Assembly: GCA_964017235.1 (NCBI GenBank)
Contig: OZ024927.1
Span: 24,447,160-24,511,159, forward strand
Length of the DNA: 64,000 nucleotides
Reading direction: 5' to 3'
From: Sabellastarte sp. h YS-2021
Taxonomy: Eukaryota; Annelida; Polychaeta; Sabellida; Sabellidae
Shown: piece after piece, positions 1 through 64,000 of the stretch
Numbering within the stretch: the first letter of the stretch is position 1
Layout: each line of letters begins with the position of its first letter
Position numbers and translations under genes: made by a program
The notes under the pieces: model-generated
What the model saw: only the letters and a program-made list of their open reading frames with translations
What the model was told of the DNA's origin: nothing
Databases searched by the model: none

Positions 1-1468
1 CTTGTGATAGATTTGTTTAAAAAAAATTTTATTTTGCAGCAATCTTTGATAAACATGTAGAAGCTATTGGGGTTTTTTTAATCTTTGATAAAAATATAAA
101 AGTTACTTCGTGCCAATTTTTCTGTGTTAAAATCAGGTGATTTGCTTTTGTCAAAATTGTAAGAATATTTACTACAAAATAAATATAAATTTATAGACAA
201 TACAATGTCTACAATTCTTTTCATAACTTTTCAATTGACCATCTGTAAATGCAAAAGAAATACATTACTGAGGAGCATCAACATAAAAAACTGCATTAAA
301 ATATGATATAAAATACTTGAACTGACCAATCAGGCCACTTAAACTAGGACTCGACTGATAAGAGATAATGTAAGATGGGATGATTCATTTCAGTAGAACT
401 ATTATATTTAATAAATGGCAGATAGGTCACCAATATAGCCTAAAGTTCACAGAATAACATACAAGCAATAAAATGCTCTATGTGCTGTTTCTACCTTGTA
501 CTGTTGATTGGGATTGTCCGCCAAACTACATTTAATCAGATGTAAAATAATAAGATCAGTTTTTTTTACAATTGTTAATAAGTACAAATTACATTGTCAG
601 ACTTCAAATGCCTCACATAAAAAAAACATAATCACATGTTACTTTGAAATAACTAATAATTTTAACAAAACTATTAATTCCGGGTTACTTTAACAGAATT
701 GTATATAGTTATTTCAAAAGTGATGTCAACTGCTTCATGGCTTATTGCGTAAAATTATTAAATCAATAAAATATAACTGATTAACATTTTTATGCATTCT
801 GTCGTCAACATGTTCATGATTCATTAAGCAAAATACTTGTTAAGTCCAAAAATACAATCGATTTATATTTTTACTGCATTTTGTGGTTTACATAACTTAA
901 CAAATCTGTTATTTCGTTATTCCTTTCCTGTAATGAGTACATTAACACAAGAGAGAACAAAATATTTCTTACTGTTATATTTGATGTCCTTTCATTATAT
1001 CCCATATGTTATCATCCCATATCTTATCATCTATTTATGTGCTTCAAGAAAGGTATCAACACTGATACCTATCTTAACTTGGTAAAGATTCTACATCTTA
1101 CTTTTCAAGCGGACAAAAATATTCAGGATTCCCTTTTGAAGAAAGATGTAAACTGTGAACAGATTTTTTTGTAAAGGGTGACTTATATTTTCTATATGTC
1201 GTTGTAATGATTTTGATACAGAAAGTCAAAAATTATTCTTTAACATAGATCAAGTTAACTAAAAGTTTAGACACTGTATAGTACAAAAAAAATTCTCTAG
1301 GTAACGCTATTCAAAATCTCTTTTTCATACGGCGATCTTTGACATATTATATCGTGATCTTTAATAAACTCCACAGCTACCTCCTCTTTATCTTCACTCA
1401 GATCCACAATCGGTTCTTACAACGTGGTCCACTATTCCTGTTATGGCTGTCTCTCTGTCTCCATTAAC
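1..1468. other. AT-rich intergenic DNA, no gene seen
   Basis: No open reading frame with recognisable protein character, no RNA gene and no clear repeat boundary was found here. The short ORFs (up to 82 codons near 837-1085) have low-complexity composition typical of AT-rich chance ORFs. Confidence 0.6.
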
Positions 1469-2340
1469 AGGGGCGTAGGAAGCAATTTTTGGTTGGGGGG
1501 GGGGCGAGGAACCAGATTGCACCGACGCGACGCAACACCAACAATTTTGGTTAATATTACAGAATGTATTGCATATAGGTAATATTCAAATGGTCCAATT
1601 AAAATATTTTAAAGATCCTTTACCAAAGGAAATCTTTGTGACGACATCAATCCTAAGTTTTCCTGACCTTGTATGGGTATAGAAATACAAATAGTCACCT
1701 CTGCATTTGAAAGGTATTTCTAATATCTTGACTACATGTTTCCAGAACCTGTGACCTTTCCTTCAAGTGCTGAGCTGATACAAGATCTATTTTTAGCAAG
1801 GTTAATCCCCAAATTGAGGGGGATGTATAATCGTTGGACTGGCCAGGCCCAATAAACACACGGTAAAGAAAGAAGAGATTTCTGGGGAAAATCTTATCAG
1901 CTGACAAATTGCTGTGCTAAGCAATTGCTCTGTGTGAATTTGAAACTACATGTCTAGGTTCCATTTTAAATTAGTAACATGGTAAATTAAATGTAGAATA
2001 TTACTATATGTATGATTTTGGTCTGCATAAGTGAAACGTTTCACAGAATTTTACAAATCCCATGACAGGTTAACTGAAAATGTTCCTTTTTACAAATCAT
2101 AAAAATAAATATTTTACAGTTCAAATGGTAGCTTACACAATGGTACATGTGAGCAGTGAACAAGGTAAAAGTGTAATTTGACCACATATTATTGAGTTAC
2201 CTGTTAAAATTTACATAAACTTCAAAACTGGAGTTTAGTTCTAATGCAAAAAGTTGGGGGGGCGAAAAGATATCACCGCCCCATATCACCATAAAGTTGG
2301 GGGGGCGGCCGCCCCCGCTGCCCCCCCAGTTCCTACGCCT
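1469..2340. mobile_element. Non-autonomous DNA transposon with GGGGCGTAGGAA termini
   Basis: The left end reads AGGGGCGTAGGAAGC followed by a G-run. The right end is its inverted counterpart (C-run, then GTTCCTACGCCT at 2329-2340). TCCATT occurs just outside both ends, at 1459-1464 and in TGTCCATTC after 2341, and may be a remnant target duplication, but the register is imperfect. No transposase is present in the 0.87 kb. The 70-codon minus ORF inside (1695-1907) has no family signature. The superfamily is not resolved; P- or hAT-like is possible. Confidence 0.6.
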
Positions 2341-3082
2341 ATGTCCATTCCCTCTTGTGTACCCTCACCCTCTCACTCGCTTCCCTAGCCTTGCCACAGG
2401 CGTTAATATGTGTAGTATATGCCAAACTATTTGATTGCATTATAATTATTTTGTTTTCATAATGTTCTTATGCATTTATGTGGCTTAGCTAGCTGAGGAG
2501 AACTCCCAGACAAGAAAGGCATCTGATACAGTGTGCATTACGGCAGAGATATTTCACGCTTGCATTATAGTTCAGACAGCCTGGAAGGCCTTGCTAGCTC
2601 TCCCAATTGTGCCTCCTCTGCTTCAAGCATCTGCTATCTCCTCTATATCCTGCCTAATTACTTCCATATCAAAGTCTGATCGCTATAACTCTCCACAATA
2701 ATACTTCCAAATCTTCCAAATTACAAGATTAAAAATTACAGTTTTCATATTCACTGCATCCATGGTACCTTGACAGGCTGTTGGCATCATTTTTTATTAT
2801 ATGGAATGATTATACTTATCATTCATACAAACTGGTGCATAATAAAAGTAAAACATCCCTCATTAGACTTTCATGTGCAAATATATATATATCATTCATG
2901 AAGATTAACAATGTACTAAAAGTTGTGTTACACACTCATATAACATGCATTATCTTCATTAATGATGTATAAATTGAAGTTGGCTTTATCATCTTAGTTA
3001 TATCTTGCGATAAATTATATAAATTAACTCAACTAAAAGTGTCATCTTAATAAGAAACATAGTTTTATAAAATTTATAAAAA
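2341..3082. other. Intergenic spacer, no gene seen
   Basis: This is AT-rich sequence with no supported gene. A short 63-codon ORF at 2781-2972 is low in complexity and was not accepted. Confidence 0.5.
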
Positions 3083-3083
3083 G

Positions 3084-3093
3084 AAAAAAAAAA
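3084..3093 (-). terminator. Pol III terminator of the tRNA gene
   Basis: A run of ten A on the plus strand is T10 on the minus strand. It starts 3 nt downstream of the tRNA 3' end, as expected for RNA polymerase III termination. Confidence 0.75.
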
Positions 3094-3096
3094 GTT

Positions 3097-3168
3097 GGTT
3101 CAGCCCGGGGTCGATCCGGGGACCTCTCGCGTGTGAGGCGAGCGTGATAACCACTACACTACTGAACC
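3097..3168 (-). tRNA. tRNA-Val (anticodon CAC)
   Basis: Read on the minus strand, 72 nt fold as a complete cloverleaf. The 7-bp acceptor (GGTTCAG/CTGAACC) pairs perfectly. The D-arm holds the A-box (TAGTGTAGTGGTTA), and the anticodon stem CTCGC/GCGAG closes the loop CTCACAC, giving anticodon CAC. The variable loop is AGGTC and the T-stem is CCCGG/CCGGG. The D-arm, anticodon loop and variable loop match the usual animal tRNA-Val pattern. One oddity is that the T-loop starts with A (ATCGACC) where elongator tRNAs nearly always have T54, so the B-box is GGATCGACCCC. A T10 terminator follows. It is a real gene or a very young pseudogene. Confidence 0.85.
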
Positions 3169-3688
3169 AGCTGGTCAGATTCTTTTATGAATTATGTATT
3201 TATATTTTCTAGAGCAGCTCTTGCACCTATTATTGTCACGCAGGATCTGTAATATGATTGTTAATGCCTAGGTCACACAGTGGCGAATCTTAATGGCGAA
3301 AATCAAGTCTGCATTCTTCAATTTTATCTTATTCTTCAATGTTCTTAATGGATTCCTCATTACTCTTCCTTTGTCTTCAGTCCACTTCATTATTTGCCAC
3401 TTCACAACAACGACAGCTAGGGCCCGTGTTCACAAAGCAGATTAAGTTAAGTGAAAAATAAGCTTTACTTTTATGGAAAAATGGCTCAGCTAGTCTTTGG
3501 ATTTAATTGGTATTCACAAAGGTGAACCAAATGTTGGATTAAATGTTGCAGACTCAACTATAATTAATCCTAAAGTTAATCCGTTTTTGGATTAAATGTT
3601 GCAGACTCAACTATATTTAATCCTACAGTTAATCCGTTTTATGGGTGGATTAAAGTTAACCCAAAAGTTAATCTAAAAATGAACTTAA
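3169..3688. other. Spacer with a possible Harbinger-like MITE end
   Basis: From 3420 the sequence GGCCCGTGTTCACAAAG resembles PIF/Harbinger-type MITE ends. It continues with direct repeats around 3525-3640 (GGATTAAATGTTGCAGACTC occurs twice). A degenerate inverted match (CTTTGTGAATATGAACC, about 5653-5669) lies just beyond the next element. This suggests an approximately 0.3-kb MITE that was split by the 3689-5645 insertion. Confidence 0.4.
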
Positions 3689-5645
3689 CCAGCAGGCACG
3701 CAACTTTGAAATCAGGTTGAATCCAACGTAGAAATCTGGTTGAAATATGTGTAGATTTTGCAAACCATTTTAGTTGGATCTAACCTGTGAAAATATGTTG
3801 AAACCAACATTGAAATCAGGTTGAATTCAATGGGTGAAATCTGGTTGAAATACTTGTAGATTTTGCAAACTGTTTTGGGTTTGAATCTAACTGGTGAAAT
3901 CATGTTGAAACTAACTGTTGAAATCTGGTTGAAAGCTTTGGGTGAAATCTCGTTGATTTTACATACTGTTTTTGGATATATCCAGCCAGTGAAATCATAT
4001 TGAAACCAACTTTTAAAATCTGCTTGTATTTATTTGTGAAATCTGGTTGAAATATATGTAGATTTTGCAAACAGGTTTTGGTGGATCCAATGTATAAAAT
4101 AGGGTTGAATTCAATGGGTAAAATCAGGTTATTTACAGTGTTTTCTTTATTTGAATCATTGTAGCGTGTGTATCATAATTATAGCTTCTTAATAATATTA
4201 TACAATAACTATCCATATACAGATTTTACAATTTGGATACAACTTCAAAGTAATTAATTTTTCCAAGATGACATGTTTTCATAAATCATTGTATATTCAA
4301 TATTCCATTTCTGAATACATTGTAATGGCACATAATTTTGCACCAGCTTTCAAATATAAGTGCTCAAGATATGTAAATCCATATTTTCCAACTAGATATA
4401 TATTTTTATGTTATTAATAGGACTGGTATTATTCAATGTCTTCACTTGAAATTTCTTTGCAAAAACAAACAATTGTGACATTATTTATATCTATAGTATT
4501 TTATCCACTCAGTTTCTTTTAAATGTTTTATTAAGTTGGCTATAATTATATTGTAATTATAAAGAAGCTACAATCATGTAGCAAAGCCACAATGCTCAGT
4601 TTAGATGCTTGTGTCTTATACAACTTACACCCATTACTCCCCCATTACTCCCCCACCTTAATTAGTTGTCAGTTCTGCCCACAAAAACAGGCCTTAAGAA
4701 GTAAACACCATGCATGCAATTGAGCGAGGGTAAACCCCCCACCTCCACCCCTGCTAGGTTATCTAATTACTTTTAGTCACAGGCTTAATGTTCTGTGTAG
4801 CAGGGTACAGATAAGAAAAACCAGGAACCCCCATGACCTCACTGTTGTGTCATAAAATCTTATATTTTATATAGGTTCTCTGTATAGAGAAGTTTTTAGT
4901 GTAAACTTGCAAAACTGAAAACTAGTTATTTGAGCATGGGGCATTTGAGAAACAAATTCAAATTACTAAGTTTTGATAAATAAGTTTGAATTTATCTTTT
5001 CTAATTTAAGATAACTTTGACTTCAAAATGTCTTTTTTAATTATCAGGAATTACATTAATCAAATATAATTATAAATGATAAAAATTATATTGAGATGCA
5101 TCAGTTTTGTTGTTGCTGTAAATTTATAAGGAGAATGGATAAAAATGTATATTATACAAGTACATGCACACATAATCTTTATCATATTTATAATCTTTAA
5201 ATTAGTCTTTGCTTTACAAATACCTACAAATTCAAAAACTATTGCAATAATAGTTTTTTTAAAAAGTTAGTCTTAAACATTGTATCTCCCTCTAGAAAAA
5301 GAATTTTCAATCAATGATCACCAGTCATTCATTTCCCAACATTCAACCTGTTTTCTGTTTAATAACATGACTTAGATTTCATGTCGGAAAACCTAACTTG
5401 ATTTAGTGGAGACTTTTTAGGAAATATCACTAATTTTTCCATTCAGAAATCTAGCTTTGAAATAGTGTTGAATTTGTGTTAGTGTAAATTTTTAAACCAA
5501 AAATCACCATGATTTCTGGTCAAAATATCTCTACTTTTTAATGTCAGAAAACTAACTTAGCTTTAGTGGTTGATAATGCGAATTTCAACATCAGGACCTG
5601 TTTTTAACTCTAAATGAATGACATTTGAAGGTGTGTGCCTGCTGG
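3689..5645. mobile_element. Non-autonomous DNA transposon with CCAGCAGGCAC termini
   Basis: The left terminus CCAGCAGGCACGCAAC at 3689 is matched in inverted orientation by GTGTGCCTGCTGG ending at 5645. TTAA directly precedes the left end but does not follow the right end, so a TTAA target duplication is not confirmed. The first 430 bp are tandem degenerate units rich in GAAATCTGGTTGAA. The rest is AT-rich and non-coding. No transposase was seen. Confidence 0.6.
3706..4135. repeat. Degenerate tandem repeat, about 110 bp unit, four copies
   Basis: The motifs GAAATCTGGTTGAA, GTAGATTTTGCAAAC and GAAATCATGTTGAAACCAAC recur in the same order about every 105-120 bp. This is the internal tandem array of the surrounding element. 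An ORF crossing it on the minus strand is a by-product. Confidence 0.65.
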
Positions 5646-6106
5646 GTATCTTCTTTGTGAATATGAACCTTAATCTTAACCCAATTGTTTGATTAACTTA
5701 AGCTGATTCTTCACTGATCTTTCATTCTAACATGACGACCTGCGCAGAAACGAGTTTTGAGTTCTATGCGCACACAATTATCTCGCAACAATCGCACTGC
5801 CCTTCCATTCGCCCTACGTATTTTGGTTGGGTTTTAGAAGTAAAGTTGTTATGTTGTTTTTATTTATATTTCATTGAATATGAAATAGTTATTGAATTTT
5901 AAATACTATATATTACGTATATTTATATAAAATATTTCTGTTCAAAACATTGTAAATCTGCAATTGTAGGGTACAATGGATGGAACAGCCGGTTGCTAAG
6001 GTCACAACATTGTAAACAAACCTACGTACAAGAATTTATTCCTTGTAAAAATCAAAAATTAATGAAAAGAAGTCTGTTAAATAATTTTATATGTCATGTT
6101 AGAATA

Positions 6107-6257
6107 GTAATAATCCATTCGTGCTCATGGTTTGTGTTCGGCATTTAACCATGGTCCTTCCGGATAATTTTACTCAGCCTTCGGCTTCGTAAAATTATTA
6201 CCGGAAGTACCATGGTTAAATACCGAACACAAACCATGATCACTCATGGATTATTTC
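6107..6257. repeat. Long near-perfect foldback hairpin
   Basis: Two arms of about 65 bp are inverted copies of each other with only a few mismatches. They are separated by a short loop (TCAGCCTTCGGCTTC, itself a small hairpin). The left arm includes CATGGTTTGTGTTCGG and the right arm CCGAACACAAACCATG. The form fits a MITE relic or a snap-back insertion. No target duplication was recognised. Confidence 0.8.
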
Positions 6258-7045
6258 TACACTAATCCCTTTTGTGAATACAACCCCTGATGTTCATAAC
6301 TGTTGCCAGTATTCATTGATTTTTAAGTTTGCCATAACAATTCACCACTGTAGGTAGCAAATTCTTTAATGTCGTACCTATGTCATATAGGGCAATCAGT
6401 TACTTCTTGGTCATAGTAAATTTGTTGGACATTCTTACTTGTTCTCAACTGATTCTTCTTTTGTTATAAAAGATTCTTATCAGATCATATTCATTCTCCC
6501 CTACCTGTAGCTAATTTGTGGCTAATTATCAAAAATTTACGAGATATCTTCACTAGTTTTGTATGGTATTCTCAGTACAATTTTGCGTTGTTGTGGTTTA
6601 ATTTCAGGACAGGCGAAGAACATCATAGAATATCATAGAAGTATATTTGAAATCACCTGTATATTCGCCAAGGTGTTTATAGTACCCTCTCCAGTGTGTG
6701 AGCTTAGCATGAGACATGTTCCAGAAGAATAGTTTAAATTGGTTATGAACTGAAGTAATTTTATGTTTATCATCCTTGTAATTGTACATTCTCAATATAA
6801 CTGTCACTTGTTTGTTACTTTGCAAAATTTTTGCAAGGTATGTTACCCACTCTGCTTGCTTGTTTGTTTGTTTACAGCATAACTCCAAAAGTACTGCAGG
6901 GATGGTAATGAAATTTTCAGGGAGTATCAGAATTGTTACAAGGAAGAACTGATTCAAATTTGGGCATTGGGTCAATATCCTTGATTCTGGAACAATTTAT
7001 GATTTATATTACCATAGAAATCAATGAGATCATTTATTTAATGCC
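6258..7045. repeat. Dispersed repeat, left part, interrupted by a SINE
   Basis: The segment near 6850-6990 (ATAACTCCAAAAGTACTGCAG, GAAATTTTCAGGGA, GGAAGAACTGATTCAAATTT) and the segment after 7382 (GTGGTGATCCAGATCACTATTTG) look like two parts of one repeat family common in bivalve DNA, separated by the SINE insertion. GTTTGTTTGTTT occurs on both sides. Family identity is from memory of the pattern and uncertain. No gene was seen. Confidence 0.35.
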
Positions 7046-7381
7046 ATTATTATTATTATTATATATTTATACTCAGCGCAATATCTCCATATACTACAGG
7101 ACTCAAAGCGCTATTTAACCAATCCGACTGTACAGGTACAGCCCCAACTCACAAGTAACTGACATTCCCCTAACTGGAAGATAGAGGCTCAAGGATGACC
7201 ATTTATCAACGTCCTTGAGGTTCTTTAACCTGCCACTGGGGATAGGACCCAATGACAGAGGACCGTCATTTTAAGTGGTCATCCGAGCCACTATGTATCT
7301 GCCTGTACCTGGGATTGAACCCACGTCCTCTGAGTTCCTAGACAAGGGTGTTACCCGCTAGGCCACAGTGGCAGATACATA
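7046..7381 (-). mobile_element. tRNA-derived SINE
   Basis: On the minus strand a tRNA-like head carries an A-box (TGGCCTAGCGG, 7355-7365) and a B-box (GGTTCAATCCC, 7311-7321) at normal spacing. A body of about 250 bp follows and ends in an (ATA)n trinucleotide tail at 7046-7062. This is the layout of a tRNA-derived SINE, transcribed by Pol III and mobilised by a LINE in trans. The head is bracketed by a 12-bp inverted repeat (TATGTATCTGCC at 7292-7303, GGCAGATACATA at 7370-7381), longer than a normal acceptor stem. It could belong to the V-SINE (RUDI-like) group known from molluscs; that is untested. Confidence 0.75.
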
Positions 7382-8616
7382 CGCCAAAATTTTGCAAAGT
7401 CTGCACTGCAAACCTCCCAGTGCTCTTGTTTGTTTGTTTAAGAAAAACATGAAATATTTATGGCAAATTTTAATTGAGTTTTCATAAGATTGTCCACTAT
7501 GAGACAAAGAACATATAATTCAATTTCGGTGGTGATCCAGATCACTATTTGCACATGGGAATTTTTAAACGATTTTTGTCATTGAACTATAAGCAATATT
7601 GGAGGTATTGGGTATGTACTCTCCAATTCCCTTACTAGGGTTATGTAAGAGACCTGATTTATGTTGGAGCAAACTATCTTGATTTAGCTGTTATAGCAGT
7701 CGATTATTGCCCTTGGCAATGAACTTTGAATCTGATGTAGTATTTAAATTTAGATTCAGATTTATTTCGATGTTAACTAAGTTATACACATTTTTCAACA
7801 ATTTATGATTAATTTGTGATTGTCAGACATAATTTAAGTACTGATAAGGCACTGTGAGTCAGCAGGTGATGGTGAATATGCAGCTGAGAAATGATCCACA
7901 AGGATAAACCAGTATGATGAGATCTCTATTTTCCTCAGAGATAAAGCGATACTACATATACTTATGAAGCAACCATTTAAAAAACCAGATTTGTCATATT
8001 TAGATAATTTTTTTACCTTTTTGTCAACTTTTGTTCACTTTTTGACAATTTTAGTAAAATAATTTTTTTTCGGTAATATGAACGAGTATAACACAAAAAT
8101 GTTACTTTATTCTTGTAACTCTTTCTTTTAATGTCTGCATATATGCTTACATTTGGTGTTGCTATTGCATCATCACAAAAATCAAACTATTAAGAATTAA
8201 AGAAATTGTTTACATAGGCATATACAATATCCAATTGAACAAACATGAAAAATACAAATTTTCCACAAAAATCACAGGTTTACATGAAATTTATACAAAA
8301 AGATTTTTTGCAAAGCTGAAAAAAAATGGTCTGCAATGGTCTATGATTGTGTTTCTTTTTTGTTACATGAGTTCTTGCGGCATACCAATTTTTTTTCAAT
8401 TTTACTTAGTTTTTAAAAAAATGTACTGCGCTGTGGCTGTATAATGGGTTTTGAGCAAAAATTTATTTTTGAAGAATCCCAGACAAATTTTTGGTGTATA
8501 TATCAAGTGAGATAAATTTATACAGGAGGCATTCTTCCTAATTAAAGTGTGTCATTCTGTCAACTATAAAAAAATTTGGTCCACTATGCCGGAATGTTAT
8601 TCTTTTAGCCTGCATG
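7382..8616. other. Intergenic, partly dispersed repeat, no gene seen
   Basis: The right part of the SINE-split repeat probably extends to about 7760. After that the sequence is AT-rich with no supported feature up to the Gypsy insertion. ORFs at 8235-8444 and 8547-8774 are chance ORFs; the second runs into the LTR. Confidence 0.45.
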
Positions 8617-8621
8617 ACCAC

Positions 8622-8902
8622 TGTTTGTTGCACCTGCTTTACAATGTTATGAAAAAACACAAGTTTTCAGTATATTTTATATTATATAAAAGTTACAATA
8701 TTTTCACAAAAGCACTTGTTGTTAAAACTACTTCTCTCAAGCAACTGTCTTTGTATGTTCTTTTTGGTTTATAAATTTATCACACTTATCAAGGTCTTTC
8801 CCATCACTGGATAGTCTGTGCATGTGTTTCTAATTTTATTGCTTTAACAACTTCCCCCCATAGTCTTTCTAAGTCCCTACTTAAAAGACAGTCATACAAA
8901 CA
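8622..8902 (-). repeat. 3' LTR of the Gypsy element
   Basis: This copy differs from 17948-18228 at about five positions. It begins TGTTTGTTGCACC and ends CATACAAACA on the plus strand. ACCAC precedes it. Confidence 0.9.
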
Positions 8903-8931
8903 TCTCCCTTCTTTTTTCTTTTTTTTTTTTT
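8903..8931 (-). promoter_or_regulatory. Polypurine tract of the Gypsy element
   Basis: The plus strand is all pyrimidine, so the minus strand reads as A-rich purine ending GAAGGGAGA directly against the LTR. This is where plus-strand DNA synthesis is primed in LTR elements. Confidence 0.85.
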
Positions 8932-9148
8932 GAAAGTAATTGAAATAATATTTAATTAAAAGCAAATACTAGTAAGGATTAAAGTGTACAAAAAGCAGGT
9001 ATATGAGTAGACTATCATATCCTGAGGTTTGGACACTTGTGGGATTATTCTGCCCAGTATCCAACCGATTTTGAAGAATTTATACAAAATAATGTGAAAA
9101 GACAACAGTACTTTCAACACATGTGTAGTTGAAACTACACGGTCCCAT

Positions 9149-9403
9149 TTATGGAATATGTACGTAGGGGTGTCTCTGTTTCTTGATCCTAGTGCTGGAC
9201 CTTACAGATGGAGGCTTTTCATATTCCAGTACAGGGCTCTTCTGTGGTGAAACTCTGTCAGTATTTTCAGGTGAATTCGGATTTATGTTTTCAGTGAAGC
9301 TGTTGTGATCATCTTCATGGACCTGTGTACTATCATTCTCATCCAACCTTAGGGGTGAAGTATTCCTGGGTTTTAATTCAATTTCTTCTATATTGGTTCC
9401 CAT
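9149..9403 (-). pseudogene. Gypsy pol C-terminal tail, out of frame
   Basis: These 85 codons are polar and proline/serine rich and end in a basic stretch (STRIKKQRHPYVHIP). They follow the integrase segment in a different frame, so a small indel near 9385-9405 separates the two. Tails of this kind, with RSSTRIKKQR-like motifs, are common at the end of Gypsy integrases. No independent function is implied. Confidence 0.7.
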
Positions 9404-9809
9404 TGGCTGACACCACGTAGGATCTATCGGAAAGTACTTCTTTGCAATAGCCAGGTTCCCATTGTTGGTCTTTCACCTTTGGTTGTGGCTTGATGTACAC
9501 TGGCTGCCCTAAACATAGAGGAGGCAAAGGTTTTGTGTGTTTCTCATAGTTGCTTTTCGTTTGTTGACGTTTCTTGATTAGCTTTTCTGTGATGTCTTGA
9601 CACACTTGAGGTTGTAGAAGTTTGCCTGCAGTTGGGATTAGTGTCCTTGTTCTTCTTGCCATTAACCTTTGTACTGGGCTGGAGTCCATCCCAACAGTTG
9701 GAGTGTTTCTCCAGTCTAAGAGGGCCAAATGGATATCACTTTTAGTCTCCTTAATCTTCTTTATCATCCGCTTTGCGATCTTCACAGCTGATTCTGCCTT
9801 GCCATTTCC
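9378..9809 (-). pseudogene. Gypsy integrase C-terminal part
   Basis: Reading continues in the same frame as the upstream segment but behind an in-frame TAA at 9810-9812. The first codons contain the expected integrase catalytic Glu (GNGKAES). Then come the helical segment, the WRNTP motif typical of Ty3/Gypsy integrases (LLDWRNTP), and the GPY/F-like C-terminal region (KPQPKVKDQQWEPGYCKEVL) ending YRRN. The segment stops at a TGA at 9378-9380. Confidence 0.85.
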
Positions 9810-11165
9810 TTAGCTGTGATATGGTGAGGAGGTCACATGTTGAATGTCCCATTCTTGTGCGAACTGTGAAAATTCATTGCTGACCAGATTTGGTGCATTG
9901 TCTGTAGTTATATAATCAGGACTACCAAATCTTGAGAAATGCGGTTTTAGAGCTTTGATAATGTCCCTTGTGGTTGTGGAGGGTAGCCTATCAATTTCAA
10001 AATAATCACTGTAGTAGTCTACAGTTATTAGATAACTACTTCCATTCACAGTGAATTGGTCAATAGCAAGTTTACTCCATGGCCGGACTGGTAAACTAGG
10101 AGTCTGTAGTGGCTCTTTCTGTTGTGCATCGCCCATTGCTGCACATGTTGTGCATTTTTCCACAAATGTTCTTATATCACTACCCATGTTGGGCCAGAAT
10201 AGACGATCCTTGGCTTTCCTAATACATGCCTCTGTGCCAAGATGGCTACTGTGTATTCTCTGAAGCATCAGTTGCCTCATCCTTGAAGGAATTATGACAT
10301 GCATTCCTTTGAATAGTATTCCGTTCTGAATACCAATTTCATCTCGAAAATTCCAGTAGGGTTTGCTTTGATCAGGCACTTCAGTTCGAAATTCGGGCCA
10401 TCCTGTCAGAACAATGGTTTTTAGTTCTTGCAGTGATGAATCTCTATCAGATTCTTTCTGAAGCTGAGCTAAGGTTTTATCTGAGAAACCCATGTAGTCT
10501 GTAAACTTCATTTTTTCAAGGCCACTGTAGAATACATCATAGTTTGTTGTTTCCTTTCTGCACTGTGGTGACATCTTGATTCGTGATAACATGTCAGCAA
10601 TAAACATGGAAGACCCTGTTTTATGTTGAACCTGAAGCTGATATTTCTGTACTTTCAGCAACATGCGTTGGAGTCGTTTGGGAGCAGCAAGAATGCGTTT
10701 CTTGAAAATTGTCTCAAGAGGCTTATGGTCAGATTCCACCTGTACCTTTTCTTTGCACATTATATATTGGTGAAACTTGTCACATGCAAAACAGATTGCT
10801 AAGCATTCCTTTTCAATAACAGCATATCTCTGCTCTGTTTCCGTTAATGCCCGTGCTGCAAAACATACAGGTTGTCCTTCCTGCATCAAAGTGGCACCAA
10901 GACCTTTGTCGGATGCATCACACTGAATTGTGACAGGTAGTTTGGCATCAAAGTACTTGAGAACCGGTTGTATTGTGGCCAGCCGTTTGCATTCTTGGAA
11001 AGCTTTCTCTTGCTGGCTTTCCCAGCACCATTCTACATCCTTTTTAGTTAGCCTTCTCAGTGGCTCACAGATGTCAGACAGATGTGGCATAAACTTCGAC
11101 AGATAGTTAATAAAACCAGTGAAACGCTGTACTTCCTTTACATTCACTGGTCTTGGCATATCCAC
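9810..11165 (-). pseudogene. Gypsy pol: RT end, RNase H, integrase HHCC and core
   Basis: The segment has 451 codons in one frame. The RT connection (VQRFTGFINYLSKFMP, residues 12-27) leads into RNase H with DAS (83-85), the IEKE glutamate (about 120), SDHKPL (145-150) and the final Asp in ADMLSR (about 191). The integrase zinc finger has H305, H308, C338 and C341. Two of the three catalytic acids are visible (D369 in IDQF, D422 in TTDN); the third lies just beyond the premature TAA that closes this segment. The active-site residues look intact, so the copy is probably not very old. The listed start is an internal Met; the reading frame extends upstream to the frameshift near 11210. Confidence 0.9.
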
Positions 11166-11194
11166 AAATGTAGATATCTTTTCTGGATCGGGTT

Positions 11195-11560
11195 TTACAC
11201 CTTCGGCTGTAAAACTTCTGTTAGGCGAAGTTTGGCCTTTTTCTTGTTCAACTTAAGGTTAACCTCACGGCATCTTCGTAGCAGGCATCGTAGGTGTTCA
11301 TCATGATTTTTGTTTGCTTGCTCTACTGTGTCTCCAAAGCCACACACCAATATATCATCAGCAATCACTTGAATCCCTTCAAGACCTTCTAACACCTCTC
11401 TTTGATGTTTTTGGTACTCCTCTGGGGCTGTCTTTAGTCCAAATGGCATTTGTAGCCATCTGTATCGTCCAAAAGGTGTCCAGAATGTTGTAAGGAAGCT
11501 GCTTTGTTGATCCAGCCTTATTTGATGAAACCCATCCTTAGCATCCAGTACTGAAAACAC
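11195..11560 (-). pseudogene. Gypsy reverse transcriptase palm
   Basis: The segment carries the first catalytic Asp (VLDAKDGFHQI), the fingers/palm motif QMPFGLKTAPE (37-47) and IADD (66-69) in place of the usual YADD/FADD. It begins in frame behind a TAA stop (11573-11575) and is cut off at its end by a one-base deletion in a T-run near 11207-11210, after which the frame moves to the 9810-11165 segment. The I in IADD is a rarer variant at the tyrosine position. Confidence 0.9.
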
Positions 11561-11572
11561 CTTCGCTTTTGC

Positions 11573-13165
11573 TTAACTGGGCAAGATGTCTTCAATAGTT
11601 GGCATGAGGTAATGATTTCTTTTCAGGGCTTTATTGAGATCTTTTGGATCAATGCAAATTCTTAATTTCCCTGGTTTTCTGACGGCTACCATTGATGAAA
11701 TCCACTCTGTTGGTGTGACTACTTTCTTTATTATCCCTGCAGCCTCCATATGATCGATTTTCTCTCTAAGTTCTTCCTTTGTGGCAATTGGTACGTTTCT
11801 TGGTGTGTGCTGAACAGGTTTTATTCTGTGGTCACACTCTAGATGGACTTTTCCTGGAAGACACCCAAGGCCCTCGAATACATCTTTGAATTCCTCTAAT
11901 ATAGGATCTGTTGAGGCATCTGTATTGCTAAAATTCATCTCACGGTGGGTACCTGAAGCCTCTGATTGTTCATCATTGTGAATGGTGATCAGACCTAGTT
12001 TTTCACAAGTGTTTGTGCTCAACAGTGGTTGTCTTGTAACCCTTGTAGTCACAATTTCAAAACGGAGTTTCAATTGTTTGTCCTTGTGCTTAGCATACAT
12101 AGAGTATACACCCAGGGGCTTCATGTACGATCCATCGTAAAAGTGCAGCTTTGTGTTGCTTGGCCATAGCTGAGCATCAGGAATCAGCTTATTTAGGTTC
12201 TCGATGGACATTATGTTGCAGGTTGTACCCGTGTCCATCAGGCACTGGCATGGTGTACGATCCATTTTGCCTTTGTCCTTAAAAAGTAAAGTCACTTTTG
12301 GTTGCCGGCCTCGAGATCTAATGTTTGCGACCTGATGATTTATATATGAGCATGATTCATCACTTGAGCTACCTGCATATTCCACATAATGCGCTGCATT
12401 CTTGCTGGTCTTTAATTTTCCCTTCTGTGTACACTTCTTACTGCCAGCCCAGTGATTTCTTTCATGACATGTGTTGCATCTAGTGCCATGCGCTGGGCAG
12501 TGCTTTCTCCCAAATCGATGGAGTTGAAGACAGAACATGCATTTTATTTTCTCTTTTGACTTGTCATCTTTCAGATGCTTCTTGGAGCCTGTTTTTGTGA
12601 AATGGACTGCATCTTCATTCGATGTTTCTTGCTCGATAGTACGAATTTGGTGTGCTGCAATTTCACTGGCTCTCAGTTGGTCGATTGCTCCATGCAGATC
12701 AACAGCTTTATCACGAAACATCCGGGCCCTTGCAGCTTTGTCCTTTGTTCCCAGAACAATTCTGTCTCTCAGGAGACTGTCGGTCATATTTTCAAAATTA
12801 CATGATTTTGTGAGTTGCCTCAGCCTTGTCACCCACTGATCAATAGTTTCATTTGGTCCTTGATCACTTGAATAGAATATATATCTTTCATAGATCTCAT
12901 TTCTGGTGGGTTTAAAGTAGTTTTCTAATGCATCTATGCATTTCTTAGGATCCTTTCTGTCGTCTTCTGTGATGTCCAGATTCTTCAATATCTGAAGGCA
13001 TTCTCTTCCCATGACAGACCTGAGTGTTGCTACTCTTACAGTCTTGTCTTTGTCATTTAGCCCCGTGGCAATTTCATAGTCTTCCCACTGGTCCCTGAAG
13101 AATGACCAATTGCTCATAAGATCATCTTTGACTTCCATTGGTGGAGGAACTGGGAAGTTAGACAT
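11573..13165 (-). pseudogene. Gypsy gag, protease and RT N-terminus
   Basis: The segment has 530 codons from an ATG with no stop. Residues 1-180 are capsid-like (WSFFRDQWEDYEIATGL and YIFYSSDQGPNETIDQW are typical of gag in this group). Cys/His knuckles lie at C209/C212/C223 and C230/C233/H238/C245. An aspartic protease has DTG at 311-313. RT begins around 455 (LRICIDPKDLNKAL at 501-514). Gag and pol are therefore in one frame without a recoding site. The segment is closed by an in-frame TAA, reading continuing in the same frame on the other side, so this is a nonsense mutation and not a natural end. Confidence 0.9.
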
Positions 13166-13205
13166 TGTGACAGTTATCCTAAATCCAAGAATTTGGTCAA
13201 GTTAG

Positions 13206-13228
13206 TGTGAAGGTTGCGCCCTAACAAA
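13206..13228 (-). repeat. Truncated third LTR end
   Basis: This repeats the outer tip of the 467-bp LTR (TGTGAAGGTTGCGCCCT), followed by AACAAAT with a 10-base gap relative to the full LTR. It directly abuts the TTAG target duplication, so it is a true element end. Confidence 0.75.
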
Positions 13229-13235
13229 TGTATAA

Positions 13236-13253
13236 ATCCCGGACGAGCCCCCA
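13236..13253 (-). promoter_or_regulatory. Primer binding site, tRNA-Pro type (left copy)
   Basis: The minus strand reads TGGGGGCTCGTCCGGGAT, four bases from the split LTR. It is identical to the copy at 17341-17358 and complementary to the 3' end of animal tRNA-Pro, the primer also used by murine gammaretroviruses. Confidence 0.85.
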
Positions 13254-13257
13254 AAAA

Positions 13258-13296
13258 TGTGAAGGTTGCGCCCTACAATATTTTAACAAATCCCAG
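13258..13296 (-). repeat. Split 467-bp LTR, left fragment
   Basis: This matches 17363-17401 with two differences. The LTR resumes at 15240 after the Harbinger-like insertion. Confidence 0.85.
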
Positions 13297-15236
13297 GGCT
13301 GGTATTCATGAAAAATCTTATTCTCAGTCTCAAACTCAAACTTATACTCAGTCTCAAACTCAAACTCAACCATACGTAAGTATAAACTCAAATTTGGTAT
13401 TCTCATGTAAAATCCTACGTAAGTATATGCTCAAACTTAAGTTTGAGTCTGAGATTGAGCTGAGAAATATTTTAGCCAATCAAATTCCATAATGCAATGC
13501 ATGATGAATTTGATTGGCTAAAATGAAATTAAATATTTATGAGCTTAATCTCAATCTCATACTTAATTGGAGTTTGAAATATATGTAAGCAGTATATGTA
13601 ATACTGCTTGGAAGGCTGGCACTGCTAATTCACTCTAAACTTTATATGTTATGTTCAAGTACAACTTATACAATTTATAACTTGTACTAAAACACTTGTA
13701 CTAAAACAAAGTATAATATTTTCAGTTCAGCTATGTTACTATTGATTGTTTATCTAAATTATCCTTGCTTAATAAAATGATTACCTTTTTATTTTAGTTT
13801 GTAAAATTTCTTAAGAAAATTGATTTTTTTCTTCAAGATACAAAATATTGCATTTATGTGTTTCTATTTCAGTGAGATGAAATTCAAATATTAAGTCATA
13901 TTGCCAGTGTCTAATGTTAAAGTTAAAATGTATAGCATTCTAATGTATTTCATCATGAATAAGAACACAAAAAGGTCACCCATTTAAATCCAATTTCTTT
14001 GATCAAAGCCAAAAAGTATCTATTTCATTTACGGATAAATAGTTAGCACCCTAGGCCCAAGGACACTGCTTGGGAAATACATTTATTGAAGGAATTATTA
14101 TTACGGTATTTTAATTCATACTGATAAATTGTTGGAAGGTCTGTAAGTCCGTACATGGGTGATCACTGAGATAAACTTTAGAAATTATGACACATATGGA
14201 GATTTGTGTCCAACCATGACAATCTTTCATATTTGATTTGAACTGTTTGTGCAAAAACACACAAACAGTATCTAAATCAGGTATCCCAAAAATATATAAA
14301 AATAATTTATATGCTAACATTTCTGATATCACACCATATGTCAGGCTGGGAGCTCATAAATTTACATTAAAAACGCATATACAGTAATATGCAAAGGAGA
14401 GAGTATGATAAATATTCAAACTAGTGCTACCATAATTGGTCCAATTTGTGTCCTATATAAAGAAAACTGATCATACAAACTTGCATTGGCTGAGTATTGC
14501 TTTTTAATTAAAAATTATAAACTTATTGGTGAAATAAGTTAATTATATGAGTAAAACATCATATAAATCATAATTACTCATATTTAATGAATTACCAAAA
14601 GTAATTCAGTGACAAGGTTACTGCTGGAAGGATCACTTTCTGCAATCCACTGTTTAAACAATACAGCACAAACCAAATGTTCTGGTAAGCATTCTTTAAG
14701 TATATGTTGTTATTTAGTTTGGGTGATTTTGTTATTTTCACTATTTAAATTTGAAAGATTTAAAGACCGTTGATCTCTATGACCATTTATCTTTGTGACC
14801 ACCCGTGCACCGGTTAGATTGTGGGAATGAAGCTCAAAAACTTATTCATAAAACTTTGGATTTTAGAAGCAAAAAACTTATGTAAAAGTATTTGGCTGAC
14901 TTGTACACCTAATTGTACTACAAATTGTACCAATCTAGTTGTACTACACATTGTACCAATCTAGTTGCCCAAAATTGTTTGAACTCAAACATTTAAGACA
15001 CCTCTCATGCAGACTTAAATATAATCCCTAAATATAGGGCTTATAAATGAGTTTGAGTCTGAGTTTAAGTATATACTCACTCGAGAATACGGATTATATT
15101 TAAGTTTGAGTATATACTTACATTTGAGTTTGAGAGTAAGTATAAACTCAAATATAGGGTTTAAACCCTAAATTATAGGGATTATACTTAAGTTTGAGTT
15201 TGAGACTGAGTTTGAGATTTTTTGTGAATACCAGCC
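13297..15236. mobile_element. PIF/Harbinger-like non-autonomous element inside the LTR
   Basis: The ends are inverted copies (GGCTGGTATTCATGAAAAATC versus GGCTGGTATTCACAAAAAATC), and the match continues about 45 bp inward. Near both ends there are subterminal arrays of CTCAAACTCAAACTTA and related units. The target CAG is duplicated (13294-13296, 15237-15239), and removing the element restores the LTR exactly as seen at 17363-17829. A 3-bp CWG-type duplication and GG-starting ends are typical of PIF/Harbinger. The 1.94-kb interior is AT-rich and has no transposase. Confidence 0.85.
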
Positions 15237-15239
15237 CAG

Positions 15240-15667
15240 CTCCGAGCCCCCCAAGATTCAAACCCAGACCAAATTTTAAAATCAAATCACCCTATGACCT
15301 AATCATGGTTGTTAAGATACCTGTACCTACAGCTGACAACAACTTGACAACTGATAAACTGTATTATGACATCACAGATCTTAAACAATACAACTTATAA
15401 AAGTGCTGTAATTGACATAACTAGTGCCTGATAATACACAGTAACATTAGGAATGACATATGTAATACATTAAACTAAATGACTAACTATAAAACCCATT
15501 ATAAAGTACAAAATCCTACCCTTTTTAAGACTCAAAATCACTGTTCAAATCACGTCATCACAACAGGATATGTACGTAAATGGTTACTGCTAAGTTTCAA
15601 ACTTCGTAACTGAAAACGGAACTCCCGAAATTCTCCGCGAATCTCGTCGAAATGCCGTCATTTCACA
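15240..15667 (-). repeat. Split 467-bp LTR, right fragment
   Basis: This continues the LTR that was interrupted at 13296 and ends TTTCACA. Compared with 17402-17829 it differs at about seven positions. Confidence 0.9.
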
Positions 15668-15680
15668 CTTCCCTCCCCTT
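15668..15680 (-). promoter_or_regulatory. Polypurine tract of the inner LTR element
   Basis: The minus strand reads AAGGGGAGGGAAG directly against the LTR. This makes the split LTR the 3' LTR of the interior at 15681-17340. Confidence 0.8.
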
Positions 15681-17340
15681 AAAATATGTCAAATTTATTT
15701 GACATACAAGAATACAAGATAAAAATCAATAAACATTCAAGATGTTTTCAAGATTTATTCGACTACTAAAACTGAACTCTAGCTTAATGCCAGAATGAAT
15801 ATCAGTTATATCATAACCCATAAACAAGATACTTTAAACAAAAAAAATTTATCACGCATAACTCTGTGATATCTCAAAATATGCCAAATGTATGTGACAT
15901 ACAACAACAACAGATAAAATATTGCCATATCTCATCTTATTTCACTTCAAATATGCCAAATTTATGACATACAACAATACAAGATAACATCTTGTAATCA
16001 TTTAACTAGTAATATACATTTCCAGAATAAAAAAAAAATTACACACCTTTCCCCTCTTACAAAAGGAAATAATTTCCAAATTATTTACAGAATTAAACAG
16101 CAAATTAACTCACACAGATAAGACAATAGCATATCAATATGCAAAATACTTTAGCTGATATAACATTTAAAATGCATAGATCCACTTTATGTTTAGCAGC
16201 AATGTCTCTTTTAAATATCAACAGTTCTACATATATTATTCAATGTTCACATTGTCCAGAAATCTCCAGTCTGCGTCTGGGTTGAATTTCTGAAACTACA
16301 CTACATAGTTTAGTACAAGAAATATACTAAAAGTAAAATATTTAAACACAGAGCAAAATACTTTAGCTGTTATATATCATTTAAAATGCATAGATCTACT
16401 TTACGTTTAGCAGCAATGTCTCTTTTAAATACAAACAGTTCACATGTATTGTCCAATGTCCACAATGTCCAGAAATCTCCAGTCTGTTCCTGTCTGCTGA
16501 ATTTCTGAAACTACACTACATAGTTTAGTACAAGAAATATACTAAAAGTACAATATTTAAACACAAAGCAATATTTCCAAGAGTACCAACTGGTACTAAA
16601 TATTATAGTAAATAATAAACTTAAACTGTACGAAAAGATTGCTGATAGCATTCACCTTTAACATGTACCTTTTACCATCTGGTAAAATATAATATTTTAA
16701 ACAAACTTCTTTCTAACATGACATACATGTATCTACATTCTAGCAGACACTTTGACAAATATAAATTACTGAATTCTACAAAATTAAAAATTTAATCTGC
16801 GAGCAAATCCAGCTCATCATCAAAATCAAAAGCACAATCTGTACTTTCGTCAACACCAAGGAGTTCATTAATAATCTCCTCATCTGAGTAAAAAAAATTC
16901 GGGTTCACACAATAAGTCCTACAATAGAAATAGCACAATAAGACAAGTAATACAAGAGATCAATAAATACAGAACCTGAAAAAAAAATTAAAAATGGATT
17001 TATTGCAATGCTGAAATAATTTCAATGAAATAAACTGCAGCAACACAAAATAATACCGCAATTACAACAAAATTCAATGCCGCATAAACAAAACAAAAAG
17101 CTTTAGGCAAGATAATTTACACAGCAAAGCAAAATCAACATAAGCAATAAATACTGTACAAGTATTCAAATTACTTTTCACAAATAAAAAAAATATCCTT
17201 AAAATCTGTAATTCTACAGATCAAATAAGTTTGTAATAATAACTAAACAAAATACAATAAAATCACAAACTGTGAAAACTATTCAACAAAAAAATTAATT
17301 GATCTAAACCGGGTACTGGTACTACTCGCTTGACAGATCG
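15681..17340. other. Non-coding interior of the inner LTR element
   Basis: AT-rich, with no ORF of note. TATGTCAAATTTATTTGACATA-type short palindromic motifs recur (around 15685-15975). A 212-bp segment is tandemly duplicated (see 16141-16568). Confidence 0.7.
16141..16568. repeat. Tandem duplication of about 212 bp
   Basis: The segment starting GCAAAATACTTTAGCTG at 16141 recurs at 16353. It includes GCAGCAATGTCTCTTTTAAAT, CCAGAAATCTCCAGTCTG and ACTACACTACATAGTTTAG in both copies, with roughly 90% identity by eye. Confidence 0.85.
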
Positions 17341-17358
17341 ATCCCGGACGAGCCCCCA
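17341..17358 (-). promoter_or_regulatory. Primer binding site, tRNA-Pro type (right copy)
   Basis: Same 18 bases as at 13236-13253, four bases inside the 5' LTR. This is the functional position for first-strand priming. Confidence 0.9.
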
Positions 17359-17362
17359 AAAA

Positions 17363-17829
17363 TGTGACGGTTGCGCCCTACAAGATTTTAACAAATCCCA
17401 GCTCCGAGCCCCCCAAGATTCAAACCCAGACCAAATTTTAAAATCAAATCACCCTATGACCTAATCATGGTTGTTAAGATACCTGTACCTACAGCTGACA
17501 ACAACTTGACAACTGATAAACTGTATTATGACATCACAGATCTTAAACAATACAACTTATAAAAGTGCTGTAATTGACATAACTAGTGCCTGATAATACA
17601 CAGTAACATTAGGAATGACATATGTAATACATTAAACTAAATGACTAACTATAAAACCCATTATAAAGTACAAAATCCTACCCTTTTTAAGACTCAAAAT
17701 CACCATTCAAATCACGTCATCACAACAGGATATGTACGTAAATGGTTACTGCTAAGTTTCAAACTCCGTAACCGAAAATGGAACTCCCGAAATTCTCCGC
17801 GAATCTCGTTGAAATGCCGTCATTTCACA
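17363..17829 (-). repeat. 5' LTR of the inner element, intact 467 bp
   Basis: Begins TGTGACGGTTGCGCCC and ends GTCATTTCACA on the plus strand. TTAG follows. It is the reference for the split copy. Confidence 0.9.
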
Positions 17830-17929
17830 TTAGTGCTGTGAAAGATATCTTTGTAATATCACTGCATTTGTTTATCCAATTCAGTATTTGAACAGAAATC
17901 CTACTATCATGAGTTTTTACTCTATAATA

Positions 17930-17947
17930 GCACCACATCTGACACCA
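17930..17947 (-). promoter_or_regulatory. Primer binding site of the Gypsy element, tRNA-Leu type
   Basis: The minus strand reads TGGTGTCAGATGTGGTGC directly next to the 5' LTR. The first 15 bases match the complement of an animal tRNA-Leu 3' end (TGGTGTCAGAAGTGG) with one difference. Confidence 0.8.
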
Positions 17948-18228
17948 TGTTTGTTGCACCTGCTTTACAATGTTATGAAAAAACACAAGTTTTCAGTATA
18001 TTTCATATTTGATAAAAGTTACAATATTTTCACAAAAGCACTTGTTGTTAAAACTACTTCTCTCAAGCAACTGTCTTTGTATGTTCTTTTTGGTTTATAA
18101 ATTTATCACACTTATCAAGGTCTTTCCCATCACTGGATAGTCTGTGCATGTGTTTCTAATTTTATTGCTTTAACAACTTCCCCCCATAGTCTTTCTAAGT
18201 CCCTACATAAAAGACAGTCATACAAACA
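17948..18228 (-). repeat. 5' LTR of the Gypsy element
   Basis: Starts TGTTTGTTGC and ends CATACAAACA on the plus strand. ACCAC follows at 18229-18233, matching the left flank at 8617-8621. Confidence 0.9.
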
Positions 18229-18233
18229 ACCAC

Positions 18234-19630
18234 TCTTTTTGTTCTGTTATATTAGTTATTTTTTCTAAAAACATTAACATCAAAAAAGCACATGTTAATT
18301 AAATCATGGTTACATGACATGTTAAAGCAGCCTTCTAATGGGTTTATGCTCGGGGTAAATATATGAAAATGAAAAATCCCAACTTAAATCCCGAAATTAA
18401 AAACACCTGCTTCATAAATACTTTTGCACAGCTTGTGTCCACATCAGTCTTAATATGACAGGTGTTGAAAGACACATAAAACCTCAACTTGGACTTTGTA
18501 TAAGTGTTTTTAAAAATATGCTGCATGCCTTTTAAAAAAACCTATTCTTGTAGTTTTCTGTGTCACGATCATGATGCGATTGCGTGTTAGCAGTATCTTG
18601 ATTCTTCCTTCAAATATGAAATTAATGTTGCGAAAAAAATGAATAAAATGACATACAGTATAACAGACAATAGGACATTAATAAAGTATAATATCATAAC
18701 TGAATTACTGGTTATTTATTTAATGTTGCAGTTGGGCATATATATTTATATTTATTTATATTTATTTATGCCGTCTTGATTTAACGAGAAACTAAAACGC
18801 ACGCTCTATCACATGATTCACAAGTCTTGTGACCAGTGTTATATATTCCAAAGTTTGGTTGTTGTTAAATCATATTGTGGGCCTGTTCGCGCGAGTGTTC
18901 TTTTGTTCCTCAAATCATTTTGTAGCTGAAAGGTTTGTTATATTTCACATTAACTATCTGCAGTTTTTTGTAATTTTTTAATGCTGAAAACAATCAAAAC
19001 AACTATTCAGTTTGAAACAATTAAGGGGACACACTGTTATTGTGTTATTAATTGGAAACTTGAAATTTTATTGATCAGTTCGCCAAACGCTCAAGTTCAG
19101 CACTTGTCTGTAAAACTTCAAGGTTAAGCAATATTAATATTCCGCCAATTAATATTGCTGCAAATGGAACAAATATGTATAACAAAATAGCCCTAAAAAT
19201 AACAGTGAATAACTGTATAAAGGATTAATTTTTTTAAAGAATAGTGTACTATATAGAAAACGTTTATTTTATTAATGGAATATCGCTAGAAAACCCCATT
19301 GAATTCCATGGCATCACATAAATATTAATGAGTTGTACAAGTCTGTGACTTGAATTAAAAAAATTAAAATTAGTTACACAATTTATCATATTTATTCTTT
19401 AGAAATAAAAAATTTTTTTTTTTGAAATTTTAAATACATAAGGGATCTGAAACGACTGTGCAAGGATATGTATTAATTGGTAGCGAGATGTGGTAGCGAC
19501 TTACTGTTGGCGAGTTTCTGTGGTCGCAAGTTCTACACCTTCCCCTAAAATCCAAATGACAAGCTTGGGTGGGTGAACAGTAAAGTAGTTTGTCACTGTG
19601 ATGATTTAAACATTGATGTCTTTTTTTCAG
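18234..19630. promoter_or_regulatory. Region upstream of cathepsin L; promoter and 5'UTR exon not resolved
   Basis: The first coding exon is preceded by a clear splice acceptor (TGATGTCTTTTTTTCAG ending at 19630). A non-coding first exon and the promoter should therefore lie here, but no TATA box or donor could be singled out. A TATTTA-rich microsatellite lies near 18737-18770. Confidence 0.4.
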
Positions 19631-19654
19631 CTGTTGAGCGTAGTGCACATAAGC

Positions 19655-30838
<11,184 letters not shown>

Positions 30839-30863
30839 AATTACCCGAATGATGACCTGAAAG

Positions 30864-32478
30864 GTGAGCATAGGTTCCACCAGGCTTGATTAGTGGCAAG
30901 GATGGGTTCAATTGCATATTTGTATTTAAATATACCTGAATTAGTGCACTTGTGTTTGTATATTAAAAATTCAGTATACTGTATAAGTGGTTATTTTCAC
31001 GGATACTTAAGTTACTTAAAAATTCAGTATATTTGTATTTGATTATTGTGTTTGAATGTATTTGATAAGGGCCAGGGGCTTTACAGGAAACTGGAATACC
31101 CATTTCCAAAATAGATGAGGTTTTGGGAAACTACAAAATGAATTCTAATCACAAAATAAAGAGTAAGAATTTGTACAAAGATTGTCAGTGCTGGCAAAAT
31201 TCAATGTAAAACAATTCAGCTCAGAAAAAATGCCTTTATCCAATTTTGCATAGAAAGATAAGCAAAAATCAAATTTTTTTAACTATTACCGCTGAACAAA
31301 GCTATGACAGTCCCACATCTGCTGCTGGGATGTAATCCCCCTCTACTGCCTGTGAGTTATTTACAAACATCTAATGTTAAATTTTCTGTGTTCATGTGAA
31401 GTCTTAAGAAGATTATAAATATGTTTTAGTTCACCTTATACTTTCTCGGTAAATACAGTGACCTCACTATTGCAGAGCTTTTTAGCAGATCAAGTTGCTT
31501 TGAATATTCATTTTACATGTGGACTATTTTGTGCAGCAGGTATTTTGGCAAAAATAATAATAAATATCCCGTTTGACACAACATGTGTGCTGTCTACTGT
31601 AGTGAGGGTCAAACACCAGAAAATACGGGAGTTTCTGAAATATACTGCTGTTCACTGGTATTGATTTCAGATATATTTTAGTGTGTCCTCATTAGATTAG
31701 GGTAATGGGAAATTCTTAAGTAATAATTTTTTTTTTCCAGAATATTATGTGTAGGAAATTTAAAATAGGCTGATATCTGGCCCATTTGAGAGGGAAATTT
31801 TTTGTACATTACATCACCGAAGAGAACTATCAGAGGGGACAGTTTTGATGAAAGTGCCCGCGGTTGCAAAAACTATCACTGTTTACAGCCATTACTGTAA
31901 ACCAAGATGTTATAGTTGTTTAGCATAAAAGAATGTATGTTTTTTGCACAATTACTGCATTTGCAGTCACTTTGGACATTCATTCTAGATGTTAGATACA
32001 ATAATGTAACTATGGCTGGGACAGGTACTAAAAAACAGCCCTGAGTACCCGCACTCTGACAACCGACCCAAATTCGAGTAATCACAAGACTTAGTATCTA
32101 CCATTAGAAGTCTTCTGTAAACAAATGGTAGAGAACATTTTTGAAGAAAAATGTCTTCTATTTCACCAGGAATTATAGAATATGGAATAAGTTATACGTT
32201 TCTAAGCTAAAACAAGAATCTTAATTGATATTTCCTGGCAGAAATGTAGCATATCTTACACGAACGTTTCATTTCGCGGGTGATAACACAGTATGCTGTG
32301 AGTAATTGAGTAGTTAAAATGGACTCGAGTCCCAGCAAAGACCGACTCATCTATTGAGGTTCGAGTGACCTTTTGCATCCCTAAATGTAACAATAAATTG
32401 TAGCAGGTTAGATTTTACATAAATTTATATTTACACAAAGAAATAAGGAGAAATAACCGTGTTTGCTCATACTTTCAG
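30864..32478 (+). other. Probable 3'UTR intron of cathepsin L
   Basis: A good donor (AAG/GTGAGC) sits 25 nt after the stop codon. A good acceptor (ATACTTTCAG) ends at 32478. At 25 nt the junction is too close to the stop to trigger nonsense-mediated decay. This is inferred from splice-site consensus only. Confidence 0.55.
32011..32383. mobile_element. hAT-like MITE in the 3'UTR intron
   Basis: The 373-bp element is flanked by a perfect 8-bp duplication AATGTAAC (32003-32010, 32384-32391). The right end, inverted, reads TAGGGATGCAAAAGG, a common hAT terminus. The left end TATGGCTGGGACAGG is a diverged version. Confidence 0.85.
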
Positions 32479-33634
32479 ATGATGAGATGCAGACTGAGCC
32501 TCACTAATGAAGATATTTTCCTCTGGCATGATTGATGTGTTTGTTTGAACATTTGGTCACAAAATCATCTGTGTACATTACAACTGTTTAAGGTAAAAAA
32601 CTGACATAGTATTGAAATTATTAAGAACTCCTAGATTCAGTGACTGAAGGTTGTAGAAGTAATTTCACTTTGTTAATACATATGAAAATTTGAGTAAAAG
32701 TGAGGTGTATGTTTCCATGTTACTGCAAGTACCATACTATTTGTTGGAAAGTTTCTTTACATTGTCATTAAAACAATGAGTAAATATTTGGCACAGTTTA
32801 TGCTCAATAAGTTTTGTTTATCTCTACTTCATATCTTAATATCAATATTTTTATTACATTGGTGAAAGATTTTGTGTGATATTGTGTATACCAACATGAT
32901 TTCTTGAGAACTTTTTTAATATAAGGACCTCAGTAACTCAGTAAATCTGTCTTATTTACAAGATATATTTATTCAGAAGTTGGTTGTCCAGTGGTTGACT
33001 AGTGTATATTAATGCAAAGTAATTCATGTGTTTTGTGTAATTTTTCTTTTTGTGTTGGTAATTTTGTGCTTTATGCCAGTGTATCTGTTAAGCAACATTC
33101 TAAATTTTTTTTATGAGCTGTGTCAAAGCTGAAGCATTTAAGAAAAGGTATATCTGTTTCTCCTTGTAAGTTTTTAAGGATGAATATTGTAAGTATATGT
33201 CTTTGCAGTGTGCATATCCTTTCATTGTAGACCTGTATTTCAAATGAAGTAATATTATTCTTGTATACAAAATTTATGATGTAACTATTTGATGTAGCTG
33301 CTAAGTTCTTCTGTTTAAATCATGTATGGATCTAATCAGCATTTAAAGCTTTTTGTACATCTGATGAAGCTTAATATGATCTGATGTTGTTTTGTACATA
33401 CTGTGTATCAAATCTCCAGTACTTTGCACAGCCTAGGTAATACTATCTGTCCATTGTTGTATCTCTCTGGGTGAATATGATTCTGAGTTGTGGTATGTGA
33501 TAACTAGGATCTGAATATTTACAGTTTTGTAATTGCATGAAAAGTGATCGACCTAAGACTTCCTTGTCGCAGATTTTATGTTTTAGCTCAGCTTTTTTGT
33601 GAAATAGAAATTTGGAGTTCAAAACAAAAATAAG

Positions 33635-33982
33635 AAGGGGTGTTGCGGTAGCAGTTTTTTCCCTCCGGTTTCACGTCTGGTACTTCCCAGTCGGCAACTA
33701 GTTAACCGTCTCTTATTTAAAAAAACATGAGAACCAAATAGTTTCCATACTGTAAAACAGGAATTCTAACAAAACAAGGATGTGTCCTCGATTTTGATTG
33801 GCTAAACAACGAAATATATGGTAGCTTTGAATTATCGCTCTTTATGGCTGTTGTTTTACAGTAAAAAGCAAATAAGAGTGGATTGTGACATTTATTTTGT
33901 CAAACCGGTAGCTGAATTTTATGACGGTTTGCAATAATTTATTTACCGTACTGATGATACCGGTACTACCGCAGCACCCCTA
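33635..33982. mobile_element. hAT-like MITE in the 3'UTR
   Basis: The 348-bp element has ends AAGGGGTGTTGCGGTAGC and, inverted, TAGGGGTGCTGCGGTAGT. AAAATAAG is duplicated at both sides (33627-33634, 33983-33990). It is non-coding. Confidence 0.85.
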
Positions 33983-34797
33983 AAAATAAGACCTCTTGTG
34001 TGAACTATAGCTTTGTTATTTAAGGCTTTTACAGGTTTATTGGAATGTGACTTTACACTTACATGTCTGACCAATTTAAAGTTGTATCTTGTCCTTTATA
34101 AGTGTACTTACAATGATGTTTATTTTATATGCATTATATGTGTGTGGGCCTTTGGTATATGCTTAAACAATTTATGCAAATTCCTGTTTAACCATTTTGT
34201 ATTGTGAAATCTAACATGTAGACATATTGTTTTACTGCAAAACAGTGACAATAATGTAGGTTATTACTAATATCATCAGTCTGTACATATTTGTAGAGTC
34301 ATGCAAGTCATGCCTTTCCAGGTGAATTTTCATGTTAAAATAGAGAATTTTAAAAATACAATATTGGTCATAATTGAAGTAATATTAACAGAGACTTTTT
34401 TTCATTCTAAAAAGGCAAAAGGTTCATGAAAACTCTGCAATACTCCAGTTTAGCAGACATTACTTTAACCTCAAAAAGTGGAATTTTTTTTTTGTAATTT
34501 TACAAGTGCAATTTTAATGAACTTTTATTTCAAAAACAAAACTAAAAAATACATTCTATACCCCAGTATTATATAGCTTTCATAACTTTTCAGCAAAAAA
34601 AGTTGTGATATTGTACAAAAAAAGATTGTTTTTTAGAGTATGAAGCTTTGCCTGTCACATATATGAGGTAATGGTAATCTGTTTTATCTTCAGGCCTTCC
34701 TAACAGCTGTAACTGCACTGCTAAGTAATTTCCTTTTTCTAAGCAATTGTGATACAAGTCTACAGAAGGTGTGTATTATTGATCCACCGCAAGCTAA

Positions 34798-34803
34798 AAT
34801 AAA
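34798..34803 (+). terminator. Polyadenylation signal AATAAA
   Basis: Canonical hexamer followed about 20 nt later by a T-rich tract (CGTCTTTATTTTTTAG), the usual downstream element. Confidence 0.6.
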
Positions 34804-34825
34804 GTATTGTTTATACATTTTCACC

Positions 34826-35740
34826 ATCGTCTTTATTTTTTAGCCAGCCGTTTTTTTAGTCGAATGTTTGATTCGAGTTATGTCCTTAGTTGCGGCCGCA
34901 ATTTTAAAATGCCTGGTTAAGCCTTTATATGTTAATTTTCTACACAATATTTGTACACATACTTCTGGTTTGGTGTAAGATCCCTATGTACTCAAAACTT
35001 TTGACTTGCCATTGTTTTCCAATACTCATGTCTGACTTTTTCAACCAATTTATCTGCTAGTTTTCTAGGGATGCACAGAGTCTGTGTAAATTCGTTGTCT
35101 GCACATCCCCAACTAAAGTGCATAGCTTCATGTTAGGCCCTGTCACGTGACCAATTAGTATACAAGAAATAGGTTTCATTTATATGTTGTCCGTTTCCTT
35201 CACGTCAGTGCAGGGAGTTCCTCTGGTTCCCACGTGTTCTAGCCAATCAGGAGCAAGCTTTCATTGTTACTTTTGTTGAACAAATAAACCGCTAAAAATT
35301 ATTGAATGAAGTGACGTCGTTGTAGTATGAGAGATTGGTCACATTACAAGAGCTTTCAATAAAAATATTTGGGATATGTAAAACGCGATTTTAAACTAAC
35401 AAAGGCAGCGCGACACTTCAGAGCTATATTATAAGCATTTACAACAATGATATTGTGTTAATTTGCTTTCTGCTCATTTTATCACTATTTTTATTTGTCA
35501 CAGAGATGACCTTTAGAAACCTGTAGAAAGTGAATTAACTCACAAATTTCACTGGACTTTCTACCAAGATAAACTTGGTAGAAAATCCAATCTAGGAGAT
35601 TTGTGTATTGCCCAAGGGTCCGAAACCTGATAAATGCTGCTGCAGAAGCATAGGTGTTAATTGCTCAACTAAATGCAATTTAGGAAGTGACTGCTGTCAA
35701 AATTTAATGGGCTAAAGCTATAAAGCTGTAGTTTTGTTAC
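34826..35740. other. Intergenic, no gene seen
   Basis: A short inverted pair near 35065-35115 (TAGGGATGCACAGAG... TCTGCACATCCCC) could be a heavily deleted hAT MITE. Nothing else was recognised. Confidence 0.4.
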
Positions 35741-36662
35741 CCCACAGCCCTTAAGGGCTGTCGGGGTATTGTTTTCACCCATGGTGTCCAGATGGGCGGG
35801 CAGGCGGCGGGAAAAAGTTTGTCCGGGCTGTATCTCAGAAACTATAAGGTGTAGGAAGTTGATACTTTGTAGAGATATTGGTTAGGGGGTGTAAGTGTGC
35901 AACATCATGGTCTGATATTGATTTGACCTTGCCGTAGTCACCTTGAGTTTGAAAATCTTGTCCGGGCTATATCTCGGAAACCGTAAGGTGTAGGAAGTTG
36001 ATACTTGGTATGGACATTGGTTAGGGGGTGTAGGTGTGCAACGTCATGGCGTGACCTTGATTTGACCTTGCCGTAGTGACCTTGACCTATAAAATCTTGT
36101 CCGGGCTATATCTCAGAAACCGTAAGGTGTAGGAAGTTGATACTTGGTAGGGATATTGGTTAGGGGGTGTAGGTGTGCAATGTCATGGCTAAAACTTCGG
36201 CATATGAAAGATTATCAAAAAGTAGCTGAATAAGTTATTCCAACAAAACGCCGAAATCCTAACCGTTTTTGAGATACAGACCAAGTACCCATTTTAAAAA
36301 AATTTACAAAAATAAAACCCCTCCCATTCAGGTATCTATGGTGCGATTGATGAGAAAATCCTTTCCGACCTTGGAAATTTGGTCTAGAATGTACCAGATA
36401 AATTTTATAGCACAGGTGTGTCTGTTTTTTTCCGAAACGCGATGTTTTGGAGTTATGCTTAAGGTTACCTTAAGTAAAGCTTAAGGTCTGCGCAAAGTAT
36501 CCCAAAAATTTTTCCCGCCCCTACAGTTTTAAAGAAAGATAAGAAGCAAAGAAAAATTTGAAAGGCTAAGAAGTTATTCAAGGGAGACCATAATCCGGTG
36601 GCGGCGGTGATCAGTCGAACTTTGGTGAAAACAAATAAGCGTCCCTGACGGGCCGCTTAATT
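35741..36662. mobile_element. Tandem-repeat-cored non-autonomous element
   Basis: It opens with CCCC followed by a perfect 18-bp palindrome (ACAGCCCTTAAGGGCTGT) and GGGG. A GGCGG-rich stretch and a tandem core of about 140-bp units follow (GTCCGGGCTATATCTC at about 35821, 35961 and 36102). It closes with a hairpin (AAGCG.CCC.GGG.CGCTT) at 36640-36661. Terminal hairpins around a tandem core recall pearl/HINE-type elements of bivalves; family is inference. Confidence 0.6.
35815..36205. repeat. Tandem repeat, about 140 bp, three copies
   Basis: Each unit carries GTGTAGGAAGTTGATACTT and GGTTAGGGGGTGTA in order, with about 90% identity by eye. This is the core of the element around it. Confidence 0.85.
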
Positions 36663-36780
36663 ATCATTACTATTTTCACCTATTTATCTTGTGTTTTAAA
36701 ACACATTTATAGTTATTCTACCATAAACAGTTTCATAAACCACAAAACTATTGGGCAATGTTTTAGGGTTCACCTTTAGA

Positions 36781-37190
36781 AACTAACCTGTAGATCACGT
36801 GAATCAAATATCAATCCTAAAATGGCTGACTGAAGGTAGGAAGTGGGAAATTATGGGTAATATGGCCAATCCATGCCTTTCTTTTCCCAAAAAAAGAGGA
36901 GGCGGGAACCAGACATCCACTCTGTGAAGTGTTAAAGCGATAGGCGGAAGTGTCTTCAAGTTAGAGCCCGGAAATGGAAATTCAAGATGTGGCCATGGAG
37001 GCCATCTTGTTTTTCCAAATGGCACAAATTTCGAAAGCAACCTAACCTAGGTGGTGCCCTATCACCTTGTGAGGTTTCAAATAGAGTGATGTGTTCAAGT
37101 TAGAGTTTGGAAACCAAAATGTTGACAGATGGACGGACGTCAAACACATCAATTTAATGGGTGGGTTGGTTACACACAACCTACCCAACA
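36781..37190. mobile_element. Fragment of the element family seen at 56221-59350
   Basis: Shares the unit TTCGAAAG-AACCTA...GGTGAT...TCAAGTTAGAGT..GGAAACCAAAATGT and the terminus GACGGACGTC...CACATCAAT...GTTGGTTACAC with the 56221-59350 insertion. The right end is near 37186. The left end is not defined. Confidence 0.6.
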
Positions 37191-37576
37191 ACTTGATGAA
37201 AATATATCTATAAATTAATATAGTGATTTGAAACATAATACAATAGAAACAGAATAGAAACATGTAGCGCAAAATTGATACAAAACCCTCTAATGCACTC
37301 GAGATCAAAAAAAGCAAAGTCCAGGGACGTATCAGGTCAAGATGCAAATTAGCGCCCACCGGGGAGATGTACTATAGTGGAGGATATAATAGTTTAAACA
37401 AATAGGTTTTGAGCTGGCTTTGGTAACCTGTTATTGTGTGCTGTGATCGGACTGATTGTGGGAGTCCGCCCCACACAGCGGGGGAAGCCACCGCAAAACC
37501 CACCGAGGAAACATGCAGTCGATTTCCATGAGCTAGGTCACTGGGTTTTTTTATATATTTTTATTTCTTTTTGTTA
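37191..37576. other. Spacer, no gene seen
   Basis: No supported ORF and no repeat boundary were recognised. A GC-rich stretch near 37460-37510 is non-coding. Confidence 0.4.
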
Positions 37577-38772
37577 TATATGTCACAGTGGAAACTCCAA
37601 TCCAGTGCCATTTCTAATTCCCCTAGTGGTAGTTCCAATTGGAACTACCACTAGTGCTACTTCCAATTGGAACTACCACTAGTGCCGTTTCTAATCCATT
37701 GCTGATAAACAACAATTAGAAGTAGCACTAGTGCTAGTTCCAATTGGAACTACCACTAGGGGAATTAGAAATGGCCCTGACTCTTGATTTGACTTCTCAT
37801 GAAGAAGTTTATCATTGATCACAAACTGTTTATTTACATACAGTAAATGATAATACATACAGTATTTACATACAGCTAATGACAATACATACAATACACA
37901 ATAAGAGGTCATTTCACAAGTTTTAATGTTTTATATCACTTGAGGAACCACTGGATTGGAAGTCTTCAGACAGTATAGCACATTTCTGGCACTAAGTTTT
38001 TGTACTTTAAAGTTTTTTGAAACCCAGTACTTAAAGAAGCTACAACTTGGTCATAGTTGTCTTGTGATATAGAGAAAGTACTTCTACTCTTTTCCACTAG
38101 TCCATCAATGTGCTTTTCAAGCTGTCTCACAAACTCAGACTTCTGTTCATCCATACTTCTTAGTGTATGTGAAACTTTAGTTAATAACTATTCACTGTTG
38201 TTTCCAAAAGTTAAACTGACCATTGCCTAGATGGGCTGGTCTTATATAGACACAGTAGCACAGTCAATTACTGAAATGTATTCCTTTGATGGGCCCCTTT
38301 TATGTGTTCTAAAGAAAGATAGATCAAAATGATGACATGGATTACCTGCATAACTATAATCTAGAATATTAAAGCAAATTGCTGCTCTGGTGAGAGCTGC
38401 TCATCTGCGCAGATATCACAATTAAAGGGACAAAATGGGGTAATTGCAATTCAGATTAGAAATTAGTGTTGTCACAAAAATGTTGATTGATGATTTTAGA
38501 AATTACACCTTTCAAAGATTTAGTGCCATTTCTAATTCCCCTAGTGGTAGTTCCAATTGGAACTACCACTAGTGCTATTTCTAACTCCCCTAGTGCTGCT
38601 TCCAATTAGAAGTACAACTAGTGGTAGTTCCAATTGGAAGCAGCACTAGGGGAATTAGAAATGGCACTAGTGGTAGTTCCAATTGGAAGTAGCACTAGTG
38701 GTAGTTCCAATTGGAAGTACCACTAGGGGAATTAGAAATGGCACTGGATTGGAGTTTCCATTGTGACATATA
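37577..38772. mobile_element. Foldback-type element with palindrome-built inverted repeats
   Basis: The ends are inverted copies (TATATGTCACAGTGGAAAC at the left; TATATGTCACAATGGAAAC read inward from the right). Each arm consists of short units around a 32-bp perfect palindrome (37623-37654, 38541-38572; core TTCCAATTGGAA) and its variants. The middle 0.75 kb is unique and holds a 62-codon minus ORF. No target duplication was found. It sits 50 bp outside the giant element that follows. Confidence 0.75.
37966..38154 (-). CDS. Short ORF in the foldback element, unknown
   Basis: 62 codons from ATG, with protein-like composition unlike the surrounding AT-rich ORFs: a charged amphipathic start (MDEQKSEFVRQLEKHIDGLV) and LSTGFQKTLKYKNLV. 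It faintly recalls the N-terminus of transposon-derived KRBA2-like proteins of molluscs, but that is a memory-based guess. It may be a captured exon or a chance ORF. Confidence 0.3.
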   Translation of the reverse strand: MDEQKSEFVRQLEKHIDGLVEKSRSTFSISQDNYDQVVASLSTGFQKTLKYKNLVPEMCYTV

Positions 38773-38813
38773 CATGTTCATGCATAAAAATAAAGTTTAC
38801 AATGGTGGTAATT

Positions 38814-38821
38814 AAACAACA
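38814..38821. other. 8-bp target duplication, left copy
   Basis: AAACAACA directly precedes the left terminus GGTTGGTGCTTCATG. The same eight bases directly follow the right terminus at 62556-62563. Confidence 0.75.
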
Positions 38822-38851
38822 GGTTGGTGCTTCATGGTGGAGCCCGCGAAA
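38822..38851 (+). repeat. Left terminal inverted repeat
   Basis: 27 of 30 bases match the inverted right end. It includes TGGAGCCCGCGAAA, and a second CCCGCGAAATTT follows at about 38861. Confidence 0.75.
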
Positions 38852-39039
38852 TGAATTCCCGCGAAATTTTTTTGGAGGACCTAGAACCTCTACCACTTTG
38901 TGGGGTGTGGTAGAGGTAGTGGTCTGGCCCATTAATCTTACTTGGATAAGGCGTGGTAGAGGTGGGTATATATTTCTTGCAAACTGCCCCCCGTTTTTGG
39001 GGTGTGGTAGAGGTAGAGGTCGATCCCAGTAATTTTAAT

Positions 39040-41890
39040 AGGAGAAGGTGGGGGATAGGTGTGGTAGAGGTGAGATATAGTATATATTTCTTGCAAACTC
39101 TACCATGTTTTGGGGGTGTGGTAGAGGTAGAGGTCTGTCCCAGTAATTTTAATTGGATAAGGCGTGGTACAGGTGGGGGAGAGGTGTGGTAGAGGTCAGA
39201 TATAGTATATATTTCTTGCAACATGTACCACGTTTTGGGGGTGTGGTAGAGGTAGAGGTTGATCCCAGTGATTTTAATAGGACAAGGTGGGGGAGAGGTG
39301 TGGTAGAGGTCAGATATAGTATATATTTCTTGGAACCTCTACCACGTTTTTGGGGTGTGGTAGAGGTAGAGGTTGATCCCAGTAATTTTAATTGGAGATG
39401 GTGGGGGACAGGTGTGGTAGAGGTGAGATATGGTATATATTTCTTGCAACCTCTACCGCGTTTGGTTGGTGTAGTAGAGGTAGAGGTTCATCCCAGTAAT
39501 TTTAATTGGAGAAGACGTAGTAGAGGTGGGGGAGAGGTGTGGTAGAGGTCAGATATAGTATATATTTCTTGCAAAATGTACCACATTTTGGGGGTGTGGT
39601 AGAGGTAGATGTCTGCCCCATTAATTGTAGTTGGAGAAGGCGTGGTAGAGGTCACATGTAATGTATATTTTTTTAAACCTCTACCATGTTTTACGGGTGT
39701 GGTAGAGGTAGAGGTTGATCCCATTGATTTCAGTTGCAGAAGGTGTGGTAGATGTGGGGGAGAGGTGTGGTAGAGGTCAGATATATTATATTTCTTGCAA
39801 CCTGTACCACATTTTCGGGGTGTGGTAGAGGTAGAGGTTGATGCCAGTAATTTTAATTGGTGAATGTGGGGGAGAGGTGTGGTAGAGGTGAGATATAGTA
39901 TATATTTCTTGTAAACTGCACCACGTTTTGGGGGTGTGGTAGAGGTAGAGGTTGATCCCATTAATTTCAGTTGAAAAAGGTGGGGGAGAGGTGTGGTAGA
40001 GGTCAGATATAGTATATATTTCTTGCAAACGCTACCACGTTTTGGGGGTGTGGTAGAGGTAGAGGTTGATCCCAGTGATTTTAATAGGACAAGGTGGGGG
40101 AGAGGTGTGGTAGAGGTGAGATATAGTATATATTTCTTGCAACCTGTACCACGTTTTCGGGGTGTGGTAGAGGTAGAGGTTGATCCCAGTAACTTTAATT
40201 GGAGAAGGTGGGGGTGAGGTGGGGTAGAGGTGAGATATAGTATATCTTTCTTGCAACCTGTACCGCGTTTGGGGGGTGTGGTAGAGGTAGAGGTCGATCC
40301 CAGTAATTTTGATAGAAGGTGGGGGAGAGTTGTGGTAGAGGTGAGATATAGTATATATTTCTTGCAAACTCTACCATGTTTTGAGGGTGTGGTAGAGGTA
40401 GAGGTCGATCCCAGTAATTTTAATAGGAGAAGGTGGGGGAGAGGTGTGGTAGAGGTGAGATATGGTATATATTTCTTGCAAACTCTACCATGTTTTGGGG
40501 GTGTGGTAGAGGTAGAGGTCTGTCCCAGTAATTTTAATTGGATAAGGCGTGGTACAGGTGGGGGAGAGGTGTGGTAGAGGTCAGATATAGTATATATTTC
40601 TTGCAACATGTACCACGTTTTGGGGGTGTGGTAGAGGTAGAGGTTGATCCCAGTGATTTTAATAGAACAAGGTGGGGGAGAGGTGTGGTAGAGGTCAGAT
40701 ATAGTATATATTTCTTGGAACCTCTACCACGTTTTGGGGGTGTGGTAGAGGTAGAGGTTGATCCCAGTAATTTTAATTGGAGATGGTGGGGGACAGGTGT
40801 GGTAGAGGTGAGATATAGTATATATTTCTTGCAACCTCTACCGCGTTTGGTTGGTGTAGTAGAGGTAGAGGTTCATCCCAGTAATTTTAATTGGAGAAGA
40901 CGTAGTAGAGGTGGGGGAGAGGTGTGGTAGAGGTCAGATATAGTATATATTTCTTGCAAAATGTACCACATTTTGGGGGTGTGGCAGAGGTAGATGTCTG
41001 CCCCATTAATTGTAGTTGGAGAAGGCGTGGTAGAGGTGGGGGAGAGGTGTGGTAGAGGTCACATGTAATGTATATTTTTTTAAACCTCTACCATGTTTTA
41101 GGGGTGTGGTAGAGGTAGAGGTTGATCCCATTGATTTCAGTTGCAGAAGGTGTGGTAGATGTGGGGGAGAGGTGTGGTAGAGGTCAGATATATTATATAT
41201 TTCTTGCAACCTGTACCACGTTTTCGGGGTGTGGTAGAGGTAGAGGTTGATGCCAGTAATTTTAATTGGTGAATGTGGGGGAGAGGTGTGGTAGAGGTGA
41301 GATATAGTATATATTTCTTGTAAACTGCACCACGTTTTGGGGGTGTGGTAGAGGTAGAGGTTGATCCCATTAATTTCAGTTGAAAAAGGTGTGTTAGAGG
41401 TGGGGGAGAGGTGTGGTAGAGGTCAGATATAGTATATATTTCTTGCAAACGCTACCACGTTTTAGGGGTGTGGTAGAGGTAGAGGTTGATCCCAGTGATT
41501 TTAATAGGACAAGGTGGGGGAGAGGTGTGGTAGAGGTGAGATATAGTATATATTTCTTGCAACCTGTACCACGTTTTCGGGGTGTGGTAGAGGTAGAGGT
41601 TGATCCCAGTAACTTTAATTGGAGAAGGTGGGGGTGAGGTGGGGTAGAGGTGAGATATAGTATATCTTTCTTGCAACCTGTACCGCGTTTGGGGGGTGTG
41701 GTAGAGGTAGAGGTCGATCCCAGTAATTTTAATAGAAGGTGGGGGAGAGTTGTGGTAGAGGTGAGATATAGTATATATTTCTTGCAAACTCTACCATGTT
41801 TTGGGGGTGTGGTAGAGGTAGAGGTCTGTCCCAGTAATTTTAATTGGATAAGGCGTGGTACAGGTGGGGGAGCGGTGTGGTAGAGGTAAG
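39040..41890 (+). repeat. Older higher-order repeat, about 1.385-1.42 kb unit
   Basis: Marker monomers near 39153-39545 return at 40538-40930 (offset 1385), and those near 40032-40367 return at 41452-41787 (offset 1420). The 35-bp change comes from two short insertions in the second copy, near 41037 and 41393. Scattered substitutions make this older than the 1381-bp duplication. Confidence 0.85.
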
Positions 41891-42246
41891 ATATAGTATA
41901 TATTTCTTGCAACCTGTACCACGTTTTCGGGGTGTGGTAGAGGTAGAGGTTGATCCCATTAATTTTAATTGGAGAATGTGGGGGAGAGGTGTGGTAGAGG
42001 TCAGATATAGTATATATTTCTTATAAACTGCACCACGTTTTGGGGGTGTGGTAGAGGTTGATCCCAGTAATTTTAATTAGAGAAGGTGGGGGTGAGGTGG
42101 GGTAGAGGTGAGATATAATATATCTTTCTTGCAACCTGTACCGCGTTTGGGGGGTGTGGTAGAGGTAAAGGTTGATCCCAGTAACTTTAATTGGAGAAGG
42201 TCGGGGTGAGGTGGGGTAGAGGTGAGATATAGTATATCTTTCTTGC

Positions 42247-45008
42247 AACCTGTACCGCGTTTGGGGGGTGTGGTAGAGGTTGATCCCAGTAATTTTAATA
42301 GGAGAAGGTGGGGGGAGAGGTGTGGTAGAGGTGAGATATGGTATATATTTCTTGCAAACTCTACCATGTTTTGGGGGTGTGGTAGAGGTAGAGGTCTGTC
42401 CCAGTAATTTTAATTGGATAAGACGTGGTACAGGTGGGGAGAGGTGTGCTAGAGGTCAGTTATAGTATATATTTCTTGTAAACTGCACCACGTTTTGGGA
42501 GTGTGGTAGAGGTAGAGGTTGATCCCAGTAATTGTAATTGGAGAATGTGGGGGAGAGATGTGGTAGAGGTCAGATATAGTATATATTTCTTGCAAACGCT
42601 ACCACGTTTTGGGGGTGTGGTAGAGGTAGAGGTTGATCCCAGTGATTTTAATAGGACAAGGTGGGGGAGAGGTGTGGTAGAGGTCAGATATAGTATATAT
42701 TTCTTGCAAACGCTACCACGTTTTGGGGGTGTGGTAGAGGTAGACGTTGATCCCAGTGATTTTAATAGGACAAGGTGGGGGAGAGGTGTGGTAGAGGTTA
42801 GATATAGTATATATTTCTTGCAAACGCTACCACGTTTTGGGGGTGTGGTAGAGGTAGAGGTTGATCCCAGTGATTTTAATAGGACAAGGTGGGGGAGAGG
42901 TGTGGTAGAGGTCAGATATAGTATATATTTCTTGCAAGCTGTACCACGTTTTGGGGGTGTGGTAGAGGTAGAGGTTGATCCCAGTAATTTTATTTGGAGA
43001 TGGTGGGGGACAGGTGTGGTAGAGGTGAGATATAGTATATATTTCTTGCAACCTCTACCGCGTTTCGGGGGTGTAGTAGAGGTAGAGGTTCATCCCAGTA
43101 ATTTTAATTGGAGAAGGTATAGTAGAGGTGGGGGAGAGGTGTGGTAGAGATATAGTATATATTTCTTGCAACATGTACCATGTTTTGGGGGTGTGGTAGA
43201 GGTAGATGTCTGCCCCATTAATTGTAGTTGGAGAAGGCGTGGTAGAGGTGGGGGAGAGGTGTGGTACAGGTCACATATAATGTATATTTTTTGAAACCTC
43301 TACCATGTTTTGGGGATGTGGTAGAGGTAGAGGTTGATCCCATTGATTTCAGTTGCAAAAGGTGTGGTAGATGTGGGGGAGAGGTGTGGTAGAGGTCACA
43401 TATATTATATATTTCTTGCAACCTGTACCAAGTTTTCGGGGTGTGGTAGAGGTAGAGGTTGATCCCAGTAATTTTAATTGGAGAATGTGGGGGAGAGGTG
43501 TGGTAGAGGTCAGATATAGTATATATTTCTTGCAAACACTACCACGTTTTGGGGGTGTGGTAGAGGTAGAGGTTCATCCCAGTAATTTTAATTGGAGAAG
43601 GTGTGGTAGAGGTGTGGTAGAGGTGAGAACCTGTACCGCGTTTGGGGGGTGTGGTAGAGGTTGATCCCAGTAATTTTAATAGGAGAAGGTGGGGGGAGAG
43701 GTGTGGTAGAGGTGAGATATGGTATATATTTCTTGCAAACTCTACCATGTTTTGGGGGTGTGGTAGAGGTAGAGGTCTGTCCCAGTAATTTTAATTGGAT
43801 AAGACGTGGTACAGGTGGGGAGAGGTGTGCTAGAGGTCAGTTATAGTATATATTTCTTGTAAACTGCACCACGTTTTGGGAGTGTGGTAGAGGTAGAGGT
43901 TGATCCCAGTAATTGTAATTGGAGAATGTGGGGGAGAGATGTGGTAGAGGTCAGATATAGTATATATTTCTTGCAAACGCTACCACGTTTTGGGGGTGTG
44001 GTAGAGGTAGAGGTTGATCCCAGTGATTTTAATAGGACAAGGTGGGGGAGAGGTGTGGTAGAGGTCAGATATAGTATATATTTCTTGCAAACGCTACCAC
44101 GTTTTGGGGGTGTGGTAGAGGTAGACGTTGATCCCAGTGATTTTAATAGGACAAGGTGGGGGAGAGGTGTGGTAGAGGTTAGATATAGTATATATTTCTT
44201 GCAAACGCTACCACGTTTTGGGGGTGTGGTAGAGGTAGAGGTTGATCCCAGTGATTTTAATAGGACAAGGTGGGGGAGAGGTGTGGTAGAGGTCAGATAT
44301 AGTATATATTTCTTGCAAGCTGTACCACGTTTTGGGGGTGTGGTAGAGGTAGAGGTTGATCCCAGTAATTTTATTTGGAGATGGTGGGGGACAGGTGTGG
44401 TAGAGGTGAGATATAGTATATATTTCTTGCAACCTCTACCGCGTTTCGGGGGTGTAGTAGAGGTAGAGGTTCATCCCAGTAATTTTAATTGGAGAAGGTA
44501 TAGTAGAGGTGGGGGAGAGGTGTGGTAGAGATATAGTATATATTTCTTGCAACATGTACCATGTTTTGGGGGTGTGGTAGAGGTAGATGTCTGCCCCATT
44601 AATTGTAGTTGGAGAAGGCGTGGTAGAGGTGGGGGAGAGGTGTGGTACAGGTCACATATAATGTATATTTTTTGAAACCTCTACCATGTTTTGGGGATGT
44701 GGTAGAGGTAGAGGTTGATCCCATTGATTTCAGTTGCAAAAGGTGTGGTAGATGTGGGGGAGAGGTGTGGTAGAGGTCACATATATTATATATTTCTTGC
44801 AACCTGTACCAAGTTTTCGGGGTGTGGTAGAGGTAGAGGTTGATCCCAGTAATTTTAATTGGAGAATGTGGGGGAGAGGTGTGGTAGAGGTCAGATATAG
44901 TATATATTTCTTGCAAACACTACCACGTTTTGGGGGTGTGGTAGAGGTAGAGGTTCATCCCAGTAATTTTAATTGGAGAAGGTGTGGTAGAGGTGTGGTA
45001 GAGGTGAG
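42247..45008 (+). repeat. Higher-order repeat, 1381-bp unit duplicated in tandem
   Basis: The segment 42247-43627 is repeated at 43628-45008 with no difference that I could see. Marker variants (GAGAACCTGTACCGCG, a missing satellite block near 43148, CATATATTATATATTTC) keep the same order at an offset of exactly 1381. The unit holds about 12 monomers. Confidence 0.9.
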
Positions 45009-45241
45009 ATATAGTATATACATCTTGCAACCTGTTCCACATTTTCGGGGTGTGGTAGAGGTAGAGGTTGATCCCAGTAATTTTAATTGGAGAAGGTGGG
45101 GGAGAGGTGTGGTAGAAGTGAGATATAGTATATATTTCTTGCAAACACTACCACGTTTTGGGGGTGTGGTAGAGGTAGAGGTTCATCCCAGTAATTATAT
45201 CCCCAGACGAAAGTCGGGGATATATTGGATTCAGGTCCGTC

Positions 45242-45242
<1 letters not shown>

Positions 45243-45287
<45 letters not shown>
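45243..45287. repeat. (CCG)n microsatellite
   Basis: About 15 uninterrupted CCG triplets just inside the 5' end of the Helitron-like element. A microsatellite near the 5' end is a known trait of bivalve and Drosophila tandem-cored elements. Confidence 0.95.
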
Positions 45288-45419
45288 AGAAATTTCCTTG
45301 TGGACGCGATAACTCAAAAACAAATTAATATTTTTTTTTCAAACTTGGTACACATGTTAAGGGTGCCCAAAGGAAGATCCCTATTTTAAGGTGACCTTAA
45401 ACTCCCAGTAAAAAAGAAC

Positions 45420-47245
45420 TTATGGCCACCTTAAGGTCAGAAATTGGACTTTTGGCCACTTAGAGCCCTGTAGGTCACAAACTATGATGCTCAGCTGGCT
45501 GAAATTTTACCTGACAACACATTAATATGTTCTTAGTACATGTGCCGAAAATCACGACTTTAAGTTGAGGAGAAAATTGTGTTTGAGGCCCATAAATACC
45601 CCCACTTGGGGATTTTTTGCTATATTTTTCACATATTTTGCCCTATAATTTGGAAGTGGTAATTCTGATGAGTCTCAAACTGCGCTAGGTATAACTTTGA
45701 TATGTAATCCTTGTCTGTAGAAAATTTTAGGGCTGTAGGTTTACCCAAAGGGGTCGACTTAAGGTCTCAAAAGTGCCCACAGAGACCCAATTTATGCACT
45801 TTTTGCCACTTTCAAGCACTGTAGCTTTCAAACTATGTCTCTCATCTAAGTTAAATATCATCTGGGAATATATCTATGTGTTTTCTTATATGTGCCCCAA
45901 CATTTAGGCCTTTAATAGACAGTTAACCTGTGTATCAGGACCATAAACACCCACCCGAGTGACCCTTATAAGACATTTTTCACATCTTTTTCCCTGTAAC
46001 TTGGAAATGGTAAGTCTGAGAAGTTTCAAACTGTATTAGATATATATTCTGTGTGTCATCTTAGTATGTAACAGATTTTAAGTCTGAAGCTTTAATTTTG
46101 AAGGTCAAATTGAGGTCTCTAAAAGGCTCCCAAAGACCCAATATTTGGACTTTTTGCTACTTTTAAGCCCTGTGACTGTCAAACTATGTGACTGATAGAG
46201 CTCAAATCCTATCTGGGAAGATATTAGTATGTTATTTATATATGTGCCAAAAATTAAGGCTTTAAGAAGACATTTAACCTGTGTATGAGGACCATAAATC
46301 CCCACCCGAGTGACCATTTTTAGACATTTTTCACATATTTTGCCCTGTAACTTGGAAATGGTAAGTCTAAGAAGTTTCAAACTGTATTAGATGCATATTC
46401 TATGTGTAATCTTAGTATGTGACAAATTTTAAGTCTGAGGCTTTAATTTGAAGGCCACATTTAGGTCTCTAGAAGGCCCCATAAAGACCCAGTATTTGGA
46501 CTTTTTGCCAATTTTAAGGCCTGTGACTGTTAAACTATGTGACTGATAGAGCTGAAATCTCATCTGGGAATACATTATTATGTTCTTTTTACATGTGCCA
46601 AAAATCAAGGCTTCAAGTAGACATTTAACCTGTGTATGAGGACCTTAAACACCCACCTGAGTGACCCTTTTAAGACATTTTTCACATATTTTGCTCTGTA
46701 ACTTGGAAATGGTAAGTCTGAGAAGTTTCAAACTTTATTAGATACATATTCTATGTGTAATCTTAGTATGTAACAAATTTTAAGTCTGAAGCTTTAATTT
46801 GAAAGCCACATCGAGATCTCTAAAAGGCCCACAGAGACCCAATATTTGGACTTTTTAACCACCTTTAAGCCCTGTGACTGTTAAACTATGTGATTGATGG
46901 AGCTGAAATCCCATCTGGGAATGCATTATTATGTCCTTTTTACATATGCCGAAAATCAAGGTTTTTAGTAGACATTTAACCTGTGTATGAGGGCCATAGA
47001 CACTCGCCCAAGTGCCTTTTTGGACATTTTTTCCGTATTTTACCCTGTTATTTGGAAATGCTTAGTGTGACAAGTCTTAAACTGTATTATATATAATTTT
47101 TGTTTGTTATGTATGTCCCCCAAAAAGTTTCAGATCTGTTGTTTAATTGCTAAGGTCTCTTTAACAATTGTAAAATGCCCACAGAAACCCAATTTATGGA
47201 CATTATGCCACTTTAAAGCCCAGTAACTGTCAAACTATGTGGGTT
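45420..47245 (+). repeat. Tandem repeat, about 350 bp, five copies
   Basis: The block TTGGACTTTTTGCCACTTTTAAGCCCTGTGACTG-like, followed by AACTATGTGACTGATAGAGCTGAAAT and TTTTGCCCTGTAACTTGGAAATGG, recurs at about 45446, 45792, 46142, 46492, 46843 and 47191. The last copies are diverged. This is the core of the Helitron-like element. Confidence 0.9.
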
Positions 47246-48029
47246 ATAGAGCTGAAATCTTTGAATTTTTAAAAGGAAATGCCTGTCTATTTAAATTTTG
47301 AATATTAATAATGTTATGGCTATCTTAGTCTTTTAAGAACTTATTTTTGTGTGTTATACCTCTGCTTGCTGAGTTTTTAACTTTTTAAAATGAAACTGGT
47401 TAAACATATTCAAGTAGACAAAATGGACACTTTAAGTGAGCTTTAAGTCCCAATATTAATGAAATTATATCCTTATGTAGTAAAAGTAGGGGATTTTTAA
47501 CCCTCAACTAGCCCAGTTTTATTCAACTTGCCTCAGTTAATTTTGACACAGCTCCTACAGTTATGAACTCATTTCAGTTGATAATCACATACTTAAAATT
47601 CTCAATTCTTTTTGTATTTGAGTACCCCTTTTATATAGATTGTTTGTTTACCATTTATGCATCCCCCACCCGGATTCCCCCCACCCACCTCTGGGACCTC
47701 CAGCTATATTGAGTGACACTAAATAAACAAAGGTATTTAATGATGCTTCATTACATATAACACAAAGGGGAGTCAGAACTGAGATTGTGTCACATATTTA
47801 GGTTGCATATATATGGACCACATATATAGGTATAGAGGAAATGAATAACTGAAAACAATTTGCAAATTCTAAAAATAATATAATAAAATAATAATATAAA
47901 TAATTTTTTTTTAAATAATATTTTATTTGTGAACAAATATAGAAACAGATATGCGCTTTTGGGATTATGAATTTTAGAATGGACATTGAATCATCAATCA
48001 TTTAAATACTTTGAAGGAAGATTGAAAAG

Positions 48030-48170
48030 TATGATGAGTTGAGTTAAAAATAATATTTTATTTGTCAACAAATATAGAAACAGATATGCTCTTTTGGGAT
48101 TATTATTTTAGAATGGACATTCAATCATCAATCATTTAAATACTTTGAAAATAGGTTTAGAGTTATCATT
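48030..48170. repeat. Local direct repeat
   Basis: AAATAATATTTTATTTGT.AACAAATATAGAAACAGATATG at about 47911-47952 returns at 48048-48089, followed in both by GGGATTAT and CATTGAATCATCAATCATTTAAATACTTTGAA-like sequence. Confidence 0.75.
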
Positions 48171-48376
48171 GCAGGAAGATTGAAAATATAATTTGAGTTA
48201 TGTATTCGGCGTCTGGGGATACACCATCTTCCTTGGAAGATATAAACAGAGTAGATTGATGTGCTGAAGTTCATATAATAATGGGTAATTATGTTTTAAA
48301 AAATTCCCGATCAAAACCTGTGGCGTGAGTGATGACCTGTCTGGGGATATGTTGGCGCCGAGTTGGCCCAATCTAG

Positions 48377-49100
48377 TTTTAATTGGAGAAGGTGTGGTAG
48401 AGGTGAGATATAGTATATACATCTTGCAACCTGTTCCACATTTTCGGGGTGTGGTAGAGGTAGAGGTTGATCCCAGTAATTTTAATTGGAGAAGGTGGGG
48501 GAGAGGTGTGGTAGAAGTGAGATATAGTATATATTTCTTGCAACCTCTACCATGTTTTGGGGGTGTGGTAGAGGTAGTAGTCTGCCCCAGTAATTATAAT
48601 TGGAGAAGGCGTGGTAAAGATGGAGGAGAGGTGTGGTAGAGGTCAGATATAGTATATATTTCTTGCAACCTGTACCACGTTTTCGGGGTGTGGTAGAGGT
48701 AGAGGTTGATCCCAGAGATTTTAATAGGACAAGGTGGGGGAGAGGTGTGGTAGAGGTGAGATATAGTATATATTTCTTGTAAACTGTACCACGCTTTGGG
48801 GGTGTGGTAGAGGTAGAGGTTGATCCCAGTAATTGTTATTGGAGAGAGTGGGGGAGAGGTGTGGTAGAGGTGAGATATAGTATATATTTCTTGTAAACTG
48901 TACCACGCTTTGGGGGTGTGCTAGAGGTAGAGGTTGATCCCAGTAATTGTAATTGGAGAAGGTGGGGGAGAGGTGTGGTAGAGCTGAGATGTAGTATATG
49001 TTTCTTGCAACCTGTACCACGTTTTGGAGGTGTGGTAGAGGTAGAGGTCTGTCCCCTTAATTTTAGTTGGAGAAGGCGTGGTAGAGGTGGGAAAGATATG
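48377..49100 (+). repeat. Satellite array, left arm, second part
   Basis: Six further monomers of the same satellite continue after the Helitron-like insertion. The first repeats a rare variant (TATACATCTTGCAACCTGTTCC) also present just left of the insertion at about 45014. Confidence 0.9.
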
Positions 49101-50039
49101 GGTAGAGATCTTTCAAACATTTGAGTGCAAAGTGAATGGTATAAGACTTATCTTCAAGTGGAGTGTTAAATTACTTTCTTATGAAATTACTTTCTTTTAC
49201 CCCATATAGCTTTGCTTAGTAATACGACCAGGCACACAGGACTTAACATTATATTTTTGTATCATTATATGTTCATTTTAATATATTCTGTTTACTTATG
49301 AATGATTTCACACAGCATGTATGGTATTGAGGCCACCTTATATATTCTTTACACCATTCCTTGTCCAAAATTCCTTTTCACAGTGTGAAACTTTGCCAGA
49401 TAAGACAATGCAGATAAGAGAAGCCTCCCTCAATCCTATTGAAATGCCCCCCTCCCCTCTGCCCCCCTTACTATTGGCAGGGGGTTTGAGGCAATCTTTA
49501 TATGGCTATTGACAGAAGATGTTATATTTGATGTGTTTTCATGAATAATAGAAAAGCAGTTTTGGTGGAAAGATATATGAAAAAGCAGAAAAGATATAAA
49601 TGGGAATGATATTGAGAGGATAAATTATTGGAGTGAGAAATATGTTACTATGTGGTGAATACTCCTGATTTCATATTTCATTAGCACAAAATGAAAGTTG
49701 AATTGGAAAGACAATGCAATGGTTAAAGTAATTGATGATTAGTTGCAATATCAAATATTGTAGTAGTTTGGGGTAACACATTAATGCATAAAATTGATGA
49801 AAATGATAAAACACATTGATGCATAAAATTGATCAAAGTGATGAAATACACATTGCATATAAAATTGGGTGTTTTCTGTTACCTTATATGGGTAGATGTC
49901 CTTTTAACATTAAGCATTTCAAAATTATGAATTTACACTGATATTAATCCAGTGCTCTTTGATGAGCTATGTCTAGGTCTCAGCTATGTCGAGATTAAGT
50001 AAGTGAAATTGTAAAAACATTCTTCAGTTTGGATAAAAT
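49101..50039. other. Unique spacer inside the giant element
   Basis: AT-rich and non-coding. A short duplicate (ATTGATGCATAAAATTGAT...) lies near 49780-49865. No gene was seen; the 63-codon ORF at 49321-49512 is not supported. Confidence 0.5.
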
Positions 50040-51836
50040 AAACTGCTACAGAATTATATACTGCCACTAATCGATTACCCTAATCATGGCATACAGTCCA
50101 ATTCCGACCTGTCCCTAACCTAGGTACCCTAATCTATATCAGTAATCATTAAGTACCCTAACCATGAGATAAAGACGGTCCAATTTTGAAAAAAGGTATT
50201 CTAGAGTTTGGTACCCTAGCTACTACAGAAAGATATGTTACTAATCCTCCAGTAGCCTAACCATTGTATGAAGTCAGTGAAATGAAACCTACTCATAAGC
50301 CAGGTACCCTAAGCTATGTCAGTAATGATGAAATACTGTAATCATGAAATAAATTTTGTGAAATTTTAAAAATATTGTACAGTTTGTTATGCTAGAGTAC
50401 TACAGAATGATATACTATCACTTATCCTGAAGTATCCTAAACATTGCAGGAAGTCAGTCCAATTCCAAGCTAATCCTGACGTAACTACCCTAAGCTATGT
50501 TAGTAATGATAAATACCCTAAGCATGAGATGAAATCAGTAAAAGTGAAAAAATATTCTTCAGTTTGGTACCGCAAAGTACTACAACGTTTTATATTGTCA
50601 CTAATCACCTTAACCATTGCATGGTAAGTGCAATTCCAAGCTTTCCTTATCCTAAGTTCCCAAAGCCATGTCATTAATCACAAAGTACCAAAACCATGAC
50701 ATTATGTAAGTGAAATTGTAAAAATATTCTACAGTTTGGTACCCTAAACTACTACAGAATTATATATTACCCTTCATCATTGATTACCCTAATCATGGCA
50801 TTTGGTCAGTCCGATTCCGACCTATCCCGAAGGTAGGTACCCTAAGCTATGCCAGTAATGAGGAAGTACCCTAAGCATAAGATGAAGACCGTGCAATTTT
50901 TAAAAGTATTCCACAGCTTGGTACCCTGAACTAAACCAGAATTATATAGTGTCAATAATCCTCTGGTACCCTAACCATTAAATAAACTCAGTCTAATTGA
51001 AACATAGTCATAACCTACATAGGCTATGTCAGTAATCATGAAGTACCCCAAACATGAAATAAAGTCAGTGAAATTGATAAATTGTTCTAGATTTTGGGAA
51101 ACCTAAAGTATTAGAAAAAATATATTGTCCCTAATCATCAGGTACCCTAACCTATGGACAAAGTGAGTGCAATTCCAAGCTTTCCTTAACCTAAGTACCC
51201 TAAACTATGGTAGAAATAACGTATGTACCCTAAGCTATGTTACCAATCATGATGTACCCAAACCATGACAAATATTGGTACCGTAACTATTACAGAATTA
51301 TATATTGTTAGTAATCTTCCAGTAGCCTAACCATTGCATAAAGTCAGTGCAATGAAAACCTACTCGTAACCTAGGTACCCAAAGCAGTGTCAGTAATGAT
51401 GACGTACCATAATCATGACATAGACTTAGTGAAACTTTAAAAATATTCTACAGTTTCCTATACTAAAGTACTACATAATTATATACTCACACTAATCATG
51501 AAGTATCCTAACCACTTGAGGAAGTCAGTCCAATTCCAAGCTAATCCTAACGTAACTACCCTAAGCTATGTCAGCAATGATAAAGTACCCTAAGCATGAG
51601 ATAAAACCAGTAAAAGTGATGAAATACTCTAGAGTTTGGTACCCCAAAACACAACAACATTTTATATTGTGAGTAATCATGGAGTACCTTACCATTGTAT
51701 AGTCAGTCTAATTCCAAACTTTCCTAAACCTAAGTTCCTAAGCTATGTCGGTAATCATAAAATACCCTAATCACGAGATTAAGTAAGTGAAATTGTAAAA
51801 ATATTCTACAGTTTGGTACCCTAAATTACTACAGAA
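50040..51836 (+). repeat. 180-bp satellite array, first block
   Basis: About ten diverged copies of a unit with TACCCTAAGCTATGTCAGTAATCATGAAGTACCC, GTGAAATTGTAAAAATATTC, ACAGTTTGGTACCCTAAA and ACAGAATTATATATTGTCACTAATC. Anchors at about 50124, 50306, 50487, 50656, 50838, 51018, 51227, 51377, 51556 and 51733 give a mean spacing near 180 bp. Confidence 0.9.
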
Positions 51837-51904
51837 CTAGAGGAATGCTTTTGCTAAGAAAAGCGAAGCGTCCCTAAAAGTTTAAAATGCTTTGTGGTTT
51901 CCAT

Positions 51905-52570
51905 AGCGGGGGGGACTGACCGGCTATTTAGATTCTCCACATATGCTTTTTCCCCAAAAAAGGCAAAAACTCCAAAGCAACTATTTTATGACCCCAGTTT
52001 GACCCATAAGGGGGGCCGGGGAATAAAACTGACCGGCTATTTAGACTCTCCACATATGCTTTCCCAATACCTGTTAATACATTCTGAAGCTATAAAAGCA
52101 ACAATAAAGGAGATATAAGGCAAAAACTCAAAATCAGCTATTTTATGACCCCAGTTTGACCCATAAGGGGGGGCTGTGGGGTAAAACTGGCCGGCTATTT
52201 AGACTCTCCACATATGGTTTGCCAATACCTGTTAATACATTCTGAAGCTATAAAAGCAACAATAAAGGAGATATAAGGCAAAAACTCAAAATCAGCTATT
52301 TTATGACCCCAGTTTGACCCATAAGGAGGGGCCGGGGGTAAAACTGTCCGGCTATTTAGACTCTCCACATATGCTTTCCCAATACCTCTTAATACATTCT
52401 GAAGCTATAAAAGCAACAATAAAGGAGATATAAGGCAAAAACTCAAAATCAGCTATTTTATGACCCCAGTTGGACCCATAGGGGGGGCCGTGGGGTAAAA
52501 CTGACCGGCTATTTAGACTCTCCACATATGGTTTCCTATTACCTCCCAGTACATTTTATGGCTCTACTTA
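51905..52570 (+). repeat. Tandem repeat, about 158 bp, four copies
   Basis: GACCGGCTATTTAGACTCTCCACATATG and TTTTATGACCCCAGTTTGACCCATAAGG recur at about 51920, 52031 (a shortened first unit), 52189, 52348 and 52503. Confidence 0.9.
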
Positions 52571-52783
52571 AGAAGACAATAGGGGGGGTTGACCTAAATT
52601 TAAGGTTGTCGGATTGGAAGGTGTCAGAAAATCACTCATAAATGAGACATTTTTCAAGGGATTGCTCCCAAAATCTAATCAGCTCGCATTTTCGATAGTA
52701 TGAACAGGTGTGTCAAATTATAAGGCTGTGTAGCAAATAGTTTTTCCTGAACTGCGATGACGGGGGTGGGGGGGTGTACATCA

Positions 52784-52816
52784 AACAAGAGGAGAGTGCC
52801 CGTGAACGGGCACTCT
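52784..52816. repeat. AACAAGAGG plus perfect hairpin, probable element terminus
   Basis: AACAAGAGG (52784-52792) is followed by a 10-bp perfect stem (AGAGTGCCCG/CGGGCACTCT) with loop TGAA, then GTCAGCTGAC. GTCAGCTGAC also occurs twice near 55638-55665. AACAAGAGG also opens the element at 56219. Confidence 0.55.
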
Positions 52817-53029
52817 GTCAGCTGACTGAGTGTTTTTGATTTGTGAAGGTGATTAGAGGACAGAATAATTATCAGGAAAAGGGCTGTACAGAAATACAGT
52901 AAATGGTAACTGAACAGCAAGTTCGAAAGCTGACAGAAGAAAAGGATAAAAAAGTTGTGCCCTGTAAATGGTATTATGAAGGAAAATAACAAGGTAATTG
53001 TTTAAGTGTAAAAAATAGGTTAAAACATA

Positions 53030-53640
53030 TTTAAAGAAATACTACAAATGCAATATCCTCGTTCGACCTTGAAGAAGGGGTCCAAGGTCAAATCTAACCA
53101 CACAAATACATTCCCAGCCCATGATTTCCTATGGTTTACCATTCCAAACCTCTAGGACCAATTATAAATGAGTTATAAGCACTTTTAAGCTTGGCTGTCC
53201 TCATTTGACCTTGAAGGAGGGGTCCAAAGGTCAAATCTGACCATACCAAAAGATTCCGAGCCAATAATTTCCTATGGGATGGTTTACCATCCCAAATCTC
53301 TGTCACCAATAATAAGCGAGTTGTAGGCACTTTCAATTTTCGCTATCCTCATTTAACCTTGAAGGAGGGTTCCAAGGTCAAATCGGACCATATCAACAGA
53401 TTCACAGCCCATGATTTCCTGTCTGTTTACCATCCCAAACCTCTGGGACCAATAATAAGCGAGTTATAAGCACTTTTAAGTTTGGCTATCCTTGTTTGAC
53501 CTTGAAGGAGGGGTCATTGAAGGTCAAATCTGACCACACCAAAAGATTCCCACCCCATGATTTCCTACAGGTTGGTTTATCATCCCAAACCTCTAGGATC
53601 AATAATAAGGGAGATATAAGCACTTTTCATGACTGACAAA
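53030..53640 (+). repeat. Tandem repeat, about 150 bp, four copies
   Basis: TTTGACCTTGAAGGAGGGGTCC, AAGGTCAAATCTGACCA, ATGATTTCCTA and GAGTTATAAGCACTTTTAAG recur in fixed order from about 53070. Confidence 0.9.
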
Positions 53641-53789
53641 AAACACCTGTGGCGGCCATCTTGTTTCTCAAAATGAGGCCAAAAATATTCCCAGACAACA
53701 TTTTATGGTTATTAATATATACTGCAAACTTAAGAAAGCTAGCTATAATATTTTTTTTCATCAGAGCAGTAATGGTGAAATCTCTCTCT

Positions 53790-55250
53790 ACATACTGCGG
53801 CTATCCAGTGGATACAATGATTTACTCAACAGTGAGAACCTGAAAGTAGCTATTGCTCAGCTATGCCATGACATAGAGGTCTGCAATTTCACTATGTTAT
53901 AGCTGACCAAAAATTCTGTGAATAACATATTTAACAAATTACTCTAAATGTAATAGTTTTCAAGTTACAACTGATTTACTCAACAGTGAGAACCTCAAAG
54001 GAACTATTACTCAGCTATGCAATGAGCTACATGTCTGAAATTTTACTATGTTATAGCTAACCCAAAAGTAGGTGAACAACATATTTAAGCAAACTACTGT
54101 AAATGCAATAGTTTTCAAGCTACAACTGATTTACTCAATAGTGAGAACCTGAAAATAGCTATTGCTCAGTTGTGCCATCAGCTATAGGTCTATAATTTCA
54201 CTATGTTATAGCTGACCCAAAAGTAGCTGAATAACATATTTGCACAAATTTCTGTAAATGCAATAGTTTTCCAATTATAACTGATTTACTCAACAGTGAG
54301 AACTTCAAAGTAGCTATTACTCAGCTATGAAATGAGCCACAGGTCTGAAACTTCACTATGTTATAGCTGACCCCAAAATAGGTGAATAACATATTGAAAC
54401 AAAATACTCTAAATGCAATAGTTTTCAAGTTATAAGTGATTTACTCAACAGTGATAACCTAAAAGTAGCTATTACTCAGCTATGCCATGAGCTACAGGTC
54501 TGAAATTTTACTATGTTATAGCTGGCCCAAAAGTAGCTGAATAACATATTTATACGAAATTCTCTAAATGCAATAGTTTTTAAGTTACAAGTGATTTTAC
54601 TCATGATGGAAGTTACTGAAAAGCCCAAAAGTAGCTATTACTCACTTAGCTATTGAGACAGACACCCAACTTACTCACCATATTGTAGCTATGAAAAAAG
54701 TAGCTGAATAACATATTTTAACAAAATGCTCTAAATGCAACACTTTTCAAGTTATAAGTGATTTACTCAACAGTGATAACCTAAAAGTAGCTATTACTCA
54801 GCTATGCAATGAGCTACGGGTCTGAAATTTTACTATGTTATAGCTGACCCAAAAGTAGCTGAATAACATATTTATACGAAATTCTCTAAATGCAATAGTT
54901 TTCAAGTTATAAGCGATTTACTCAACAGTGATAACCTAAAAGTAGCTATTACTCAGCTATGCCATGAGCTACAGGTCTGAAATTTTACTATGTTATAGCT
55001 GGCCCAAAAGTAGCTGAATAACATATTTATACGAAATTCTCTAAATGCAATAGTTTTTAAGTTACAAGTGATTTTACTCATAATGGAAGTTACTGAAAAG
55101 CCCAAAAGTAGCTATTACTCACTTAGCTATTGAGACAGACACCCAACTTACTCACCATATTGTAGCTATGAAAAAAGTAGCTGAACAACATATTTTCACA
55201 AAATGCTGTAAATGCAACACTTTTGAAGTTATAAGTGATTTAGTGCATGA
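53790..55250 (+). repeat. Tandem repeat, about 162 bp, nine copies
   Basis: Units carry GATTTACTCAACAGTGAGAACCT, AGTAGCTATTACTCAGCTATG, TTTTACTATGTTATAGCTGACCC and AATGCAATAGTTTTCAAGTTATAA. A subset with ACTCATGATGGAAGTTACTGAAAAGCCC appears twice (about 54600 and 55078), indicating a higher-order duplication of about 480 bp. Confidence 0.9.
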
Positions 55251-55734
55251 TTTCATGAATTTTAATGCATTAAAAATTATTAAAAAAATTTATTAAAAAA
55301 AAAGTAAGACAGATCCAGGTCTCATACTCACACAAGAGAATCTACCTCTGGCCTAGTACATATATGCAAGATAGGAGAGGAATCCCGGCAATAGTCACTG
55401 AGAAAATTGTGATAAAAAGTTGAAATTTTCACACTTTTGGTGGGGGTACCCCCCTTGTAATGTCTCTAGCAAACAGTCGAACAAACAGATTTGCATGCCT
55501 TGAACAATTTTTCATCCTCGATAGATAAGGTATCTTTTTAAAAAAACAGCATGTCTCTAGGCCTTGTAGTTTTGGAGGAGAAGTTGTTCACGCGTACGCA
55601 GACGCGTACGCCCACGCCGCAGAGTGATGACATAATGTCAGCTGACTGACAAGTCAGCTGACATAAAAATTGTTTTTGATCATGTGACCTTCATAAAGGT
55701 CAAAGGTCAAATTTAAGCATGCAGAAAAGTTTTC

Positions 55735-56220
55735 GGTCAGTCCAATTCAGACCTATCCCGAATCCAGGCAATTCCAAGCATTCCTTAACCTAAGTACCCT
55801 AAGCTATGGTAGAAATAACCTATGTACCCTAACCTATGTTAGCAATCATGATGTACCCAAAGCATGACAAATATTGGTACCCTTACTAATACAGAATTAT
55901 ATATTGTTAGTAATCCTGCAGTAGCCTAACCATTACATAAACTCGGTGCAATGAAAACCTGCTGGTAACCTAGGTACCCCAAGCTATGTCAGTAATGATG
56001 ACGTACCATAATCATGACATATACTGAGTCAAATTTTTAAAATATTCTAGAGTTTCCTATGCTAAAGTACTACATAATTATATACTGTCACTAATCTTGA
56101 AATATGCCAACCATTGCAGGAGGTCGGTGCAATTGCAAGCTAATCCGAACGTAACTACCCTAAGCTATGTCGGTCATCATAAAATACCATAATGACAAGA
56201 TGAAGTGAGTGAAATTGTAA
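55735..56220 (+). repeat. 180-bp satellite array, second block
   Basis: About 2.7 copies of the same unit as 50040-51836, in the same orientation. Confidence 0.9.
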
Positions 56221-56419
56221 CAAGAGGGTCACAGATGCCCCAAAAGGCGGGTTGCGCAGGCAGAAATAAGGTTAGCAACTGCTGTAATTACATTTAGAAA
56301 AGAAGGAAAGAAATGTTAGGTTACCCAGTTAAGGTGAATGTGTAAGACGTGCTAAGAAACGTAAAACTTGTAATCTAGGTTACATAATTGTATATGCTAT
56401 AAATGGACAAACGAAAGGA

Positions 56420-57400
56420 TGGAATTACACCAACTTAGCAACTTAGCTATGATGGTGGTGCATCTCCCTGTCAAGTTTGAATTAGACTGGACAAAGCATT
56501 TTCGAGTTAGAGTCCAGAGACTGCTGGACAGAAAAATGGACAAAAAACAGACAAACGCACAGGAAAACAGACAAACAAACAGACAAACGGACAGGAAAAC
56601 GGACAAACAAACAGACAGAATTACACCAATTTCGAAAGGAACCTAGCTATGATGGTGAACTATATCCCTGTCAAGTATGAATTCGATTGGACAAACTGTT
56701 TTCGAGTTGGAGTCCGGAAACGAAAATGTGGACAGACAGATGGACAGACAAACGGACAAAAAACGGACAAACGAACAAACGGAATTTCACCAATATTGAA
56801 AGGAACCTAGCTATGATGATGATGTATGTCCCTGTGAAGTTTGAATTTGATTTGACTAACCGTTTTCAAGTTAGAGTCCGGAAACGAAAATGTGGACGGA
56901 TAGATGGATGGACAGAAAAATGGACAAAAAACGAACAAACGGACAGAAAAACGGACAAACAAACAGACGGAGTTACACCAATTTCGAAAGGAACCTAGCT
57001 ATGATGGTGATCTATCTCACTGTCAAGTTTGAATTCGACTGGTCAAACCGTTATCGAGTTAGAGTCCGGAAGCGAAAATGTGGACAAACAGATGGATGGA
57101 CAGACAAACGGACAGAAAAACGTACAAACGAACGGACGGAATTTCACCAGTTTCGAAAGGAACCTAGCTATGATGGTGATGTATCTCTCTGTCAAGTTTG
57201 AATTTGATTGGTCAAACCGTTTTGGAGTTAGAGTCCGGAAACGCAAATGTGGGCAGACGGATGGACAGACAAACGGACAAAAAACGGACAAACGAACAGA
57301 CGGAATTTCACCAATATCGAAAGGAACCTAGCTATGATGCTGATCTATGTCCCTGTCAAGTTTGAATTTGATCGGACAAACCGTTTTTGAGTTAGAGTCC
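56420..57400 (+). repeat. Tandem repeat, about 175 bp, five to six copies
   Basis: Units carry TTTCGAAAGGAACCTAGCTATGATGGTGAT, TGTCAAGTTTGAATTCGA, CGAGTTAGAGTCCGGAAACG and a variable GGACAGACAAACGGAC-type tract. The purine-rich tract keeps reading frames open, producing spurious ORFs rich in Asp, Lys, Arg and Thr. Confidence 0.95.
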
Positions 57401-59267
57401 AGTGTAGCGCCAGATAATGTATCTCCCACAAAGTGTGTGGGGATACAAAATATGGCAAGGGAGCTGCCACATTTTGTATCCCCTGCCATATTCTATATCC
57501 CTTGGCCATATTTTGTATCCCCTTGTGTATGAACTAATCATTAGAAATTCCCTATGTTTATTATGGTTATGCAGTTAATACCCCAATGTTTGTAATCTAA
57601 ATAATTTTTTAGTTTTCAAAACCTTTTAAACGGAAAAGTTTTCATCCCAGGAAATCTCATTAGATTTCTCTCTTGGCATATTTATAATTGTTACCTAGAT
57701 GAATTTGCAACCATTGCTAAGTTTTGGAAAAAACTGGGAAAAAGTAGAAAACAAAATTAAATTATATTCTTTGTATATGTAATGAATACACAGCATATGA
57801 GTGAATTCAACACAATGTGAATTGTGCATTAATTCTCCATTTACAAACTTTTATAAATGTGTTTTAAATATATAACCATCTCACTACTTTTGTAAACCAT
57901 ATAAATTGCAATAGTTCTACAAAGCTATACATATAATTTTGGAATTTTATTACAGAAAGTTATTCCTGTGTACAAGAGTCAGATAGGACTAGGTAAATGC
58001 AACTAATGCAACACAAGGCTAAGATTTAAAATGACTACCGTAAGCCTTTCTAAAATATTTGATCATATTTACTCCTCTATGTTCAGCTCAACACTGACTG
58101 ACCAGAGGCCAATAAAGCTTAATGCTAATCCACTTATTAAATTGTGAACATATCAACATGACTTCCCATTGACACTGAAGAGGCACAACAACATCAGGCC
58201 CAACAACAAAATCCAACTAACTAATCACCAACTAATCATACTTGGCCTAATGCCCCTATGTCCATGTCAATAGGAAGCCATTCTTTTTACGTTCTTTTTA
58301 AGTTGATTTGATACTTTGTTTACAGGTAGAATTCAGTGGATTGCACTTAATCTTTGTTGGCCTCATGGGTCAGTTTTGGGCTTAAGAATACCTGATACTG
58401 TTAGACCTTACATGTATTTTGTCTACAGTTTACCTTTAATCTTGTAAATTGTCTTCCCAATAGTTGGATAAAATATTGTGAATATGGAGTGAATACATAA
58501 TGCACATTCATTTGAATTCAATGTAAAAAGCGATATGTGAATATATAATCATTTGAAGATTCTCTATCAATTTTTGTAAGTTTTAATTTTAGAACTTTAT
58601 GAATTTAATTCAAAATTTTACCTAGTTGCTATATCTTGTAAAAAAGCTTGTGAATAGGGAGTTGATACAAAAAAATGTACATACAAATCAAAATATAAAT
58701 AAAATATTCACAATGGACTTTATAATACAGTTATTTCTACCATGTTAACATGGTCTAGCCAGTTCCAGCCAATTTGAAGATTTCCATGATTTATTGTTAA
58801 GGAATGAATTAATTGGTGCAAAACACTAACTTCATATTCTGTGAACACTGAATGAATGGGACAAATTGGAATTTTAAAATGGTTTTCAGTGTTACAGTTA
58901 GTATGAATTTGTATGACTTTTTATGTATAAGGCATAGTCCTGTATACTATATTGCATATAACTATATATCTTCATAACTCTACTTTACTTCCAACCCTAT
59001 TCACTCTTCAAGGAATCAAATCAAAAGTTGGTCAGGCTGAGACCACTGATTTGTTTGACTTACAACAATCATCTCAAACAATGTCAACTTAATCCCTCCA
59101 GCTCTGTTTGCTATTTATATCACCACCTTTACACCCCCTTTACACATTTTAATTGAGGGGGATACAGAATATGATGGGGATACACAATGTAGCTGTCATA
59201 TTTTGTATGACCTTACAGAATATGGCAGGATACAGAATATGGCATGCATACAAAATATGGTGTTACA
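57401..59267. mobile_element. Nested DNA transposon in the 175-bp repeat
   Basis: It cuts the repeat word GAGTCC/GGAAACG. The ends are AGTGTAGCGCCAGAT and, inverted, TGTAACACCATAT. CC lies at both borders (57399-57400, 59268-59269) as a possible 2-bp duplication. Both subterminal regions hold several copies of ATACAAAATATGGCA in both orientations. The 1.87 kb is non-coding. Confidence 0.7.
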
Positions 59268-59350
59268 CCGGAAACGAAAAATGTGGACGGCAGACAGACG
59301 GACGTCGGACACATCAATCTAATAGTCGGGTTGGTTACACGCAACCCGCC

Positions 59351-60035
59351 TAAAAATAGTCTACAGTTTGGTACCCTAAATTACTGCAGAATTATATATT
59401 GGCATTAATCATTGATTACCTTAATCATAATACAGTCAGTCCAATTGCGACCTATCCCTAGGCTAGGTACCCTAAGCCATGGCAGTAATCATGAAGTACC
59501 CTAAGCATGACATATCAAGACGGTCCAATTTTAAAAAGTATTCCACAGTTCCGTACAATAAAGTAATACAGAATTATATAGTGTCACTAATCCTCTAGTA
59601 CCCTAACCATTACATAAGGTCAGTCCAATTGAAATGTCATAAAGTAGGTACCAGCCTAAGCTATGTGAGTAATCATGAAGGACCCCAAACATGAGATAAA
59701 GTCCTCGAAATCGATAAAATATTCTAGAGTTTGTGAACCGTAAACTATTGCAAAATGATATATTGTCACTAATCATCAAGTAGCCTAAGCATTGGACAAA
59801 GTGAGTGGAATTCCAAGGTTTCCTTAACCCAAGTACCCTAAAGTATGTTAGAAATAACCTAAGTACCCTTAGCTATGTTTAGCAATCATGAAGTACCCGA
59901 ACCAGGAGATTAAGTCCATCAAATTGGAAGCTATCCTTAAGCAACATACCCTAAGCTATGTTGATAATCATGAAGTCCCCTAAGCATGAGATGAAGTTAT
60001 TGCAATAAAAAATATTGTAGAATTGGGTATCTGAA
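59351..60035 (+). repeat. 180-bp satellite array, third block
   Basis: About four further copies in the same orientation, decaying toward 60035. Confidence 0.9.
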
Positions 60036-61021
60036 AGTAAATGGGTTTGTTATTCTTGAATTACTCCATTTGTGGGTAAAACTGCTGATACCTATAATTT
60101 CAGGGGACAACATAGTGATATAAAAATGTTTACAGGGGGGTTTAACACAAAAGCTGCTGTCCAAGTTAATCCCCAAATACGACCCCCCTTCTCATTTACT
60201 ATGGTTGACATAGAGTGGCTCAACCTTTTCTTGACTCCCTTTCCTGAGTTGACTATTGATATAAATGTAATTTGTGTTTACTCCGTTGTTAAGTAGATTG
60301 TAGTGGATCCTGTATTATGTCCCATTGTTCCTTCAGGTCATATTGAATTCTTAAATATGGACATATGTAGGTGTTGTAAATTGTACTTTACCATTGGAAA
60401 TCTCTAAAAAATATAACCTGAATATTCAATTTGGTAAGTTTACAACAAACCATTTAGCCACCCAAAAAGTCTTGTATTCTACCAAGATATATACACTTGT
60501 ACCTTGAGACAATTACTTTCACTTTTTCCACAAGATGTTTTGTATCTGTATGTTACCGCACAATTACAATTTTAATGCTTTCACATACAATGTATATCCA
60601 GAAAATAACATTAATAAGGACTGACCTGCCTGCCACACACTAAACTGGCACAGACAAAACAGATAACATATTATGCAAACAAACACAATAGATTGACCAC
60701 AGGAAGGGGGGGGGGTGGGGGGGTGGGAGGGGCCATTGGGAGCAGGTGTGTAATCTGTCACAGTTTGATATTTCCAGAGCAATGCAATTGAAACAAGTGT
60801 TACGAATGTAAGGTTACCTTAACATTGTGCTTCTGTTATAAATATAATGATAAAAGAAATAAAACTACAGAAATACACAAAATAATATTATGAAGGAAAG
60901 AAAACAGTGGCTAGTGGATAAAATGTTTCTTGTTAAGTCATCTGAATGAGCTGTAAAAGTATGTAACTTTCATTTGTCTAATGCTTTAGTCTGTGTGCTA
61001 CTTTACCCTTTCTTGGACCTA
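60036..61021. other. Unique spacer inside the giant element
   Basis: No gene is supported. The 74-codon ORF at 60072-60296 has protein-like sections but no recognised family. A G-run lies at about 60706-60728. Confidence 0.45.
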
Positions 61022-62483
61022 TACGACACCTCTCCCCCACCTCTCCCACACCCTGTCCAACTGAAATTACTGGGATAGACCTCTACCTCTCCCACACCCC
61101 CAAAATACATAGAAATACCTACTATATCTGACCCCTACCACACCTATCCCCCGCCTATACCACGCCTTCTCCAACTGAAATTAATGGGATAGACCTCTAC
61201 CCCTACCACACCCCTGAAACATGGTAAAACGTGGTAGAGGTTACAAGAAATATATACTATATGTGACCTCTACCACACCTCTGCCCCACCTCTACCACGT
61301 CTTCTCCAATTAAAATTACTGGGATCAACCTCTACCTCTACCACACCCCCAAAACGAGGCAGAGCTTGCAAGAAATATGTACTATATCTCACCTCTACCA
61401 CACCTCTCCCCCACCACTACCATGCCTCTTCCAATTAAAAGTACTGGGATAGACCTCTACCACACCCCCAAAATGTGGTAGAGGTTGTAACAATATATAC
61501 AATATATGACCTCTACCCCACCTCTCCCCCACCTCGACCATGACTTCTCCAATTAAAATTACTGGGATCAACCTCTACCACACCCCCAAAACGTGCTACA
61601 GGTTGCGAGAAATATATACTATATCAGACCTCTACCAAACCCCTACCCCACCTCTACCACGCCTTCTCCAACTACTACTAATGGGATAGACTTCTACCTC
61701 TACCACACCCCAAAAACGTGGTACATGTTCCAAGAAATATATACTATATCTGACCTCTACCACACCTCCCCCACCTCTACCACGCCTTCTCCAACTAAAA
61801 TTAATGGGGCAGACTTCTACCTCTACCACACCCTCAAAACATGGTAGAGGTTGCAAGAAATATATACTATATCTCACCTCTACCACACCTCTCACCCACC
61901 TTCTCCAATTAAAATTACTGTGATAGACCTGTACCCCTACCACATCCCCAAAACGTGGTAGAGGTTGGAAGAAATATAAACTACATTTGACCTCTACCAC
62001 ACCTCTACCACGCCTTCTCCAACTAAAACTAATGGGATAGACTTCTACCTCTACCACACCCCAGAACGTGGTACATGTTATAAGAAATATATATTATATC
62101 TGACCTCTAACACACCTCTCCCCCACCTTCTCCAATTAAAATTACTGGGATCAACCTCTACCTCTACCACAACCCCAAAACATGGTAGAGGTTGCAAGAC
62201 ATATATACTATATCGGACCTCTACCCCACCTCTACCACGCATTGTCCAAATAAAACTAATGGGAGAGACTTCTACCTCTACCACACCCCCAGAATGTGGT
62301 ACCTGTTCCAAAAAATATATACTATATCTGACCTCTACCACACCTCTCCCCCACCTCTACCATGCCTTATCCAATTAAAATTACTGGGACAGACCTCTAC
62401 CTCTACCACACCCCCAAAATGTGGTAGAGATTGCAAGAAATATATACTAAAATTAATGGGATGGACCTCTACCTCTACCACAT
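61022..62483 (-). repeat. 114-126 bp satellite array, right arm, inverted
   Basis: About 12 monomers of the same satellite as the left arm but in reverse orientation (CCTCTACCTCTACCACACC, ATTAAAATTACTGGGAT, AAGAAATATATACTATATC). They are more diverged from one another than the left-arm monomers and lack the long higher-order repeats. Confidence 0.95.
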
Positions 62484-62525
62484 ATTCTATTTCTTACATA
62501 GCCCACCCCCCACCCCTCCCCAAAT

Positions 62526-62555
62526 TTTCGCGGGCTCCAACATGAAGTATCAACC
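62526..62555 (-). repeat. Right terminal inverted repeat
   Basis: TTTCGCGGGCTCCAACATGA...CAACC is the inverse of the left terminus at 38822-38851 with three mismatches. Confidence 0.75.
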
Positions 62556-62563
62556 AAACAACA
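62556..62563. other. 8-bp target duplication, right copy
   Basis: AAACAACA, identical to 38814-38821 and placed exactly at the end of the terminal repeat. Confidence 0.75.
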
Positions 62564-63305
62564 TTTAAAAAAAACAGTTCAAAAAGGTTATTTTTACTGA
62601 GTCGGACTATTCAATATATAGAAAGCTGTATTACCATCAGATCCATTAATCCAAATGTTTGAAATTCAAAAGATACCATATATAGAAGACTAAGAATTTC
62701 AATAGTACAATATTTAGTGATTATCAGGTTTAAAGATATAATCATGTAAAGGTGAACTTGTTATTTTTTTTTTTTTTGTTGTGTTTTTTTTTTTCTTATT
62801 TTCGATGGTCACAATTATATATACACATCAGTACATACATTCTATATGTTCAATATGTTATTTAACCAAAACTACATAATGTTTAATTTACTATGACAAC
62901 TGAGCTGACCTTTTTACCCAAATCACATCAATTACAGAGTATTTAACTTATTGAATATCAAGGACAGAACAAGTTTCTGTAAGAACGCCACTGATTAGTA
63001 ATTTTATTGCGTTAATACATCCTATCCAATGGACAATAGCTTATCCGGTCGGCGCGGACCGGCCCGCCAAACGTCAGAAAAAGACGTCCTGTGTCTCCAC
63101 CGGCTAGGCCGGCCCAGTACTGTGCACTCGCCAGATGGCGTGTCGTACTTCCTTCCTGTCTAGACAGCGTGACGTCATAGCATCTTTTTCGTTTGGCGCA
63201 TGACTAGTGCACAGGAATTTTTTCAGCCAGATATATTTTAAAGTTTTCATCAGACATTTTGTTCTGGAAGCTTTCTTATTGTGTCCAACGGATAGTATTT
63301 ATATC
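62564..63305. other. Spacer and GC-rich leader of the terminal retroelement
   Basis: After AT-rich spacer, 63035-63200 becomes markedly GC-rich with short inverted motifs (CCGGTCGGCGCGGACCGG; CCGGCTAGGCCGG). It probably belongs to the 5' region of the retroelement whose ORF starts at 63306. The element boundary is not defined. Confidence 0.4.
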
Positions 63306-63803
63306 ATGTCTTCTCCAGGACAACGCAGGGGGAGTTGTGGTCACGCCATGGCTAATTTTGACACTCATCAGTATTGCGCACGCTGCAGAGAGAAGGGTAA
63401 GGGCTCTGACCCCTGTATTAAAGAACCACAATCAGATAACTGCTCCATTTGTAATGCCTTTTCTGAAGAGCAGCGTCAGCAGTTAGCTACACCTTCTTAT
63501 AGATTGAAGAAGGAGAAACGGGAGGCTAAGAAGCTTGTTACAGCTCCACCTCAAGAATCAGAAGAGTTGGTGGACCCCGCTAGTGTAGCTGTTATAGGGG
63601 CTGTGGATAAAGGTTCTCTGAAATCTCCCTCTCCCGCCCCTCCACCAGAGAAAAAGACCAAGAAGGACTTAAAAAAGGATATTAGGAAGGACAAATCCCC
63701 CCTGCTAAAGCTTCCAAATCTACCAGTCAGACCACTGCAGACTCTAAAATTGCAGACTTGGACCTTAAGTGGTCGGAACGTTTCAACCGCTTGGAAGCGT
63801 TGA
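63306..63803 (+). pseudogene. Gag-like ORF of a retroelement (DIRS/Ngaro-like), frameshifted
   Basis: From MSSPGQRRG, a Cys/His-rich N-terminal module (C11, H13, H21, C24, C27, C37, C46, C49) is followed by a lysine-rich, proline-rich linker. This pattern (CGHAMANFDTHQYCARCREKGKG...CSICNAFSEEQ) resembles ORF1 of tyrosine-recombinase retroelements widespread in molluscs and cnidarians. ATG 63306 was preferred over the in-frame 63207 because upstream codons look non-coding. At a C-run (63697-63702) the frame breaks by one base. The real continuation, with KIADLDLKWSERFNRLEAL, is open in another frame from 63701 to the window end, and the 63803 stop is an artefact of the break. It could be decay or a sequencing error. 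Family assignment is moderately sure. Confidence 0.65.
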
Positions 63804-64000
63804 TTTTATCAAAGAACTTTGAACCTACCTTTTCTGCCAACGTTAAGGTTACACCAACCCATTCACCTCCGTCATCGATTGAGAATGTGTCTGAGCCGTT
63901 TATCCGGCCTTCAACTTCATCCACGCTTCCTGGAAATGGCTCCTCTGCTGAAAAGCATCAGCCTACCAGTAAAGCAGTGACCGACAAGCCGACTTCTTCC
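63701..64000 (+). pseudogene. Continuation of the gag-like ORF in the shifted frame, cut by the window edge
   Basis: 100 codons without a stop, with a short predicted helix (SKIADLDLKWSERFNRLEAL) and then a Ser/Pro/Thr-rich low-order stretch. The helix is characteristic of the same ORF1 group. The 3' rest of the element (reverse transcriptase and others) would lie beyond the window. Confidence 0.6.

Follow-up and report, generated by a model that had tools for sequence, protein, structure and literature searches.

A probable foldback transposon with satellite-repeat arms, apparently enlarged by Helitron-like inserts and local duplications

The foldback elements FB of Drosophila and TU of sea urchin have arms built of short tandem repeats, a plan shared by the element described here, in which the repeat units are longer; FB is related to Mutator and makes 9-bp target-site duplications, and those of TU are 8 bp long. 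As far as the available portions of the report describe it, Tetris of Drosophila virilis is a non-autonomous foldback element with tandem repeats of about 220 bp in both inverted arms, like the element here (PMC4079207). Its repeats occur in arrays of up to 66 copies, and fibre-FISH placed long arrays between two outer domains (PMC4079207), so that long growth of foldback-arm repeats is not in itself new. Merlin elements, in the accessible text, have tips of 24-462 bp that begin with GG, generate duplications of 8-9 bp and in some families contain tandem repeats (PMC8101967). One mollusc study, in its available parts, identified 63 Merlin elements in all with an average length of 1,635 bp, and its library-based count placed Merlin almost only in cephalopods (PMC10294476). 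In the accounts consulted, CTRR ends and a hairpin characterise Helitrons, while Helentrons have terminal Ts and insert at TT, and neither group makes a target duplication (PMC4067079, PMC7492417).

The present locus lies in a 64,000-nucleotide stretch of DNA from Sabellastarte sp. (hereafter the window). Direct reading showed that a block of about 23.7 kb (38822-62555) is flanked on both sides, as in foldback elements, by the exact 8-bp direct duplication AAACAACA (38814-38821 on the left and 62556-62563 on the right, both on the plus strand). The block ends in 30-bp terminal inverted repeats (38822-38851, plus strand; 62526-62555, minus strand), which both start with GGTTG and match at 27 of 30 positions, the mismatches falling at positions 6, 8 and 16. 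Beyond 30 bp the sequences adjacent to the tips differ, and comparison without gaps added no match up to position 34. A 22-base terminus pattern, allowing up to three mismatches, occurred twice in the window, once on each strand, at the two tips and at no third place; the mean in 100 shuffles was 0.00. The same pattern had no match in a set of viral contigs, which is hardly informative here. The satellite core was found in two viral contigs and judged to be a chance match; one (L001) held no tandem arrays and the other (L002) two unrelated ones.

As a control, every exact 8-bp direct duplication in the window was collected (212,634 position pairs), and the inner 30 bases of each pair were scored. 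Ten pairs reached at least 27 of 30 inverted matches. In nine of these, the 8-mers (CACTAGTG, CCAATTGG, CTTGCAAG) are self-complementary and lie inside longer inverted repeats, which makes the duplication trivial; the AAACAACA pair is the tenth and the sole non-palindromic one. The tips and the duplication thus show the insertion step itself.

Both tips are followed on the inner side by one satellite, with a 114-bp unit and variants of 125 bp, which runs in opposite orientation in the two arms; the inverted arms consist wholly or largely of tandem repeats, as expected of a foldback element. The main block of the left arm (38885-45196, plus strand) holds about 54 units from 38966 on (TRF 38966-45196, 53.6 copies; unit spacing; outer edge by eye), and a second block in the same orientation occupies 48379-49113 (TRF 48385-49089, 6.1 copies; inner edge by eye). 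The right arm (61010-62485, minus strand; TRF 61226-62449, 10.3 copies; edges by eye) carries the satellite inverted and gave minus-strand self-BLAST matches to 48390-49111 at 78.5-86.7%. Once the insert that splits it is removed, the left arm including its tip measures 7,110 bp, and the right arm 1,546 bp, on edges placed by eye. The original prediction of opposite arrays of one satellite, with units of 114-126 bp, matching tips and an exact 8-bp bracket, is confirmed by these data. The arrays of both arms end near the same phase of the unit. A shared inner boundary of the arms was considered and rejected, since the last left unit, compared with the innermost right stretch, scored 59.5, less than the median of 75.5 for the right arm, where the best score was 94.5. 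The DNA fold of one satellite unit did not support a strong hairpin (z -0.72; 40 of 200 shuffles folded equally well).

Part of the left arm is internally duplicated. Stretch 42247-43628 recurs unchanged as 43628-45009 (1,382 bp each), the two abutting exactly and forming a perfect tandem duplication (42247-45009, plus strand; lag 1,381 bp) that reflects a recent event or an assembly fault. An older local duplication of about 1.4 kb (39000-41826, plus strand) relates 39000-40406 to 40385-41826 in three aligned segments (653 bp at 99.1%, 196 bp at 99.5% and 429 bp at 99.3% identity), shifted by small length changes to lags of 1385, 1409 and 1420. The tips differ at 3 of 30 positions, whereas the duplications are 100% and about 99% identical; either part of the 7.1 kb of the left arm is far younger than the ordinary divergence of the units, or the assembly produced the perfect copy in error. 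The predicted arm lengths of 7 and 1.5 kb agree with measurement, with the reservation that this share of the left arm is a recent duplication or an assembly fault.

Satellite units with an anchor spacing below 220 bp numbered 61 (three longer gaps, of 226, 250 and 237 bp, were excluded), and 21 of them in second copies of duplications were dropped, leaving 40 for comparison (32 left, 8 right). With these recent duplicates removed, mean identity was 0.839 between left units, 0.818 between right units and 0.812 between left and right units. Right units thus cohered no more than expected by chance (permutation P 0.44), and the nearest relative was a left unit for 31 of the 32 left units. On a tree of 39 units, from which one 203-bp unit was also removed, the arm label required six changes; shuffled labels required 7.4 on average, and 49 of 500 shuffles needed no more than six. 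We read these data as indicating that unit variation predates the split of the arms or that exchange between the arms continues, and they fit both. Because nearly all left units are nearest to left units and left-left identity exceeds left-right identity, the arms may also have grown one by one.

The interior is more complex than the single second satellite of the original prediction, as TRF found at least six tandem arrays with units of about 351, 181, 157, 143, 155 and 164 bp. Five of the six sit in stretches that we read as later inserts, and the 181-bp array is plausibly the sole interior array that belonged to the original element. It forms three blocks on the plus strand, at 49990-51836 (TRF 50305-51825; repeat alignments from 49991), 55735-56218 (self-BLAST 87.6% to 51169-51618; left edge approximate) and 59352-60040 (self-BLAST). 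Insert 1 (45197-48378, plus strand), delimited by flank joining, its 3' end and its arrays, is Helitron- or Helentron-like, contains (CGC)n and the 351-bp array, and has a 3' end CTAG beside TT; joining its outer flanks gives a continuous 114-bp-type unit. Insert 2 (51837-55706, minus strand; left edge sharp, right edge approximate) is Helitron-like, with 157- and 143-bp arrays and a 3' end of CTAG then TT on the minus strand, and its right flank fails to restore the 181-bp unit cleanly. A second 3' end within it at about 52789, with a hairpin and CTTG then TT, probably marks a nested element holding the 155-bp array. Insert 3 (56219-59351, minus strand), also Helitron-like, carries the 164-bp array, and its joined flanks restore the 181-bp unit. 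Inside insert 3, a shorter non-coding inverted-repeat element of about 1.87 kb (approximately 57400-59268) terminates in short inverted sequences (GTGTARCRCCA), with motifs resembling CCATATTTTGTATCCC close to either end, and the 164-bp unit becomes continuous again when 57399 is joined to 59269.

TT follows all four 3' ends of the inserts, two of which (CTAG) fit CTRR and two (CTTG) depart from it; one of the four is preceded by a perfect 10-bp hairpin (by eye). Insertion without target duplication, as in Helitrons and Helentrons with their T-rich or TT targets, is indicated at inserts 1 and 3, where joining the flanks restores the host repeat, and not at insert 2, where it does not. The only match to the block elsewhere in the window at E 1e-5 was a relative of insert 3 (4 of 651 BLAST rows). 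This relative, at 37018-37191, is 69-78% identical to the right end of insert 3, and its terminus coincides with that of the insert to within about 5 bp; no convincing match to the left end of insert 3 was found near 37 kb. The three later inserts, two of them holding further elements, read as about 10.2 kb of the block, which measures 13,549 bp with them removed and 10,768 bp with the duplications removed as well (the second set taken at 1,400 bp). The original prediction of a single transposition event is therefore upheld as far as one foldback insertion of the terminal-inverted-repeat type is concerned, which the tips and duplication support well. It is not supported for 23.7 kb moved at once, given the 10.2 kb of apparent Helitron-like inserts and the near-identical duplication in the left arm; the originally inserted element and later arm growth together account for about 13.5 kb once the three inserts are removed.

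Several other repeats and genes were observed in the window. A smaller foldback-like element at 37577-38772 ends 41 bp to the left of the left duplication; it terminates in the inverted sequence TATATGTCACARTGGAAACTCC, its arms contain palindromic units (CTAGTGGTAGTTCCAATTGGAACTACCACTAG), and TA stands at each outer edge, which we take to be as in Tc1/mariner-type elements. A 139-bp tandem array of 2.7 copies starting with TTGTCCGGGCTATATCTCAGAAACCGTAAGGTG occupies 35819-36189, and a 215-bp unit occurs twice in tandem with 90% matches at 16141-16571. Four open frames of 121-530 codons on the minus strand (9378-13165) resemble, by eye, a Gypsy-type LTR retrotransposon. Rfam and tRNA scans found nothing apart from one tRNA-Val gene with anticodon CAC (3094-3169, minus strand).

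Target duplications of hAT elements follow the pattern nTnnnnAn. The hAT affiliation suggested in the original prediction is not favoured, as AAACAACA departs from this pattern at position 2 (A) and position 7 (C); the GG tips also fit Merlin better than the P superfamily. Both the GG start of the tips and the duplication length of 8 bp agree with Merlin, provisionally in preference to hAT. A Merlin-type enzyme is accordingly a tentative candidate for the mobilising transposase, a provisional assignment based on two tip bases and the length of the duplication, and a Mutator-like or unclassified enzyme is the alternative. The scarcity of Merlin outside cephalopods in the mollusc count and the 1,635-bp mean element length, as given in the available parts of that study, speak against Merlin (PMC10294476). 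In six frames of 46000-60999, with stops translated as X, no Pfam family and thus no transposase was detected at E up to 1, and the DDE_Tnp_IS1595 domain typical of Merlin was likewise not detected; the scanned range lies between the mostly-arm stretches 38822-45999 and 61000-62555, which were outside it, and a partner element could lie elsewhere.

We consider that the block is probably one old, non-autonomous cut-and-paste foldback transposon that held satellite units in both arms at insertion and later received inserts and underwent duplications. The GGTTG tips would have been the recognition sites of a transposase from elsewhere, most likely of Merlin type, that integrated the element at AAACAACA. 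The element would then have carried several satellite units per arm, in opposite orientation, around a core of 181-bp repeats; the mixing of unit variants between the arms suggests that units were present in both at that time. Helitron-like elements would subsequently have entered the left arm and the core, in line with the units restored at two of the three sites, and unequal exchange or slippage would have lengthened the left arm in two or more duplications of about 1.4 kb each. By analogy, the repeated units may act as extra transposase-binding sites, as has been proposed in print for Galileo and Tetris. Against a single insertion that included arrays stand the derivation of the evidence from one locus and the agreement of the tips over 30 bp only. 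A broader reading, in which a Merlin-type transposase carried multi-kb satellite arrays as foldback arms and the satellite spreads through the genome as paired inverted arrays, bounded by GG tips and 8-bp duplications and serving Helitron-like elements as landing sites, seems rather unlikely.

The near-identical 1.4-kb duplications show that growth in place occurs, and the insertion might have been of a small inverted-repeat element whose arms each held one unit or a few and later gained nearly all their length in this manner, no array having moved; unequal exchange and slippage would have lengthened the arms, and gene conversion between them would have mixed the variants. The close relationship of left units to one another, the marked inequality of the arms and the Tetris alleles that, in the available text, differ by one duplicated repeat (PMC4079207) are consistent with such growth. 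However, the right units lack cohesion of their own and the tree intersperses the arm labels, so that, barring frequent conversion, the units seem to have varied before the arms split, and we regard growth of this kind alone as somewhat unlikely. An assembly fault in the long arm of a single insertion, namely an uncollapsed repeat of a 1.38-kb overlap that would make the true arm lengths different, would explain why the identical stretches abut exactly, as a mis-joined overlap would; the older duplication of about 99% identity, with its three different lags, does not resemble an overlap error, and this explanation is improbable. Two elements or array ends could also have arrived independently in opposite orientation, with the 8-bp match arising by chance, which would accord with the divergence of the tip-adjacent sequences beyond 30 bp and with the single locus. 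Nevertheless, only about 4e-7 chance occurrences of an exact 8-bp match around a 27/30 inverted pair are expected in the window (assuming independent bases, a figure that repeats make optimistic), and two separate events are very improbable. One foldback insertion with satellite units already in both arms is the reading that we retain.

Should there be further copies, cut-and-paste transposition could plant multi-kilobase satellite arrays, in addition to Helitrons and growth in place; this would be the mobilisation and reseeding of satellite DNA proposed in the original prediction, and paired 8-bp duplications would provide a clean test of it. If no other copy exists, the locus would illustrate, in a large element still bracketed by its duplication, the conversion of foldback arms into satellite that has been proposed for Tetris. 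A literature search of titles and abstract openings, with subscription literature largely outside it, found no other foldback element with satellite-array arms of several kilobases.

Among the described systems, the oyster Helentron/HINE elements, with short satellite arrays, a T-rich or TT target and no duplication in the available accounts, resemble the later inserts, and the outer element differs from them in its inverted tips and 8-bp duplication (PMC7492417, PMC8268682). Pearl-family MITEs of bivalves likewise have inverted termini around satellite-like tandem repeats, but in the available description these make up short internal arrays, a single block with no more than six monomers, instead of inverted arms (PMC5139131). 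Some Merlin families contain tandem repeats, and one has a repeat region also in opposite orientation, as here, according to the accessible text (PMC8101967, PMC10294476). Galileo subfamily F of D. mojavensis also has inverted arms containing direct repeats, which expand in each arm independently of the other; it differs in that its arms hold two or three repeats and do not exceed about 1.26 kb, and in belonging to the P superfamily, with a P-type transposase in the family, in the parts of the report available (PMC3573991). Tetris shows duplications of 8-10 bp and, in the available text, no transposase, again like the element here (PMC4079207). Its complete bracketed copies are described with arms of up to 1,735 bp and an outer domain of up to 866 bp (PMC4079207), compared with arms of about 7.1 and 1.5 kb and an outer domain of about 60 bp here, a comparison of plan and not of sequence. 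The arms had been predicted to be extreme; long growth of foldback-arm repeats is on record for Tetris, and what looks unusual is the length in a copy that keeps its duplication, about four times the longest bracketed Tetris arm, together with the asymmetry of the arms. The overall plan is already known, being that of Tetris and Galileo-F.
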